A stretch of DNA of 64,000 bases from Acidobacteriota bacterium (GTDB lineage: Bacteria; Acidobacteriota; Vicinamibacteria; Vicinamibacterales; UBA8438): contig VXME01000040.1 in assembly GCA_009861545.1 (NCBI GenBank), forward strand, positions 69,108 to 133,107, given 5' to 3'. The position numbers were made by a program, and so were the translations under genes. Under the pieces are notes generated by a model. The model did no database searches. It had not been told where the DNA came from and was given only the letters and a program-made list of their open reading frames with translations. This document shows positions 1-64,000 of this stretch, piece after piece (positions within the stretch are counted from its first letter, which is position 1; every line of letters starts with the position of its first letter).

Positions 1-103
1 TTGGCCTCGGCCCGGGGGCTTAGAACCCGTGGTTTTTTCGCCGCGGCTACATCCAAACCGCTACGTTGCGGTGCGCGCGGCCCCCCCGGCCCCCCCGCGG
101 TGC

Positions 104-865
104 TCAGCGCACCTGCCGCAACATCCGGTCCCAGCGGGTTCGCGTGAAGAAGTGCGTCGCCATCGAGCCGATCCGGCGCACGGCGGCGCCGATCCCGGGC
201 TCGGGGAGCACGACCGGACTGCCGGAGTCGTACGACCAGTACAGTACCGTCGCCCGGCCCTTGATGTGGTCCTCCGGCATCGGTCCCCAAACGCGGCTGT
301 CCTCGGAGTTGCCCCGGTTGTCGCCCATCATGAAGTAGTGACCCGCCGGGATTGCTACCGGTCCGTGGTTGTCGCGGCGGGGAATCACTGCCGCCCCGGC
401 CGCCGACGCCGTCCCCGGCTCCCGCAGCCAGGGCTCGTCGAGCGGTTCGCCGTCGATGTGGACCTCGCCCCCGCGCACCTCGAGCGTCTCCCCCGGCAGA
501 CCGATGACCCGCTTGATGAAGTCCCGCTCCGGATCCCGCGGAAACTTGAACACGATGATGTCGCCTCGTGAAACCTCGCCCTGGGGCAGCAGGAGACGTT
601 CGGCCCCGGAAAGCGTCGGTCCGTAGACGAACTTGTTGACGAGCAGGTAGTCGCCGACGAGCAGGTTGTGCTCCATCGAGCCGGTCGGAATCGTGAAGGC
701 CTGCACCACCCAGGTGCGCACGAAGAGGGCCAGAATGACGGCGATGACGATCGACTCGAAGTACTCGCGCGCCGTGGACTTGCGATACGGATCCGCTGCG
801 GGCGCCGTTCGGGTCCGCTCCCGTGCTTCGGTCGGCGGCCGGGTTCGCGTTCTCGTTCTAGTCAT
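104..865 (-). CDS. lepB: Signal peptidase I
   Basis: Type I signal peptidase (253 aa), which cleaves signal peptides from exported proteins on the outer face of the cytoplasmic membrane. An Arg/Thr-rich cytoplasmic tail is followed by one membrane helix (about residues 37-57). The catalytic serine is Ser63 in the PTGSMEHNL motif and the general-base lysine is Lys118 in DFIKRVIG. The late box [15 protein letters not shown] is present. The start overlaps the end of lepA by 8 nt, so the two are probably translated from one mRNA, as in the lepA-lepB operon of many Gram-negatives. The region between the stop and the left edge is C-rich, with no gene I can support. Confidence 0.96.
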
Positions 866-2660
866 CGTCCACCTTGAGGACCGCGAGGAAGGCCTCCTGC
901 GGGATCTCGACGCTGCCCACCCGCTTCATGCGCCGCTTGCCTTCCTTCTGCCGCTCGAGCAGCTTGCGCTTGCGGGTGATGTCGCCGCCGTAGCACTTGG
1001 CGGTGACGTTCTTCCGCAACGCCTTCACGCTCTCGCGAGCGATGATGCGGGTGCCGACCGCCGCCTGGATGGCGACCTCGAACATCTGCCGCGGGATGAG
1101 CTGCCGCATCTTGCCGACCAGCGCCCGACCGCGCGCATAGGCCATCTCCTTGTGCACGATGATGGACAGCGCGTCGACCGGGTCGCCGTTGACCAGCAGG
1201 TCGAGCTTGACGAGCGGCGACTCCCAGTACCCGCTCACATGATAGTCGAGCGACGCGTAGCCCCGCGACAGGGTCTTCAGCCGGTCGTAGAAGTCGAGCA
1301 CCACCTCGTTGAACGGCAGCTCGTAGGAGATCAGGACGCGGTGCGCCGCGTGGTACTCGAGAGCCTTCTGCACGCCCCGCTTCTCCTGGCAGAGCTTCAG
1401 GATGCCCCCTACCTGATCGGCGGGCGTGAGGATCATCGCCGTGATCACCGGCTCCTCCACCCGCTCGATGCGGCCGGCATCGGGCAGCTTGGCCGGGCTG
1501 TCGATGTCGAACACGTCGCCGTCGGTGGTGGTCACGCGATAGAGGACGCCGGGTGCGGTCGTGACCAGGTCCATGTCGAACTCGCGCTCGAGCCGTTCCT
1601 GCACGATCTCCATGTGCAGCAGGCCGAGGAACCCGCAACGGAACCCGAAGCCGAGCGCGGCCGACGTCTCCGGCTCGAAGAAGAACGCGGCGTCGTTGAG
1701 CCGCAGCTTCTCGAGGGCCTCGCGCAGATCCGAGTACTGGTGACTCTCCACCGGATAGAGCCCGGCGAACACCATCGGCTTGGTTTCCTGGAAACCCGGA
1801 AGCGGCCGCACCGCGGGCCGGGAGGCCTCGGTGACGGTATCGCCGATCCGCGCTTCGGCGACGTTCTTCACGTTGGCGATCAGAAAGCCGACCTCGCCGA
1901 CGCCGAGCTGGGCCACGGCAGCGGGCTTCGGCGCGAAGATACCCACCTGCTCCACCTCGTAGTCCTGCGCCGCGGCCATGAGACGCACCTTCATGCGCGA
2001 CCGGACCACGCCCTCGACGACGCGGATCAGCACGATGACGCCGCGGTAGGCGTCGTACCACGAATCGAAGATCAGCGCCCTCAGCGGAGCTTCGGGATCG
2101 CCGGCCGGCGGCGGCACCCGCGTGACGACGGCCTCGAGAATCTCGCGCGCGCCGATGCCCTCCTTCGCGCTGGCGAGCAGCGCGTGCGACGGGTCGAGCC
2201 CCACCAGGTCCTCGATTTGCACCGCCGTCTCGTCCGGCTGGGCTCCCGGCAGATCGACCTTGTTGATGACCGGTACGATCTCCAGGTCGTTGTCGACCGC
2301 CAGGTAGGCGTTCGCGACCGTTTGCGCCTCGACGCCCTGTGAAGCGTCGACCAGCAGCAGCGCGCCCTCGCAGGCGGCCAGCGAGCGGGTGACCTCATAG
2401 GAAAAGTCGACGTGCCCGGGAGTGTCGATGAGGTTGAGAACGTAGGACTCGCCGTCATCCGCCGTGTACGACAAGCGGACCGCATGGGCCTTGATGGTGA
2501 TGCCCCGTTCGCGCTCCAGATCCATCGAATCGAGGACCTGCTCCTCCATCTCGCGAGGCCGCAACGCACCCGTGATCTCCAGAAAACGATCCGCGAGGGT
2601 CGACTTCCCGTGATCGATGTGCGCGATGATGGAGAAATTGCGGATCTGACGGTGATGCAT
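858..2660 (-). CDS. lepA: Elongation factor 4 (LepA), ribosomal back-translocase GTPase
   Basis: Full-length (600 aa) translational GTPase that acts on stalled or mistranslocated ribosomes. It begins with a classic G domain: P-loop AHIDHGKST at residues 13-21, DTPGHVDF as G3 and NKVDLPGA as G4. EF-G-like domains II, III and V follow, then the LepA-specific C-terminal domain, ending in a lysine/arginine-rich [17 protein letters not shown] segment. It is the first gene of a two-gene operon with lepB. A TATAAT element lies about 50 nt upstream of the ATG. Nothing looks truncated. Confidence 0.97.
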
Positions 2661-2709
2661 CTAGGTGAACGCCGCGTAGCACCAGGAGCGGCGAGGCGGG
2701 CGCGTTTCC

Positions 2710-2715
2710 ATTATA
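2710..2715 (-). promoter_or_regulatory. Candidate -10 element of the lepA-lepB promoter
   Basis: A perfect TATAAT reads on the minus strand about 50 nt upstream of the lepA ATG, inside the 103-bp gap between citrate synthase and lepA. No convincing -35 hexamer sits 16-18 nt further upstream, so the call rests on the -10 match and position in a GC-rich background. Confidence 0.5.
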
Positions 2716-2763
2716 GAGGGGCGGCAGCCCGAGCCCGCGGCGGAGGTCCGACCCCGGGGCGGT

Positions 2764-3903
2764 TCAACGCCGGTCGAGCGGTGTGAACGGCTGAGGATAC
2801 TCCGGCCCGACGTACTCGGCGCGGGGACGGATGAGCCGGTTGTCGGCGTACTGCTCGAGCACGTGGGCGGTCCAGCCGGCGATCCGGCTGACGGCGAAGA
2901 CCGGCGTGAACAGCTCGATGGGGATTCCCAGCATGTAGTACGTCGACGCGGAATAGAAGTCCACGTTGGCGTCGATCTTCGTCTCCGCCTTCATTACCGC
3001 CTCGATCCGCCGCGACATCTCGTACCAGCGGGTGCTGCCCGACCGCTCGCCCATCTCTTCCGACATGCGTCGCAGATGCGTGGCGCGGGGATCCTCTGTC
3101 CGGTACACGCGATGGCCGAAGCCGGGCACCTTCGCCTTGCGGGCCAGCATGTCGCGGACCGTCCGCTCGACGCGGGCGTCGTCGGCATCCTCGCCGATCG
3201 CGAGCAGCATCCGCATCACCTCGGCGTTGGCGCCGCCGTGCAGCGGGCCCTTGAGCGCGCCAATCCCGGCCACGGCCGCCGAGTGCACGTCGCTGAGGGT
3301 CGCGGCGGTCACCCGCGCGGCGAAAGTGGAGGCGTTCAGCTCGTGGTCGGCGTGCAGGATCAGCGCGACGTCCAACGCCCGCGCCTCGAGGGCCGACGGA
3401 CGCTCGCCGGTCAGCAGCAGCAGGAAGTTGGCCGCATGACCGAGAGCCGGATCCGGCTCTATGGGTCCTCCCCCCGCGTTCAGCCGGCCCCACGTCGCCA
3501 CCACGCTCCCGACCTGCGCCGTCAGGCGGACCGCCTTCCGGTAGGCGGCGGGCGGCGACTGGTCGTCGGCTTCCGGGTCGGAGTGGGCGAGAGCCGAGAC
3601 CAGCGTGCGCAAAGCGTCCATCGCGTGACCGGCCGGCAGGCTCCGCATCAGCCTGAGCATCGCCTCCGGCAACCGCCGGGCCGCGGCGAGCGCCGACCGC
3701 AGGTCGCCGAGCTCGGCGCGCGACGGAAGACGCCGGTGCCAGAGCAGGTAGCAGACCTCCTCGAACCCCGCTTCGCGCGCGAGGTCGTGGATGTCGTGAC
3801 CGGCGTAGGACAGCACGCCTCGCTCGCCATCGATATGACAGATCGCGGACGATGCGGCCACCACCCCTTCGAGGCCCGCCTTCGGAGCATCGACCGGCGT
3901 CAT
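2764..3903 (-). CDS. gltA: Citrate synthase
   Basis: Citrate (or 2-methylcitrate) synthase of 379 aa, condensing acetyl-CoA with oxaloacetate at the entry to the TCA cycle. The three catalytic residues are visible: His222 in PLHGGANAEV, His264 in GFGHRVYR and Asp315 in DFYSAS. The length matches the short bacterial type rather than the NADH-regulated type of about 430 aa. The ATG overlaps the stop of the upstream glycosyltransferase (ATGA), implying translational coupling. The reading frame stays open far upstream, but that part is an out-of-frame shadow of the glycosyltransferase. A 2-methylcitrate synthase role cannot be excluded. Confidence 0.9.
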   Translation of the reverse strand: MTPVDAPKAGLEGVVAASSAICHIDGERGVLSYAGHDIHDLAREAGFEEVCYLLWHRRLPSRAELGDLRSALAAARRLPEAMLRLMRSLPAGHAMDALRTLVSALAHSDPEADDQSPPAAYRKAVRLTAQVGSVVATWGRLNAGGGPIEPDPALGHAANFLLLLTGERPSALEARALDVALILHADHELNASTFAARVTAATLSDVHSAAVAGIGALKGPLHGGANAEVMRMLLAIGEDADDARVERTVRDMLARKAKVPGFGHRVYRTEDPRATHLRRMSEEMGERSGSTRWYEMSRRIEAVMKAETKIDANVDFYSASTYYMLGIPIELFTPVFAVSRIAGWTAHVLEQYADNRLIRPRAEYVGPEYPQPFTPLDRR

Positions 3904-5408
3904 GGGCCGCCTCCTTCGGCCGGACCCTCTCCGCCCGGCCCCGCGTCGTAGCGCGGGACCCGCGACGCGAACCCGGCGTAGAAGAACCCGACCTGAAAGA
4001 GCGCGAGAAACGGCACGGCAACGTACACGCCCGCCGCCAGGGCGTACGCGATGGCCAGCGTGAACCACGCCCCGAACGCTATCTCGACCACGGGCTGGAA
4101 CCGCAACCGGCCTCGCCGCCCGCCCCCGAATACTCCGTCGCCCCGCGACCGGACGCCGTACTTCGGGGTGCGCCTGAACTCCCCGGTGCGTCCCGACAGC
4201 GCCTCCACCACCGCCAGCGCGTTGTTGACGGAAAGACCGAGACCCAGCGCGATCATGGCCGGAAGGTCCCGCAGGCGCGCCCACCAGCGCCCCCCGAGCT
4301 CCCGTTGACTCACCGCGTAGAACGTGACCACCGACAGCGCGGCAAGCCCGAAGAGCGCCGCATCGACGAGCAGCAGGCGCTGGCCGCCGACCGACGCCGT
4401 CCGGGCGACGAGCGCCGGCACGATCAGTACGCACAGCGCCAGAACCAGCAGGTAGTGGAAGTTGGCGGTCAGGTGCAGCACCGCCTCGGCCTTGACCCGC
4501 AACGGCACGTCGGCCCGCAGCACGGCCGGCAGCACCTTGCGGCAGGTCTGGATCGAGCCCTTGGCCCAGCGATGCTGCTGCGACTTGAACGCGCTCATCT
4601 CGACCGGCAACTCGGCCGGGGCCACGACGTCCGGCAGAAACACGAAGCGCCAGCCGGCGAGCTGGGCCCGGTAGCTCAGGTCGAGGTCCTCGGTCAGGGT
4701 GTCGTGCTGCCAGCCGCCCGCCGACTCGATCGCCGCGCGCCGCCAGATGCCCGCGGTGCCGTTGAAATTGAAGAAGCAGCCGCCGCGGTGCCGGCCGCCG
4801 TGCTCCAGCACGAAATGACCGTCGAGGAGCAACGCCTGCAATCGGGTGAGCAGCGAGTAGCGGCGGTTGGCATGTCCCCAGCGCGCCTGTACCATGCCGA
4901 CCCGCGGGTCGGCGAAGACGCCGACCGCCCGCTCGAGGAAGTCGGGCGGCGGCACGAAATCGGCGTCGAAGACCGCAATCAGCTCGCCGGTCGCGAAGCG
5001 CAGTCCGTGAGCGAGCGCTCCCGCCTTGAAGCCGACCCGGTCCGTCCGATGCCGGTGGCTGATGACGAGGCCGCGCGCCCGCCACCGATCGACCGCCGCG
5101 CGGGCGACACGGCAGGTTTCGTCCGTCGAGTCGTCCAGCACCTGCACTTCGAACCGGTCGCGCGGGTAGCGGAGGCGCGCCACGGCCTCGATCAGCCGCT
5201 CGACGACGTACACCTCGTTGAAGACGGGAAGCTGCACGGTCACGCGCGGCGGCTCCGTCCGCACCTGACCGCAGGCCGGGGGACGGCGGCCGGGACGCCG
5301 GCCGTTTGTGTAAAGATACAGCAGGTACCCCCGGTGAGCACCGTAGACGCTGAGGCCGACCAGCACCGCGAAGTACAGCCCCACCACGAGCACATCCGGC
5401 GGCGACAT
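3900..5408 (-). CDS. Membrane glycosyltransferase, family 2
   Basis: A 502-aa inner-membrane GT2 enzyme. After one N-terminal helix (about 5-25) comes a cytoplasmic catalytic domain with the processive-type signature: DDSTDET at 92-98, DAD at 148-150, TED at 239-241 and QQHRW at 277-281. Four or five further helices follow. The layout resembles cellulose-synthase or ceramide-glucosyltransferase-like enzymes that pass sugars to a lipid or growing polymer at the membrane. No polysaccharide export or lipid genes lie nearby, so donor and acceptor are unknown. It ends inside the start of the citrate synthase gene (4-nt overlap). Confidence 0.88.
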   Translation of the reverse strand: MSPPDVLVVGLYFAVLVGLSVYGAHRGYLLYLYTNGRRPGRRPPACGQVRTEPPRVTVQLPVFNEVYVVERLIEAVARLRYPRDRFEVQVLDDSTDETCRVARAAVDRWRARGLVISHRHRTDRVGFKAGALAHGLRFATGELIAVFDADFVPPPDFLERAVGVFADPRVGMVQARWGHANRRYSLLTRLQALLLDGHFVLEHGGRHRGGCFFNFNGTAGIWRRAAIESAGGWQHDTLTEDLDLSYRAQLAGWRFVFLPDVVAPAELPVEMSAFKSQQHRWAKGSIQTCRKVLPAVLRADVPLRVKAEAVLHLTANFHYLLVLALCVLIVPALVARTASVGGQRLLLVDAALFGLAALSVVTFYAVSQRELGGRWWARLRDLPAMIALGLGLSVNNALAVVEALSGRTGEFRRTPKYGVRSRGDGVFGGGRRGRLRFQPVVEIAFGAWFTLAIAYALAAGVYVAVPFLALFQVGFFYAGFASRVPRYDAGPGGEGPAEGGGP

Positions 5409-5416
5409 TGGCGGCG

Positions 5417-5445
5417 ACGGTACAATCCCGGTGGCGTCAAGTCAA
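5417..5445. promoter_or_regulatory. Candidate divergent promoter region, glycosyltransferase / larB
   Basis: The 71-bp gap between the divergent genes carries TACAAT on the plus strand (5421-5426), about 54 nt before the chosen larB start. On the minus strand it carries TTGACT (5440-5445) with a weak TACCGT 17 nt downstream (5417-5422). The two possible -10 regions overlap, which would tie expression of the two units together. Matches are partial. Confidence 0.35.
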
Positions 5446-5479
5446 CGAGACCGCCCGCGTGGTCGCGCCATCCGCGGAC

Positions 5480-6241
5480 ATGACGACTGACGACGTGCGC
5501 GCGATCCTGTCGGCGTTCGAGGGCGGCACGATCGGCCGGCGCGACGCCGAGGCGCGCATCCTCGATCTCGTACGGCGCGCGCCGTTCGAGGATCTCGGAT
5601 TCGCCCGCGTCGATCACCATCGGGGCGTCCGTCAGGACTGTCCGGAGATCGTGTTCGGCGCCGGCAAGACGCCCGCGCAGACCGCCGCCATCGCCGAGCG
5701 CATCGTCGCGAACGGCGACACCCTCATCATCACCCGCACCGGTCCCGACGCGTTCGAGGCGGTGCGCACGGTCGTACCGGACGCGCAGTTCCACCCCGCG
5801 GCCCGGATCATCACCCGTAGCGCGGTCGCGGAGCCGACCGGCCGGGGTATCGTCCTCGTCGTCGCGGCGGGCACGTCCGACCTGCCGGTGGCCGAGGAGG
5901 CGCGGGTCGCGGCAGAGGCGCTCGGCAACCGGGTCGACACCGTGTACGACGCGGGCGTCGCCGGACTGCACCGGTTGCTGGCCGAGCGCGAGCGCCTCGA
6001 CGCCGCGCGCGTCGTCATCGCCGTCGCCGGCATGGAAGGCGCGTTGCCGAGCGTGATCGGCGGCCTGATCCGGGCGCCGGTCATCGCGGTGCCGACGAGC
6101 ATCGGGTACGGCGCCAGCCTCGGCGGGCTGGCGGCCCTGCTCGGCATGCTGAACAGTTGCGCAACGGGCGTAGCCGTCGTGAACATCGACAACGGGCTCG
6201 GCGCGGCGGCGATGGCGAGCCTGATCAATCACCTGAAATAA
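5480..6241 (+). CDS. larB: LarB, nickel-pincer cofactor biosynthesis (NaAD carboxylase/hydrolase)
   Basis: A 253-aa member of the LarB family, related to PurE-type AIR carboxylases. In Lactobacillus, LarB carboxylates the pyridinium ring of nicotinic acid adenine dinucleotide and hydrolyses the product, the first step to the nickel-pincer cofactor of lactate racemase. The C-terminal half has family-typical stretches AGTSDLPVAEEA, DAGVAGLHRLL, AGMEGALPSVIGG and GYGASLGGLAALL. I chose the ATG at 5480; the frame is open to 5408, but that earlier start would lie on the upstream divergent start codon. larC and larE are not in the window. It sits 17 nt before mutS2, probably co-transcribed. Confidence 0.85.
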   Translation: MTTDDVRAILSAFEGGTIGRRDAEARILDLVRRAPFEDLGFARVDHHRGVRQDCPEIVFGAGKTPAQTAAIAERIVANGDTLIITRTGPDAFEAVRTVVPDAQFHPAARIITRSAVAEPTGRGIVLVVAAGTSDLPVAEEARVAAEALGNRVDTVYDAGVAGLHRLLAERERLDAARVVIAVAGMEGALPSVIGGLIRAPVIAVPTSIGYGASLGGLAALLGMLNSCATGVAVVNIDNGLGAAAMASLINHLK

Positions 6242-6258
6242 CCGCGATCGACAGGACG

Positions 6259-8718
6259 ATGAACGACGGGACCCTCCAGGCGCTGGAATTCGATCGTATC
6301 GTGACCGCGGTCCGCAGTCTGGCGCTCACGCCGCTCGGCGCGACGGCGCTCGACCGCCTCGCGCCGGCAACCGATGCCGGCGGGGTCGCCGCCGCGCTCG
6401 CGGCCACCAGTGAAGGCCTCGCGTACATCGACGCGAATGCCCCGTTCGGCCTCGACGCCCCCGCCGATCTGGAGCAGACAGTCGCGGCACTCGCCGTGGA
6501 GGGGCGCGTCGTCGAGCCGCTCCAGCTCGTCGGACTGGCCCGCTTCCTGGCCTCCATGGACGCGGTTTGCGCCGCGTTCGGCGCCGCCGCCGGCGGACCG
6601 TATCCGACGCTGGAAGCCGTCATCGGCGCCGTGCAGTCGTTCGAGCGGGAGGTCCAGGCAATCCGCGCCGCCATCAATCCCGAGGGCGAGGTGCTCGACG
6701 ACGCCAGTCCCAAGCTGCGCACCCTGCGGGAGCGCCTGCGCCGGCAGCGCAACCGGCTGCGCGGCACGCTCGAATCGTACCTGCGCGGGCGGGACACGGC
6801 GAAGTACCTGCAGGAAAGGGTGGTCACCGAGCGGGGAGGCCGGTTCGTGCTGGTCGTCCGATCCGAGCACCGCGCCGCGATCCCGGGCATCGTGCACGGC
6901 AGTTCGGGCAGCGGGGCGAGCCTGTTCCTCGAGCCGCTGAGCACCGTCGAGATAAACAACGACATCGTCGCTCTCGAGGAGCTCGAAAGCGAGGAGATCC
7001 ACCGGATTCTGCTCGGTCTCGCCAACACGGTGCGCCAGCGCGCTCTCGATCTGCGGCGGACGCTGGCTGCGGCCGAAGAGCTGGACGTCATCCAGGCGCG
7101 GGCGAGCTTCTCGCGTCTCGTCGACGGCGTGGAGCCGACCATCGCGGCCGATGCCCGGATCGAGCTGCCGGAGGCCAGGCACCCGCTGCTCATCGCCGCG
7201 GTCCGCGCACGGGCCGGGGGCGACAGCCGGGCGGACGGGAAGGACCCTGCGCGGAACGGACCGGTTCCGGTCGATCTGCACATTGCGCCGCCGGTCGGCG
7301 CACTGATCGTCACCGGACCCAATACCGGCGGCAAGACCGTCGCTCTGAAGACCGTCGGCCTGCTGGTCCTCATGGCCCAGGCGGGTCTTCATGTGCCGGC
7401 CGGCCGGGGAGCCTCGCTGCCGGTGTTCCAGGCGGTCTTCGCGGACATCGGCGACGAACAGTCGATCGCCGACAGCCTGTCGACCTTCTCCGGCCACATC
7501 ACGAACATCGTCGCCATGGAGAGCCGGCTGGTCCTGCCGGCCCTGGTGCTGCTGGACGAGGTCGGCGCCGGTACGGATCCGGTCGAGGGAGGCGCGCTGG
7601 GCGCTGCGATCATCGATCACTTCCGGCGGCGGGGGGCCCTCGTGGCCGCGACGACCCACGACGACATGCTGAAGTCGTACGCCTCGACGACAGGCGGCGT
7701 CGCCTGCGCCGGCTTCGGATTCGATCCGGAAACCTATGCGCCGACCTATCGGCTGACGTACGGCTCGCCCGGACGGAGTCTGGCGCTCGAGATCGCGGCG
7801 CGGCTGGGCGTTCCTCCCTCCATCGTCGACGACGCACGCGGCCGGCGCAGCGCCCGCGAGGCGCAACTCGCCGAGCACCTCGCCCGCGTCGAGCGCGACA
7901 TGGCGCAGGTGAACGCCCAGCGTACCGAGCTGGAGGCGGGCCGCCGCCAGCTCGAGGACGAACGCGCGGCGCTGGAGCGGGCGCGGCAGGCGTTCGAGGA
8001 GCAGGAGAAGGCCGCGCGACAACGCCTTCGAACCGGCGTGGACGCGGAGATCAAGGCGGCGCGGTCCGTCGTCGAGGAGATCGTCAAGGACCTGCGGGCC
8101 CGTGCGGGAGCGCTCGTGAAACCGGCCGGCGACCGGGGCAGCGACCGGCCCGGCAAACGGGTCACCACCGGCGCGACCGGCGAATTGAAGCGCGCGGCGA
8201 TCGACGCGCTCGAGCGGATTCGGGACCAGTCCGTTGCGGCGCCGCCGGAACCGCCCGCACCGTCCCTGCCGGCCGCCCCGCCCGCCGCGGGCAGCCGCGT
8301 CCGAGTCGAAAGCCTGGGGCTTGAAGGGACCCTGGTCGCGGTCCACGGCGAGGACGCCGAGATCGAAGCACGGGGGAAGCGCCTGCACGTGCCTGCCGCA
8401 CACCTCCGCGTCGTCGAGGCGACGCCGGCGGCAGGCGGCGGCGTGACGGTCGCGGTGGCGGCGGACACCGATGCCCCGCAGGAGCTCAACGTCATCGGTT
8501 GCCGTGTCGACGATGCGCTGTCGCGCGTGGAGAAGTACGTGGATCAGGCGCTGCTCGGCGGGCTGGGGCAATTGCGGGTGATCCACGGCCACGGAACCGG
8601 GCAGTTGCGGCGCGCCATCGCCGGCTTCCTCGACGAGCATCCGCTGGTGGCGAAGTTCCAGGCGGCCGCGCCGGAGCATGGCGGCCGGGGCGTGACGATC
8701 ATCGAGCTCAAGGACTAG
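6259..8718 (+). CDS. mutS2: Endonuclease MutS2 with C-terminal Smr domain
   Basis: An 819-aa MutS2 protein, linked in other bacteria to suppression of recombination and to rescue of collided ribosomes. It has an N-terminal clamp/lever region. The ABC-type ATPase has Walker A GPNTGGKT at 353-360, signature DSLSTFSGHI and Walker B LVLLDEVGAGTDP. A long charged coiled coil and an Ala/Pro linker lead to a C-terminal Smr domain (from about 740) with the HGHGTGQLR box. The Smr entry motif, usually LDLRG, reads LNVIG here. The start ATG at 6259 was preferred over an earlier in-frame start that would overlap larB. dnaG follows after 8 nt. Confidence 0.95.
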   Translation: MNDGTLQALEFDRIVTAVRSLALTPLGATALDRLAPATDAGGVAAALAATSEGLAYIDANAPFGLDAPADLEQTVAALAVEGRVVEPLQLVGLARFLASMDAVCAAFGAAAGGPYPTLEAVIGAVQSFEREVQAIRAAINPEGEVLDDASPKLRTLRERLRRQRNRLRGTLESYLRGRDTAKYLQERVVTERGGRFVLVVRSEHRAAIPGIVHGSSGSGASLFLEPLSTVEINNDIVALEELESEEIHRILLGLANTVRQRALDLRRTLAAAEELDVIQARASFSRLVDGVEPTIAADARIELPEARHPLLIAAVRARAGGDSRADGKDPARNGPVPVDLHIAPPVGALIVTGPNTGGKTVALKTVGLLVLMAQAGLHVPAGRGASLPVFQAVFADIGDEQSIADSLSTFSGHITNIVAMESRLVLPALVLLDEVGAGTDPVEGGALGAAIIDHFRRRGALVAATTHDDMLKSYASTTGGVACAGFGFDPETYAPTYRLTYGSPGRSLALEIAARLGVPPSIVDDARGRRSAREAQLAEHLARVERDMAQVNAQRTELEAGRRQLEDERAALERARQAFEEQEKAARQRLRTGVDAEIKAARSVVEEIVKDLRARAGALVKPAGDRGSDRPGKRVTTGATGELKRAAIDALERIRDQSVAAPPEPPAPSLPAAPPAAGSRVRVESLGLEGTLVAVHGEDAEIEARGKRLHVPAAHLRVVEATPAAGGGVTVAVAADTDAPQELNVIGCRVDDALSRVEKYVDQALLGGLGQLRVIHGHGTGQLRRAIAGFLDEHPLVAKFQAAAPEHGGRGVTIIELKD

Positions 8719-8726
8719 CAGGCCGC

Positions 8727-10487
8727 ATGGCACGTTTCCCGCCGGGGTTCATCGCCGATCTCAAGGCGCAGGCCGACATCGTCCAGGTGATCCAGGACGT
8801 GGTGCCCCTCAGGCAGGTGGGAGGCACGTTCAAGGGCCTGTGCCCGTTCCATCGCGAGAAGACCCCGAGCTTCAACGTCAACCGCGAGAAGGGCTTCTTC
8901 CACTGCTTCGGCTGCTCGACCGGCGGCGACGTCCTGAAGTTCGTCGAGCTCTACGAGAAGCTCAGCTTTCCAGAGGCCGTGCAGGCCCTGGCCCAGCGCT
9001 TCGGATTGACCGTCCCCGAATCGGACGACCCGCAACGCGACAGGGCCGAGGACGCGGAACGGGAGGCTCTGCGTCACGTTCACGAGCTCGCAGACGCGTA
9101 CTTCCGCGCGCAACTGCGCACCGCGGCCGGCGCTGCCGCCCGCTACCTCGATCAGCGGGATATCCGACCGGAGACGATCGAGAGGCTCGGCCTGGGGTAC
9201 GCGCCGCACGGCGGCGGCCTAACCCGCCACCTAGCGGACCGGGGTCAGCCGCTCGAGTTGGTGCTCAAGAGCGGACTCGTGGCGCAGCGCGACGGCGGAC
9301 GGCCATACGACAGGTTCCGCAACCGGCTGATGATTCCCATCGCGGGCGAGATCGGATCCGTCATCGCATTCGGCGGCCGGGCGCTCGCGGCCGATCAGCA
9401 GCCCAAGTACCTCAACTCGCCGGAGACGCCGCTGTACTCGAAGAGCAGGACCCTGTACGGGCTGCACCTGACGAAGCAGGAAGTCCGCGAAGTCGGCTAC
9501 GCCGTCCTCGTCGAGGGGTACTTCGACCTCGCCCAGGCCCTGCAGGCCGGCGTGAAGCCGGTCGTCGCCACGTGCGGGACGGCGCTGACCGACCAGCACG
9601 CCCGGCTGCTGCGACGCTTCTGCTCCCGGGCGCTCCTGAGCTTCGATCCCGACTCGGCCGGCGAGGGCGCCGCCGCCCGCTCGGGCGAGCTCCTGCTCGC
9701 CCATGGCTTTCAGGTAAACGTCGTGCAGCTTCCGCCCGGCGACGACCCGGACGGCTACATCCGGCAGCAGGGCGGCGAAGCCTATGCGCAGTGCCTCAGG
9801 ACGTCGCGGCCGTACCTCGACGACGTGCTCGATCGCGCCTCGGCCGGGCGCGACTTCTCCCGCGTGCAGGACAGCCGAGCTCTGCTCGAAGGGATGAAGC
9901 CGGTAGCCCGGGCCATCCGGGATCCGGTCGCCCTGGACAGGTTCATCGACCGGGTCGAGCACCTCGCCCGGGTGACGGAAGGCCTCTTCCGAGCGGAGTT
10001 GCGCGAGGAGGCGAAGCCGCAACGGTCGGCCGTGCAAGCCGACATCCGTGCCGCGCAGACGGCGCTCCTGCCCGCCGAGAAGGGACTGCTCTGGGCGCTG
10101 ATGCGCGATGCCGCGGCCGCGCAGTCGGTGCTCTCCGAGCTGGAGCCGGACGACCTGGAAGGACTGCAGACGGCTCGCATCCTCGACGTCGCCCGGACCC
10201 TTGCGACCATCCCTTCCGCCGGATTCCCCGAGACGCTCGTCGAACGCCTCGACGAGGAGGACGCGGAGCTGGTGAGGACGACCGCGCGGGATCCCGTGGC
10301 GGCGGCGGACGTCTCCGACTGCGGCATCGAGTTGCGAAAACGGCGCTACGACCGCGAGAGGGCCGCCCTGCAGCGGGCCATCGACGACCGGCAGCAGGAC
10401 GGCTCGCCGGACGCCCTCAAGGAAATCGACGATCTCTGGACGCGCAAGAAGGATCTTCTGCAACGCATCGAGGAGCTCGCGGGATGA
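8727..10487 (+). CDS. dnaG: DNA primase
   Basis: DNA primase of 586 aa, which makes the RNA primers for chromosome replication. The N-terminal CHC2 zinc finger is intact (Cys39-x2-His42 ... Cys60-x2-Cys63). A catalytic TOPRIM core follows, with VLVEGYFD carrying the acidic residue and a DPDSAG metal site (usually DGDxAG), then a C-terminal helicase-binding region of low conservation ending in a charged helix. The ATG at 8727 lies 8 nt after mutS2; the frame is open further upstream only as a shadow of mutS2. rpoD follows, recalling the rpsU-dnaG-rpoD operon of other bacteria. Confidence 0.96.
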
Positions 10488-10559
10488 CGGCACGCGGCCA
10501 TGCCGCGGCGCGTACCGTGCGGGATCCGCGGGCGCCGAGCACGATGGAGCGCCGCCATA

Positions 10560-10565
10560 TACAAT
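10560..10565 (+). promoter_or_regulatory. Candidate -10 element upstream of rpoD
   Basis: TACAAT, within a TATACAAT run, lies in the 163-bp gap after dnaG. No good -35 is visible. If used, transcription would start at about 10572, next to an in-frame GTG at 10573. That makes GTG a poor start unless the mRNA is leaderless and supports the ATG at 10651. Confidence 0.4.
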
Positions 10566-10650
10566 CTCCACCGTGGCGCGTCCCCCCGCGGCGAAGGCCC
10601 TGAGAGGCGCGCTGATCCGCAACGGCAAGCCGACCGCACGAGGTGACGGG

Positions 10651-12360
<1,710 letters not shown>

Positions 12361-12371
12361 TGCCTGCCCGA

Positions 12372-12447
12372 GGGCCCATAGCTCAGCGGTCAGAGCCGCC
12401 GGCTCATAACCGGCCTGTCCCAGGTTCGAATCCTGGTGGGCCCACCA
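12372..12447 (+). tRNA. tRNA with CAT anticodon (elongator Met or Ile2)
   Basis: A complete 76-nt cloverleaf with encoded CCA. The 7-bp acceptor stem pairs GGGCCCA with TGGGCCC. D stem GCTC/GAGC, anticodon stem GCCGG/CCGGC with loop CTCATAA, and T stem CCAGG/CCTGG with loop TTCGAAT are all perfectly paired. The acceptor pairs fully at position 1-72, so it is not an initiator. A CAT anticodon is shared by elongator tRNA-Met and the lysidine-modified tRNA-Ile that reads ATA; I cannot separate them by eye. Confidence 0.95.
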
Positions 12448-12454
12448 TCTTTCT

Positions 12455-12519
12455 CGCGCGGCCGGCGTCTCGGCCGCGCGCCCCGGCAGACCAGGCCCCG
12501 CCCGTGCGGGGCTTTTTCT
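12455..12519 (+). terminator. Double hairpin, Rho-independent terminator after the tRNA
   Basis: Two hairpins follow the tRNA. A perfect 10-bp stem with a 6-nt loop lies at 12455-12480. A GCCCCG/CGGGGC stem lies at 12495-12512, followed directly by TTTTT. The second is a textbook intrinsic terminator and probably ends the dnaG-rpoD-tRNA transcript 10 nt before the next gene. Confidence 0.85.
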
Positions 12520-12529
12520 TGCGTGATCC

Positions 12530-13264
12530 ATGCTTCCCGACCTCGAACGACTGATTCGGCTGCAACAACTGGAAACCGCCGTCGCCGCGGCCCGGCAGAC
12601 CATCGAGTCCTTTCCCGCGGCGCTCGAGGGGCTGGAGGCCCGTCTCGCCAGGCATGCCGCCGGCCTCGAAGCCGCCGAGCAACGGCTCGCGGCGAACAAG
12701 ACCGCCCGCCGCGAGATCGAGAAGAAGACCGCAGCGATCGAGAAGAAGCTGGCAACCTCCAGGGAACACTCGATGGCGGTCAAGACCAACAAGGAGCTCT
12801 GGGCCGTTCAAGCCGAAATCGAGCGCGCGACCACGGACATCCGGGAGCTCGAAGACCGGATACTCGAGAGGATGATGGAGGCCGACGAACTGTCGTCCGA
12901 TATCGAAGCCGCACGGCAGGCCCTGGCGGAAGAGCGGACAACCGTCGGTGAGGAACAACGCCGGCTGGAACAGGAACGAGACCGCCTTCAGGCCCAGGTG
13001 GAGCGCTACGACGGTGACCGCGAAGAGATCGTGAGCGGCCTCTCTCCGCGCTTGATCGAGACGTTCGACACCCTGATGCGCGGCCGCAAGGGTATCGCCG
13101 TCAGCGAGGTGCGCGACGGACGCTGCCGAGCGTGCCAGGTCCGACTGCGCCCGCAACTCTACAACGACGTGCGGCTGAACCAGAGGTTGATTCAGTGCGA
13201 GAGCTGCCAGCGCTTCCTCTACTTCCCGACCGCGGCAGGGGACGCCGCCGCGCCGCCGGCGTGA
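12530..13264 (+). CDS. Coiled-coil protein with C-terminal C4 zinc ribbon
   Basis: A 244-aa protein of the family of C4-type zinc-ribbon coiled-coil proteins (the CT398-like group). Residues 1-165 are almost entirely heptad-like helix, rich in Glu, Arg, Ala and Leu. The C-terminus has two CxxC knuckles (Cys199/Cys202 and Cys223/Cys226) flanking a short loop, followed by an aromatic FLYF. Family members are linked to nucleic-acid or sigma-factor-associated roles, but the cellular function is not established. The stop overlaps the acpS start (GTGA), so the two are coupled. Confidence 0.8.
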   Translation: MLPDLERLIRLQQLETAVAAARQTIESFPAALEGLEARLARHAAGLEAAEQRLAANKTARREIEKKTAAIEKKLATSREHSMAVKTNKELWAVQAEIERATTDIRELEDRILERMMEADELSSDIEAARQALAEERTTVGEEQRRLEQERDRLQAQVERYDGDREEIVSGLSPRLIETFDTLMRGRKGIAVSEVRDGRCRACQVRLRPQLYNDVRLNQRLIQCESCQRFLYFPTAAGDAAAPPA

Positions 13265-13650
13265 GCCGCTGCACCGTCATCGGCATCGGCATCGACATCG
13301 AGGAGGTCGCGCGGGTGCGCGATCTCGTGACGCGCTACGGCGACCGCTTCATCACGAGACTCTTCACGGACGGAGAAGCCGACTACTGTCTGCGGCGCCG
13401 GGTGCCGGCCCAGCACCTGGCCGCAAGGTTCTCCGCCAAGGAGGCGGCGATGAAGGCCCTCGGCACGGGACGGTCGCAGGGTGTGCTCTGGCGCGACGTC
13501 GAGGTCGTCCGCCGCGGCGGACCTCCGCAACTGGTGTTGCACGGCGGAGCCCGCCGGCGCTTCGATGCACTCGGCGCCACCGGCGCGTTGCTCACGATGA
13601 CGCACTCGCGCAATCTGGCCATCGCCCAGGTCACCCTGCTCGGCCGCTGA
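13261..13650 (+). CDS. acpS: Holo-[acyl-carrier-protein] synthase
   Basis: A 129-aa AcpS, which transfers 4'-phosphopantetheine from CoA to acyl carrier protein. The family signature GIGIDIEEVARV at the N-terminus carries the metal-binding Asp12, and FSAKEAAMKALGTG carries Glu61. The start is a GTG overlapping the upstream stop (GTGA); the open frame further upstream is a shadow. Length is normal. It converges on ftsZ, with a palindrome between them. Confidence 0.93.
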   Translation: MSRCTVIGIGIDIEEVARVRDLVTRYGDRFITRLFTDGEADYCLRRRVPAQHLAARFSAKEAAMKALGTGRSQGVLWRDVEVVRRGGPPQLVLHGGARRRFDALGATGALLTMTHSRNLAIAQVTLLGR

Positions 13651-13707
13651 CCCGACACGCGCGCAACCGCGCTTGACGCCGGCGTGCCGGAAGCGCGGCG
13701 TCCGCCG

Positions 13708-13727
13708 GGTGGCGGCGCGCCGCCACC
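13708..13727. terminator. Perfect 20-bp palindrome between acpS and ftsZ
   Basis: GGTGGCGGCG followed directly by its exact reverse complement, next to the ftsZ stop codon in the 76-bp convergent gap. A hairpin from it would work for both strands. No T-run follows on either side, so termination function is inferred from position. Confidence 0.4.
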
Positions 13728-15022
13728 TATTCCACCGGCGGCCGCAGGAAAGCGGGAAGGGGCACCGGATCCGGTTGCTCTTCGGAGTGGTTGCCCTCGT
13801 CACCCGCCGAGTCGTCATCCGTGCCGGCGTCGATCGGGTCCAACGCGGGGGAGAACTCTATCGAAGCGCGCCGGGACATCGTGATGCCTCCTCCCCCGGC
13901 CGCCGCCACCGCCATCGGCGGCGCGCTCTCCTCCTCGCGCAGATGGGCGTACTGCTGCAGATCGACCGGCGTGTCGGATTTCGCCGAGGGCGATGCGCTA
14001 CGACTCCCAAGCCCCTCGAAGTCGGTCGCGATGACGGTGATCTTGACCTTGCCCTCCATGGACGGATCGATGACCGCCCCGAAGATGATGTTGGCCTCCT
14101 CGTGCGCCGCCTCGTGGATGATCGTCGTCGCCTGGCTGACCTCGAGCATGGACAGATCGGAGCCGCCGGTGATGTTGACGATGACCCCGCGCGCACCCTC
14201 GACCCGGGCTTCCTCGATCAGCGGACTCGCGATGGCCCTGTTGGCCGCGTCCACGCTACGGTCCTTGCCCTCGCCGTAGCCGGTTCCCATGATGGCCATG
14301 CCCATGCCGGACATGATGGTCTTCACGTCGGCGAAGTCCAGATTGATCATGCCGGGCACGAGAATCAGATCGGAGATGCCCCGAATGGCCTGATGCAGGA
14401 CGTCGTCGGCGAGCAGGAACGCGTCGGTCAGGCTGGTCGTCTGCTCGATATGTCCGAGAAGGCGTTCGTTGGGAATGGCAATGACCGTGTCCACCGACGC
14501 GCGGAGCTCGTCCAGGCCCCGGTCGGCCTGCACTGCCCGCCGCTTGCCCTCGAACTTGAAGGGCTTCGTCACGACTGCGATCGTCAACGCGCCGAGCTCG
14601 CTGGCGAGAGCGGCGACCACCGGCGCGGCGCCCGTGCCCGTCCCGCCCCCGAGGCCCGCCGTGACGAACACCATGTCGGCGCCGCTGAGCGCGGCGATGA
14701 GCTGCTCGGTATCTTCCAGGGCCGCCTGACGGCCGATGTTGGGATCCGCGCCGGCGCCGAGACCGCTCGTCACCTTCGTCCCGATCTGCAGGCGGACGGG
14801 CGCCTCGTTCTGCGCCAGCGCCTGGGCGTCGGTGTTCGCCACGATGAAGTCGACACCTCTGACGCCTCCGGCCACCATCCGGCCCACGGCGTTGCTCCCG
14901 CCGCCACCGACACCGACCACCTTGATCCGGGCCCCGGTTCGAATCGTGTCCTCCAGGGTCAGTCGAAGATCTCCATCCAACGCCGGCTCGGGCCCGGGCA
15001 GGATTCTGCCGCTCTCCGCCAT
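13727..15022 (-). CDS. ftsZ: Cell division protein FtsZ
   Basis: Tubulin-like GTPase that forms the division ring (431 aa). The GTP-binding tubulin signature GGGTGTG is at residues 125-131, and the T7 catalytic loop INLDFADVK is present. A long unstructured linker leads to a C-terminal conserved peptide resembling [10 protein letters not shown], the docking site for FtsA. The ATG at 15022 has GAAGGAGG just upstream; a longer open frame upstream overlaps ftsA and was rejected. It is the last gene of the dcw cluster, 17 nt after ftsA. Confidence 0.98.
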
Positions 15023-15039
15023 GCCATCCTCCTTCGCCT

Positions 15040-16272
15040 CTAAAAGAACTCCTTGAACAGGAGACGCAGTCTTCCCGCAACCCTGCTCAAGGCGCCACCC
15101 GTGTGGTGGTCCTGCTCGGACATCTGACGCCGGTTCGCGTACATGATCAGCCCGACGGCCGTAGCGAACGCCGGATCGTTGACGTGATCCGTCAATCCGC
15201 CCGCACCGACCGGGCAGCCGCGGCGGATCGGCAGATCGAAAATCTGATCGGCTATCTCCGGCATGCCGTCGAGGGCGCAGGCGCCCCCGGTCAGCACGAT
15301 GCCGGAATTGAGTGCGCCCTCGTAGCCGCGATGCTGGATCTCGTCCCAGAGCTGGTGAAAGACCTCTTCGGCGCGCGGCTGCAGCACGTCGGCCAGGATG
15401 CGGCGCGACATGATCCGCGGCTGGCGGCCGCCCACGCTGGCGATCTCTACCGTCTGCTCTTCGTCGACCAGCGCCGTCAGGACGCACCCGCTGCGGCGCT
15501 TCGTCTTCTCCGCCTGCGGAATCGGGGTACGCAGGCCGACGGCGATGTCGTTCGTGAAGTGGTCTCCGCCCAGCGCAATGGCGCCCGTGTGCCACAGGCT
15601 GCCGCGCTCGAATACCGCAAAATCCGTCGTCCCGCCGCCGATATCGACCAGGGCTACTCCGAGCTCCTTCTCATCCGACGTCAAGACGGCCTCCGCCGCC
15701 GCAAGCTGGCCGAGCACCGTGGCGGCGACGGTCACGCCGGCCCGATTGACGCAGGTAACCAGGTTCTGCGTCGTCGAGGTGCTGCCGGTAACGATGTGGA
15801 CGTTCACCTCCAGGCGGGCTCCCGTCATCCCGATCGGGGCTCCGATGCCATCCTGCTCGTCCACCACGAAGTCCTGCGGAAGCGTGTGCAGCACTTCGCG
15901 GCCGTTCGGCAGGGACACGGCCTTCGCGGCGTCGATTGCGCGCCGGACGTCCTGGCGCGTGATCTCGCGGTTCTGCCCGGCGACCGCCACCACGCCCCGG
16001 CTGTTGAACGCCTTGACGTGACTGCCGGACAGCGCGAGATGCACCGTGTCGATCTCGACACCCGCGGTGAGCTCGGCCTCCTCAATCGCCTTCTTGATCG
16101 ACTCGACAGCCGCCTCGAGGTTGATGACGACGCCGCGGCGAATGCCGTGCGCGTCCGCGACTCCGATCCCGATGATGTCGACGCCTCCGTCCTGCATCGC
16201 CTCGCCGACGATGGCGGCGACCTTGGACGTGCCCACGTCGAGGCCGACGACGTACTGCTCTCTACGTGCCAC
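15040..16272 (-). CDS. ftsA: Cell division protein FtsA
   Basis: Actin-like membrane tether for FtsZ (410 aa). It has phosphate-1 motif GLDVGTSKV, the inserted SHS2-type 1C domain, phosphate-2 [13 protein letters not shown] and adenosine motif [15 protein letters not shown]-terminal amphipathic helix ([15 protein letters not shown]) probably targets the membrane. The start codon is GTG with GGAGG five nt upstream, and the gene begins inside the end of ftsQ (11-nt overlap). Confidence 0.97.
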
Positions 16273-17170
16273 GCTGCCTCCGTTGACCGCTGTTCGCCGC
16301 GAGCCCGGTCCGGGCCGCTTCCGTCAGTCTCCTTTGCAACGCGATGCGGCGCGCCGCCGCGGCCGCGTCCGCCGGACCGACGTACACCCTCTCGTCGAAC
16401 CGCACGTCCACATAGTCGATGTCGGGCACGACCTGCCGTAGCGCCGGCGAGATTTCCAGATAGGTCCGGAGCCGCGCAACGAACCGCTCGGCGCCGAGAT
16501 GCACGCGGACCGGATCCCCGTCCAGCAGCACGACCGCGTCATGCGGATTGGCGACGTCCACCTGCGAAATGCGCGCGGCAAGGCCGCTGTCCGCCTCCAC
16601 TTGTGCGATCAGACGCGCGGCGAGCGCCGCTCGGCGCTCGTCGACCGCCGAGCTCTCTTCGCCTCCGCGGGCGGAGAACCCGTCGATGATCGGCAAATCG
16701 AGGTCGGAGAACCGGGGACCGAATTCATCGATCACATGCCCGGTGACGTCGATGAGATAGAGGCTCGAGCCGAACCTGCTCAGCCCGACCGGCTCCCGTT
16801 CTTCCAGTGTCACATGCACCGCCGAGGGCAGGACCCGGCGCAGCGCCGCCTCGCGGATCCATCCGGACGCGAGCAGGCTCGCGCGTCCCGCCTCGAGATC
16901 GGCGACCAGCAGATTCTCGCCGCGCAACGGCTCCATGAGGCCCGCGACCTCGCCGGCAGACAGGCGTTCGTTGCCTTCGACCGTGATCGTGTCGACACGG
17001 AGGACGTCCGCTTGGCGCAACCAGGCAAACGCCCAGGCGAGGCCGCCGGCCACGACCAGAGCCAGGCCCAGATGCACGACGAGCCCCCGACGGCGCGCAA
17101 ACCACCGACGGCGTACCGGCTGCACGTAAGCGCGTCGAAACCGCGGTTCGGGACGAGCGTGCACCGCCAT
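16262..17170 (-). CDS. ftsQ: Cell division protein FtsQ/DivIB
   Basis: Bitopic divisome protein of 302 aa. It has a short Arg-rich cytoplasmic tail, one membrane helix (about 30-52), a periplasmic POTRA domain (DTITVEGNERLSAGEV onward) and a beta domain. FtsQ links the FtsB/FtsL complex to the Z-ring. The ATG at 17170 forms a TGATG junction with the murC stop; a GTG one codon earlier is also possible. Its place between murC and ftsA is canonical for dcw clusters. Confidence 0.94.
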   Translation of the reverse strand: MAVHARPEPRFRRAYVQPVRRRWFARRRGLVVHLGLALVVAGGLAWAFAWLRQADVLRVDTITVEGNERLSAGEVAGLMEPLRGENLLVADLEAGRASLLASGWIREAALRRVLPSAVHVTLEEREPVGLSRFGSSLYLIDVTGHVIDEFGPRFSDLDLPIIDGFSARGGEESSAVDERRAALAARLIAQVEADSGLAARISQVDVANPHDAVVLLDGDPVRVHLGAERFVARLRTYLEISPALRQVVPDIDYVDVRFDERVYVGPADAAAAARRIALQRRLTEAARTGLAANSGQRRQRGT

Positions 17171-18561
17171 CACGCACCCCGCCCCTGGAGCAGCTCGACG
17201 AGACGCGGGGCCAGCCGCGCGATCGACCCCGCTCCGAGCACGGCTACCAGATCGCCCGCCGCCACCATTGCCCTCACGCGCGACGCGGCATCATCGAGGC
17301 TGGCGGCGATCTCGACGGGTATCCCGGAATGGCGCCGTACGGCCCGCGCGACGGCGGCCGCGTCGACGCCCTCCAGACGGGACTCGCTCGCCGCGTAGAC
17401 CTCGGTGAGCAACAGGGCGTCCGCCTGCCCGAGCACCTCACCGAAACGGTCGAGCAGACGCGCCGTCCGTGAGTACCGGTGCGGCTGGAACACCACGATC
17501 ACGCGGCGCGGAGACCCGAGTCGGGCGGTCTGCAGGACCGCCTGAATCTCCGTCGGGTGGTGAGCGTAGTCGTCCACGATCTCGATGCCGCCGGGCAGGT
17601 GGTGGCGAGCATGTCGACGGGCGGCCCCGGCGAAGCGGCGCAGGGCACCGGTTGCGGTTTCGGGAGGGACGCCCAGCCATGCCGCCGCGCCGATGGCCGC
17701 CAGCGCGTTGAGCAGGTTGTGGCGACCCGGAACCGCAAGGGTCAGTTCCACCTCGGCGCGCCGACCCCGGACGTTCGTGACCACCCGGGCCGTGGATCCC
17801 GACGGCCCGAGCTCCACTCGATCCGCGCGCACGCCCGAATGCGGGATCTCGATCCCGTAGGTCACGACGGGACGCGGGCAATGCGCCGCCACCCGAGCGA
17901 CCTGGGGATCATCCGCACACGCCACCATGCAACCGCTCTCCGGCACGCTGGCCGCAAACGACCCGACCGCGCGAACGAGCGCGTCGAATCCCTCGTACGC
18001 CTCCAGGTGCTCGTCGTCCACGTTGGTCACCACGGCGATCTCGGGAGCCAGGTGCAGAAACGACCGGTCGCTCTCGTCGGCCTCGACCACCATGAACGGC
18101 CCACTCCCCCGCCGGGCGTTGCCCCCCAGAGCGTCGACCACTCCTCCGATGACCACTGTCGGATCCAGCCCCGCCGCCTCGAGAATCAGCGCCAGCATGG
18201 ACGTGGTCGTGGTCTTGCCGTGGGACCCGGCCACGGCGACGGCCCTTTTCCGCTTCGTGAGCTCCGCCAACATCGCACCGCGACCGACGATGGGAATGCG
18301 CCGGCGCTCCGCCTCGACGAGCTCCGGGTTGTCCGGCGGCACCGCCGACGAGACCACGACGACGTCCGGCGCCCCGACGTGTGCCGCCGCATGTCCTTCC
18401 GCGACCCGAATGCCGATCGAACGGAGTCGCGCCGTCGCCCGCGAGGTCTCGAGGTCGGACCCGCTCACCTCATAGCCCGCGCCGTGCAGCAACTCCGCGA
18501 TGCCGCTCATGCCAATGCCACCAATGCCCACCAGGTGGATCCGTCTGACTCGTTCGAGCAC
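17170..18561 (-). CDS. murC: UDP-N-acetylmuramate--L-alanine ligase
   Basis: Cytoplasmic Mur ligase of 463 aa adding L-Ala to UDP-MurNAc. The N-terminal glycine motif GIGGIGMSGIAELL binds the UDP-sugar, GSHGKTTTT is the ATP P-loop, and the metal/substrate residues ADESDRSF and DDYAHHPTEI are intact. I chose the GTG at 18561, 7 nt after murG, because it gives the standard N-terminus; the open frame upstream runs antisense-like through murG with no domain. ftsQ overlaps the stop. Confidence 0.96.
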   Translation of the reverse strand: MLERVRRIHLVGIGGIGMSGIAELLHGAGYEVSGSDLETSRATARLRSIGIRVAEGHAAAHVGAPDVVVVSSAVPPDNPELVEAERRRIPIVGRGAMLAELTKRKRAVAVAGSHGKTTTTSMLALILEAAGLDPTVVIGGVVDALGGNARRGSGPFMVVEADESDRSFLHLAPEIAVVTNVDDEHLEAYEGFDALVRAVGSFAASVPESGCMVACADDPQVARVAAHCPRPVVTYGIEIPHSGVRADRVELGPSGSTARVVTNVRGRRAEVELTLAVPGRHNLLNALAAIGAAAWLGVPPETATGALRRFAGAARRHARHHLPGGIEIVDDYAHHPTEIQAVLQTARLGSPRRVIVVFQPHRYSRTARLLDRFGEVLGQADALLLTEVYAASESRLEGVDAAAVARAVRRHSGIPVEIAASLDDAASRVRAMVAAGDLVAVLGAGSIARLAPRLVELLQGRGA

Positions 18562-18568
18562 ACGGTCC

Positions 18569-19726
18569 CTATCTCTCCGCGCCGGCAACCGCCCCGGCGC
18601 ATCCCATGAGCTGCTCCGCCCGCTGCAGCACCCTGTCCGCCGCATCCCGCTTCGCCAGGCGCCCCGCCGCCGCGGACATGGCCGCGCGGCGCTCCCGGTC
18701 CCCCGCGAGAGCAATCATCCGGGGCGCAAGACACCGTTCGAGATCGACCTCTTCGATGACCTCCGCGGCGCCGGCCGCAACGAGCACCGCAGCGTTCCGG
18801 CGCTGGTGGTCGTTGGCCGCCGTCGGCAACGGAACGACCACCGCCGGCAGGCCGGCCGCCGCCACCTCCGCCAGCGTCGTCGCTCCCGCGCGGCAGATCA
18901 CCAGATCGGCTGCGCGCATTTCCTCGTGCATGATCTCGAAGAAGGCCGCCACCCGGGCATTCACACCGGCCTGACGGTAGGCCGCGCGAACGCGGTCGAG
19001 ATCGTGCGCTCCCGTCTGGTGGATGATGCGTACGCCGCCGGGCGCCGCAGCCAGTACGCCGGCGGCGCCGGCCAGCGCGACGTTCAGGGCATGCGCCCCC
19101 TGCGATCCGCCGAGGACGAGCACCGTCGACGGACCGGTCCGTCCGGCCCGCTCCACGTTCGCAACGTCGAAGAACCCCTCGCGGACGGGGTTGCCGCTCA
19201 GGAACGCCTTCGCCCCGAAACAGGACGAGGTCGTCTCGAACGAGACGGCCGCCGCCCGCACCAGAGGCGCGAGCATCCGATTGGTCATGCCCGGCACCGC
19301 GTTCTGCTCCATCACCATGGTCGAGCGCCCCGCCAGCGCCGCCAGCAGCACCACCGGCCCGGCGCTGTAACCGCCGAGTCCGATGACCAGATCCGGACGG
19401 GCCCGGCGCAGCACGCGCGCCGCGTCGCAGAGCGTGAGCGGCGCCATCCCGACGGTCCGGGCGACGGCGAGCGGTGACTTGCCCACGAGCCCCGTCGTGC
19501 GGATCGGTTCGAACGGGAACCCCTCGCGCGCCAGAGCCCGCTCCTCGATGCCCCGGCCCGTTCCGACGAACACTACGTACGCTTGCGGATGGCGCCGGAC
19601 GAGCGCACGCGCCACGGCGATGCCGGGAAAGAGATGGCCGCCGGTGCCGCCGCCCGCGAACATCACCCGGGGCGCGCCCGTTCCGGCGGCCCGGTTCCCA
19701 CGTCTCGCGATCCGCCTCTCGTCCAT
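18569..19726 (-). CDS. murG: Lipid II synthase MurG (UDP-GlcNAc transferase)
   Basis: Peripheral membrane glycosyltransferase of 385 aa converting lipid I to lipid II. The glycine-rich loops GGGTGGHLFPG and GLGGYSAGP are in the N-domain, and the UDP-GlcNAc motif GGSQGAHALN and CRAGATTLAEV in the C-domain. The ATG at 19726 lies 8 nt after the ftsW stop. An upstream in-frame extension across ftsW is a shadow. A small N-terminal extension (DERRIARRGNRAAG) precedes the first strand. Confidence 0.96.
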   Translation of the reverse strand: MDERRIARRGNRAAGTGAPRVMFAGGGTGGHLFPGIAVARALVRRHPQAYVVFVGTGRGIEERALAREGFPFEPIRTTGLVGKSPLAVARTVGMAPLTLCDAARVLRRARPDLVIGLGGYSAGPVVLLAALAGRSTMVMEQNAVPGMTNRMLAPLVRAAAVSFETTSSCFGAKAFLSGNPVREGFFDVANVERAGRTGPSTVLVLGGSQGAHALNVALAGAAGVLAAAPGGVRIIHQTGAHDLDRVRAAYRQAGVNARVAAFFEIMHEEMRAADLVICRAGATTLAEVAAAGLPAVVVPLPTAANDHQRRNAAVLVAAGAAEVIEEVDLERCLAPRMIALAGDRERRAAMSAAAGRLAKRDAADRVLQRAEQLMGCAGAVAGAER

Positions 19727-19734
19727 CGCCAGGG

Positions 19735-20835
19735 TCAACGTCTGAGCGCCGCATGCTGCGATACGTTCAGGAGGATTCCCATACCGATCAGCCCGATCAG
19801 GAGCGACGACCCGCCGGCGCTGACGAACGGCAGCGGAATCCCGGTCGTCGGCAGCAGTCCGAGCACTACGCTCATGTTGATGAATGCCTGCATGGCGACC
19901 ATCGTCGTGAGCCCGATCGCCAGGAACGCACCGAACCGGTCGGGCGCATGGCAGGCGACGAGCAGACCGCGCCAGGTGATGATCGCGAAGCACAGCAGGA
20001 TCACCGTTGCGCCAAGCAGTCCCGTTTCCTCGGCAATGACGGCATAGATGAAGTCCGTATGCGGCTCGGGCAGGAAATGCAGCTTCTGCAGCCCGCGCAT
20101 CAGTCCCAGGCCCACCAAGCCGCCGGTGCCGACCGCGATCTGCGACTGAATGACCTGAAACCCGTCTCCCAGCGGGTCGGCCCACGGATCGAGGAACGCC
20201 AGCAACCGCCTCATGCGATACGGCGCGCTCGACAGCACGAGGTACAGGGCCGGCGCCAGCACGAGCGCCGCTCCGACCACGTAGCGGTAGCTGAGCCCCG
20301 CGACGAAGACCATCGCCGCCACGATCACGACGACGGTAAGCGCCGTGCTGAAGTCCGGCTGCAACAGGATGAGTGCGGCGAGGCAGGCCGTGAGCCCGCC
20401 TATCGGCAGCAACGCGTAGAGGGCGTCGTTGACCCGGTCCATCCGCCGCTCGAGTTGCGCCGCCGCGAACATGATCAGGGCAATCTTGGCGAGCTCCGAC
20501 GGCTGCACGCCGAATCCCGCGATGCCGAACCAGCGGCGGGTTCCGTTGATCGGGTCGCCGAACAACACGGCGACGAGAGCCAGCAGCGTGACGCCGACCG
20601 CCGTCGACAGGACGGCCGGCTTCTTCAACCGCCGGTAGTCGACGCGCATGACGCCCCAGAGCAGTCCGAACCCCATGACGGCCCACATCACCTGCCGGAA
20701 CAGAAAGTGGTACGGCCGCGCGTAGCGATCCATGGCGAGCAGGGCCGACGCGCTGTAGACCATGATGACGCTCGCACTCAGGAGCGCGAGCGTGGCGAAG
20801 AAGAGCAACTTGTCGGGCTTGAGTTTCCGCGCCAT
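19735..20835 (-). CDS. ftsW: Peptidoglycan glycosyltransferase FtsW
   Basis: SEDS-family septal peptidoglycan polymerase (366 aa) with about ten membrane helices. Family motifs NGTRRWFGI, QPSELAK, LLQPDFSTA and PFVSAGGSSLL are present. It pairs with FtsI to form the septal synthase. I chose the ATG at 20835 because AGGTGG sits just upstream; the GTG at 20844 lies in that ribosome-binding site. The gap to murD holds a nested palindrome, the only sizeable break in the cluster. Confidence 0.96.
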   Translation of the reverse strand: MARKLKPDKLLFFATLALLSASVIMVYSASALLAMDRYARPYHFLFRQVMWAVMGFGLLWGVMRVDYRRLKKPAVLSTAVGVTLLALVAVLFGDPINGTRRWFGIAGFGVQPSELAKIALIMFAAAQLERRMDRVNDALYALLPIGGLTACLAALILLQPDFSTALTVVVIVAAMVFVAGLSYRYVVGAALVLAPALYLVLSSAPYRMRRLLAFLDPWADPLGDGFQVIQSQIAVGTGGLVGLGLMRGLQKLHFLPEPHTDFIYAVIAEETGLLGATVILLCFAIITWRGLLVACHAPDRFGAFLAIGLTTMVAMQAFINMSVVLGLLPTTGIPLPFVSAGGSSLLIGLIGMGILLNVSQHAALRR

Positions 20836-20911
20836 ACTCGCCACCTGCGATGGTCGTGTCGCAAGGCCTAAAGTTCGCGGCCGGTCGACCCGAAACAGGG
20901 GTTACGCGATC

Positions 20912-21041
20912 ACGTGAGCGGTCAGCAGTCATCAGTCAGACCCGGGTGGAGACACCAGCCTCGCAGGCAAGGGATAGCCTGCGCTCCCAGCGGCCAGCTC
21001 TTCACCGCGCAAACCGACTGATGACTGCTCACTGCTCACGT
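20912..21041. repeat. 130-bp nested palindromic element between ftsW and murD
   Basis: The outer arms 20912-20937 and 21016-21041 are inverted repeats of 26 nt differing at two positions. A second perfect 7-bp stem, CGCAGGC/GCCTGCG (20962-20968 and 20977-20983), lies in the middle. The right arm contains the murD stop codon and its last residues. The arms are AT-richer than the surroundings and include GCAGTCATCAGTC. It resembles a REP/MITE-like repeat, but only one copy is in this window and no direct target duplication is obvious. Confidence 0.75.
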
Positions 21042-22411
21042 CCGTCACTCTCCGAAACCGGCGACCCGAGCGCCGCCACCGCATCCCTGAACGCCGCGCC
21101 TCGAGCGGCGTAGTCCCGATACATGTCGAGGCTGGCGCAAGCCGGCGCCAGCAGCACGGCGCCGCCCGGGCGGCAGCGCGCCGCGGCCAGCCGTACCGCC
21201 TCATCCATCGTCTCCGCCTCGAGCACGTCGACCTCCGGCTCCAGCGCGCGTCGCACGCGGGGTCGCGCCTCGCCGATGGCCACCACCGAGGCGCTCCGCG
21301 CCGCCAGTACGGAGCGCAGGTCCTCGAACCGCCCGCCCTTGAACCGGCCGCCGAGGATCACCACCAACCCCGGACCGAAGCACTCGATCGCGGCGCGCGC
21401 CGCGACAACGTTGGTTGCCTTCGAGTCGTTCACGAAGCGGACGCCGGCGCTCTCCCCCACGAACTCCAGGGTGTGCTCGAGGCCGCGGAAGGAACCAACG
21501 GCCCGCGCCATCGCGCCGGCGTCAATCCCCACCAGGGTGCCGACGGCCGCCGCCGCCGCGATATCGCTGAGCAGGTGGCGCCCGGGGACTCGGACCGCGG
21601 ACATCGGCACCAGGCACTCGTCCCCGTCGGCCGAGCGACGCGCGATACCGTCCGCGGTGACCTGCACACCCTCGGCCAATGGCGTCTCCACGGCGAACCT
21701 GAGCGCCCGTGCCCGACCGGAGCGTGCAATCCGGAGCACGTGCGGGTCGTCGGCGTTGATCACCATCTCGTCGTCCGGCGTCTGGTTCGCGAACAGCCGG
21801 GCCTTCGCGCCGGCGTACTCCTCGAAGCTCGCATGCCGGTCCAGATGATCCGGCGACAGGTTCAGGCACACCGCTATCCAGGGACGAAACGTCTCGGTGA
21901 GCTCGAGCTGAAAGCTGCTGACCTCGACGACGTGCACGACGTCCGGCGTCGAGCTCTCGACCTGGCTGCTGAGCGCCACGCCGATGTTGCCCCCGACGAT
22001 CGCGCGGCGTCCGCCGGCTTCCAGCATCCGACCGGTCACAACCGCGGTGGTCGACTTCCCCTTCGTTCCGGTCACCGCCACCAGACGCCCCCGCAGCCAA
22101 CGGGCCGCCAGCTCCACCTCGCTGATGACCGGGACTCCCCGGCGACGCGCCGCGGCAATCTCCGCCACCCGCGGGGAAACGCCGGGGCTCAGCACGATCA
22201 GGTCGGCGGCCCGCAGCGTGGCGTCTCGATGTCCACCGCTCTCCAGCACGATGCCGTCGCCCGCGAGGCTCTCGGCCTGGGCAATCCTCGGGCCGGCCTC
22301 GCTCAACGTGACGCGGGCGCCGCGACGGGCCAGCAGCCGGGCGGCGGCAAGCCCGCTACGGCCAGCGCCGACCACGACGACACGCGAGTCCACGACCGAG
22401 AAATGCGTCAT
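21029..22411 (-). CDS. murD: UDP-N-acetylmuramoylalanine--D-glutamate ligase
   Basis: Cytoplasmic Mur ligase of 460 aa adding D-Glu. An N-terminal Rossmann-like domain (VVVVGAGRSGLAAARLL) precedes the ATP loop GTKGKSTT, the central-domain motif NLSPDHLDRH and the C-terminal NDSKATN. The ATG overlaps the mraY stop (ATGA). The last residues (GREQ) and TGA stop are encoded by the right arm of a palindromic element, so the natural C-terminus may have been replaced; the core domain ends well before this. Confidence 0.96.
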   Translation of the reverse strand: MTHFSVVDSRVVVVGAGRSGLAAARLLARRGARVTLSEAGPRIAQAESLAGDGIVLESGGHRDATLRAADLIVLSPGVSPRVAEIAAARRRGVPVISEVELAARWLRGRLVAVTGTKGKSTTAVVTGRMLEAGGRRAIVGGNIGVALSSQVESSTPDVVHVVEVSSFQLELTETFRPWIAVCLNLSPDHLDRHASFEEYAGAKARLFANQTPDDEMVINADDPHVLRIARSGRARALRFAVETPLAEGVQVTADGIARRSADGDECLVPMSAVRVPGRHLLSDIAAAAAVGTLVGIDAGAMARAVGSFRGLEHTLEFVGESAGVRFVNDSKATNVVAARAAIECFGPGLVVILGGRFKGGRFEDLRSVLAARSASVVAIGEARPRVRRALEPEVDVLEAETMDEAVRLAAARCRPGGAVLLAPACASLDMYRDYAARGAAFRDAVAALGSPVSESDGREQ

Positions 22412-23493
22412 CGCAGCTTCAACGTCGTCAGGCTGAACAGCGCGAAGACCACCGCGGCAATCAGGAACCGGGAGATGATCTTCGGCTCGCTCCACCCGAT
22501 CTGCTCGTAGTGGTGATGCAGGGGCGCCATCCTGAACACGCGCCGGCCGGTGAGCTTGAACGACCCGACCTGAACAATCACCGACAGCGCTTCGAGGACG
22601 AACACCGCACCCACGATGGGCAACAGCAACTCCTGCTTGATGAGTAGCGCGACGGTCCCGAGCGCGCCGCCGAGCGCGAGCGAGCCGACGTCGCCCATGA
22701 ACACGTCCGCCGGATACGAGTTGTACCAAAGGAACCCGAGCCCGGCGCCAACGAGGGATCCGCAGAAGATCGTGAGCTCGCCCGCCGGCGGAAACCGCAC
22801 CAGCAGCAGGAATTCGGCGATGGCGGCATGGCCGCTCACGTAGGTCAGGGCCGTGAACGCGCCGGCCGCCACCGTGAAGATGCTGATTGCGAGACCGTCC
22901 AGCCCGTCCGTCAGGTTCACGGCGTTCGATGAGAACACCAGGACCAGCACCGCGAACGGGACGTACAACCAGCCGATGTCCGGCGTGAACTGCTTGAAGA
23001 ACGGGAAGATGATCTCGCTGCTGTAGAGATCGCTGTGCGTCAACTGCAACAACGACAGACCGACCGCGGTCGCGACCGCGCTCTGGGCGATGAGCTTGCC
23101 CCGGACCGACAGGCCGCGGTGCGAGCGACGCGCGATCTTGAGCCAGTCGTCGGCGAACCCGATGGCGCCGAAGGCGGCGGTCGACAACAGGGCGATCTGC
23201 ACGTAGACGTTGGTCAGGTCCGCCCAGAGCAGGGTCGGCACGAACGCCCCCGCCAGGAGCAGCAGCCCTCCCATCGTGGGCGTGCCCGCCTTGTCCTTGT
23301 GCGTCGGCGGCCCGTCGTGCCGGATGATCTGACCGATCTGCAGCGCCCGCAGCCGGCGGATCGTGACCGGGCCCAACACGAGCGTCACCGTAAACGCCGT
23401 CAGGCTCGCGGCGGCGGTCCGGAAGGTGATGTACTGGACGACGTTCAGCAGGCTGAAGTCCGTGTGCAGCGGATAGAGCAGGTGATACAGCAT
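22408..23493 (-). CDS. mraY: Phospho-N-acetylmuramoyl-pentapeptide-transferase
   Basis: Integral membrane enzyme of 361 aa that moves phospho-MurNAc-pentapeptide onto undecaprenyl phosphate to give lipid I. About ten helices are visible. Catalytic motifs are present: DDWLK, NAVNLTDGLDGLA and the HHHYEQIGW loop. The ATG at 23493 makes a TGATG junction with murF; a GTG one codon upstream is possible. Confidence 0.97.
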   Translation of the reverse strand: MLYHLLYPLHTDFSLLNVVQYITFRTAAASLTAFTVTLVLGPVTIRRLRALQIGQIIRHDGPPTHKDKAGTPTMGGLLLLAGAFVPTLLWADLTNVYVQIALLSTAAFGAIGFADDWLKIARRSHRGLSVRGKLIAQSAVATAVGLSLLQLTHSDLYSSEIIFPFFKQFTPDIGWLYVPFAVLVLVFSSNAVNLTDGLDGLAISIFTVAAGAFTALTYVSGHAAIAEFLLLVRFPPAGELTIFCGSLVGAGLGFLWYNSYPADVFMGDVGSLALGGALGTVALLIKQELLLPIVGAVFVLEALSVIVQVGSFKLTGRRVFRMAPLHHHYEQIGWSEPKIISRFLIAAVVFALFSLTTLKLR

Positions 23494-24914
23494 CACGCAT
23501 GCTCCGCCTTCAGTCGGTCGGCCACGCGATCGGCACGGACGCCGCGCGACCCCTTGACCAGCACGAGATCGCCCGCCCGGACGAGCGCGGCGGTCAGCGA
23601 AGCTGCTTCGTCGCTCGTACCACAGGTCACGGCGCGGCCGGCGCTCATACCGGCCGCGCGGGCGCCTTCCGCCAGCGCCTCGGCGGCGGGGCCGCCGATG
23701 GCCACGAGCACGTCGAACCCGGCCTCCACCGCCAGACGGCCGCAGGCGCGATGCAGCAACCCCGCGCGGGGTCCGAGCTCGAGCATCTCGCCCAGAACCG
23801 CGACGCGGCGCCGGTGCCCTCTGTCGCTCCCCAGCGACCGGAGCACCTGCTCGAGCGCCGCCGGGTTGGAGTTGTAGGAATCGTCGACCACCGTCACCCC
23901 CTGGGCCAGGCGGAGCACCTCGCCACGGCGGGGCGGCGGTGCGAACGCCGCCGCCTCGCGCAGCATCGCCTCCACCGGGACCTGGAACAGAAGGGCAACC
24001 GCGATTGCGGCGACCACATTGGCCACCTGACCCGCTCCGAGCAGTCGGGTGCTCAGGCCGCCGCCGCCGACGGGTGTCTCGACCGCCGCCCGCATGCCGT
24101 CGATTCCGCGATCGTCGACCTCCGTGGCTCGAACGTCGGCCTGCGTGTCGACTCCGAAGGTGGTCACGCCGCCTGGAAACCCGCCGATTCGCTCCATGGC
24201 CAGTGTGTCCCCGGCGTTCACGACCAGGTGGTCACGCGCGGTCGCACCGTCGAGAATCTCCGCCTTGGCGTCGGCGATCCCCTCTATCGAAGGAAATGAC
24301 TCGGCATGGACCTCCGCCACGTTCGTCCAGACGCGGACGTTCGGCTCGGCGATGCCGACCAGGGTATGAATCTCGCCTGCATGGTTCATGCCGAGCTCGA
24401 CCACCGCCACCTCGGGGCGGCGCCTGAGCGCCAGCAGCGACAGCGGGAGGCCGATGTGGTTGTTGAGGTTGCCTTCGTTGCGGAGCACGTCGTGGCGCGT
24501 GCCGATGAACGCCGCCGTCAGCTCCTTGGTCGTCGTCTTGCCCACGCTTCCGGTAATCGCCACGACCTTCGCGCCCGAACGACGCCGGACGTCACGCGCG
24601 ATCGACTGGAGCGCATGCGTGGTGTCTTCCACGACGATGGTCGCCGGGGCGACCCCGCTCGCCCCGGTGACCGGCGCCGCCGCAGCGTCGCTGACGATCA
24701 CGCCCGCCGCTCCTCTACCGACTGCCTCGGCGATGAAGTCGTGACCGTCCAGCCGGTTGCCCCGAATCGCCAGGAAGACGTCGCCCGGACGGATACGCCG
24801 GCTGTCGATGGAGATGTCTCCCAACTCGACATCCGGGAGGCCGGCCACCAGCCGCCCTCCGGCCGCGAGGGCCAGTTCCCCCGCCCGCACCACCGCCGTT
24901 CCTTGATCCGGCAC
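23493..24914 (-). CDS. murF: UDP-MurNAc-tripeptide--D-Ala-D-Ala ligase
   Basis: Mur ligase of 473 aa that completes the pentapeptide by adding D-Ala-D-Ala. P-loop GSVGKTTTKE, NEGNLNNHIG and ELGMNHAGEI in the central domain, and DDSYNSNP in the C-terminal domain are all present. The start is GTG, 7 nt after murE; no ATG lies in frame nearby. The gene for the D-Ala-D-Ala ligase that supplies its substrate (ddl) is not in the window. Confidence 0.96.
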   Translation of the reverse strand: MPDQGTAVVRAGELALAAGGRLVAGLPDVELGDISIDSRRIRPGDVFLAIRGNRLDGHDFIAEAVGRGAAGVIVSDAAAAPVTGASGVAPATIVVEDTTHALQSIARDVRRRSGAKVVAITGSVGKTTTKELTAAFIGTRHDVLRNEGNLNNHIGLPLSLLALRRRPEVAVVELGMNHAGEIHTLVGIAEPNVRVWTNVAEVHAESFPSIEGIADAKAEILDGATARDHLVVNAGDTLAMERIGGFPGGVTTFGVDTQADVRATEVDDRGIDGMRAAVETPVGGGGLSTRLLGAGQVANVVAAIAVALLFQVPVEAMLREAAAFAPPPRRGEVLRLAQGVTVVDDSYNSNPAALEQVLRSLGSDRGHRRRVAVLGEMLELGPRAGLLHRACGRLAVEAGFDVLVAIGGPAAEALAEGARAAGMSAGRAVTCGTSDEAASLTAALVRAGDLVLVKGSRGVRADRVADRLKAEHA

Positions 24915-24921
24915 CTGTCTG

Positions 24922-26460
24922 TCATCCCCCTGACGGCCGCCCGCTCCGTGCGTCGAGCGCCGCGCGCGCCACGACGACGTCGTCGAAGGGCACCGCGCGC
25001 GATCCGATCACCTGGTAACGCTCGTGCCCCTTGCCCGCTATGACGACCACGTCGCCGGCCCCCGCGTCGTCTATCGCGCGGCGGATCGCCGCCGCCCGCT
25101 CCACGATCGCCAGATGCGGAGTGTCGGAACGACCGAGGCCACGCTCGATGTCGTCGATGATGGCTTTCGGATCCTCCGACCTGGGGTTGTCCGACGTGAG
25201 AATCACCGCGTCGCTCAGGCGGGTCGCCACCACCCCCATCAACGGCCGCTTCGTGGCGTCCCGATCGCCGCCGCAACCGAACACCGTGACGATCCGGCGC
25301 CGGGCGAACTGGCGCACGGTTTCCAGCAATCCCCGCAACGCGTCGTCGGTGTGCGCGGAGTCGACGATGACGATCACGTCGTCGTCCTCCGAAGACACCG
25401 TCTGCATACGACCCGGCACCACGGTCAACGCGCGTACCCCGGCTGCGATACCGGCGAACGGCAGGTCGAGAGCCACGCCCGCGGCCGCCGCGGCGAGCAC
25501 GTCGTAGGCGGCGGCGCGACCCGGCAACCGCGACTCCAGCAGCAACGATCCACGCGGGGTGCGCGCCTCGATGACGGTCCCGTCGGCCCGCAACTCCAGG
25601 CGGACGGGCATGCAGTCCGCCGTCCGATCCAGGGCGTAGGTCACCGGCCGCGACACCTGCCCCGCCAGGCGAGCGCCGCGCGGGTCGTCGAGGTTGACCA
25701 CGGCCGGAGCCCCATCCGGCAACAAGTCGAAGAGCCGCCGCTTCGCGGCGAAATAGCTCTCCATGTCGCCGTGAAAGTCGAGATGGTCGCGCGTCAGGTT
25801 CGTGAAGACCGCGGCTGCGAACCGGACGTGTTCGACCCGTCGCAACGCCGTGGCATGGGAAGAGACCTCCATGGCGCAGGCCCGTGCGCCCCGATCGCGC
25901 ATCGCCGCGAGCAACGCGTGGACCTGCGGGGCCTCCGGCGTGGTGTGCACCGCCGGTTGCTCGGCGTCGTCGCCGCCGATCCGGTTCGAAATGGAGCTGA
26001 TGCGCCCGGTCACCATCCCCGCGTGCGCGAAGATCGATTCGAGGAGCCACGTCGTGGTGGTCTTGCCGTTGGTGCCGGTGACGCCGACGACCTGCAGGTC
26101 GCGACTCGGATCGCCGTGGAAGGCCGCGGCGAGTGCGGACAGCGCGGCGCGGGCATCCGGCACGCGGACCCAGGGCAGCGGCGCCGTGGCCGGCGGTTCC
26201 ACCTCGGCGACGACGAGCGCCGCGCCGCGCTCTACCGCGTCGTCGACGAAATCGGCGCCGTCGAAGCGCTGCCCCGGGACGGCGACGAAGACGCCGCCCG
26301 GAGTGACGTCACGCGAATCGAAATGGACGCCGGTCACCGGAGACTCCAGACGCGCGTCCGGAACCGTGGGGCCGCCGACGCCGGCGTCAGCGAGCAATAC
26401 CCCGCAGGACATCCCGCGATCGACGTTCCCAACCGCGGCCTTTTCGTCGACCATGGTCAT
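24922..26460 (-). CDS. murE: UDP-MurNAc-L-alanyl-D-glutamate--2,6-diaminopimelate ligase
   Basis: Mur ligase of 512 aa adding the third residue of the stem peptide. P-loop GTNGKTTTT, HTTPEAP and NLTRDHLDFHG are intact. The DNPR motif (TSDNPRSEDP) is the known signature of meso-diaminopimelate specificity, predicting DAP-type peptidoglycan. The ATG overlaps the ftsI stop (ATGA). An N-terminal extension of about 20 residues precedes the UDP-binding domain. Confidence 0.96.
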   Translation of the reverse strand: MTMVDEKAAVGNVDRGMSCGVLLADAGVGGPTVPDARLESPVTGVHFDSRDVTPGGVFVAVPGQRFDGADFVDDAVERGAALVVAEVEPPATAPLPWVRVPDARAALSALAAAFHGDPSRDLQVVGVTGTNGKTTTTWLLESIFAHAGMVTGRISSISNRIGGDDAEQPAVHTTPEAPQVHALLAAMRDRGARACAMEVSSHATALRRVEHVRFAAAVFTNLTRDHLDFHGDMESYFAAKRRLFDLLPDGAPAVVNLDDPRGARLAGQVSRPVTYALDRTADCMPVRLELRADGTVIEARTPRGSLLLESRLPGRAAAYDVLAAAAAGVALDLPFAGIAAGVRALTVVPGRMQTVSSEDDDVIVIVDSAHTDDALRGLLETVRQFARRRIVTVFGCGGDRDATKRPLMGVVATRLSDAVILTSDNPRSEDPKAIIDDIERGLGRSDTPHLAIVERAAAIRRAIDDAGAGDVVVIAGKGHERYQVIGSRAVPFDDVVVARAALDARSGRPSGG

Positions 26461-28811
26461 GGCCCCAGCGCCTCGGCGTCGTCGGCCGGCGGCGCATACC
26501 GCTGCAGCCAGACAGTGACGGTTGCGCCCGGGTCGACGGCCTCTCCCGCCGCCGGCACGTGGCGCGCCACCGCTCCGTCGCCGTTGAACTCCGCTCGCAG
26601 ACCGATGCGGCCGAGGACTTCGACAGCCTGCCGAGCGCTCAGCCCACGCAGATCGGGTATCGATCCCGCATCCTCGGAGGCGACCGCAGAGCGGGCCGGA
26701 AGCGGTGCCCCGGCGGACTCCGACCAGGCGGCCGCCCGCAGGTCAGCATCCCGCGCGGGCGCGGAGCGCGCAACCAGCGGCGGTCGGGTCGAGTCCTGCG
26801 TGCGCGGCACCCGGAGGTACCGCAGGGCCGCCTCGGCGATACGCTGAAAGACCGGCGCCGCCGCCGCGCCGCCGGTGTATGCCCGCTGGCGGATGCCGTT
26901 GATCATGGCGGTGCGCGGCGTGTCCAGCATGACCAGGACGACGAACCGCGGGGCATCCGCCGGTACGAATCCGACGAACGAGGCATTGTGGTCGGTGTGC
27001 GAATAGCGACCGTCGATGAGCTTCTCCGCCGTGCCGGTCTTGCCGGCGACCGCATAGCCGGGCACTCGGGCGCGACGGGCCGTTCCGCGCTCGGCGACCT
27101 GCGTCATGATCCCGGTCAGCGCAGCCGCCGTCTCCCGCGAGATCGCGCGCCTGATCACCCGTCGCTCCGACTGCACCCGGCCACCGTTGCGGGCCACCGT
27201 GCGAACGACACGAGGCTCGAGGAGCTCGCCGCCGTTCGCCACCGCGGCGAAGGCAGCCGCCATCTGCAACGGGGTGACGGCAATCTGGTACCCCATGGCA
27301 ATGGACGCTATCGCCCGATCGTTGAGCGTCTCGGCACTCCAGACGAGGCCCGCGCTCTCTCCCGGAAAGTCCCGTGACAGTGCGCGCCCGAAACCGAACC
27401 TGTCGACGTACCGGCTGAGCCGCTCCGGTCCCAGGCGCAATCCGACCAGGATGGCCCCGACGTTGCTGGACTTGACGATCACGTCCGTGAAGCTCAGCGG
27501 GCCGTAGGTGGTGAAGTCATGGATCCGGTTGCGGCCGATCCGGATGAAGCCGGCGCTCACGTCGAACACTTCGTCGGGTTGGACGGCATCCTCCTCGAAG
27601 GCCGCCGCGGCGGTGACGATCTTGAAGGTCGAGCCCGGCTCGTACACGTCCTGCACGGCGCGGTTGCGGCGCTGCGCGGGCGTTGCGGCGCCGAACACGT
27701 TCGGATTGAACGACGGCGCGCTGGCGAGCGCCAGCACCTCGCCGGTGCGCGGATCGAGCATCACGACCGCCCCGGCATCCGCGTCGTAGGTTCGAATCCC
27801 CGCCCGTAGCTCGCGCTCCGCGATATGCTGGAGATGCTTGTCGATGGTCAGCTCGACGGTCGCGCCGGCAGTCGGCGGCCGGTCGATGCGGCTGAAAGCG
27901 CGCCGGCGGGCATCGGTGTGGACCAGGATCTGTCCCGCCCGGCCGCCGATCTCCGAGTCATAGGTCGACTCGATCCCGCTCAAGCCCTGGTTGTCGAGCC
28001 CGACGTAGCCGATGAGGTGCGCCGCGAGCTCGCGGCCGGGGTAGTAGCGCCGGTCTTCGGTGAGGAATCCGACGCCGTCCAGCCCCAGGGCCGCCACGCG
28101 CCGCGCCTCTTCCGGCGACACCTTGCGCTGGACGTACGCGAAGTCCCTGGGGCGCCGGAGACGGCGCGCCAGGTCGTCCCGCCCGGCCCCGGCGCAGTCG
28201 TCGAGGGCGCCGCAGATCGCACTCGCAGTCGCTTCGAGCTCTTCGTCCTCGATTCTGGAGGGCACGGCGTATACGGCGCCGGTGTCCGGGTCGATCCCCG
28301 CGGAGGCCAGTCCCAGAGCCGCCACGCGCCGCGCTTCCTCGGAAGACGGGTCGGACTTCAGCAGGGCGAAGCTCCTGCGACGGTGGAGACGACGTTCGAG
28401 GGCGTCCCGGTCCACCCGCGTGCATTCGTTCAACGCGTTGCAGAGGGCGCGGGCGGTGGCTGCCGGCTCATCGATGTCGGTAGGCACGGCGTAGACCGTG
28501 TCGGCGTCGACGCTGTACGCAAGCACGCGCCCGTTCCGATCCAGAATCTCGCCGCGCTTCGAATGCACTTCGATGGTCCGCCGCTGCTGGCTTCCCGCCC
28601 TCGCAACCAGCTCCGCGTGCTGCACGACCTGCAGATGCACGAGCCTGGCCTCGATGGCGACGACCCAGATCGCGAACGCCCAAGCCGCCACCAGCACGCG
28701 ACGTTTCAACGTGTCGCGCCACTCCGGGCGCGGCGCATGCGCCGCGGCGCGCCGGCGCCGCGTGCTCCGCCTGCCCCAGGGCGGCCTAATAGAGTCCGCG
28801 AGTCGGCTCAC
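26457..28811 (-). CDS. ftsI: Septal peptidoglycan transpeptidase FtsI (PBP3) with internal duplication
   Basis: A 784-aa class B penicillin-binding protein, longer than the usual 550-720 aa. An Arg-rich tail and one membrane helix (about 38-57) precede the dimerisation/pedestal region. The transpeptidase has SxxK at Ser394-Lys397 (EPGSTFK), KSSNVGA and AGKTGTAEK. A C-terminal PASTA-like domain (IPDLRGLSARQAVEVLGRIGL) ends the protein. Residues 106-253 hold two consecutive copies of a 74-76-residue module, which accounts for part of the extra length. Start GTG 28811 has AGGAGGT five nt upstream and overlaps ftsL by 26 nt; murE overlaps the end. Confidence 0.95.
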   Translation of the reverse strand: MSRLADSIRPPWGRRSTRRRRAAAHAPRPEWRDTLKRRVLVAAWAFAIWVVAIEARLVHLQVVQHAELVARAGSQQRRTIEVHSKRGEILDRNGRVLAYSVDADTVYAVPTDIDEPAATARALCNALNECTRVDRDALERRLHRRRSFALLKSDPSSEEARRVAALGLASAGIDPDTGAVYAVPSRIEDEELEATASAICGALDDCAGAGRDDLARRLRRPRDFAYVQRKVSPEEARRVAALGLDGVGFLTEDRRYYPGRELAAHLIGYVGLDNQGLSGIESTYDSEIGGRAGQILVHTDARRRAFSRIDRPPTAGATVELTIDKHLQHIAERELRAGIRTYDADAGAVVMLDPRTGEVLALASAPSFNPNVFGAATPAQRRNRAVQDVYEPGSTFKIVTAAAAFEEDAVQPDEVFDVSAGFIRIGRNRIHDFTTYGPLSFTDVIVKSSNVGAILVGLRLGPERLSRYVDRFGFGRALSRDFPGESAGLVWSAETLNDRAIASIAMGYQIAVTPLQMAAAFAAVANGGELLEPRVVRTVARNGGRVQSERRVIRRAISRETAAALTGIMTQVAERGTARRARVPGYAVAGKTGTAEKLIDGRYSHTDHNASFVGFVPADAPRFVVLVMLDTPRTAMINGIRQRAYTGGAAAAPVFQRIAEAALRYLRVPRTQDSTRPPLVARSAPARDADLRAAAWSESAGAPLPARSAVASEDAGSIPDLRGLSARQAVEVLGRIGLRAEFNGDGAVARHVPAAGEAVDPGATVTVWLQRYAPPADDAEALGP
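28053..28496 (-). repeat. Tandem duplication inside ftsI (two copies of a 74-76-codon module)
   Basis: Copy 1 (residues 106-179) and copy 2 (180-253) both begin VYAVP, share an ALCNALNEC/AICGALDDC cysteine-bearing helix and an RRL...FA stretch, and both contain SxEEARRVAALGL. By eye about half the residues match. At DNA level a 16-nt block is identical, at 28091 and 28319, 228 nt apart. Only copy 2 runs into the usual RYYPGRELAAHLIGY continuation. Confidence 0.85.
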
Positions 28812-29223
28812 CCGACACCTCCTGCCGCGTCGCCACGATCGACGACTCCGGCACCTCCGGCACCGCTTCGCCCACCACCCGTTCCACGAGCAACTCGCGG
28901 CCGCCGGCCGGGACGACCATGTGCAGTTGCCCGATCGCGACGCGCTCGATGCGGGCCGGCGAGCGGAGGGTCTCGATCTCCAGACGGAGATGGCGGTTCA
29001 GCTCCTGCTGCCTGGCGTATTCCTGGCGCATCTGTTCGGTGCGGTAGCCATGCTGCAGCAGCTCGAAGTGCTGCCAGACCGAGAACAGCAGAACGGCAAC
29101 CAGCGAGACGGCCAGGATCAGCGACCCCCGCAACTCGCGTTGTCGAACGCCGTCCAGCTCGCGCACGATCGGGGCGTTGCGAATCTGCGGGGAAACGAGA
29201 TCCGCGAAATCCTCGTGGGTCAT
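28786..29223 (-). CDS. ftsL: Cell division protein FtsL
   Basis: Small bitopic divisome protein (145 aa): a cytoplasmic N-terminus, one membrane helix (about 34-50), then a periplasmic heptad-rich coiled coil (ELLQHGYRTEQMRQEYARQQ...). FtsL with FtsB activates FtsW-FtsI. Primary sequence is poorly conserved, so the call rests on topology and on position between rsmH and ftsI. The ATG overlaps the rsmH stop (ATGA), and ftsI begins within its end. Confidence 0.85.
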   Translation of the reverse strand: MTHEDFADLVSPQIRNAPIVRELDGVRQRELRGSLILAVSLVAVLLFSVWQHFELLQHGYRTEQMRQEYARQQELNRHLRLEIETLRSPARIERVAIGQLHMVVPAGGRELLVERVVGEAVPEVPESSIVATRQEVSGEPTRGLY

Positions 29224-30125
29224 GCCAGCCTCTCGGCGGCGCGCAGCTTCGCGCTGCGCGCACGGGGATTCCGGGCCACCTCGCCCGCGGAGGGACGCAA
29301 CGGGCGTCTGGTCAGCACCCTGATGGCGGCGCCGGCTTCACGCTCGAATCGGCGCAACGCCCGCTTGACGATGCGATCCTCCAGCGAATGAAAGGTGATG
29401 ACGGCCAGCCGCGCCCCGGTCCGCAGGCGCCGGCAAAGCGCCAGCAGCCAGGCGTCCAGCCCGTCGAGCTCGCGGTTGACCCAGATTCGCAGCGCCTGGA
29501 AGGTGCGGGTGGCGGGATGGATGCGCCGGCGGCCCCGGTAGGGCACCGCACGGCGGACCGCCTCCGCCAGTTGACCGGTGGATGTCAACGGCGCGCAGGC
29601 GCGCGAGGCGACCAGGCGCCGGGAGATGCGCCGCGCGTAGCGATCCTCCCCGTACTGGTGGATCACGTCGGCGAGCTCCGACTCGGGCGTGTCGCGCAGG
29701 AGGTCGGCGGCCGTCGGGCCGGTCGAACGATCCATCCGCATGTCGAGCGGTTCGTCGCGCCGGAAGCTGAAGCCGCGTCCGGCGCCGTCGAGCTGCAGCG
29801 ACGAGATTCCCAGGTCGGCGAGGGCGCCGCCGTCGATGTCGCCGATGCCGCGCTCGGCGAGCGCCGCATCCAGGTTGCGGAAGTCGGAGTGGACGAGCTC
29901 GACACGGTCGGTCCAGCTCGTCAGCGTCCGCGCGGCCGCCGCCAGCGCCTCACCGTCCCGGTCGAGCCCCAGCACGCGATCCGCGCCGCCTTCCAGGAGC
30001 GCGCGGGCGTGGCCGCCGCCTCCGACCGTGCAGTCGACGAACAGGCCGCCGCGCGCCGGATCGAGGACGGTCACCACCTCCGCCGCCATGACCGGTTCGT
30101 GCGTGACCATCGGACTCTGCGTCAT
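29220..30125 (-). CDS. rsmH: 16S rRNA (cytosine-1402-N4)-methyltransferase RsmH
   Basis: A SAM-dependent methyltransferase of 301 aa modifying C1402 in the decoding centre of 16S rRNA. Motifs: THEPVMAAEVV near the N-terminus, the SAM loop DCTVGGGGHARALL, and the C-terminal SFHSLEDRIVKRALRRFE. The insertion domain between them is of usual size. It follows mraZ by 10 nt, the standard dcw order, and overlaps ftsL by 4 nt. Confidence 0.96.
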   Translation of the reverse strand: MTQSPMVTHEPVMAAEVVTVLDPARGGLFVDCTVGGGGHARALLEGGADRVLGLDRDGEALAAAARTLTSWTDRVELVHSDFRNLDAALAERGIGDIDGGALADLGISSLQLDGAGRGFSFRRDEPLDMRMDRSTGPTAADLLRDTPESELADVIHQYGEDRYARRISRRLVASRACAPLTSTGQLAEAVRRAVPYRGRRRIHPATRTFQALRIWVNRELDGLDAWLLALCRRLRTGARLAVITFHSLEDRIVKRALRRFEREAGAAIRVLTRRPLRPSAGEVARNPRARSAKLRAAERLA

Positions 30126-30135
30126 GCCGCCCCAC

Positions 30136-30576
30136 TCAGATGCCGTAGTCCGCCGCGAGCGTGCCGAGTTCCTCCGGCGTGAGCGGGTGATCGCTCTGCC
30201 GCTTGCCGATATGCTCCTTGTTCCAGACTTCGAGGTGATTGCCCAGCCCGAGGACCATCACCTCCCCGACTATCTCCGCCTGCTCCCGGAGCAAACCCTG
30301 AATCAGGACGCGCCCCTGCTTGTCGAAGGCCGCCTCCTGCCCGTAGTAGTTGACCGCTTCCTTGTACCGGCGGACCCTGGGATCCGATGAGGGAGCCTGT
30401 GCGAGCTGCGCCTCCATGTCGGTCCAGACGCGCAGAGGGTAGATGAACGCGGCCTTGCCGTCGGTGCTCGTCACGAACACGTCGTCGCCGTACTGCGCCG
30501 CGATTGCCGACCTGAAGACCGTCGGCACCTTCAGCCTCCCCTTGTCGTCGATCTTCGCGGGCCTGTTCCCTCTCAC
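30136..30576 (-). CDS. mraZ: Transcriptional regulator MraZ
   Basis: A 146-aa protein with two AbrB-like MraZ domains, each with the family DxKGR-type motif (KIDDKGRLKVPTVFR and AAFDKQGRVLIQGLLRE). MraZ is an oligomeric DNA-binding regulator of dcw operons that binds direct repeats in its own promoter. The start is GTG with GGAG seven nt upstream. Phased repeats directly upstream fit autoregulation of the 14-gene cluster. Confidence 0.95.
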   Translation of the reverse strand: MRGNRPAKIDDKGRLKVPTVFRSAIAAQYGDDVFVTSTDGKAAFIYPLRVWTDMEAQLAQAPSSDPRVRRYKEAVNYYGQEAAFDKQGRVLIQGLLREQAEIVGEVMVLGLGNHLEVWNKEHIGKRQSDHPLTPEELGTLAADYGI

Positions 30577-30585
30577 CTGTCTGCT

Positions 30586-30650
30586 CCACTACAGTCCAGT
30601 TAAATCCCTCACAGGCCACTTTAGTCCACACACGAATCCTAGGGGACCAC
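30586..30650 (-). promoter_or_regulatory. MraZ operator: helically phased GTGG/TGG repeats
   Basis: Read on the plus strand, CCA(C/G) or a degenerate form recurs at 30586, 30596, 30606 (degenerate), 30616, 30626 and 30647, i.e. about every 10 bp or a multiple. On the transcribed strand these are GTGG boxes, two inside AAAGTGG. MraZ sites in E. coli and mycoplasmas are also direct repeats with about 10-bp spacing. The array covers the promoter spacer and the 5' leader, so bound MraZ would block transcription of mraZ and the dcw genes. Confidence 0.75.
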
Positions 30651-30664
30651 TTTCCCCTTGTCAA
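30636..30664 (-). promoter_or_regulatory. Sigma-70 promoter of the dcw cluster
   Basis: Minus strand: perfect TTGACA (30659-30664), 17-nt spacer, TAGGAT (30636-30641). Predicted start near 30629, giving a leader of about 50 nt before the mraZ GTG. One MraZ-type box (30647-30650) lies in the spacer. Confidence 0.78.
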
Positions 30665-30712
30665 CGGGTGAATCGCCGTTTCGCGATGGATGTGCGACAC
30701 TTTCCGGCGACG

Positions 30713-31801
30713 ATGCTGCGCGCCGGCCTGATCGGGCTCGCTTCGGCGGGCAAGTCGACTCTCTTCCAGCTCCTCACGCGGGCGGCCGACACGGGCGGCC
30801 GTGCCACCGGTCGGGACGACGCGGCCATGGGGCTGGCGCGCGTGCCCGATCCCCGCCTCGACCGCCTGAGCGCGATGTTCTCGCCACGGAAGCACACGCC
30901 GGCCACGGTGACCTTCGTCGACATGGCGACCCGGCGCGGCGGCGGCGCCGCGACGCTGGTCGACGTCGCGCCGTACCGCACGGCCGATGCGCTGCTCCAC
31001 GTCGTCCGCGCGTTCCGGGACGACGCGGTTCCGCATCCGGCGGAGTCCGTCGATCCCGGGCGTGACGCCAGGACCCTGGAAGACGAGCTGATCCTGGCCG
31101 ACCTCGGGGTGGCCGAGCGCCGCATCGAGCGGATCGAGAAGGACCGGAGCAAGGGCGCGTGGAAGGGTGACGCGGCCGAGCTCGACGTCCTGCGACGCTG
31201 CGCGGGCGTGCTCGAGGCCGGCACGCCGCTACGGGCGCTCGAGCTCGATCCCGCGGACGCCAGGCGGCTTCGCGGCTTCCAGTTCCTCTCCGCCAAACCG
31301 CTCCTGCTCGTCGTCAACGTCGACGAGGCGGACGCGGGCATCTCGACCGAGGACGCGGTGCGCGCGGCCGGCCTCGACGGATTCGTTCACGGACCCGCGG
31401 TGCGGGCGCTGACCGTCTGCGCGAAGATCGAGCTGGAGATCGCGGAGTTGGAGCCGGAGGATGCGGCGGCCTTCCTGACCGATCTGGGCCTGCGCGAGAC
31501 CGGGCTCGACCGCGTGATCCGCGGCGCCTACGAGTTGCTCGGCTACGTGTCCTTCTTCACCACCGGCGAAGACGAGTGCCGCGCGTGGTCCATCCCGGCG
31601 GGCACCGTCGCGCAGGACGCGGCCGGAGAGATCCACTCGGATCTGGCCCGGGGCTTCATCCGCGCCGAGGTGGTCGCCTGTGAGCGCCTGGTGGCCCGCG
31701 GCTCCCTCGCCGCCTGCCGCAGGCACGCCGAGGTGCGGCTCGAAGGCAAGGACTACGTGGTCCGCGACGGCGACGTCATCAACGTCCGCTTCGCCACATG
31801 A
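30713..31801 (+). CDS. ychF: YchF, OBG-family P-loop ATPase
   Basis: A 362-aa YchF/OLA1-type P-loop NTPase. In other bacteria it associates with ribosomes and affects stress and redox responses. The P-loop GLASAGKST is at residues 8-16. The specificity motif reads NVDE, of the NxxE type that in this family favours ATP over GTP. The C-terminus is a TGS domain (SFFTTGEDECRAWSIPAGTVAQDAAGEIH...). I chose the ATG at 30713 because the P-loop then lies at the usual position; an in-frame ATG at 30686 would add nine residues. Divergent from mraZ and overlapping murJ by ATGA. Confidence 0.92.
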   Translation: MLRAGLIGLASAGKSTLFQLLTRAADTGGRATGRDDAAMGLARVPDPRLDRLSAMFSPRKHTPATVTFVDMATRRGGGAATLVDVAPYRTADALLHVVRAFRDDAVPHPAESVDPGRDARTLEDELILADLGVAERRIERIEKDRSKGAWKGDAAELDVLRRCAGVLEAGTPLRALELDPADARRLRGFQFLSAKPLLLVVNVDEADAGISTEDAVRAAGLDGFVHGPAVRALTVCAKIELEIAELEPEDAAAFLTDLGLRETGLDRVIRGAYELLGYVSFFTTGEDECRAWSIPAGTVAQDAAGEIHSDLARGFIRAEVVACERLVARGSLAACRRHAEVRLEGKDYVVRDGDVINVRFAT

Positions 31802-33432
31802 CTCCCCCGGAGTCGACGCCCCCGCCCCCGCCTGGAACGGCCGCAGCCTCGGCCACGACGCGGCTCGCCAGGTCCGCCGGCGTGGTGGGAGCGGCGACTC
31901 TGACCAGCCGCGTCCTCGGGCTCGTCCGCGACCAGGTGCTCGCGTATCTGTTCGGCGCCGGCAACGCCATGGACGCCTTCAACGTGGCGACGCGAATCCC
32001 CAACCTCCTGCGGGATCTGTTCGCCGAGGGCGCGATGAGCGCCGCGTTCGTGCCCGCCTTCATGCGCCGTCTGACGCACGCCGGGCGGGCGGAAGCCTGG
32101 CGGCTCGGCAATCAGCTTCTGAACGCGCTCGTGGTGGTGACCGGCGCGTTCGTCCTCTCCGGCATGCTCTTCGCGGAACCGCTCGTGCGACTGCTCGCCG
32201 GCTCCTACGCCGAAGTGCCCGGCAAGCTGGAGCTGACGGTGTTCCTGACGCGCCTGCTGCTGCCCTTTCTGACGCTGGTGGCGGTCGCCGCGGCGCTGAT
32301 GGGCATGCTGAACTCGCTCAACCGCTTCTTCGTGCCGGCCCTCTCGCCCGCGATGTACAACGTGGGCATCATCGTGAGCGGCGCACTGCTCGTTCCGCTC
32401 ATGCCCGGGCTCGGGCTCGATCCGATCGTCGCCATTGCCATCGGCGCGCTGCTGGGCGGGGTCGGCCAGGTCGCGCTGCAGGTTCCCGCCCTCCACCGCG
32501 AGGGATTCCGATACCGGGCGGCCCTCGACCCGGCCGATCCCGGACTGCGGCACATCCTCCGGCTGATGGGACCCGGCACGCTCGCCGGCGCGGCCGTCCA
32601 GATCAACCTGTTGGTGAACATGGTGCTGGCCACCGGACAGGGCACGGGTGCCGTTTCCTGGCTGGGCTATGCGTTTCGCGTGATGTACCTGCCGATCGGC
32701 CTGTTCGGCGTCTCGATAGCCGCTGCGACGCTTCCGGTCGTCTCGCGCCACGCCGCGCGCGAGGAGATCGACGGCATCCGCGACGCCGTCTCACGGGCGC
32801 TCCGCCTCATGCTGGTCGTCAACGTCCCCGCTACGGTCGGCCTCATCGCGCTCGGCGCACCGGTCGTGCAACTCATCTTCGAACGCGGCAGCTTCACGCC
32901 GGAGGACACGGCCGCCACGACCGCCGCGCTCTTCTTCTATGCCCCCGGGCTCGCGGGCTATTCGGCCGTCCGCATCGCGGTCCCCTGCTTCTACGCACTC
33001 GGCAGCAGCGTCACTCCGACAGCGATCAGCATGGCCGCCGTGACCCTGAACATCGCGCTCAATCTCCTGCTCGTGGATCTGATGGGATACCGCGGGCTGG
33101 CGCTCGGCGCCTCGATCGCCGCCCTGGCCAACGCGGTCACCCTCCTCGCGGTGCTGCGCCGGCGGCTCCACGGTCTCGATCTGGGCCGGGTACTCACGGT
33201 CTTCGCGAAGATCGCCGTCGCATCGGCGGCCATGGGAGGCGCGGCCTGGATGACGCATGCGCTGCTGCTGGAAGCCTGGCCCGGCGCGGAGCTGGTCACG
33301 CGCCTGGGCAGGGTCTGCACGAGCATCGCGGTCGGCGGCGCCGTGCTGGCGGCCGCTGCGCTGATGCTCAGGATTCGAGAGCTCGAACAGGTGGGACGGC
33401 AGGTGCTGGCCCGCCTGGCTCGCAACCGCTAG
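31798..33432 (+). CDS. murJ: Lipid II flippase MurJ (MviN)
   Basis: A 544-aa multidrug/oligosaccharidyl-lipid/polysaccharide-type transporter with about 14 membrane helices. It moves lipid II across the inner membrane for peptidoglycan assembly. Family stretches include LGLVRDQVLAYLFG, RIPNLLRDLFAEGAMSAAFVP, LLPFLTLVAVAAALMGMLNS and FRVMYLPIGLFGVSIAAATLP. The first 20 residues are a Pro/Thr-rich tail. The start overlaps the ychF stop (ATGA). Although outside the dcw operon it lies just across the divergent promoter and serves the same pathway. Confidence 0.95.
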   Translation: MTPPESTPPPPPGTAAASATTRLARSAGVVGAATLTSRVLGLVRDQVLAYLFGAGNAMDAFNVATRIPNLLRDLFAEGAMSAAFVPAFMRRLTHAGRAEAWRLGNQLLNALVVVTGAFVLSGMLFAEPLVRLLAGSYAEVPGKLELTVFLTRLLLPFLTLVAVAAALMGMLNSLNRFFVPALSPAMYNVGIIVSGALLVPLMPGLGLDPIVAIAIGALLGGVGQVALQVPALHREGFRYRAALDPADPGLRHILRLMGPGTLAGAAVQINLLVNMVLATGQGTGAVSWLGYAFRVMYLPIGLFGVSIAAATLPVVSRHAAREEIDGIRDAVSRALRLMLVVNVPATVGLIALGAPVVQLIFERGSFTPEDTAATTAALFFYAPGLAGYSAVRIAVPCFYALGSSVTPTAISMAAVTLNIALNLLLVDLMGYRGLALGASIAALANAVTLLAVLRRRLHGLDLGRVLTVFAKIAVASAAMGGAAWMTHALLLEAWPGAELVTRLGRVCTSIAVGGAVLAAAALMLRIRELEQVGRQVLARLARNR

Positions 33433-33450
33433 CGCGACCCTGCGGTCGCG
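33433..33450 (+). terminator. Hairpin directly after murJ
   Basis: A perfect 7-bp stem, CGCGACC/GGTCGCG, with a 4-nt loop begins right after the murJ TAG. No T-run follows, so termination is uncertain. A second 7-bp inverted repeat, GGGAGTC/GACTCCC (33453-33459 and 33509-33515), lies just downstream. Confidence 0.35.
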
Positions 33451-33555
33451 TTGGGAGTCTCGCCGACGCGAAACTGCTGCGGCACGGTCGCTCGCGGTCC
33501 GCCGGAGCGACTCCCGGCAGCCGAATCCGGCGCATCGGCCCCTGAGAATGGTACG

Positions 33556-34389
33556 ATGGGCGCGATGCGACCGATGCACTACGGCGGCAGCCACTACTCC
33601 TTCGGACCCGGCCTGATGACGCCCGCGGTCAAGATGCTGCTGTGGGCCAACGTCGGTCCGTTCCTGCTGACCGCGCTCGCCCCGTCGCTCTTCTACTCGA
33701 TCGCCGGCGTCTTCGGACTGACGCCGCAGGCGGTCCTCACCCGGTTCTGGATCTGGCAGCCGGTCACCTACATGTTCTTGCACGGCGGCATGGGGCACGT
33801 GCTGCTGAACATGCTGGTGCTCTGGATGTTCGGCGTGCAGTTGGAGCGGCTCTGGGGCTCCCGGTTCTTCCTGCGCTACTACTTCGTCACCGGCATCGGG
33901 GCGGGACTTTCGACCATCGCGGTGTCGCTGCTGCCGTTCGCTTTCGCCGATCCGACCTACGCTGCCGTGACGATCGGCGCCTCGGGCGCGGTCTACGGGT
34001 TGCTGATGGCGTTCGCGCTGATCTACCCGGAAACGCCCATCCTGATGTTCTTCCTCTTTCCCGTGCCGGCGAAGTACTTCGTGATGATCATCGGCGCCGT
34101 GGCGTTCCTGTCCGTGCCCCGCGGAGATGGGGTCGCGCACATCGCCCATCTCGGCGGGCTGCTGGTCGGCTTCCTGTACCTGCGGATGCGCGGCGCAGCG
34201 GCCGGTCGGATCGGCGGTGGACGGATGAGGCTGGGACGGATCGGCGTCATCGCCGACATCAAGTACCGCTACGTCAAGTGGAAGATGGCGCGTCTCCGGA
34301 AGCGCTTCGACGTCTACCAGGGCCGGGGCGGCCGGGATTGGGACGACTATCCGCGCGGCGACGGCAACTGGAACGACCGCGTGCATTAG
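33556..34389 (+). CDS. Rhomboid family intramembrane serine protease
   Basis: A 277-aa six-helix rhomboid protease. The catalytic serine is Ser143 in GASGAVYG, and the partner histidine is His198 in HIAHLGGLL. The HGGMGHVLLNMLVLW segment supplies the conserved His/Asn of the oxyanion hole. A soluble Arg-rich and Gly/Asp-rich tail of about 60 residues follows. The start is one of three closely spaced ATGs (33556, 33565, 33574). A GGTACGAT just before it looks like a -10 element, so the mRNA may be almost leaderless. Substrates are unknown. Confidence 0.9.
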   Translation: MGAMRPMHYGGSHYSFGPGLMTPAVKMLLWANVGPFLLTALAPSLFYSIAGVFGLTPQAVLTRFWIWQPVTYMFLHGGMGHVLLNMLVLWMFGVQLERLWGSRFFLRYYFVTGIGAGLSTIAVSLLPFAFADPTYAAVTIGASGAVYGLLMAFALIYPETPILMFFLFPVPAKYFVMIIGAVAFLSVPRGDGVAHIAHLGGLLVGFLYLRMRGAAAGRIGGGRMRLGRIGVIADIKYRYVKWKMARLRKRFDVYQGRGGRDWDDYPRGDGNWNDRVH

Positions 34390-34761
34390 CTACTGCGGCG
34401 GGTCACCGGCAGGACCGCGGCCGGTGGGCGCCAGCCACTCCGTCCGCACCGGACAGAAGAGATCGAGCGCGAACGTATCCGCCAGTGCCTCGGCCTGATG
34501 CCGCACCCCTGCCGGAATCACCAGTACCTCTCCCTCGTGCACGACGATCTCCTCGCCTCCGACCATGCAGCGCAGGGCGCCCTCGAGCACGTATTGCAAC
34601 TGCTCGCTCACGTGCCGGTGCGCCGGCACGTGCGCACCCCGCTTCAGATAGACCTGCACCAGCATCTGCCGCTCTCCCGACACGATCTTCCGGGAGATCA
34701 GCTCCGTGACCTTGTCGAGATCGAGCGCGGCCCAACGATGAACGACGGCGTTCGACGGCAT
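34390..34761 (-). CDS. Small cupin-domain protein
   Basis: A single-domain cupin of 123 aa. Motif 1 is [20 protein letters not shown] (metal ligands His-x-His, Glu) and motif 2 is [16 protein letters not shown] (third His). It probably binds a divalent metal in a beta-barrel; catalytic or sensory role unknown. The start has GGGAGGA six nt upstream. The stop abuts the rhomboid stop on the other strand with no gap. A much longer open frame upstream is antisense to the E1 gene and was rejected. Confidence 0.85.
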
Positions 34762-34856
34762 CGGTTCCTCCCCCGCGGCCTGGGTCACCTGATCGTAACT
34801 GTTGACAGGGAACGGTTTACGCCGCCCTCGCGAAGGGCCGCCGGGCCGCGGCCGCG

Positions 34857-34865
34857 TGATATAAT
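34857..34865 (+). promoter_or_regulatory. Extended -10 promoter for the E1 dehydrogenase gene
   Basis: TGATATAAT is a perfect extended -10 (TGn plus TATAAT) about 70 nt upstream of the E1 start, in the divergent gap with the cupin gene. No -35 is recognisable, as is usual for extended -10 promoters. Confidence 0.65.
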
Positions 34866-34935
34866 CGAGAGTCGTGCACGATACTCGATCGAGCCGACTG
34901 TCGCCCGCACCCGCCCACCGCAAGGACTCCGCACC

Positions 34936-37086
34936 ATGAAGGGACCAGCGCTCACGAACGAGCCTGCCGCCCGCGCAGCCCTCGCGGTCGGCGGCCCTGT
35001 CGGCGAGCTGTCGCGCGAGCGGTTCATCGGCTTCTACCGCACGATGCTGCTGTCGCGCCGTCTCGACGACCGGGAGCTGCAGCTCAAGAACCAGAGCCTC
35101 AGCTACTTCCAGATCAGCGGAGCCGGGCACGAGGCCGTGCAGGTGGCGGCCGGACTGGCCCTGCGGCCGGGCCGCGACTGGGTTTTCCCGTACTACCGCG
35201 ACCGGGCGTTGTGCCTGACGCTCGGTCTGACGGCCCACGACATGCTGCTCAACGCCGTGGGCGCGAAGGACGATCCCAACTCCGGCGGCCGGCAGATGCC
35301 GACCCACTGGAGCTCGCCGACGTTGCGCATCGTGTCCCCCTCGAGTGCGTGCACCACGCAGTGCCTGCACGCGGTCGGCGCGGCCGAGGCGGGAGAGCTC
35401 CTGCCACGACTTCTCGGCATCGAATCCGATTCGTCTCCCCCCGACGGCGATGTCGTGCTCGTCTCGCTCGGCGACGGCCAGACGAGCGGGGGCGAGTTCT
35501 GGGAATCGCTCAATACGGCCTGCACGGGACGGCTTCCGGTCGTCTACCTGGTTGAGGACAACGGATACGCGATCTCCGTGCCGGTCGAGGTGCAGACGCC
35601 CGGCGGTGATATCTCGGATCTGATCGAGGCGTTCCCCGGCCTGCACGTCATCCGCGTCGACGGAACCGACGGCGTCGCCAGCTTCCGCGCCATGAGCGAA
35701 GCCGTGGCGTGGGCGCGGGGCCGTTCCGGCCCCGCACTGGTCCACGCGCACGTCACGCGTCCGTACTCGCACTCGATGTCGGACGACGAGCGTCACTACA
35801 AGAGCGCCGCCGAACGGGAAGCGGAGGCGGCGCGCGATCCTCTGCGCCGGTTCGCCGACTTCCTGGTGGCCGCCGGGCACGCGACGGAGGTCGAGCTCGA
35901 CGCGGTCGCGGCCGACGTCGACCGCGAGGTGCAGGACGCATCGGACCGCGCCGTCGCCGCCCCGAAGCCGGATGCGTCGACGGCCGCGCTGTACGTGTAC
36001 TCCCCGACGGTCGACCCGGCTTCCGACGCGTTCGAGGCCGCGGCCGCCCCGGCCCCATCCGGCACGCCGGAGACGATGGTCTCCGCCATCAACCGCACGC
36101 TCAAGGACGAGATGGCGCGCGACCCCCGTATCGTCGTCTTCGGCGAGGACGTCGCCGACGCCAGCCGTCCGGAGATCCTCTCCGAGGTAACCGGCAAGGG
36201 AGGCGTGTTCAAGGCAACGCTCGGACTGCAACGGGAGTACGGCCGAGAGCGAGTCTTCAATTCTCCGCTCGCCGAGGCGAATATCGTCGGACGGGCGATC
36301 GGCATGGCGGTGCGCGGTCTGAAGCCGGTGGTGGAGATCCAGTTCTTCGACTACATCTGGCCGGCCATGATGCAGATACGGGATGAGCTCTGCATGCTGC
36401 GCTACCGCTCGAACAACGACTGGTCCTGCCCGGTCGTCATCCGTGTCCCGATCGGCGGCTACCTGAAGGGCGGCGCCCTTTATCACAGTCAGTCCGGCGA
36501 GAGCATCTTTGCGCACTGCCCAGGGCTGCGCATCGCCTTTCCGTCGACCGCCGAGGACGCGGCCGGCCTGCTCCGTACGGCGATCCGGGCGGACGACCCG
36601 GTCCTTTTCCTCGAGCACAAGCACCTCTATCGCCAGACCTACAACAAGGGAATCTATCCGGGAGCCGACTACACGCTGCCGTTCGCGCGGGCCGCCGTCC
36701 GGCGGGACGGCGCCGACGTCACCGTGCTGACCTGGGGCGCTCTCGTACAGAGGTCGCTGCTGGCCGCCGAGCGCGCCAGCCAGGAGGGAATCGACGTTCG
36801 GGTGATCGACCTGCGCACGATCGTACCGTACGACTGGGAGGGCATCGCCGAAGCCGTGCGAGCGACCAGCCGGGTCGTGATCGCGCACGAAGACCAGTTG
36901 ACGTGCGGTTTCGGGGCCGAGCTCGCTGCACGGATCGCCGACGAGCTGTTCGAGCACCTCGACGCCCCCGTCAAGCGCCTGGGGGCGTTGGACTGCCCGG
37001 TCGCCTACAGTCCCGTTCTCGAAGAGGCCATCCTGCCGCAGGCGGACGACGTGCTGGACACCATCAGAGCGACCGCTCGCTACTGA
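34936..37086 (+). CDS. Thiamine-dependent 2-oxoacid dehydrogenase E1, fused alpha and beta subunits
   Basis: A 716-aa fusion of E1-alpha (about 25-350) and E1-beta (about 380-716). The alpha part has the thiamine diphosphate motif starting GDG at 179-181 and ending VEDNGYAIS. The beta part has [23 protein letters not shown] and [16 protein letters not shown]. Such E1 enzymes decarboxylate pyruvate or branched-chain 2-oxoacids and pass the acyl group to a lipoyl E2. The motifs look closer to branched-chain or acetoin-type E1 than to E. coli AceE. E2 and E3 genes are not adjacent, so the substrate is undecided. AAGGA lies upstream of the ATG. Confidence 0.88.
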
Positions 37087-37100
37087 CGAAGGAGACCCCG

Positions 37101-38165
37101 CTGGACCCACCGGCCCGTACCCGCGCGATCGCCAGCATCTGCCGGCTCGCCGGAGCGACGGCCCTGGCCTTGGCGTTCGCACCGCTCGTCACTCCCGCAC
37201 CGGAGGCCTCGCACCACGTCGAGATCCTGCACTCCACCGGCGGTCTGCCACCGCACATCGTCGGCACGTTCCGTGAACCGAGCGTCTTCCAGCAGGCGCC
37301 CGACGGGCGGTACTTCGTGTTCGACCGGCGCGGGCATGCGGTCCATCGGATCGCCCCTGACCGCACCGTAACCACGCGGCTCGTACAGGTCGGTCCCGAA
37401 GACGGCCGGATCCTGGGCGCGAGCACGTTCGATCTCGGGCCCGGCTCCCGGTTCGTCGTCGCGGACGCGCCCGGCGGCCGGGAACGCGTCCAGATCTTCG
37501 ATCTCGACGGCGGGCGCCTGGGCAGCTTCCGGCTGCCGGGTCGTGCCGCGCCGCGACTCACCCTCGGCCCGATCGTCCTGAACGGCATCGGCTCGCTGGA
37601 ATTCACCGGCCGGTCGATGCTGATGAACCAGCCGGAGATCGGCGGACTGATCACCCGCTTCAGCCTGAACGGGCATCCGTACCAGACGTTCGGCTCCTTC
37701 CGCTCGACGGGTCACGAAGCCAATCGCGACCTGCATCTCGCCCTGAACAGCGGGTTGCCGCTCGCGGACCCGTTCGGCGAACACTATTTCGTCTTCCAGT
37801 CGGGTCGGCCGCTCTTCCGCAAGTACGACAGCGCCGGGACCCTGCTCTTCGAACGTCACATCGAAGGCGTCGAGCTGGATCCACTGATCAACGCGCTTCC
37901 GACGGTCTGGCCCACCCGCCCGGACGACCGCGGCCGGGAACTGCCGCTGGTTCCGCCCACGGTCCGCACCGCCGCGGTCGACCGTACCGGCAACCTGTGG
38001 GTCGCCCTGTCGACGCCGTTCCTCTACGTCTACGATCCGTCCGGCGAGAAGATTCGCACGGTCCGCCTGCAGGCGGCGGGCGTCGTGCACCCGTCGAGCC
38101 TGCACTTCCCGGACGAACGGCGGATGCTGGTCGCCCCCGGGTGCTACGAATTCACCGTGTGGTGA
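37101..38165 (+). CDS. Exported beta-propeller-like protein of unknown function, probable CTG start
   Basis: A 354-aa protein with an N-terminal signal peptide: Arg-containing head, hydrophobic GATALALAFAPLV, cut near PEAS. The mature part repeats strands such as DGRYFVFDRRGHAVHRI, GSRFVVADAPGG and DRTGNLWVALSTPFLYVYDPSGEK, typical of NHL/six-bladed propellers. No ATG, GTG or TTG lies before the signal core in frame. An AAGGAG six nt before CTG 37101 makes that the best start. It begins 14 nt after the E1 stop, so is probably co-transcribed. It converges on and overlaps the EamA gene by 14 nt. No enzyme motif seen. Confidence 0.72.
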   Translation: MDPPARTRAIASICRLAGATALALAFAPLVTPAPEASHHVEILHSTGGLPPHIVGTFREPSVFQQAPDGRYFVFDRRGHAVHRIAPDRTVTTRLVQVGPEDGRILGASTFDLGPGSRFVVADAPGGRERVQIFDLDGGRLGSFRLPGRAAPRLTLGPIVLNGIGSLEFTGRSMLMNQPEIGGLITRFSLNGHPYQTFGSFRSTGHEANRDLHLALNSGLPLADPFGEHYFVFQSGRPLFRKYDSAGTLLFERHIEGVELDPLINALPTVWPTRPDDRGRELPLVPPTVRTAAVDRTGNLWVALSTPFLYVYDPSGEKIRTVRLQAAGVVHPSSLHFPDERRMLVAPGCYEFTVW

Positions 38166-39075
38166 CGGGGGCGGGAGCGGCCGATCCCTCCGCCCTCGTC
38201 AGCACCAGGCCGCCCAGCACGAGTACGGCGCCGCCGATGCGGGCAGCCCCGAGCGGCTCTCCCAGCCAGACGGCCCCGACCGCCATGGCGGCGACCGGCA
38301 CGAGATTGGAGTAGACCGAGGTCCGGGCGCTGCCGAGTCTCTTGACGCCGGTGTACCAGATGATGTGCGCCACGGAGAGCGCCAGGAACCCCGAGACGAC
38401 GAGCGCCACCCACGCCCAGCCGCTGACGGCTCCCCAGTCGAGCTCCAGCAGATCGGGCACCCCGAACGGCGCGTAGCACAGCGTGCCGACCAGCGTGGCG
38501 TAGGCCGACAACTGAAGCGGCGAGTAGCGTACCAGCAGCGCCCGCGATCCGGTCGTGTACCAGGCCCAGCACCAGAGGGCGACCAGCGTCATGGCGTCGC
38601 CGGTGAGCGTCGTCGGCGTGGCGCCGGCCCCCCGCCCGGCCACCAGATAGACGCCGGCCACGGCAAGCGCGACCCCCAGCCACTGACGCCCGCCGACCGC
38701 TTCCCGCCGCCGACTCAGCGCGTTGAGCGCCAGCACGGCGATCGGCATGCAACCGAGGATCAACGAGCTGTTGGCGACGGTAGTGCGCGCCAGACCGCTG
38801 ACGAAAGCCAACTGATAGCCGCAATGGCCAACCGCGCCCAGAGCCACCAGCGCCGGCCAGTCGCGGCGGGCGGGAACCGCCTCGCCGGACAGACGCGAGG
38901 CGCACAGAAGCACCACACACGCCGTCGCGATCCGCAGTGCGTTGAACGCGAAGGCCGGAATCTCCTCGATGGCGGACTTGACGACCGAAAAGTTGCTGCC
39001 CCAGATCAGCACCAGGAGCAGCAGAAGCGCATCGAGCGGGGTCAGGCTGATGCGGAGCGTTCCGCGGCTCACCAC
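38152..39075 (-). CDS. EamA-family (drug/metabolite) transporter
   Basis: A 307-aa inner-membrane protein with ten predicted helices arranged as two EamA repeats (LIWGSNFSVVKSAI in the first; ALSVAHIIWYTGVKRLGSARTSVYSNLVPVAAM in the second). Members export amino acids, metabolites or drugs; the substrate cannot be read from sequence. Start is one of two adjacent GTG codons (39075 or 39072). The 3' end overlaps the convergent propeller gene. Confidence 0.87.
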   Translation of the reverse strand: MVSRGTLRISLTPLDALLLLLVLIWGSNFSVVKSAIEEIPAFAFNALRIATACVVLLCASRLSGEAVPARRDWPALVALGAVGHCGYQLAFVSGLARTTVANSSLILGCMPIAVLALNALSRRREAVGGRQWLGVALAVAGVYLVAGRGAGATPTTLTGDAMTLVALWCWAWYTTGSRALLVRYSPLQLSAYATLVGTLCYAPFGVPDLLELDWGAVSGWAWVALVVSGFLALSVAHIIWYTGVKRLGSARTSVYSNLVPVAAMAVGAVWLGEPLGAARIGGAVLVLGGLVLTRAEGSAAPAPVTTR

Positions 39076-39119
39076 GGGCGCCGTCCCGGCACCGCGGCGG
39101 AACGGATTGCCCCCGTGCG

Positions 39120-39148
39120 TTGCCTCATCGGTGGCCCCTTGGTATCAT
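39120..39148 (+). promoter_or_regulatory. Candidate promoter of the atpZ-I-B-E-F operon
   Basis: TTGCCT (39120-39125), 17-nt spacer, TATCAT (39143-39148). Transcription would begin near 39155, about 90 nt before atpZ, in the gap divergent from the EamA gene. Confidence 0.6.
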
Positions 39149-39244
39149 TGGCTGTTTGTTCGGTCGCGGAGGGCGGTCGCCATATCAGATTGCTTCGGCT
39201 GCAGGGCCGGCGGCCCTCGAAGCGCGCCGGTGGCGGGAAAGAGA

Positions 39245-39487
39245 ATGCCCGGCGAGCGGGAGTCGTTCGTAGCCGGGTCCCTGCGGCATCTGCAAGACAA
39301 TATCCGCAGGGCCGGACCGGCTGCAACGGCCAGCTATTCGTTGATTGGAGCCGTTCTCCTGCTCGGTGGCGGAGGACATCTGGTAGACCGCTGGCAGGGG
39401 ACGGAACCCTGGGGGCTGCTGGCGGGTCTGTTGACCGGACTGGTCGTCGGGTTCTACGAGCTGGCGAAGACGGTCTGGAAGCCGTGA
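39245..39487 (+). CDS. atpZ: AtpZ/AtpI-type ATP synthase accessory protein
   Basis: An 80-aa protein with two predicted helices (about 27-42 and 52-74) of the AtpZ type: GAVLLLGGGGHLVDRW, then PWGLLAGLLTGLVVGFYEL. AtpZ and AtpI are encoded at the head of many atp operons and help c-ring assembly or Mg2+ handling. Three nt separate it from the next gene. The start is inferred from family length; the open frame begins earlier. Confidence 0.75.
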   Translation: MPGERESFVAGSLRHLQDNIRRAGPAATASYSLIGAVLLLGGGGHLVDRWQGTEPWGLLAGLLTGLVVGFYELAKTVWKP

Positions 39488-39490
39488 CTG

Positions 39491-39841
39491 ATGGGGACCG
39501 TCTGGATAGCGGCCGCGATTCTGGCCACTGGGAGCGCACTGCTGGCGCTGGTCGTGTCCGATGCGGCGGTCGAGATCATGCTCGGGCTGTTGGCCCCGCT
39601 GGTCGTCGCCCTTGGCTCGTGGAGACTGATGGAAAGCGCGCACCGACGCAGTCCGGAGCGCTTGTCGCGATTGATGGTTTATGCGTTCCTGGGGAAGCTC
39701 GTGTTCTTCGCCGTCTACCTGACCGTGACCGTCGGCGCCTTTTCGCTCGACAGGACGTGGTTCATCGGCGCCTTCGCCGTCTCGTTCGTGGTTCTGCACC
39801 TCACCGAGGCCGTGCAGTTGCAACGCCTGCAAGCCGGTTGA
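39491..39841 (+). CDS. atpI: AtpI-like membrane protein
   Basis: A 116-aa protein with four predicted helices, located between atpZ and atpB, the usual place of atpI. Conservation is low (weak ATP synthase I resemblance, with LGKLVFFAVYLTVTVG in helix 3), so identification rests mainly on topology and position. The role would be chaperoning c-ring assembly. Confidence 0.65.
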   Translation: MGTVWIAAAILATGSALLALVVSDAAVEIMLGLLAPLVVALGSWRLMESAHRRSPERLSRLMVYAFLGKLVFFAVYLTVTVGAFSLDRTWFIGAFAVSFVVLHLTEAVQLQRLQAG

Positions 39842-39896
39842 CCGGACGAGACCGGAGCGGACCTTCCACCTGACGCATCCAGACTTCAACAGAAGC

Positions 39897-40865
39897 ATGC
39901 AGCAACCCGACCACACCGAAGCGACGGAACAAGCCGCCGGACACGTCGAAGCCGCGGAACACGCCGGCGATCACGCCGCGGAAGGATTCAATGCAGGCGA
40001 AGTGATCATCGAGCACGTCGCGAACAGCTCGTTCGAGCACCCGATCCTGCATCTGCCGCCGCTCCTCGGCATCGACTTCTCGGTGACGAAGCACGTCTTC
40101 ATGCTGCTCCTGGTGGCGACCGCGGTCTTCCTGCTGGTCACGACCGCCGTGCGGCGCTACCTGCGGCAGGACCGACTCGTACCGGGCGGCTTCATGAACG
40201 CCCTGGAGTTCGTCGTCGAGTTCATCCGGGACTCGATCGTACTGCCGAACGTGGGCGCGAAGTACGTCGGAACGTGGGCGCCGCTCGTGCTCACCTTCTT
40301 CTTCTTCATCCTGGGCGCGAACATGATCGGGCTGATTCCGATCTTCGAGGTGCTCGGTCTGATCGACCACTACGTGCTGCATACCGGCGAGCACTCGCTC
40401 ATCAAGAACATCGTTCACGGCGGGACGACCGCTACGGGAAACTTCAACGTCACCGCGGCCCTTGCCACCATCACGTTCGTCTCGATCATCGTCGCCGGCA
40501 GCCTGGCCCACGGCTTCATCCGGCACTGGATCAACCTGGTGCCCCACGGACTCGCCTGGCCGCTCTACATTCTGCTGATCCCGATCGAGATCATGGGCAT
40601 GTTCGTCAAGCCGTTTGCGCTCACGATGCGACTGGCCGCCAACATGACCGGCGGACACATCGCGATCCTGGCGATTCTGTCGTTCGTGTTCATCTTCACG
40701 GAGCAGTTCGGTTCCGCGGCCGGCATCGGGGTCGGCATCGTCGCCTCGATACCGCTTGCCGTCGGCATCAACGCACTCGAGATCATCATCGTCTTCGTCC
40801 AGGCGTATGTCTTCACGCTGCTGTCGGCCGTGTTCATCGGCATGGCCATCAACGTGCATCACTAG
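39897..40865 (+). CDS. atpB: ATP synthase F0 subunit a
   Basis: A 322-aa stator subunit forming the proton half-channels. The essential arginine is Arg245 in FALTMRLAANMTGGH, and the C-terminal helix NALEIIIVFVQAYVFTLLSAVFIG is conserved. The His/Glu/Ala-rich N-terminal 35 residues and a loop (HTGEHSLIKNIVHGG) before helix 4 lengthen it over the E. coli protein. It lies 19 nt before atpE. Confidence 0.96.
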   Translation: MQQPDHTEATEQAAGHVEAAEHAGDHAAEGFNAGEVIIEHVANSSFEHPILHLPPLLGIDFSVTKHVFMLLLVATAVFLLVTTAVRRYLRQDRLVPGGFMNALEFVVEFIRDSIVLPNVGAKYVGTWAPLVLTFFFFILGANMIGLIPIFEVLGLIDHYVLHTGEHSLIKNIVHGGTTATGNFNVTAALATITFVSIIVAGSLAHGFIRHWINLVPHGLAWPLYILLIPIEIMGMFVKPFALTMRLAANMTGGHIAILAILSFVFIFTEQFGSAAGIGVGIVASIPLAVGINALEIIIVFVQAYVFTLLSAVFIGMAINVHH

Positions 40866-40884
40866 GGAAACGGAGGTTACCTGA

Positions 40885-41103
40885 ATGGAAGAGCTTCACC
40901 TGCTCGGTGCGGGATTGGGACTCGGGATGATCGTGATCGGTGCGGGTCTGGGAATCGGCAGATTCGCCGCCGCCGCCGCCGAGGGTATCGCAAGGCAACC
41001 GAACGCCGCGGCGCAGATTACCGGCGCCATCAACCTGCCGCTGTTCTTGCTCGAAGGCGTCGCGATTCTGGCCGAGGTCTTCATTCTGATCCTCATGCTG
41101 TAG
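40885..41103 (+). CDS. atpE: ATP synthase F0 subunit c
   Basis: A 72-aa hairpin of two helices forming the rotor ring. The polar loop ARQPN and the ion-binding carboxylate Glu57 (FLLEGVAIL) are in place. The Gln and Ser/Thr that accompany Glu in sodium-binding c subunits are replaced by Ile and Gly, so a proton-type ring is expected. Arg26 within helix 1 (GIGRFAAAAAEG) is unusual. A strong GGAGG precedes the start. Confidence 0.96.
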   Translation: MEELHLLGAGLGLGMIVIGAGLGIGRFAAAAAEGIARQPNAAAQITGAINLPLFLLEGVAILAEVFILILML

Positions 41104-41113
41104 GAATCGGATC

Positions 41114-41620
41114 ATGGACAATCCGCTCGTCCAGCTCGATCCGGGACTGTTCTTCTGGACCATAGCGGTCTTCCTGACGCTGCTGTTCCTGCTGAAGAAG
41201 TTCGCGTGGGGACCGCTCCTCGCGGCGCTCGAGGAACGGAAGGCCGGGATCCGCAAGTCACTCGACGACGCCGACACCGCCAAGCGCGAGCTGGCGGAGT
41301 TGCAGTCGACGACCAGCGCCCTCATCGGCAAGGCTCGCACCGAAGCCGACGCCATCCTGTCGGAGGCACGGGCGGACGGTGCGAAAATCCGACAGGAACT
41401 GCGCGAACTCGCGCAGCAGGAAGCACAGGCGATCAAGCGCGACGCTCAGCAGCAGATCCAGTTGGAACGGGATCGTACCGTTTCCGAGCTTCGCCGGGAG
41501 GCGGTGGAGCTGTCGGTGATGATTGCCTCGAAGCTCATCCGCCGGAACCTGACCCGGGAAGACAACGCGGCGCTCATCGACGAGGCGCTGCAGCAGGTCG
41601 ACTCCAACCGCATTCAGTGA
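41114..41620 (+). CDS. atpF: ATP synthase F0 subunit b
   Basis: A 168-aa peripheral-stalk subunit with one N-terminal membrane helix (about 10-28, FFWTIAVFLTLLFLLKKF) and a long charged helix typical of the b dimer. It is the last atp gene here. The delta, alpha, gamma, beta and epsilon genes that normally follow are absent; the next gene is nuoN on the other strand. Confidence 0.95.
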   Translation: MDNPLVQLDPGLFFWTIAVFLTLLFLLKKFAWGPLLAALEERKAGIRKSLDDADTAKRELAELQSTTSALIGKARTEADAILSEARADGAKIRQELRELAQQEAQAIKRDAQQQIQLERDRTVSELRREAVELSVMIASKLIRRNLTREDNAALIDEALQQVDSNRIQ

Positions 41621-41627
41621 GGCAGCC

Positions 41628-41653
41628 CCGCCGCCCTTTGTTCGGGGCGGCGG
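41628..41653. terminator. GC-rich hairpin after atpF
   Basis: A 9-bp stem, CCGCCGCCC/GGGCGGCGG, with an 8-nt loop starting TTTGTT, 8 nt after the atpF stop. First of three hairpins in the convergent atpF/nuoN gap. No T-run follows. Confidence 0.5.
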
Positions 41654-41739
41654 CGGCCCCCCGGCTCAGCGACCCCATCGCTGAACGCCGTCCCGCGCAC
41701 ATCAGCCACCCCACCACGGGCGCCGGCTGCAAGACCCTG

Positions 41740-41762
41740 CGCGACCCGACCGACGGGTCGCG
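41740..41762. repeat. Perfect 9-bp inverted repeat between atpF and nuoN
   Basis: CGCGACCCG, 5-nt loop, CGGGTCGCG. Second of three hairpins in the 214-bp convergent gap. Confidence 0.55.
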
Positions 41763-41776
41763 TTGAGCATTCGCCG

Positions 41777-41805
41777 GCCAGAGTCCTGCGGCGCAGGACT
41801 CTGGC
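41777..41805. terminator. 13-bp hairpin with 3-nt loop downstream of nuoN
   Basis: A perfect 13-bp stem (GCCAGAGTCCTGC and its complement) around GGC, 30 bp beyond the nuoN stop. It is the strongest hairpin in the gap and probably stops both the atp and nuo transcripts, although there is no T-run. Confidence 0.55.
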
Positions 41806-41834
41806 TGGCTCGAGCGTCGGAGGAACGTCCAGGC

Positions 41835-43304
41835 CTACCGGAGCGCCGCAGTCGACACGGCCGAGCCGAACATGTCGGCGGCGATCTGCGCGTGGTCGAA
41901 CAGAACCTGGGGATAGACGCCGAACAGAAGGGAACCGACGACGGCAATGACCAGTGCGGTCGCCATGGCGGGACTCATCACGATGTCCGAGCCGGCCGTC
42001 TCGTCCTTCAGCCACATGAAGACGATGACCCGGTAGTAGTAGTAGAGCGAGATGACGCTGTTGACGACGAAGATGACCGCGAGCCAGACGAAACCCGACT
42101 CGATAGCGGCCCCGAACAGCCACAGCTTGCCCATGAATCCGGCGGTCGGCGGAATGCCGCCGAGCGACAACATGAAAATCAACATGGCGATCGCGGCAAA
42201 GGGCTTGCGGAGATACAGCCCGCTCAGGTCCTTGAGCTCGTCGCCGATGACATCCTGCCGCCGCAGCATGGCCACCACGGCGAAGGCGCCGAGCTGCATG
42301 AACACGTAGACCCAGAGATACACCAGCGCCGCCGCGACCCCGCGCTCCGTCGCCGCCACCACGCCGATCAGGATGTAGCCGGCGTGCGCGATGGACGAAT
42401 AGGCGAGCATGCGCTTGATGTTGCTCTGCGTGATCGCGGCGATGTTGCCCACGGTCATCGTGACCGCGGCGAGCACCCAGAAGAGCAGTTGCCAGTCGGC
42501 GACCAGACTCGGCAGTCCCTCGATGAAGATCCGCAGAATCATCGCGAACGAAGCCGCCTTGGAGCCGACCGACAGGTACGCCGTCACCGGAGTGGGGGCC
42601 CCCTCGTAGACGTCCGGCGCCCACATGTGGAACGGGACCGCCGCGATCTTGAATCCCATCCCGGCGACCAGCAGCACCAGCGCCAGCGACACCGTCAGGC
42701 TCCGCTCGCCCCCGGCCAGCGCCTCGGCCATGCCGCTGAGGTGGGTCGTACCCGTGGCGCCATAGAACAACGACATGCCGTAGAGCAGGATGCCGAGCGA
42801 GAATGCGCCGAGCAGGAAGTACTTGACCGACGCCTCGTTCGACCGCTGGTTGGGCTTCAGATACCCCGCCAGGATGTAGAACGAGATGGCCATCGTCTCG
42901 AGCCCGATGAAGAGCGTGATCAGGTCGATGCCGCTCGCCATGAACAGCATGCCGAGCGTCGCACAGAGGATGAGGAAGTAGTACTCGCCGGCGCGGACGG
43001 CCTCGACGCGCAGGTATGACGGCGACATCAGGACCGTCAGCAGCGCCGACACGATGATGATCACCTTGAAGAACGTCGCGAAGCCGTCGACCGCCAGCAG
43101 CCCGGCCGAGATCGTCGTGTCCACGCCGGTGAACCCGCCGACCGCCGCCCCGGTCACGGCCAGGGTGAGCAGGGTCATGCCCAGGGTCGCCTCTTCGCGA
43201 CGCGGAAACAGGACGTCGATCACGAGGACGAGCAACGCCCCGCCCGTGAGCAGCAACTCGGGCAGCAAGTAGTAGAAGTCGGCGGCAGTGAACCCGGCAG
43301 GCAT
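41835..43304 (-). CDS. nuoN: NADH-quinone oxidoreductase subunit N
   Basis: An antiporter-like membrane subunit of complex I (489 aa, about 14 helices). It carries the conserved proton-path Glu in IGLETMAISFYIL and lysines in SKAASFAMILR and MLAYSSIAHAGYI contexts. Last gene of the minus-strand nuo operon. Length and motifs are normal. Confidence 0.96.
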   Translation of the reverse strand: MPAGFTAADFYYLLPELLLTGGALLVLVIDVLFPRREEATLGMTLLTLAVTGAAVGGFTGVDTTISAGLLAVDGFATFFKVIIIVSALLTVLMSPSYLRVEAVRAGEYYFLILCATLGMLFMASGIDLITLFIGLETMAISFYILAGYLKPNQRSNEASVKYFLLGAFSLGILLYGMSLFYGATGTTHLSGMAEALAGGERSLTVSLALVLLVAGMGFKIAAVPFHMWAPDVYEGAPTPVTAYLSVGSKAASFAMILRIFIEGLPSLVADWQLLFWVLAAVTMTVGNIAAITQSNIKRMLAYSSIAHAGYILIGVVAATERGVAAALVYLWVYVFMQLGAFAVVAMLRRQDVIGDELKDLSGLYLRKPFAAIAMLIFMLSLGGIPPTAGFMGKLWLFGAAIESGFVWLAVIFVVNSVISLYYYYRVIVFMWLKDETAGSDIVMSPAMATALVIAVVGSLLFGVYPQVLFDHAQIAADMFGSAVSTAALR

Positions 43305-43334
43305 GCTTGTTCCTGATGCTCCTGGCGAAGAGGA

Positions 43335-44912
43335 CTAGCGCCCGCCGCCTCGTACCGGCGCCTCGATCACGACCGGCCCACCCGGCCCGCGGCCGTCGAC
43401 GAGCGCCGCGAAGCGCGGCGTATAGTCGCTGTTCACGCGCATCATGACCTTGTCCACCGAGGTCTCGAGCCGGTCGAGGAACGGCTTCGGATAGAGCCCG
43501 ATCCAGACCGCCAGCACCAGCAGCGGGACGAACGTGACGAACTCCCGCATGCTGAGATCCGGCAGGTTCTCGTTCTTGGGATTGTCCACCGTGCCGAACA
43601 TCGTGCGCTGGTACAGCCAGAGCATGTAGGCGGCGCCGAGGACGATGCCGGACGCGGCGAAGAACGCCCAGGTCTTCTGCACGACGAAGACGCCCTGCAG
43701 GATCAGGATCTCGCCGATGAACCCGTTCAGGGTCGGCAGCCCGATGGACGACATCGTCATGATGAGGAACACCGCGGCGTAGACCGGCATGACCTTCGAC
43801 AGCCCCCCGTACTCGGCGATGAGCCGGGTATGCCGGCGCTCGTACACGATGCCGACGATGAGGAACAGCGCGCCGGTCGAGATGCCGTGGTTGAGCTGCT
43901 GGACGATGCTGCCGGTGATGCCCACCGGCGTCAGGGCGAACATGCCCAGCATCACCATCCCCATGTGGCTGACGCTGGAGTAGGCGACCAGGCGCTTCCA
44001 GTCCCGTTGCGCCATCGCCACCAGGGCCCCGTAGACGATCCCGATGATCGACAGCGCGGCGACCAGCGGCACGAACGCGGCGGTCCCCTCCGGCAGAATC
44101 GGCAGGCTGAAACGGATGAAGCCGTACGTCCCCATCTTCAGGAGGACGGCCGCCAGGATGACCGAGCCCGCAGTCGGCGCGTCGGTGTGGGCGTCGGGCA
44201 GCCAGGTGTGGAACGGGAACATCGGCACCTTGACCGCGAAGCCCAGGAAGAACGCCAGGAAGATCCACCACTGCATGTCCGCCGGGATGCTCAACTGGTG
44301 GAACTGGGTGACGTCGAACGTGTACACCCCGGTGACGCTGTGGTTGTAGAAGTAGACGGCGAGGATGCCGAGCAGCATGACGACACTGCCGACCAGGGTG
44401 AACAGGAAGAACTTGATGGCGGAGTACAGCCGGTTGTCGCTGCCCCAGATGCCGATCAGGAAGTACATCGGCACCAGCATCACTTCCCAGAACAGGAAGA
44501 ACAGCAGGAAGTCGAGCGAGACGAACGCGCCGATCATCCCGGTCTGCAGCATCAACAGGAAGATGTAGTACTCCTTGACCCGCATGGTGATCGCGGTCCA
44601 GGACGACAGCACCGCGATGACGCCCATCAGCGTCGTCAGCAGGATCAGTAGCACGCTGAAGCCGTCGACCCCGAGGAAGTACTCCGCGCCGATGGAAGGA
44701 ATCCACGGCAGGCGCTCCACGAACTGGAAGTCCGGATTCGCCGTGTCGTAGTGGAACCAGAGCGGCAACGACACCAGGAAGCCGATGAATACGGCGACGT
44801 TGGCGATCCAGCGGATCACGTCCTCCTGCCGCTTCGGCACGAACAGCAGCACGAGCGCGCCGACGAGCGGCGTGAACAGAATCAACGACAGCAGGCTGGA
44901 GTCATTACTCAT
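43335..44912 (-). CDS. nuoM: NADH-quinone oxidoreductase subunit M
   Basis: Antiporter-like subunit (525 aa, about 14 helices). The key Glu lies in FFLFWEVMLVPMYFLIGIWG, and Lys/His motifs in AVKVPMFPFHTWLPDAHTDAPT and KRLVAYSSVSHMGMVMLG. It lies 12 nt downstream of nuoL and 30 nt before nuoN. Confidence 0.97.
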   Translation of the reverse strand: MSNDSSLLSLILFTPLVGALVLLFVPKRQEDVIRWIANVAVFIGFLVSLPLWFHYDTANPDFQFVERLPWIPSIGAEYFLGVDGFSVLLILLTTLMGVIAVLSSWTAITMRVKEYYIFLLMLQTGMIGAFVSLDFLLFFLFWEVMLVPMYFLIGIWGSDNRLYSAIKFFLFTLVGSVVMLLGILAVYFYNHSVTGVYTFDVTQFHQLSIPADMQWWIFLAFFLGFAVKVPMFPFHTWLPDAHTDAPTAGSVILAAVLLKMGTYGFIRFSLPILPEGTAAFVPLVAALSIIGIVYGALVAMAQRDWKRLVAYSSVSHMGMVMLGMFALTPVGITGSIVQQLNHGISTGALFLIVGIVYERRHTRLIAEYGGLSKVMPVYAAVFLIMTMSSIGLPTLNGFIGEILILQGVFVVQKTWAFFAASGIVLGAAYMLWLYQRTMFGTVDNPKNENLPDLSMREFVTFVPLLVLAVWIGLYPKPFLDRLETSVDKVMMRVNSDYTPRFAALVDGRGPGGPVVIEAPVRGGGR

Positions 44913-44924
44913 GACAGTGTCCGA

Positions 44925-47039
44925 TTACCGGGCGACGAGGAACCAGGTCACGAACGCGAACACGCCGAGCAGCGTGACGAACGCGTAATTCTGAATCAGG
45001 CCGGTCTGCGCCCGGCGGAAAGCGTAGCTGGCTTCCCCGCAGAGCCAGGCGGTCAGGTTGACGAGGCCGTCCACGACGTACTTGTCGAGGACGTGCGACA
45101 CCCAGGCCGCCGCAATGGTCGTCCAGCCGGTCCCGTTGACGGCGCCGTCCACGACCTGGCGATCGACGGCCCACAAGCCGCCGGCGCTGCCCATCGTTCC
45201 CCGCACGACGGTCGCGTCGTACAGCTCGTCGACGTAGTACTTGTTGGTCAGCACGCGGTGCGGGCCGGCGAAGCTCGCGGCCATGCGTTCGGCTTCTTCG
45301 GGCCGCTCGACGTAGTTCCGGTACGCAAACCAGATGCCGCCGAGTGCGATCAGCACCGAGAACGCCATCAGGCCCAGCTCGCCGAGCAGCGACATGTGGT
45401 GGACCTCCTCGGCGGCGTGCGCGCCCTCCGCCACGAAGCTCGGATGCAGGAAGTGCTCGATCGTCGCCGTCCAGGGCCAGACGGCCTCGAAGGCGATTGG
45501 CACGCCGACGAAGCCCGCCAGCATCGCGCCGACCGCCAGCACCACGAGCGGGATCGTCATCCACCGGGGCGACTCGTGCGGACCGTGCCACGCATGTCCG
45601 TGCCCATCGTCGTCGTGTCCGTGATCCTCGGCGCCATGTCCCCACGCCGGGCCGCGGTAGGCGCCGAAGAAGGTCATGTTGATGAGCCGGAACATGTAGA
45701 ACGCGGTCAGCATCGCCGTCACGACGCCCAGGCCCCAGAGCACCTTGTCCGGCACGAAGACACCGTGGTGGAGGTACGTGCGGAACAGGATCTCGTCCTT
45801 GCTGAAGAACCCGGAGAACGGCGGGATGCCGGCTATCGCCACCGCGCCGATCGCCATCGTGAGCGCGGTCACCGGCATGTACTGCCGCAACCCGCCCATC
45901 CGGCGCATGTCCTGCTCCTCGTTCATCCCGTGGATGACCGACCCGCTCCCGAGGAAGAGGAGCGCCTTGAAGAAGGCGTGGGTCATCAGGTGAAAGGCGG
46001 CCGCGCCGAAGGCGCCGACGCCCGTGGCGAGGAACATGTAGCCGAGCTGCGAGACGGTTGAGTACGCCAGCACCCGCTTGATGTCGGTCTGCACCAGACC
46101 GATGGTGGCGGCAACGAGCGCGGTGAGCACACCGACGATCGCGACGACCTCCATCACCATCGGCGCATGGGTGAACAGCACCGCGTTGCGGCAGACCATG
46201 TAGACGCCGGCCGTCACCATCGTCGCCGCGTGGATCAGGGCCGATACCGGGGTCGGGCCCTCCATCGCATCCGGCAGCCAGACGTAGAGCGGAATCTGGG
46301 CGCTCTTGCCCGTCGCGCCGATGAACAGGAACAGGCAGATGGCCGAGATGACGCCGAATCCGACGGCGGCGGTCTCCACCGGCATGTGCGAGGCGGCCTC
46401 GGCCACGGCGCGGAAATCGAGCGTGCCGAACGTGAAGAAGACGAGAAAGACGCCGAGCACGAAGCCCCAGTCGCCGATCCGGTTGACGATGAACGCCTTC
46501 TTCCCCGCGTCCGAGGCGCTCTTCTTCTGGTACCAGTAGCCGATCAGCAGGTACGAGCAGAGGCCGACGCCCTCCCAGCCCACGAACATGACCAGGAAGT
46601 TGCTCCCCAGGACCAGGGTGAGCATGAAGAAGCAGAACAGGTTCAGGTAGCAGAAGAAGCGCGCGACGCCGCCTCGCGGCTCGTGCTCGATGTAGCCGAT
46701 GGAGTAGATGTGGATCAGGAACCCGATGCCGGTGACGATGAGCAGCATCATCGCCGACAGCGGATCGAGCGTGAACGACCAGTCCACCGAGAACGAGCCG
46801 ATGCCGTCGACCGTGTCGAGCGGGATCGGCGGGATCCAGCTCGCCACCGTCACCTGGTGGAACCGCTCCTCGGTCCCGAGCAGCTCCCAGAAGGCCACGA
46901 GGCTGAGCCACAGCGCCCAGCCCATCATGAACGAAGCCAGCACGCCGGCAAGCCGCTTGCCGAAGAAGCGAATCCCTATCAGGCCGTTGATGGCGGCGCC
47001 GATGCCGGGCAGGAGCGGGATCAGCCAGATTGATTCCAT
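44925..47039 (-). CDS. nuoL: NADH-quinone oxidoreductase subunit L
   Basis: The most distal proton-pumping subunit (704 aa). It has the antiporter core (FVGWEGVGLCSYLLIGYWYQ; SAQIPLYVWLPDAMEGPTPVSALIHAATMV; KRVLAYSTVSQLGYM) and an extended C-terminus that would form the lateral helix. A His/Asp-rich loop (GHGAEDHGHDDDGHGHAWHG) lies in the C-terminal third, a possible metal-binding or disordered insertion. Ten nt after nuoK. Confidence 0.97.
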   Translation of the reverse strand: MESIWLIPLLPGIGAAINGLIGIRFFGKRLAGVLASFMMGWALWLSLVAFWELLGTEERFHQVTVASWIPPIPLDTVDGIGSFSVDWSFTLDPLSAMMLLIVTGIGFLIHIYSIGYIEHEPRGGVARFFCYLNLFCFFMLTLVLGSNFLVMFVGWEGVGLCSYLLIGYWYQKKSASDAGKKAFIVNRIGDWGFVLGVFLVFFTFGTLDFRAVAEAASHMPVETAAVGFGVISAICLFLFIGATGKSAQIPLYVWLPDAMEGPTPVSALIHAATMVTAGVYMVCRNAVLFTHAPMVMEVVAIVGVLTALVAATIGLVQTDIKRVLAYSTVSQLGYMFLATGVGAFGAAAFHLMTHAFFKALLFLGSGSVIHGMNEEQDMRRMGGLRQYMPVTALTMAIGAVAIAGIPPFSGFFSKDEILFRTYLHHGVFVPDKVLWGLGVVTAMLTAFYMFRLINMTFFGAYRGPAWGHGAEDHGHDDDGHGHAWHGPHESPRWMTIPLVVLAVGAMLAGFVGVPIAFEAVWPWTATIEHFLHPSFVAEGAHAAEEVHHMSLLGELGLMAFSVLIALGGIWFAYRNYVERPEEAERMAASFAGPHRVLTNKYYVDELYDATVVRGTMGSAGGLWAVDRQVVDGAVNGTGWTTIAAAWVSHVLDKYVVDGLVNLTAWLCGEASYAFRRAQTGLIQNYAFVTLLGVFAFVTWFLVAR

Positions 47040-47049
47040 GACAGCAGGC

Positions 47050-47358
47050 TCACCAGCGCATGATCTGGATCTCGTCGATGTTCACCGTCTCCTTGTTGCG
47101 GTAGAAGGCGATGATGATGCCCAGCCCGACGGCCGCCTCGGCCGCCGCCACCGCGATCACGAAGACGACGAAGACCTGTCCGGAGAGATCCTGAAGCCGG
47201 TCGGACAGCGCGATCAGGTTGATGTTGACCGCGTTCAGAATGAGCTCGATCGACATGAAGATGATGATGACGTTGCGCCGCACGAGGACGCCGATCACGC
47301 CGATCATGAAGAGCGCGGCCGACAACAGGCTGTAGTGCAGTGGGGTGATCTCGAGCAC
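47050..47358 (-). CDS. nuoK: NADH-quinone oxidoreductase subunit K
   Basis: Three-helix subunit of 102 aa with the conserved Glu residues of the proton pathway ([26 protein letters not shown]). The start is GTG preceded by GAGGG. It lies 10 nt after nuoJ. Confidence 0.96.
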
Positions 47359-47368
47359 GCGCTTCCCT

Positions 47369-47914
47369 CTACAAGTGCCGCTTGGCCAGGACGATGGCCC
47401 CGATCATCGCCACCAGCAGCAGCATCGAGGCCACCTCGAACGGAATAAGGTAGCTGGTGTACAGCACCCAGCCGAGCTGTTCGGTGTTGCAGCTTACGAG
47501 CCCCGTCCCGCAGTCGGCGAAAGGCGTATCGGCGCCGAACCCGCCGCCCTCGGCCGCGGTCGAGTCGCCGCCGGCGGAGTAGGCCACGATGGCGATGACC
47601 TCGGCGAGCACGGCACCGGCGAGGAGCGTGCCGGACCACGCCACGCGCCGCGGATCGGAGTAACGCTCCGGGGCCTTCTTCAGGCTGACGAGCATGACGA
47701 CGAACAGGTACAGGACGACGATGCCGCCCGCGTACACCAGGACCTGGATGACGGCGACGAACTCCGCGTTGAGCATGACGTAGAGCAACGCCACCAGCAG
47801 GAAGTTCACCACCAGGAAGAGCACGCTGTGCACCGCGCTGCGGGCGGAGATCACCATGATCCCCAGACCCAGGATGAGCACCGCGAGCGTCCAGAACACT
47901 ATCGCTTCGACCAT
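47369..47914 (-). CDS. nuoJ: NADH-quinone oxidoreductase subunit J
   Basis: Membrane subunit of 181 aa with five helices; the hinge segment [21 protein letters not shown] is conserved. The periplasmic loop before the last helix is enlarged and has two cysteines ([12 protein letters not shown]) that could form a disulfide. In most operons nuoI precedes nuoJ; here nuoH does. Confidence 0.95.
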
Positions 47915-47931
47915 CGGTTACGCCTGCACGG

Positions 47932-48933
47932 CTAGAGAGCCACCTTCAGGATGCCGGTCACCACAAGGTTGCCGATCGCGAGCGGGATGAGCACCTTCCA
48001 GCCGAGCGCCATCAACTGGTCGTACCGATAGCGGGGCAGCGTGGCGCGAATCCAGATGAAGACGTACAGGAACAGGAAGATCTTGCCGATGAACCAGATC
48101 CAGGACGGGACGAGGCCGAGGAACGAGAGCGCCGCCACGTTCGGGAACGGCGCCAGCCAGCCCCCGAAGAACATGATGACGACGATCGCCGAGATGACGA
48201 TGATGTTCGCGTACTCGGCCAGGAAGAACAGCGAGAAGCGCATACCGCTGTACTCGGTGTGGAACCCGCCGGTGAGCTCCGTCTCCGCCTCCGGCAGGTC
48301 GAACGGCGCCCGGTTGGTCTCGGCCAGCCCCCCGATGAAGATCAGCACCAGCGCCACCGGCTGGACGAACGCGAACCAGAGGCCGCCCTCCCGTTGCGCC
48401 TCCACGATGCCGACCAGGCTGAGCGTGCCGGTGGTCAGGATCACGGAGACCAGCGTCATCGTGACGGCGATCTCGTAGCTGATGAGCTGCGCCGACGCGC
48501 GCAGGCTCGCCAGCAGCGGATACTTGCTGTTCGAAGCCCAACCGCCCAGGATGATCCCGTAGACGCCGATCGAGGTCACCGAGATGATGAACAGCAGGCC
48601 GACGTTGATGTCGGCAACGTAGCCGTAGAGCGGGTCCGGCCCGAACGGAATGACCGAGAAGACGACGAGCGCCGGCACCAGACTCATGATCGGCGCCAGC
48701 GTGAAGACGTACTTGTCCGCCTTCCGCGGCGTGATGTCTTCCTTCAGGATCAGCTTGATGGGGTCGGCGATCGCCTGCAGGATGCCGTACGGCCCGACCC
48801 GCATCGGGCCGAGGCGCGACTGCGCCCACGCGATGACCTTGCGCTCCATGAGCACCAGGAAGGTCACCGCCACGAGCACCGCGTTCAACAGCACTGCGAT
48901 CTTCAGCAGCGGGACGACGAAGGTCTCCAGCAT
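47932..48933 (-). CDS. nuoH: NADH-quinone oxidoreductase subunit H
   Basis: Quinone-chamber membrane subunit of 333 aa, eight helices. Signatures VLMERKVIAWAQSRLGPMRVGPYG and AETNRAPFDLPEAETELTGGFHTEYSGMRF line the quinone path. It abuts nuoD directly. The nuoG/nuoI genes usually around it are missing. Confidence 0.97.
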   Translation of the reverse strand: MLETFVVPLLKIAVLLNAVLVAVTFLVLMERKVIAWAQSRLGPMRVGPYGILQAIADPIKLILKEDITPRKADKYVFTLAPIMSLVPALVVFSVIPFGPDPLYGYVADINVGLLFIISVTSIGVYGIILGGWASNSKYPLLASLRASAQLISYEIAVTMTLVSVILTTGTLSLVGIVEAQREGGLWFAFVQPVALVLIFIGGLAETNRAPFDLPEAETELTGGFHTEYSGMRFSLFFLAEYANIIVISAIVVIMFFGGWLAPFPNVAALSFLGLVPSWIWFIGKIFLFLYVFIWIRATLPRYRYDQLMALGWKVLIPLAIGNLVVTGILKVAL

Positions 48934-50067
48934 CTAGCGATCCACCTCGCCCAGCACGATGTCTATCGTGCCGATCAGCGCGACCACGTCGGCCACCAGA
49001 TGTCCCGTCACGAGCCGCTTGAGCCCCTGCAGGTTGCAGAACGACGGCGGCCGCACCCGGAACCGGTACGGGTTGGTCGACTTCCCGTCGCTGACGATGA
49101 AGTAGCCGAGCTCGCCCTTCGGCGACTCGATGGCGTGGTAGGTCTCGCCCGCCGGCGGCTTGATGAGACGCGGCACCTTGCCCATGATCGGACCTTCCGG
49201 AATACCTTCGACGGCCTGCCGGATGAGCCGGATGGACTCGCGGAACTCGTCCATCCGGATGAGATACCGATCGTAGGTGTCGCCCCGCGTCCCCAACGGT
49301 ACGTTGAACTCCAGCTCGTCGTACGCGGCGTACGGCTCGTCCTTGCGCACGTCGCGCGGCACGCCGGACCCGCGCAACGGCGGCCCGCACAGACCCAGCC
49401 CGATCGCCTCTTCCCCGCTGATGACGCCCACGTCGCGGGTCCGCTTCAGCCAGATCCGGTTGTTGGTCAGCAGTGTCTCGTAGTCGTTCAGCTTGCCTTC
49501 CATCAGGTCGCAGAACGACAGCGCCTTCTTGTCCCAGCCGGGCGGGATGTCGAGCGGAAGCCCCCCGATGCGCATCGAGTTGTAGGTCAGGCGCGCACCG
49601 CAGAACTCCTCGAACAGGTCGAGCACGAACTCGCGCTCCCGGAACGCGTAGAGCAGCACGGTCATCGCGCCGATGTCCATCGCGTGCGTGCCCAGCCACA
49701 GGCAGTGGCTGGCGATCCGCTGCAGCTCGGCCAGCACCGTCCGGATGTAGCGGGCCCGGCGCGGAACCTCGATCTGCATCAGCTTCTCGACCGTCTGGCA
49801 GTAGCCGAGGTTGTTCGTCGCCGCGGCGACGTAGTCCATCCGGTCGGTCAGCAGGATGATCTGCGTCCAGTCACGGTTCTCGGACAGCTTCTCGATGCCG
49901 CGGTGGATGTAGCCGATCACGCAGTCGGCGTCGATCACCCGCTCGCCGTCCAGCTTGAGGACGACGCGCAGCACGCCGTGCGTGCTCGGGTGCTGCGGAC
50001 CCATGTTGATGACCAGTTCGTCCGTGTCGAACTGCGTCGTGCTGGCGCGGGGGGCTTCGAGAGTCAT
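48934..50067 (-). CDS. nuoD: NADH-quinone oxidoreductase subunit D (49-kDa)
   Basis: Hydrophilic subunit of 377 aa, part of the quinone site. It has [14 protein letters not shown] with the quinone-contacting His, then [19 protein letters not shown], and the C-terminal [18 protein letters not shown]. It normally binds NuoB and NuoC; nuoC is 18 nt upstream but nuoB is not in the cluster. Confidence 0.97.
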
Positions 50068-50085
50068 CGGCTCGGGTCCTGCGGT

Positions 50086-50880
50086 CTACTCGATCTCGAT
50101 GTCGGCATCGGCGCCCGCGCCGGCCTCGTCCGGCAGGTTGCGCAAGCGCAGCCAGTCCTGCGGATTCTCCATCAGCAGCTCGCCGGGACCTTCGAGCGGG
50201 TAGTCCTTGCGCTGCGGATAGCCCTGCCATTGCTCCGGCATCAGGATCCGCCGCAGGTCGGGATGATTCACGATATCGATGCCGAACTGGTCGTAGACCT
50301 CGCGCTCCAGCCAGTCGGCGGCCGGCCAGAGCTGCGTCACCGACTCGACCGGATCCTCCTCGCCGACCCGCACCTTGACGCGCAGCCGGTGCCGGAGCCG
50401 GGTCGAGTACAGGCAGTAGACCACGTCGAAGCGCTTCTCGCGCGGCGGCCAGTCGGCGGCGGTCACGTCGGAGCAGTAGTCGAACAAGGTCGAAGCGTCG
50501 TCCTTGAGGAACCGCATCACGTCGAGAAGCCGATCCACGGCGACGATGACCGTCCAGTCGCCGACCCAATAGGAGACCTGCTGAACCGCGCCCGGCACGC
50601 CGGCCTGAACGGCGGCCACCATCTTCGGCAGCTCCATGCCGTCCGGCGGGGCCTGATCCTCGGGAGCCTTGGGGGGCTCGGGCGGCGCCTTCGGCTTCGG
50701 CTTGGGCCGCGGCTTGGGCGCGGGCTTCCGGGCCGCCGCCTCGGCGGCGGGCTTGCCGGCCGCGGCAGGCTTGCCGGCGGCGGGCGCGGACTTCTCCGCG
50801 ACCTTCGACCCCGCTCCCGCGGTCTGCGGCCGGGAATCGGCGCTGTCCTGCCCCGACTGCGACTTGGTTTCGTCCGCCAT
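50086..50880 (-). CDS. nuoC: NADH-quinone oxidoreductase subunit C (30-kDa) with long low-complexity N-terminus
   Basis: A 264-aa NuoC. The folded 30-kDa domain occupies about residues 83-264, with the signature WLEREVYDQFGIDIVNHPDLRRILMPEQW. The first 80 residues are a disordered Ala/Lys/Pro tract with repeated GKPAA and PKPRPKPKPK, not part of ordinary NuoC. The ATG is the only sensible start by spacing (20 nt after nuoA), but an internal start near GMELPKMVAA (about residue 81) is possible. Confidence 0.92.
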   Translation of the reverse strand: MADETKSQSGQDSADSRPQTAGAGSKVAEKSAPAAGKPAAAGKPAAEAAARKPAPKPRPKPKPKAPPEPPKAPEDQAPPDGMELPKMVAAVQAGVPGAVQQVSYWVGDWTVIVAVDRLLDVMRFLKDDASTLFDYCSDVTAADWPPREKRFDVVYCLYSTRLRHRLRVKVRVGEEDPVESVTQLWPAADWLEREVYDQFGIDIVNHPDLRRILMPEQWQGYPQRKDYPLEGPGELLMENPQDWLRLRNLPDEAGAGADADIEIE

Positions 50881-50900
50881 CTATCCGATCCGGCCTGTCG

Positions 50901-51257
50901 TCAGGCCCAGTCCAGGGCGCCCTTGCGCCACGCGTAGACGTAGCCGACCACCAGGATGAACAGGAACACCAGCATCTCGATCAGGCCGAACAGCGCCAGC
51001 TCGTCCATGACGACCGCCCACGGGAACATGAAGACCGTCTCCACGTCGAAGATGACGAAGAGCATCGCCACCAAGTAGTAGCGGACGCTGTACCGGTCGC
51101 GGGCGTCGGTCTCCGGCTCGATGCCGCACTCGTACGGCTCGAACTTCACCCGGTTGTAGCGTTTCGTGTGGACGGCCTGGGACACCATCAGCGTGAAGAT
51201 GGCGAAGCCGATGGCCACCAGGATGAACAGGAACACCGGGATGTAGGCGTCTAGCAT
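50901..51257 (-). CDS. nuoA: NADH-quinone oxidoreductase subunit A
   Basis: Three-helix membrane subunit of 118 aa with the conserved loop KFEPYECGIEPETDARDRYSVRYY (quinone-site cysteine) and FDVETVFMFPWAV. First gene of the operon, after an untranslated leader of about 125 nt. The ATG at 51257 fits the family N-terminus; the open frame extends upstream without homology. Confidence 0.96.
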   Translation of the reverse strand: MLDAYIPVFLFILVAIGFAIFTLMVSQAVHTKRYNRVKFEPYECGIEPETDARDRYSVRYYLVAMLFVIFDVETVFMFPWAVVMDELALFGLIEMLVFLFILVVGYVYAWRKGALDWA

Positions 51258-51387
51258 CGTCGCGAACCCTTCACGCGTTGCCGGCTCCGGCTCGTGGCTC
51301 CCCTCTGGCTCGTCGCAAGAACACGAGGCACCACGGCGGAACCATGCGGGCCGAAAGGGTGCGACGTGCGGTCGAAAATTCGCGCGG

Positions 51388-51416
51388 ATTATTGCACGGG
51401 CCCGGAAGGCTGTCAA
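51388..51416 (-). promoter_or_regulatory. Sigma-70 promoter of the nuo operon
   Basis: Minus strand: perfect TTGACA (51411-51416), 17-nt spacer, AATAAT (51388-51393). Predicted start near 51381. The intergenic stretch 51258-51537 holds this promoter, the divergent VWA promoter and an AAACCCC/GGGGTTT inverted repeat (51418-51424, 51472-51478), but no gene. Confidence 0.75.
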
Positions 51417-51482
51417 GAAACCCCGAACGGGCCGCGGAAGTCCCGATCGTCGTGCAACTCCCGCTTTTACAGGGGTTTTTGG

Positions 51483-51495
51483 AGGTCGACGACCT
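51483..51495. promoter_or_regulatory. Palindromic operator candidate at the VWA promoter
   Basis: AGGTCG-A-CGACCT is a perfect 6+1+6 palindrome whose last base is the first base of the -35 hexamer of the downstream promoter. Position suggests a regulator binding site; the regulator is unknown. Confidence 0.45.
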
Positions 51496-51524
51496 TGACG
51501 GGGCCGGGAAGCAGAACCTATACT
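51495..51524 (+). promoter_or_regulatory. Sigma-70 promoter for the VWA-protein genes
   Basis: TTGACG (51495-51500), 18-nt spacer, TATACT (51519-51524). Transcription would start near 51531, only a few nt before the ATG at 51538, so the mRNA would be nearly leaderless. Confidence 0.7.
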
Positions 51525-51537
51525 GCCGGTGTACGGC

Positions 51538-52479
51538 ATGGCTTTCTCGAGACACGCTCACGTCACGTTTTCGCTCGCACTCACGGCCTCGATCGCCGCT
51601 GTCGCGGCGGCCTCGGCCCAGTCGGTGGAACGCCTCATGATCGTCTCCGTGCTCGACGCCGACGGGGCGCCGGTCACGGGCCTCGCCGCGGCCGATTTCG
51701 AGATTCGCGAGGACGATGCGGCGCGGGAGGTGCTGCGCGTCGATTCTGCCGGTGCGGGCCGGCAGATCGCCGTTCTGGTCGACACCAGCGAGGCGGCGGT
51801 GCGAGTGGCGTCCGGATTCCGCCGCGGGTTGTCGGCCTTCGTCGACGCCATGCACGGGGACAATCAGATCTCGATCATCTCCTTCGGGGGGGCGCCCCGC
51901 ATTCTCGCCCCGTCGACGAGCGACGGCGAGCGGCTTCGCGAGGGAGTCGGCAGGATCTTCCCGCAGTCCGGCCAGGCGGCGTACATGCTCGACGCCGTGT
52001 ACGAGGTCGCCGAGGGATTCGACCGCCGCGGCGCCGACCGTCCGGTGATGGTCGTGCTGACCACGGAGGGCACCGACTACAGCAACCGCCGGGCCCGGCA
52101 GGTGCTCGAGCGCATAGACGAGAGTGGGGCCGCCTTCTACGCGCTGTCCGTGGAAGCCCGCCGCGCTGCGTTCGGAATCGGGCGGCCCACCGGCGCGTTC
52201 GGGGGAGGCTTCGACGCCCGCCAACAGGAATTCGAGCGGGATCTGGTCCTGTCGCGCGGGACCGCCGGCACCGGCGGGCGGCATCGGGATCTGCTCGCGA
52301 GCTCTGCCGTCGAGCGGGCGCTGCTCGACCTCGCCGCCGAGCTCCGCAACCAGTACCTGGTCGCCTATTCGCGGCCCGACTCCCTCATTCCGCCGGAGGA
52401 GGTCACGGTGACCGTGAACGGGTCCGGGCTCACGGCGCGCGGAATCGTACTCAGCACTCAGGAGAACCGTAACCGCTAG
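51538..52479 (+). CDS. Secreted VWA-domain protein with degenerate metal site
   Basis: A 313-aa exported protein. Residues 1-27 are a signal peptide ending AAASA. A short beta domain follows (VSVLDADGAPVTGLAAADFEI), then a von Willebrand A domain of the kind common in Acidobacteriota. The MIDAS motif DxSxS is broken: DTSEA at 82-86 lacks the second Ser, and the later loop is LTTEGTD instead of LSDGEDT. Metal-dependent ligand binding is therefore doubtful. ATG 51538 was chosen because the earlier GTG (51529) lies at or before the predicted transcript start. Ligand unknown. Confidence 0.82.
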   Translation: MAFSRHAHVTFSLALTASIAAVAAASAQSVERLMIVSVLDADGAPVTGLAAADFEIREDDAAREVLRVDSAGAGRQIAVLVDTSEAAVRVASGFRRGLSAFVDAMHGDNQISIISFGGAPRILAPSTSDGERLREGVGRIFPQSGQAAYMLDAVYEVAEGFDRRGADRPVMVVLTTEGTDYSNRRARQVLERIDESGAAFYALSVEARRAAFGIGRPTGAFGGGFDARQQEFERDLVLSRGTAGTGGRHRDLLASSAVERALLDLAAELRNQYLVAYSRPDSLIPPEEVTVTVNGSGLTARGIVLSTQENRNR

Positions 52480-52516
52480 ACCCCGGCATCCAGCCCGGGA
52501 CAGCACGGAAGCCGAC

Positions 52517-53458
52517 ATGACTCTCCGCGCCACGGCAGCCGCCGCGCTCATCGCCGCCGCATGCATCATCGGGCTGGGTGCGACCGGCGCCCAACCCCCG
52601 GACATCCCGGCCCAACCGCCGTCGTTCCGGGCCGGGGTCGACGTCGTCTCCCTCAACGTGACGGTCACCGATCGGGAAGGGCGCTTCGTCACCGACCTGG
52701 ACGAATCCAGCTTCCGGATCTACGAGGACGGCGTCCAGCAGGACATCAACTTCTTCACCAGAACGCAGTTGCCGATCGCGCTCGCGCTGCTCATCGACAC
52801 CAGCGCGAGCATGGACGAGAAGATGGCGACGGCGCAGGAGGCGGCCATCGGCTTCGCGCAACGGCTGCGCCCCGAGGACCTCGCCGAGATCGTCGACTTC
52901 GACGGCCGCGTCAACATCCTGCAACCGTTCACCAACGACGTCGAGCAGCTCGAGCGCGCCATCCAGCGGACCGCGGCCGGCGGGTCGACCTCCCTCTACA
53001 ACGCGATATACATCGCTCTGCGGGAGCTGGCCAAGGCGCCGCTCCGGGAGGCCGACCTGCGGCGCGAGGCGATCATCGTGCTGTCGGACGGCGAGGACAC
53101 CTCGAGCCTGGTGAGCTTCGACGAGGTCCTGGAGCTGTCGAAGCGCTCGAACACCGCCATCTTCTCCATCGGACTGCAGTCCGACGACAGCCGGTCCCGC
53201 ACCGGCTTCCGCGAAGCGGACTTCGTGCTGCGGCAACTGGCGCAGGAGACCGGCGGACGGGCGTTCTTCCCGGAGAGGATCGAAGAGCTGCCCGCGATCT
53301 ACCGGCAGATTTCCGACGAGCTCTCGAGCCAGTACTCCGTCGGCTACATCTCCGCGAACCCGCTGCGGAACGGCCTGTGGCGGCGGGTCGTCGTGCGGGT
53401 CGACCGCGACGCGGTGTCCGCACGGACCAAGCAGGGCTACTACGCCCCCCGGGGCTGA
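52517..53458 (+). CDS. Secreted VWA-domain protein with intact MIDAS
   Basis: A 313-aa paralogue of the preceding gene, with signal peptide (about 1-25), a beta domain (VSLNVTVTDREGRFVTDLDESSFRIYEDG) and a VWA domain with complete MIDAS DTSAS at 94-98 and LSDGEDTSS. The C-terminal YSVGYISANPLRNGLWRRVVVRV...GYYAPRG matches acidobacterial VWFA-related proteins. Probably a divalent-metal-dependent adhesion or interaction module in the periplasm or at the surface. It lies 37 nt after its sister. Confidence 0.85.
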   Translation: MTLRATAAAALIAAACIIGLGATGAQPPDIPAQPPSFRAGVDVVSLNVTVTDREGRFVTDLDESSFRIYEDGVQQDINFFTRTQLPIALALLIDTSASMDEKMATAQEAAIGFAQRLRPEDLAEIVDFDGRVNILQPFTNDVEQLERAIQRTAAGGSTSLYNAIYIALRELAKAPLREADLRREAIIVLSDGEDTSSLVSFDEVLELSKRSNTAIFSIGLQSDDSRSRTGFREADFVLRQLAQETGGRAFFPERIEELPAIYRQISDELSSQYSVGYISANPLRNGLWRRVVVRVDRDAVSARTKQGYYAPRG

Positions 53459-53485
53459 GGCACCGGACCGCCGGGAGGGCTACCC

Positions 53486-54325
53486 ATGAACGCCACGCCG
53501 CTCGCACTCTATCTGGTGGCGGGCGTGGCCTACGCCGTCCATTTCGGGACGCGCAGCCCCTCCTCCGGACGCGTTGCGACGGTGTCGCTGGTGTTCGGAG
53601 CCCTCGTGCACACCTTCATCATCGGCATGCAGACGATGCAGGTCGGCCACGTGCCGCTGGTCGGCACCACCGGCGCGATCTCGGCGTTCGTGTGGGTCCT
53701 CGCGCTCGCCTATCTCTATACCGAGATGACGACGGACGAACGGGCCATGGGAATCTTCATCGTCCCGCTGATGGTCGTCCTGCAGTTGATTCCGGCCATC
53801 AGCAACAACGTGGCGACCCGGCCGCCGGTGCTCGAGAGCCGCTGGTTCGAGATCCACGTGTTCTCGCTGCTCGTGGCGTACGCGACGTTCGCTCTCGCGT
53901 GCGTAATCAGCGTCACCTACGTGCTCCTCTTCAAGGAGCTCAAGGGCAAGCATCTCGGCGTCTTCTACGCCCGCCTGCCGTCGCTGCAGGTGCTCGACGG
54001 CATGAACGGACGCGCGGTCACGTTCGGCTGGGTGTTCCTGACCCTCGGACTGGCGGTCGGCGCCATCTGGCTGATCCAGGTGCAGCCTGGCGCCGCCGAC
54101 CCCCGCGTGCAGGCGATGTCCCTTCTCGATCCGAAGATCTTCACCGTGCTGCTCTGCTGGCTGGTGTACACGTTCTCGCTGTACGCGCGGCGGGCGTTCG
54201 GTTGGGGAGGACGTCGTGCGGCCTGGCTGTCGACGGTCGGGTTCGCGATCCTGATGCTGAACTTCGTGCCGATAGGGTACTTCGGCACCAGCAGCCACAA
54301 CTTCTACCAGGAGTCTGCGCCGTAG
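53486..54325 (+). CDS. HemX/CcsA-like membrane protein (cytochrome c assembly family)
   Basis: A 279-aa integral membrane protein with about eight helices of the CcsA/HemX family. The tryptophan-rich heme-binding WWD motif of cytochrome c synthases is not visible: GAIWLIQVQPGAADPR stands where a GxxWxxxxWGxxWxWD motif would be. With hemA next, this favours HemX, which in Bacillus influences glutamyl-tRNA reductase levels. Two conserved-type histidines remain (VHTFIIGMQ, EIHVFSLLVAYATFAL). Good GGGAGGG ribosome-binding site. Confidence 0.78.
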   Translation: MNATPLALYLVAGVAYAVHFGTRSPSSGRVATVSLVFGALVHTFIIGMQTMQVGHVPLVGTTGAISAFVWVLALAYLYTEMTTDERAMGIFIVPLMVVLQLIPAISNNVATRPPVLESRWFEIHVFSLLVAYATFALACVISVTYVLLFKELKGKHLGVFYARLPSLQVLDGMNGRAVTFGWVFLTLGLAVGAIWLIQVQPGAADPRVQAMSLLDPKIFTVLLCWLVYTFSLYARRAFGWGGRRAAWLSTVGFAILMLNFVPIGYFGTSSHNFYQESAP

Positions 54326-54427
54326 AACGGCGTAGACTTCTGGTCGGGCCCGGTTGGGCGGCAATCGGAGCCGCAGGCGACGATTGTCGGGCGGGGAGCG
54401 ACTCCCGGCCCGCGCCGGACACGCGGT

Positions 54428-55780
54428 ATGCATCTGTTTCTGCTCGGGGCGAGCCACCACAGCGCACCGGTCGATCTGCGGGAGCGGATCGACTTTGCCC
54501 GCCGCGGCATCCCGGAAGCGCTGGCGGCAATCGTGGAAACCACCGGTCTCGCCGAAGTGGTGGTCCTCTCGACCTGCAACCGCGCAGAAATATACGCGCA
54601 TTCCGAGACTTCCGGGCGGCTGGCCGAGACGTTGGCGGGGTTCATGAGTGCGTTCCACGACGTGCCGGAACCGGAGCTGGCCCCGCACCTCTACAACCGC
54701 CAGGGCGGCGACGCGGCCCGCCACCTGTTCCGCGTGGTCGCCGGGTTGGATTCTCTGGTGGTGGGCGAGCCGCAGATCCTGGGCCAGGTCAAGGATGCCT
54801 TCTCCATCGCCGCGGAACGGGGATTCACCGGGGCGGCGCTGAACCGCCTGTTTCACACTTCCTTTACGGTCGGCAAGCGGGTGCGCAGCGAGACCGGGCT
54901 CGGCGAGGGCGCCGTCTCGGTCAGCTACGCGGCAATCTCCTTGGCGCGCAAGATATTCGGCGACCTCGCCGGCCGGCGGGCGCTGGTGGTCGGGGCGGGC
55001 GAGATGGCGGAGCTCACCGCCACGCATCTGCGTGCCCAGAACGTCGGGCGGATCGGCGTCGCCAACCGGAGTGCCGCGCGCGCCGCCGTTCTCGCCGCGA
55101 CGGTCGACGGCGTGGCGGTGCCATGGGAAGGAATCACGGCCGAGCTGACGACCACCGACATCGTGCTCACCGCCACCGGGGCCCCCCGCTGGCTGCTCAC
55201 CCGCGCGCAGGTCGCCGAGGCGATGCGGCCCCGGCGCGACCGGCCGCTGTTCATGATCGACATCGGCCTGCCGCGCGACGTCGAGCCGTCGGCCAGCGAC
55301 GTGGAGCAGGTCTTCCTCTACAACATCGACGATCTGCAGTCGATAGTCCGGGACAACCTGGCGCGGCGGCAGACCCAGGTCGACCGGGCGGAGCTGATGG
55401 TGCGCGAGGAGGTCGACGGCTTCATGCGCTGGCTCCGCTCGCGCGGCGCCGTTCCCACGGTGGTTGCGCTAAGGAAACACTTCGAGCGGACGCGGCAACA
55501 GGAGCTGGAGCGGCTCGCGCCCAAGCTGGCCTCGCTGCCGCCGGCAGCGCGGACGCGCGTGGAGGAGGTCACGCGGCTGCTGGTGGAGAAGCTGCTGTCG
55601 TCGCCGACCCAGCAGCTCAAGGCCGCGCCGGACGAAGAGGCCGTGGCCGCCGACGCCGACACGCTCAGCCGGCTGTTCGGACTCGACGAGAGAGCGGCCG
55701 AGGAACGGCGTCGCACGCTGCGCGATCGCGAGCCGGCGGGCGCCACCACCGGACGCCCTCCGGCCCCGAGGAACCGGTGA
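54428..55780 (+). CDS. hemA: Glutamyl-tRNA reductase
   Basis: A 450-aa enzyme reducing glutamyl-tRNA to glutamate-1-semialdehyde, first committed step of C5-pathway heme synthesis. The catalytic cysteine is Cys50 in LSTCNRAEIY. GLDSLVVGEPQILGQVKDAF and the NADPH domain ALVVGAGEMAELTA are conserved, followed by the helical dimerisation domain. The C-terminal 35 residues are a charged tail. The stop overlaps the hemC start (GTGA). The partner hemL is not in the window. Confidence 0.97.
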   Translation: MHLFLLGASHHSAPVDLRERIDFARRGIPEALAAIVETTGLAEVVVLSTCNRAEIYAHSETSGRLAETLAGFMSAFHDVPEPELAPHLYNRQGGDAARHLFRVVAGLDSLVVGEPQILGQVKDAFSIAAERGFTGAALNRLFHTSFTVGKRVRSETGLGEGAVSVSYAAISLARKIFGDLAGRRALVVGAGEMAELTATHLRAQNVGRIGVANRSAARAAVLAATVDGVAVPWEGITAELTTTDIVLTATGAPRWLLTRAQVAEAMRPRRDRPLFMIDIGLPRDVEPSASDVEQVFLYNIDDLQSIVRDNLARRQTQVDRAELMVREEVDGFMRWLRSRGAVPTVVALRKHFERTRQQELERLAPKLASLPPAARTRVEEVTRLLVEKLLSSPTQQLKAAPDEEAVAADADTLSRLFGLDERAAEERRRTLRDREPAGATTGRPPAPRNR

Positions 55781-56718
55781 GACGGCTGCGGGTCGGGACG
55801 CGCGGCAGCCCCCTCGCCCGCTGGCAGGCGGAAGCCGTGGCCGGCGCCCTCGTGCGTGCGGGGGCCCCCCCCGTCGAGCTGGTGCTCATCAGGACCAGCG
55901 GCGACCGCCTGTCCTCGAAGCCGATCTCCAGCACCGGAGGCAAGCGGCTGTTCGTCAAGGAGATCGAAGAAGCGCTGATCGACGGGCGGGTCGACCTCGC
56001 CGTCCACAGCGCCAAGGATCTGCCGGCCGAACGCTTGGCGGGGCTGAGCGTGCAGGCGGTGCTGCCGCGCGAGGACGCGCGCGACGCGGTCGTGGCGCCG
56101 CGGTCGTGCGAACGCCCCGCCGCGGACCCGGCAGCGATCTTCGCACCCGACCGGGCTCCGCGGGTCGGCACCGGCAGCGTGCGCCGAACCGCGCAACTGC
56201 GGCACGCGTATCCCCACCTCGAAGTCGCCCCGATCCGCGGCAACGTCGGCACGCGGCTCGACAAGCTCGAGGCAGGAGGCTTCGACCTGCTGGTGCTGGC
56301 CACGGCGGGGCTGGTGCGGCTGAACCTGGCCGCGCGCATCGCGGTCCGGCTGCCGTTCGATATCTGCGTCCCGGCCCCCGGCCAGGGGATCGTCTGCGCC
56401 GAGCACCGCGGCGACGACGGCGAGATGCGCGATCTGCTCTCGGCTATCGCGGATCGCGATGCCTCGGCCGCGCTGGAAGCGGAGCGCACGCTCGTCACCG
56501 CGCTGGGGGCGGACTGTCAGGTGCCGCTGGGAGCCGTGACGACCGTCGCCGGGGACGATCTGTTTCTGCGCGGCGTAGTCGCCTCGCCGGACGGGGCCAG
56601 GCTGGTGCGTCACGAGGCCAGCGGATCGCTGGCAGGCGCCGCCGATCTGGGTGCCCGGGTCGCGGCCGGGCTTCTGGCCGGGGGCGCCGGACCGTTGCTG
56701 GAGGCGGCCCGGACCTGA
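55777..56718 (+). CDS. hemC: Porphobilinogen deaminase (hydroxymethylbilane synthase)
   Basis: A 313-aa enzyme joining four porphobilinogens. The dipyrromethane cofactor attaches to Cys247 (GADCQVPLGA). Family motifs GTRGSPLARWQAE, HSAKDLP and GTGSVRRTAQL are present. The start is GTG overlapping the hemA stop; the very long open frame upstream is a shadow. hemD starts at the stop (TGATG). Confidence 0.96.
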   Translation: MRRLRVGTRGSPLARWQAEAVAGALVRAGAPPVELVLIRTSGDRLSSKPISSTGGKRLFVKEIEEALIDGRVDLAVHSAKDLPAERLAGLSVQAVLPREDARDAVVAPRSCERPAADPAAIFAPDRAPRVGTGSVRRTAQLRHAYPHLEVAPIRGNVGTRLDKLEAGGFDLLVLATAGLVRLNLAARIAVRLPFDICVPAPGQGIVCAEHRGDDGEMRDLLSAIADRDASAALEAERTLVTALGADCQVPLGAVTTVAGDDLFLRGVVASPDGARLVRHEASGSLAGAADLGARVAAGLLAGGAGPLLEAART

Positions 56719-57533
56719 TGGCTCACGAAACGCGACCGCTGGCCGGAAAGCGGATCCTGGTGACGCGCCCGCAGGCGCAGGCCCCCGAGCTGGCCGAGCG
56801 GCTGGACGCTCTGGGCGCCGAGTCGATCGAGGCGCCGGCGATCCGCATCGTTCCGCCGGACGACATGCAACCTCTCGACGACGCGTGCGCCGCCGCGGCT
56901 TCATTCGCCTGGATCGTGTTCACGTCGGCCAACGCCGTCGACGCCTTCCTGCAGCGCCTCGACGGCCCGGGCGGGGGTGACGGGAAGCTCGCGGGGGTTC
57001 AGATCTGCGCCATCGGTCCGGCGACCGCGGCACGGCTCGCGCGGCACGGACTGTCCGTGGATCTGGCGCCGGCCGACCATCGCGGCGAAGGCGTGAGCGA
57101 TGCGCTCCGGGCTGCGCGCGACTTGCGCGGGACGCGCATCCTGCTGCCGCGGGCCGACATCGCACGGCCGCTCCTGCCCGATGCATTGCGGGCGGCGGGG
57201 GCCGCGGTGACGGAGGTCACCGCGTACCGCACGGTGGCCGCAACCGCATGGCCGGGGGCCGACGTACGCGAGCTGCTCGACCGGCGCAGGATCGATGCGG
57301 TGACGTTCACCAGCGCATCCGCCGTCCGCGCAGTCGCGCAGTCGCTCGGCGCGGTGCGGGCCGTCGAGCTGTTGCGCCCGACCGTCGTGGCGGCGATCGG
57401 TCCCGTCACGGCCCGGGCCGCCGAGCAGCTCGGGGTGGAGACGACGGTGATGCCGTCCACGTACACTACGCAGGCGCTCGCACAGGCGCTTGCGGACTAT
57501 TTCACCGGAACGCCGGCAGCGCACTCCGCCTGA
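56718..57533 (+). CDS. hemD: Uroporphyrinogen-III synthase
   Basis: A 271-aa two-lobed cytoplasmic enzyme closing and inverting hydroxymethylbilane to uroporphyrinogen III. The family is weakly conserved; recognisable are RILVTRPQAQAPELAERL, IVFTSANAVDAFLQRL, ICAIGPATAARL and FTSASAVRAVAQSLG...VVAAIGPVTARAAEQLG. Position between hemC and hemB supports the call. Confidence 0.92.
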   Translation: MAHETRPLAGKRILVTRPQAQAPELAERLDALGAESIEAPAIRIVPPDDMQPLDDACAAAASFAWIVFTSANAVDAFLQRLDGPGGGDGKLAGVQICAIGPATAARLARHGLSVDLAPADHRGEGVSDALRAARDLRGTRILLPRADIARPLLPDALRAAGAAVTEVTAYRTVAATAWPGADVRELLDRRRIDAVTFTSASAVRAVAQSLGAVRAVELLRPTVVAAIGPVTARAAEQLGVETTVMPSTYTTQALAQALADYFTGTPAAHSA

Positions 57534-57548
57534 AACGGGGACCATGGC

Positions 57549-58586
57549 ATGACTACCACCGCTGCTCCCTCGCCAGCGGGCGTCGCGCGGAAGCGGGCGC
57601 CCGACGAGACGCTGGACCTGCGCCGCCGCCCCCGGCGCCTGCGCCGGTCTGCCGCGATCCGCGGCATGGTGCGCGAAACGCGGTTCTCCCCCGACGGGCT
57701 GGTCTATCCCCTGTTCGTCTGCGAGGGCGAGGGCGTGCGGCGGGAGGTGCCGTCGATGCCGGGCGTGTACCAGTTGTCGGTCGATGAGGCCGTCGCCGAA
57801 ACGGCCGCCGCCGCAGGCGACGGCGTGCGGTCGGTCCTGCTGTTCGGCCTGCCGCACGACGAGGACAAGGACGAGATCGGCAGCCCGGCGGACGATCCCG
57901 GCGCGCCGGTCCAGGCCGCGATCCGGGCCATCAAGGACGAGACGCCGGACATTCTGGTCGTGACCGACGTGTGCCTCTGCGAGTACACGTCGCATGGTCA
58001 CTGCGGCATCGTCGACGGGGACGTCATCGTCAACGACGCCACGGTCGAACGGCTCGCACGCACGGCCGTCTCGCACGCGGAAGCGGGGGCCGACGTGGTC
58101 GCCCCCTCCGACATGATGGACGGGCGGGTCGGCGCGATCCGCGACGCGCTCGACGCCGCGCGCTTCACCGACGTCGCGATCATGAGCTACGCCGCCAAGT
58201 ACTGCTCGGCCTACTACGGCCCGTTCCGCGACGCGGCCGACTCGGCGCCCGCGTTCGGCGATCGGCGGACCCACCAGATGGATCCGGCCAACGTGGAGGA
58301 GGCCCTGCGCGAGGTGGCGCTCGATCTGGAGGAAGGCGCCGACATCGTCATGGTGAAGCCGGCGCTGCATTACCTGGACGTCATCGCGCGGGTCAAGGAG
58401 GAGTTCGGCTACCCGACCGCGGCCTACCACGTCAGCGGCGAGTACGCCATGCTGAAAGCGGCCGCCCGCAACGGTTGGCTGGACGAGGACCGGGCGCTAC
58501 GGGAAATGCTCACCGCCATCACGCGCGCCGGGGCCGACATCGTCATCACCTACTACGCGCGAGTGGCCGCCCGCATGCTGGACTGA
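57549..58586 (+). CDS. hemB: Delta-aminolevulinic acid dehydratase (porphobilinogen synthase)
   Basis: A 345-aa enzyme condensing two aminolevulinates. Schiff-base lysines are Lys217 ([14 protein letters not shown]) and Lys270 ([11 protein letters not shown]). The cysteine-rich [14 protein letters not shown] indicates the zinc-dependent type. The ATG lies 15 nt after hemD. An Arg-rich N-terminal arm is longer than usual. Confidence 0.96.
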
Positions 58587-58629
58587 TGGACACCGAAGGC
58601 CAGCGGGCGTAATCTGACCGCCGTTCCCG

Positions 58630-60396
58630 ATGTACTCGACTGCCCGTCGCTCGGCGACCTGCTCTCTGCTAGCCGTGTGCCTGTCTGCCTGCGGCCCCGA
58701 TCCGGCCGCGCGGCCGGATTCCGACGCAGAGCCCGCCGCCTCGTCGGAGTCCGACGTGGAGTGGTTCGTGGATCGGGCCGCCGAGACCGGACTCGACTTC
58801 GTGCACTTCAACGGGATGACCGGCAGGTTCTACCAGCCCGAGATGGCCGGACCGGGCGCCGGGCTGTTCGACTACGACAACGACGGCGACCTCGACGTGT
58901 ACCTCGTGCAGGGCGATCGGCTGGGCGACGGCGAGCCGCTGCTCCCGCCGCCCGCGGATCAGCCGCCCGGCGACCGGCTCTACCGCAACGATCTGGAGAT
59001 CGCGGCCGACGGCGAGCGCCGGCTCCGGTTCACCGACGTGACCGACGAGGCGGGCGTCGCGGCAAGCGGCTACGGCATGGGCGTCGCGGCCGGCGACATG
59101 GACAACGACGGCTGGACCGACCTGTACCTGACCCGCTTCGGGCGCAACCGGATGCTCCGCAACCGGGGCGACGGCACCTTCGCCGACGTCACCGAGCGGA
59201 GCGGCACGGGCGATCCCGGATGGGGAGTTCCGGCGTCGTTCTTCGACTACGACCGGGACGGCCGGCTCGATCTGTTCGTCGGCAACTACCTCGGCTACAC
59301 GCTGGCGGGCCACACGCAGTGCTACGACCGGGCCGGCGCACCCGACTATTGCGCGCCGGAGACGAACCGGCCGCATCCCGACGTCCTCTACCGCAACCGG
59401 GGGGACGGCACCTTCGAGGACGTGACCGCGGCGGCCGGGATGGGCCGCGAGTTCGGGCCGGCCCTCGGCTCGGCAACGGCCGATTTCGACGGCGACGGCT
59501 GGCTCGATCTCTTCGTGGCCAACGATCAGCGCGAGAACCAGTTGTGGATGAACCGGCGCGACGGCACCTTCCGCAACCGCGCGCTGTCCGCGGGAGCGGC
59601 GCTCGGCGCGGGCGGCAACGCCAAGGCCGACATGGGGGTCGACGCCGGCGATTTCGACAACGACGGCGACGAAGACCTCTTCATCACGGAGCTGTCCGGC
59701 CAGGGCAGCACCCTGTACGTGAACGACGGCGGCGGCCTGTTCCGGGATCGGAGCGCCGGGCTCGGCATCCGCGCCCCGAGCCTGCCGTACACCGGCTTCG
59801 GAACGGCCTGGACCGACATCGACAACGACGGCTGGCTCGACATCGTCGCGGTGAACGGCGCCGTCGTCCTGAACTTCGAGACGTTCGGACCGGACAACCC
59901 GTTCGCGCTCGACCAGCGCAACCAGGTGTTCCGCAACACGGGCGGCGCCGGTTTCGAGGCGGCCACCGATCGCGCCGGCTCGGTGTTCGAGCTGTCGGAG
60001 GTGAGCCGCGGCGCCGCCTTCGGCGACATCGACAACGACGGGGACACGGATGTGCTGGTGGCCAACGCGGCCGGCCGCGTGCGCCTGCTGCTGAACCGGG
60101 TCGGCAACCGCCGCCACTGGCTGGGCCTGCGGCTCGTGGGCGCCAATCCCCGCAGGGACATGCTCGGCGCGCGCGTGGAGGCAGTACTTCCCGACGGCAC
60201 GACGCGCTGGCGCCGCGCCCGCGCCGACGGCAGCTTCGCGTCCGCGAACGATCCGCGGGTGCTGCTCGGCCTCGGCGAATCGGCCGCCGTCTCGCTCGTG
60301 CGCGTGTTCTGGCCGGACGGCGAGGTCGAAGAATGGACGGACCTGGCGATCGACCGCTACGCAACCCTGCAACAGGGAGGAGGCCGGACGCGATGA
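58630..60396 (+). CDS. Lipoprotein with FG-GAP/VCBS propeller and ASPIC/UnbV domain
   Basis: A 588-aa CRTAC1-like protein. Signal peptide with lipobox LSAC and acylated Cys21 makes it a probable membrane-anchored lipoprotein. Seven Asp-rich calcium-loop repeats of the form DxDxDGxxD (such as DYDNDGDLDVY and DFDGDGWLDLF) imply a seven-bladed integrin-alpha-like propeller. The C-terminal domain (WLGLRLVGANPRRDMLGARVEAV...VFWPDGEVEEW) is ASPIC/UnbV. The stop overlaps the next gene (ATGA). Role unknown; calcium-dependent protein or glycan binding is inferred. Confidence 0.88.
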   Translation: MYSTARRSATCSLLAVCLSACGPDPAARPDSDAEPAASSESDVEWFVDRAAETGLDFVHFNGMTGRFYQPEMAGPGAGLFDYDNDGDLDVYLVQGDRLGDGEPLLPPPADQPPGDRLYRNDLEIAADGERRLRFTDVTDEAGVAASGYGMGVAAGDMDNDGWTDLYLTRFGRNRMLRNRGDGTFADVTERSGTGDPGWGVPASFFDYDRDGRLDLFVGNYLGYTLAGHTQCYDRAGAPDYCAPETNRPHPDVLYRNRGDGTFEDVTAAAGMGREFGPALGSATADFDGDGWLDLFVANDQRENQLWMNRRDGTFRNRALSAGAALGAGGNAKADMGVDAGDFDNDGDEDLFITELSGQGSTLYVNDGGGLFRDRSAGLGIRAPSLPYTGFGTAWTDIDNDGWLDIVAVNGAVVLNFETFGPDNPFALDQRNQVFRNTGGAGFEAATDRAGSVFELSEVSRGAAFGDIDNDGDTDVLVANAAGRVRLLLNRVGNRRHWLGLRLVGANPRRDMLGARVEAVLPDGTTRWRRARADGSFASANDPRVLLGLGESAAVSLVRVFWPDGEVEEWTDLAIDRYATLQQGGGRTR

Positions 60397-61997
60397 ACCA
60401 CGGGCTGCTGGGCGCGACGATAGGCCTCCTCGTCCTGGGCGGCGGTTGCACGCCCGCCGGCGAGACGCCGTCGTCCGCGCCGACCGGCGGCGCCGGCGTG
60501 ACGGCCCCGCCGCCGTTCGTCATGCCCGACCTCTCGGGGCTTCCGGAGGCGGTCCGGGAACAGGTACGGCAGCGGCACGACGCCCTGCGGCGCGCCGAGG
60601 AGTCCGGCGCCGCGATCGCCCGCGGAAACGCCTACGGCGACCTCGGCCTCATCCTCATGGCCACCCGCTTCTACGAGGCCGCGGAGATCGCGTTGGGTCA
60701 CGCACGGGCGCTCGCGCCGCGGCGCATGCGGTGGCCGTACTACCTCGGGCAGCTCTACCGGACGACCGGCGACCAACCGCGCGCCGTCGAGCTCTTCGAG
60801 CACGCCGTCGACCTCGATCCGACCTATCTCGCGGCGCTCGTTCGCCTCGGCGAGCTGTATCTCGACGAGGGCCGGGCGGAGGACGCGGAGCCGCTCTTCG
60901 AGCAGGCGCTGGCGATCGACCCGGCGTCCGCGCCTGCGCTGTCCGGCATCGGCCGCGCGGCGTTGGCGCAAGGCGCGACCGCGCGAGCCATCGAGTACCT
61001 GGAGCGCGCACTGGCGGTGGGGCCCGCGGCCTGGGACATCCACTACAACCTGGCGACGGCGTACCGCGACGCGGGGCGGCCGGACCGGGCCGAGGAGCAC
61101 CTGAACCAGCGCGGCGGCGACCCGCCGGAGCCGCCGGACCCGCTCATGCAGGCGTACGAGGCGCTGCTGAGAAGCCCGCGCAACTACGAGACCCGCGGCG
61201 TCGCGGCGATGCAGGACGGCCGCACCGCCGACGCGGTCGAGATCTTCCGGGAAGGAATCGCGGAGACGCCGGACGACGCATCGTTGCGCCAGCAGCTCGG
61301 AACCGCGCTCTTCGCCACCGGCGATGCCGACGGCGCCGCCGAGCAGTTCGAGTCGGCGCTGCGCCTGGACTCCACGCAGGCCCGGGCCCATGCCGGCCTG
61401 GGAACGCTGGCGAGCATGGGCGGCCGGCAGGCCGAGGCCATCGAGCACTTCACGGCAGCGGTCCGACACGATCCGGACTACCTGGAGGCGCGGCTCGGAC
61501 TGGTGGATGCGTATCGCGCCGCCGGACGCGCGGAGGACGCGCTGGCCGAGCTGGACCGGGCGATCGAGATCGCACCCGGATTCGCCGACGTCTGGCTGGC
61601 GCGGGGGTTGCTGCTGGTCCAGCTCGGCCGCTACCGGGAGGCGCGCGAGCGCCTGGACGAAGCGCGCACCGTCCACCCGGGACACCCCGGACTGACCGAC
61701 CTGCTGGTCCGCGTGCTCGCCGCCGCGCCGGACCCCGGCGCCCGCGACGGCCGCCGTGCAATCGCGCTCGTCGAGCCGCTGCTCCGGGCGCCTCCCAACC
61801 CGACCCTGGACGAGACCGTGGCGATGGCGCTCGCCGAGGCGGGCCGCTACGCCGAGGCGGCCGAACGCCAGCGCCGCGCGATCGCGGCCGCCGAAGAGGC
61901 GGGGTACCCCGAGGTCGCCCGCGCGATGACCGGCGTGCTCGGCCTCTACGAGCGGAACCGACCGTCCCGCGCGCCGCTGGGAGGACCGCAACCCTGA
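60393..61997 (+). CDS. TPR-repeat lipoprotein, partner of the UnbV protein
   Basis: A 534-aa protein beginning with a signal peptide and probable lipoprotein cysteine (LVLGGGC, Cys19), a Pro/Thr-rich spacer, then nine or so tetratricopeptide repeats in two groups separated by a Pro-rich break (GGDPPEPPDPL). TPR arrays scaffold protein complexes. UnbV/CRTAC1 genes followed by TPR genes recur in Acidobacteriota and Planctomycetes, from my general knowledge. GGAGGAGG precedes the start, which overlaps the upstream stop. Confidence 0.85.
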   Translation: MNHGLLGATIGLLVLGGGCTPAGETPSSAPTGGAGVTAPPPFVMPDLSGLPEAVREQVRQRHDALRRAEESGAAIARGNAYGDLGLILMATRFYEAAEIALGHARALAPRRMRWPYYLGQLYRTTGDQPRAVELFEHAVDLDPTYLAALVRLGELYLDEGRAEDAEPLFEQALAIDPASAPALSGIGRAALAQGATARAIEYLERALAVGPAAWDIHYNLATAYRDAGRPDRAEEHLNQRGGDPPEPPDPLMQAYEALLRSPRNYETRGVAAMQDGRTADAVEIFREGIAETPDDASLRQQLGTALFATGDADGAAEQFESALRLDSTQARAHAGLGTLASMGGRQAEAIEHFTAAVRHDPDYLEARLGLVDAYRAAGRAEDALAELDRAIEIAPGFADVWLARGLLLVQLGRYREARERLDEARTVHPGHPGLTDLLVRVLAAAPDPGARDGRRAIALVEPLLRAPPNPTLDETVAMALAEAGRYAEAAERQRRAIAAAEEAGYPEVARAMTGVLGLYERNRPSRAPLGGPQP

Positions 61998-62177
61998 CAG
62001 CCCGGGTGCCAGCGGGATCCGGATCCGTGGATCAGAATCCAGGGAACCGAATTCCGTCTATCGACGGTGCCCGACCGGCCACGGCGCAGGACCCAAGGAC
62101 AGGACCGTAAACAGGGACATCGGTCCACTCTGCCCAGCAACGCCACCCTGCTCCGCACTTCGGCACGACAATTGCTG

Positions 62178-62183
62178 TATACT
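62178..62183 (+). promoter_or_regulatory. Candidate -10 of the TonB receptor promoter
   Basis: TATACT lies 72 nt upstream of the receptor start in the 258-bp gap after the TPR gene. No -35 match is visible. Nothing else in that gap looks like a gene. Confidence 0.35.
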
Positions 62184-62255
62184 GCGCCGTCTCGCGTGCG
62201 TTCATCGCCGGCATGACGCCGGCAGTCCCGCACCACAGAGGAGGACACACTCGTT

Positions 62256-64000
62256 ATGCGACTTGTGAAATCGTTGCTTGTCGGGACGGCCGTGGTGCTG
62301 TTGCCGGCGGGCGCTCTCGCCCAGAGCGCGTTGACGGGCGAAGTCACCGACAACACGGGCGGCGTCCTGCCGGGCGTCACCGTGGAAGCGGCCAGTCCGG
62401 CCCTGATCGAGGGATCGCGCCTCGCGATCACCGACGGCACCGGCCGCTACAACATCATCGACCTGCGCCCGGGCATCTACAGCGTCACCATGACGTTGCC
62501 CGGCTTCTCGACCTTCGTGCAGGAGGGCATCGAGGTCCAGGCGTCGACCAACGTCACCATCAACGGCGCGTTGTCGGTCGGCGCCCTCGAGGAGACCGTC
62601 ACGGTCTCCGGCGAGGCCCCCATCGTCGACGTGCAGAGCGCGGCCCGCACGGAGGTCATCCAGCGCGACGTCATCGACGCGCTGCCGACCCCGCGCAACA
62701 CGCAGTCCATCGGCTACCTCGCGCAGGGCGTGCGGCTCACCCGGCCGGACGTCGGCGGGGCGCAGATGATGGAGCAGGTCCGCATGTCGGTGCACGGGGC
62801 CACCCCGCGCCACACGACGATGCAGGTCGACGGCATGATCGTCAACTCGCAGATGGGCGACGGCCTGATCATGAACTACAACAACCAGGCGCTGAGCCAG
62901 GAGATGGCGATGACCACCTCCGGCAACAACGCCGAGGTTGCGGCGGGCGGCCTGCGCCTGAACATGATCCCGAAGGACGGCGGCAACCAGCTCGCCGGTA
63001 CGAACTACATGGGCTTCACGCTGAACGAGGGCTGGCAGGCCGACAACTTCACCCAGCAGATCCAGGACCTCGGCCTGACCTCGAACCAGGGCGTCACCAA
63101 CATCCACGACATCAACCCGGCGATCGGCGGCCCGATCCTGCAGGACAAGCTGTGGTACTTCACGTCGGCCCGCGCCATCTCGGTCGACGAGCTCTTCGCC
63201 GGCGCCTTCCAGCCGACCCTGCGCACCGACGTCGGCCCCGAGGTCATCCAGGACTACTTCAAGCGCGGCGCCAAGATCACCTGCGAGGACCCGAACAGGA
63301 GCATCGGCTGCGTCGGGGACCACCCGGCGATAGCTTCCGCCGAGCGGGCGGTCGCCGAGCAGCACGTCCGCAGCGTCCTGCTGCGCCTGACGTCGCAGGT
63401 CTCGCAGCGCAACAAGGTGTCCGCGTACCTCGACCGCATCTTCAAGTGGAAGAAGCGCGAGTTCTCGACCACCCGCGAGCCGATCCAGGCGGCCGGCTTC
63501 CGCGATCCGGGCCAGGCGAACTACCACACGTTCCAGGCCAAGTGGACGTCGACCATCAGCAGCCGCGCGCTGCTCGAGGTCGGCTACTCGCAGGTCTACG
63601 AGCGGCTGCTCATCGCCAGCCAGCCGGAGTCGGCGCTGCGGGAGGTGTTCCCGGACAACATCCCGCTGCCGAACCTGCGGGCGGATACGCCGGGCAACCT
63701 GCGCACCTGCATCGCCACTCCCTGCTACTGGGACGCCGGCTACCCCCAGACCGGTCCGTGGTTCGCCAACGCGGTCATCGGCGACCTGTCGACCGGCCTG
63801 CAGACCAACAACTACTGGGGCGACATCTGGATCACCCCCTCCGACCGCCGCTACCCGAACGCGGCGCTGTCCTACGTCACCGGCTCGCACAACTTCAAGG
63901 TGGGCGTGCAGTGGTCGTTCGGCAACGACGGCGACACCCGCAACCGGCTGGGCCACCTGAACATGCGCCCGTACGGCGGACTCCCGCAGCCGTGCGATCC
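62256..64000 (+). CDS. TonB-dependent receptor with N-terminal carboxypeptidase-regulatory domain (partial)
   Basis: At least 581 codons, running off the right edge. A signal peptide (residues 1-22, cut at ALA-QS) is followed by an Ig-like carboxypeptidase-regulatory domain (LTGEVTDNTGGVLPGVTVEAA ... GIYSVTMTLPGFSTF, to about 105). A plug-like region with VRMSVHGATPRHTTMQVDGM comes next, then amphipathic beta-strands of an outer-membrane barrel. This is the Oar-like architecture common in Acidobacteriota. The substrate is unknown. GAGGAGG lies about 11 nt upstream of ATG 62256. Confidence 0.9.
   Translation, partial: MRLVKSLLVGTAVVLLPAGALAQSALTGEVTDNTGGVLPGVTVEAASPALIEGSRLAITDGTGRYNIIDLRPGIYSVTMTLPGFSTFVQEGIEVQASTNVTINGALSVGALEETVTVSGEAPIVDVQSAARTEVIQRDVIDALPTPRNTQSIGYLAQGVRLTRPDVGGAQMMEQVRMSVHGATPRHTTMQVDGMIVNSQMGDGLIMNYNNQALSQEMAMTTSGNNAEVAAGGLRLNMIPKDGGNQLAGTNYMGFTLNEGWQADNFTQQIQDLGLTSNQGVTNIHDINPAIGGPILQDKLWYFTSARAISVDELFAGAFQPTLRTDVGPEVIQDYFKRGAKITCEDPNRSIGCVGDHPAIASAERAVAEQHVRSVLLRLTSQVSQRNKVSAYLDRIFKWKKREFSTTREPIQAAGFRDPGQANYHTFQAKWTSTISSRALLEVGYSQVYERLLIASQPESALREVFPDNIPLPNLRADTPGNLRTCIATPCYWDAGYPQTGPWFANAVIGDLSTGLQTNNYWGDIWITPSDRRYPNAALSYVTGSHNFKVGVQWSFGNDGDTRNRLGHLNMRPYGGLPQPCD

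Follow-up and report, generated by a model that had tools for sequence, protein, structure and literature searches.

What kind of site do the evenly spaced GTGG boxes in front of a cluster of division and wall (dcw) genes form, and is its length out of the ordinary? The locus belongs to an Acidobacteriota bacterium and lies in what we call the window, the whole stretch of 64,000 nucleotides that was analysed (Table 1). An earlier, sequence-only reading had placed a promoter here, TTGACA-17-TAGGAT, and this is indeed found on the minus strand at 30664-30636, as the one promoter-like site in 30200-31000 (shuffle mean 0.1). The same reading counted five boxes and a degenerate one, mostly at 10-bp steps, with one box in the promoter spacer and the rest in the leader; the coordinates, spanning 30650-30586, bear out both statements, box 0 being between the two hexamers and the others after the -10. 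The five leader registers hold an exact 10-bp spacing. We recognise an MraZ operator by NTGG direct repeats, three or more of them, that share a 10-bp lattice upstream of mraZ and just after the -10; the window has four intact repeats in five exact registers. The three-in-a-row form is absent, register 3 being AGGG, and no unbroken run exceeds two boxes. The GGAG at 30587-30584, 7 nt before the GTG start of mraZ at 30576, is likely to be the Shine-Dalgarno sequence of that gene; because box 5 continues into it as GTGGAG, this box would be under a second constraint. As argued below, the array quite probably serves as the operator at the dcw promoter through which MraZ represses its own gene along with the rest of the dcw cluster, and it quite probably represents a three-box operator enlarged within the genus.

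The gene next to the array is an mraZ: its product has two MraZ domains above the gathering score as well as the MraZ fold, and it is the first dcw gene, adjoining rsmH. It is filed under PF02381 and outside the TIGR00242 equivalog, whose cut-off of 98.35 bits it misses (73 bits), as do all seven of the other Acidobacteriota MraZ proteins tested (67.6-81 bits, G002 included); the E. coli MraZ scores 227 bits with this model. The AlphaFold2 model of the window MraZ, a monomer, has a mean pLDDT of 95.9 and matches the M. pneumoniae and M. genitalium MraZ structures, including 9r4j and 9sz7, with Z of 16.9-18.9 (1n0e: Z 18.9, rmsd 2.2, 136 aligned; 9sz7: Z 18.1). Moreover, the protein keeps the two DxxGR motifs, which we take to be the DNA-reading loops of MraZ, and across 48 sequences most residues of these motifs are either invariant or conserved to 90% or more, D11 being an exception. 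The profile matches and the gene order from mraZ to ftsZ agree with the count of 14 dcw genes that had been proposed, and these may form a single 14-gene transcript.

Table 1. Promoter elements, boxes and dcw genes of the window
Feature	Position	Strand	Remarks
-35 hexamer TTGACA, mraZ/dcw promoter	30664-30659	-	exact in 95/99 order leaders
box 0 GTGG, inside 17-nt promoter spacer	30650-30647	-	21 bp upstream of box 1
-10 hexamer TAGGAT	30641-30636	-	TACGAT in other three genomes of genus
box 1 GTGG	30629-30626	-	
box 2 GTGG	30619-30616	-	
register 3, degenerate AGGG	30609-30606	-	intact GTGG in sister species G003
box 4 CTGG (C for G)	30599-30596	-	
box 5 GTGG, runs on as GTGGAG	30589-30586	-	TGGAG or TGGGAG, box and GGAG fused, in 95/99 order leaders
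mraZ, 146 aa, GTG start, next to array	30136..30576	-	PF02381 63.6 bits (cut-off 23), two stretches
rsmH (mraW)	29220..30125	-	TIGR00006 295.4 bits, cut-off 154.3
ftsL	28786..29223	-	PF04999 26.2 bits, cut-off 22.9
ftsI-type transpeptidase	26457..28811	-	SpoVD and PBP2 models, under their curated cut-offs
murE	24922..26460	-	
murF	23493..24914	-	
mraY	22408..23496	-	
murD, start approximate	21029..22384	-	residues 373-809 of ORF 21029-23500
ftsW	19735..20844	-	
murG, start approximate	18569..19669	-	residues 422-770 of ORF 18569-20932
murC, start approximate	17170..18543	-	residues 58-505 of ORF 17170-18714
ftsQ	16262..17173	-	PF03799 and PF08478, both above cut-off
ftsA	15040..16272	-	
ftsZ, start approximate	13727..14935	-	

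Within the order, 99 of the 100 genomes searched have this mraZ (the window's genome included), and all 99 upstream regions were read; the named neighbours in this sample are Acidobacteria MAGs, several of them labelled Vicinamibacterales. The promoter spacer is 17 or 18 nt in every one of these leaders, under a rule permitting 16-18, and 79 of them place the first box 4 nt after the -10. Three NTGG boxes at exact 10-bp steps just after the -10 are present in 90/99, and plain triples were seen in 62/99 as against 0.82 expected from mononucleotide shuffles. Three boxes are thus what is usual in the order. Considering that this three-box core is order-wide and that E. coli K-12 has the same plan, the window's array would appear to be an ordinary MraZ operator. 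A GTGG in the promoter spacer is found in 11 of 118 leaders; in 9 of these, among them genus g4 from the window's family, it precedes box 1 by 20-22 bp. That the spacer box is a general feature (9/11 at this distance, five of seven genera) is only suggestive. In G030, G042, G052 and G078 (genus g13), as well as in G013, G019 and G021, the start codon itself (GTGGTG) makes a fourth in-phase box, 10 bp past the third.

When the 59-nt leader was shuffled 20,000 times with its dinucleotides preserved, 4 of the shuffles reached four TGG in one 10-bp phase. The two strands of the window carry 1,858 TGG in all, and the array is the only place where at least four of five ten-bp registers are filled; with control periods from 6 to 14, periods 6 and 9 gave one match each in the window and the other six none. 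At genome scale the array pattern alone is not diagnostic, because the reversed control matches as often: the four-of-five search returned the window site and one other, versus three for the control. Similarly, a search of the genome for other MraZ targets with three- and four-box patterns gave no excess (2, 2 and 4 matches versus 2, 3 and 5 for the reversed controls), one of these genome-scale patterns being such that it misses the window's own operator, and other layouts being such that they would escape all of them.

How does the array compare with the MraZ sites already known? The MraZ of E. coli is reportedly described by Eraso et al. (2014). An excerpt of PMC8475190, citing Eraso 2014, has it as a repressor of the cluster, and the record annotation agrees. 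The E. coli K-12 mraZ leader is like that of the window in its TTGACA promoter, in boxes that come a few nt after the -10, in their 10-bp period and in the GTGG core, and mraZ is likewise followed by rsmH. It is unlike the window in its unbroken boxes and in a spacer without GTGG; the three boxes previously ascribed to E. coli are there, three GTGGG at 10 bp being read in the K-12 leader. For the mollicutes, excerpts of PMC5282649 and PMC8475190 give the MraZ site of Fisunov et al. 2016 as (AAAGTGKN3)3, which shares its 10-bp period with the window, where AAAGTGG occurs twice in the array (boxes 0 and 2), and differs in that the core, as these excerpts give it, has three repeats. The solved mycoplasma MraZ is 18-19% identical to that of the window in the structure alignment. 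According to an excerpt of PMC7761207, the B. cenocepacia MraZ shifts a fragment with four repeats after the -10. Like the window's boxes, these are 7-nt repeats with 3-nt spacers that lie over the start site and upstream of mraZ; unlike them, they number four, and the transcript is said there to start 100 bp before the mraZ start codon. Finally, the M. genitalium cryo-EM entries 9r4j and 9sz7 have, to go by their titles, MraZ with the same fold as in the window on a multi-box promoter. The title of 9sz7 speaks of a "4 box promoter" and a five-box complex is in no title among the matches listed, nor does the open-licence PMC literature have, among the matches listed, a paper on five-box or on Acidobacteriota MraZ operators.

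With mraZ as the next gene, the E. coli K-12 plan, the mollicute repeat and the order-wide core, the proposal that the boxes are an MraZ operator is, as a prediction, well supported. An MraZ oligomer, presumably ring-like, would contact one NTGG box per helical turn, each in the next major groove, which would put the boxes on one face of the DNA. Bound MraZ would cover the promoter spacer (box 0) as well as the stretch from just past the -10 to the mraZ ribosome-binding site (boxes 1, 2, 4 and 5). With spacer and leader covered, RNA polymerase should be kept out and transcription of mraZ and the other dcw genes held low. Such autorepression would set the dosage of the division and wall enzymes. 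Against this operator reading it must be said that the biochemistry of MraZ comes from other phyla, with the sign of regulation borrowed from E. coli, that one leader of the genus has three boxes, and that in the window register 3 is degenerate, box 4 has C for G, box 5 probably doubles as a Shine-Dalgarno sequence and MraZ has diverged; a GTGG in the spacer, moreover, is shared by no more than 11 of 118 leaders. On the opposite strand a ychF-like gene (30713-31801), followed by murJ, starts 48 bp from the mraZ -35; since its promoter is probably in or near the operator, MraZ might touch this gene too.

The genus sample consists of four genomes: that of the window (G000), G001, G002 and G003. 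Five registers are found in three of the four, and G001 has three boxes. Those of G003 are all intact, at steps of 10, 10, 11 and 10, while G000 and G002 have the third one degenerate at an exact 10-bp spacing, G002 keeping all five window boxes along with the degenerate one. Between G000 and G002, 11 of 88 operator bases differ and none of the 11 falls in the 24 core bases, the degenerate register being counted among these (P = 0.023). The GTGG of box 0 is kept in G000, G002 and G003 and is GCGG in G001. Aligned by eye, window boxes 4-5 match boxes 2-3 of G001, and G003 resembles a 21-bp duplication of boxes 2-3. We infer that the operator has grown by whole helical turns within the genus, the alternative for the direction being a loss in G001; growth of this kind would add contacts to a three-box operator and probably make repression tighter or more cooperative. 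The expectation that the array would be conserved in close relatives thus holds for the three-box core (90/99) and partly for the extra boxes, G001 having three only.

To place these arrays in the phylum, 231 leaders were compared: the 99 of the order, 42 further named loci and 90 phylum loci (L130 and L218 are identical in sequence). With steps of 9-11 allowed, the longest intact run is five boxes in 17 of the 231 and six in one; the window counts here as a run of two, and in G006 and G055 the fifth box is inside coding sequence. The family f36 (L214, L238-L244), of which at least 18 genomes are listed, has five intact boxes at exactly 10 bp in all eight leaders read, and is in this respect a clearer example of possible five-box binding than the window. 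Five registers are thus uncommon in the order and not new to the phylum. The array had been called unusually long, and so it is within the order, where three is the rule; it is less so in the phylum, with the intact f36 arrays, and four repeats are already published for B. cenocepacia and named in a PDB title. In loci of the Thermoanaerobaculia type (L111, L112, L117, L124, L130, L136, L139 and L140) the boxes lie upstream, over the -35 and the spacer, a layout seen again in L147, L159, L165, L166, L169, L173, L175 and L181 of the same type. Here a TGGACA box stands at the expected -35 and the following box in the spacer, the -10 being a TANNNT at a distance of 17 nt; the -35 assignment is a prediction, because the promoter rule chose TGGACA as TTGACA-like. 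Operator and promoter would appear to have shifted relative to each other in the phylum, since the boxes of these loci lie over the -35 and the spacer. There is no MraZ match in 17 of the 198 phylum-panel genomes; genus g88 accounts for 9 of these and g117 for 3. The genomes G119, G131, G153, G159 and G276 have four MraZ-domain matches each, and for this reason probably two mraZ-like genes per genome.

The mraZ of the window lineage has itself an uneven history (window 30136-30576; L104, L105 and L106). MraZ identity is 97% between G000 and G002, 87% between G001 and G003, and 55% between G000 and G001; the corresponding values are 95%, 77% and 79% for RsmH and 96%, 85% and 85% for YchF. By the Nei-Gojobori method (own script), dN/dS for G000-G001 is 0.377/0.604 in mraZ, 0.132/0.508 in rsmH and 0.085/0.503 in ychF, and for mraZ it is 0.074/0.536 in G001-G003 and 0.012/0.114 in G000-G002. 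Thus, the protein change of mraZ between G000 and G001 is 2.9x that of rsmH, 4.4x that of ychF and 5x that of the sister pair, with silent change only slightly higher. Horizontal replacement of mraZ from afar is not favoured, because the dS of 0.60 is near the 0.51 and 0.50 of the flanking genes, and because the AU test, on a data set lacking the long rows L131, L151 and L164, does not reject a topology in which the genus forms one group (p-AU 0.1). In the unconstrained tree the window pair sits next to L131 and Thermoanaerobaculia rows on a branch 1.75 long, a placement that we read as long-branch attraction. On these comparisons, the MraZ of the window lineage has changed fast where it stood and is under constraint today. 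Residues unique to the window pair occupy 19 positions, versus 0-9 in ten other pairs, and none of them is in the two DxxGR motifs. G003 combines a long array with an ordinary MraZ.

Could the broken third register be a feature in its own right? A box-box-gap-box-box pattern occurs in 7 of the 231 leaders (G000, G002, G033, L130, L218, L213 and L261), which represent five families: the window's genus, G033, L130/L218, L213 and L261. Four-register arrays with the third broken are found in G036, L108, L131, L174 and L207, and the mirror pattern in L199 and L266; a further entry of the four-register list, G009, was set aside as located in another sequence. In L228 and L229 the arrays are longer, again with register 3 as the gap. 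Moreover, five of the nine order leaders that lack three exact boxes are grown arrays with register 3 broken (G000, G002, G033, G036 and G080), and G003 is a grown array with register 3 intact. Two subunit pairs might grip the DNA on either side of an unread register. The pattern was noticed post hoc, and a figure such as (1/3)^5 = 0.004 ignores how the cases arose. Against a skipped centre stand the 18 of 231 leaders with five or six gapless intact boxes, G003 among them, and the gaps at other registers, which are as common (IIIgI 10, IgIII 7); the latter leaders are, in our judgement, three-box cores with a stray TGG. It is doubtful that a five-turn operator with a skipped centre represents a distinct MraZ binding mode, for which the protein of the window lineage was rebuilt in step and is now under purifying selection.

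Other readings of the array touch on how much of it works, and in what way. Perhaps only the three-box core is functional, the added registers and box 0 being remnants of duplication without function. The three boxes of G001, whose boxes 2-3 align by eye with window boxes 4-5, and the duplication-like array of G003 would fit such an origin, as would the degenerate register 3 of the window and G002 and the degenerate registers of the grown arrays in G033, G036 and G080. However, G000 and G002 agree in box 2, in box 4 and even in the AGGG core, whereas 11 of the 88 bases differ elsewhere, and the window's five registers hold exactly 10 bp. Moreover, long arrays can apparently be maintained, as the five intact boxes in 8/8 leaders of family f36 indicate. 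On balance we regard the remnant explanation as somewhat unlikely, if still worth serious attention.

It is also conceivable that MraZ binds and acts here as an activator or a dual regulator. The Thermoanaerobaculia-type loci, with boxes over the -35 and the spacer and not in the leader, would be in keeping with this; the window's boxes, on the contrary, extend over the spacer and what should be the transcribed leader, and its promoter comes close to the consensus. We hold such a role of MraZ to be very improbable at this locus. Scarcely credible, finally, is that the repeats work at the RNA level or by forming a G-quadruplex and not as a protein operator. An excerpt of PMC11796246 does place a G-quadruplex of S. 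aureus just downstream of the mraZ promoter, from its position presumably the MraZ-box region there, and the predicted fold of the window's leader RNA is somewhat more stable than that of shuffles (z -2.0). Nevertheless, the top 25-nt G4Hunter score in the region is a weak 0.72, with GG tracts mostly 8 nt apart, and a G-quadruplex at the window leader was rejected on that score; Rfam gave no match up to E = 1 in 30400-30800, and the strict 10-bp register together with a box upstream of the expected start site is more in keeping with DNA binding than with RNA.

It seems to be a topical question how many boxes one MraZ oligomer contacts simultaneously and what the number of boxes does to dcw output: PDB entries whose titles name MraZ with its own promoter and with a "4 box" promoter were released in February 2026. 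In the genus, a single promoter exists among sister species in a three-box and a five-register version, and one branch has a fast-changing MraZ. With these variants and the five intact boxes of f36 available, stoichiometry, helical phasing and the co-change of repressor and operator become testable. Elsewhere in the window, an 862-aa ORF (34498-37086, plus strand) reads as pyruvate dehydrogenase E1 alpha followed by beta, an apparent alpha-beta fusion.
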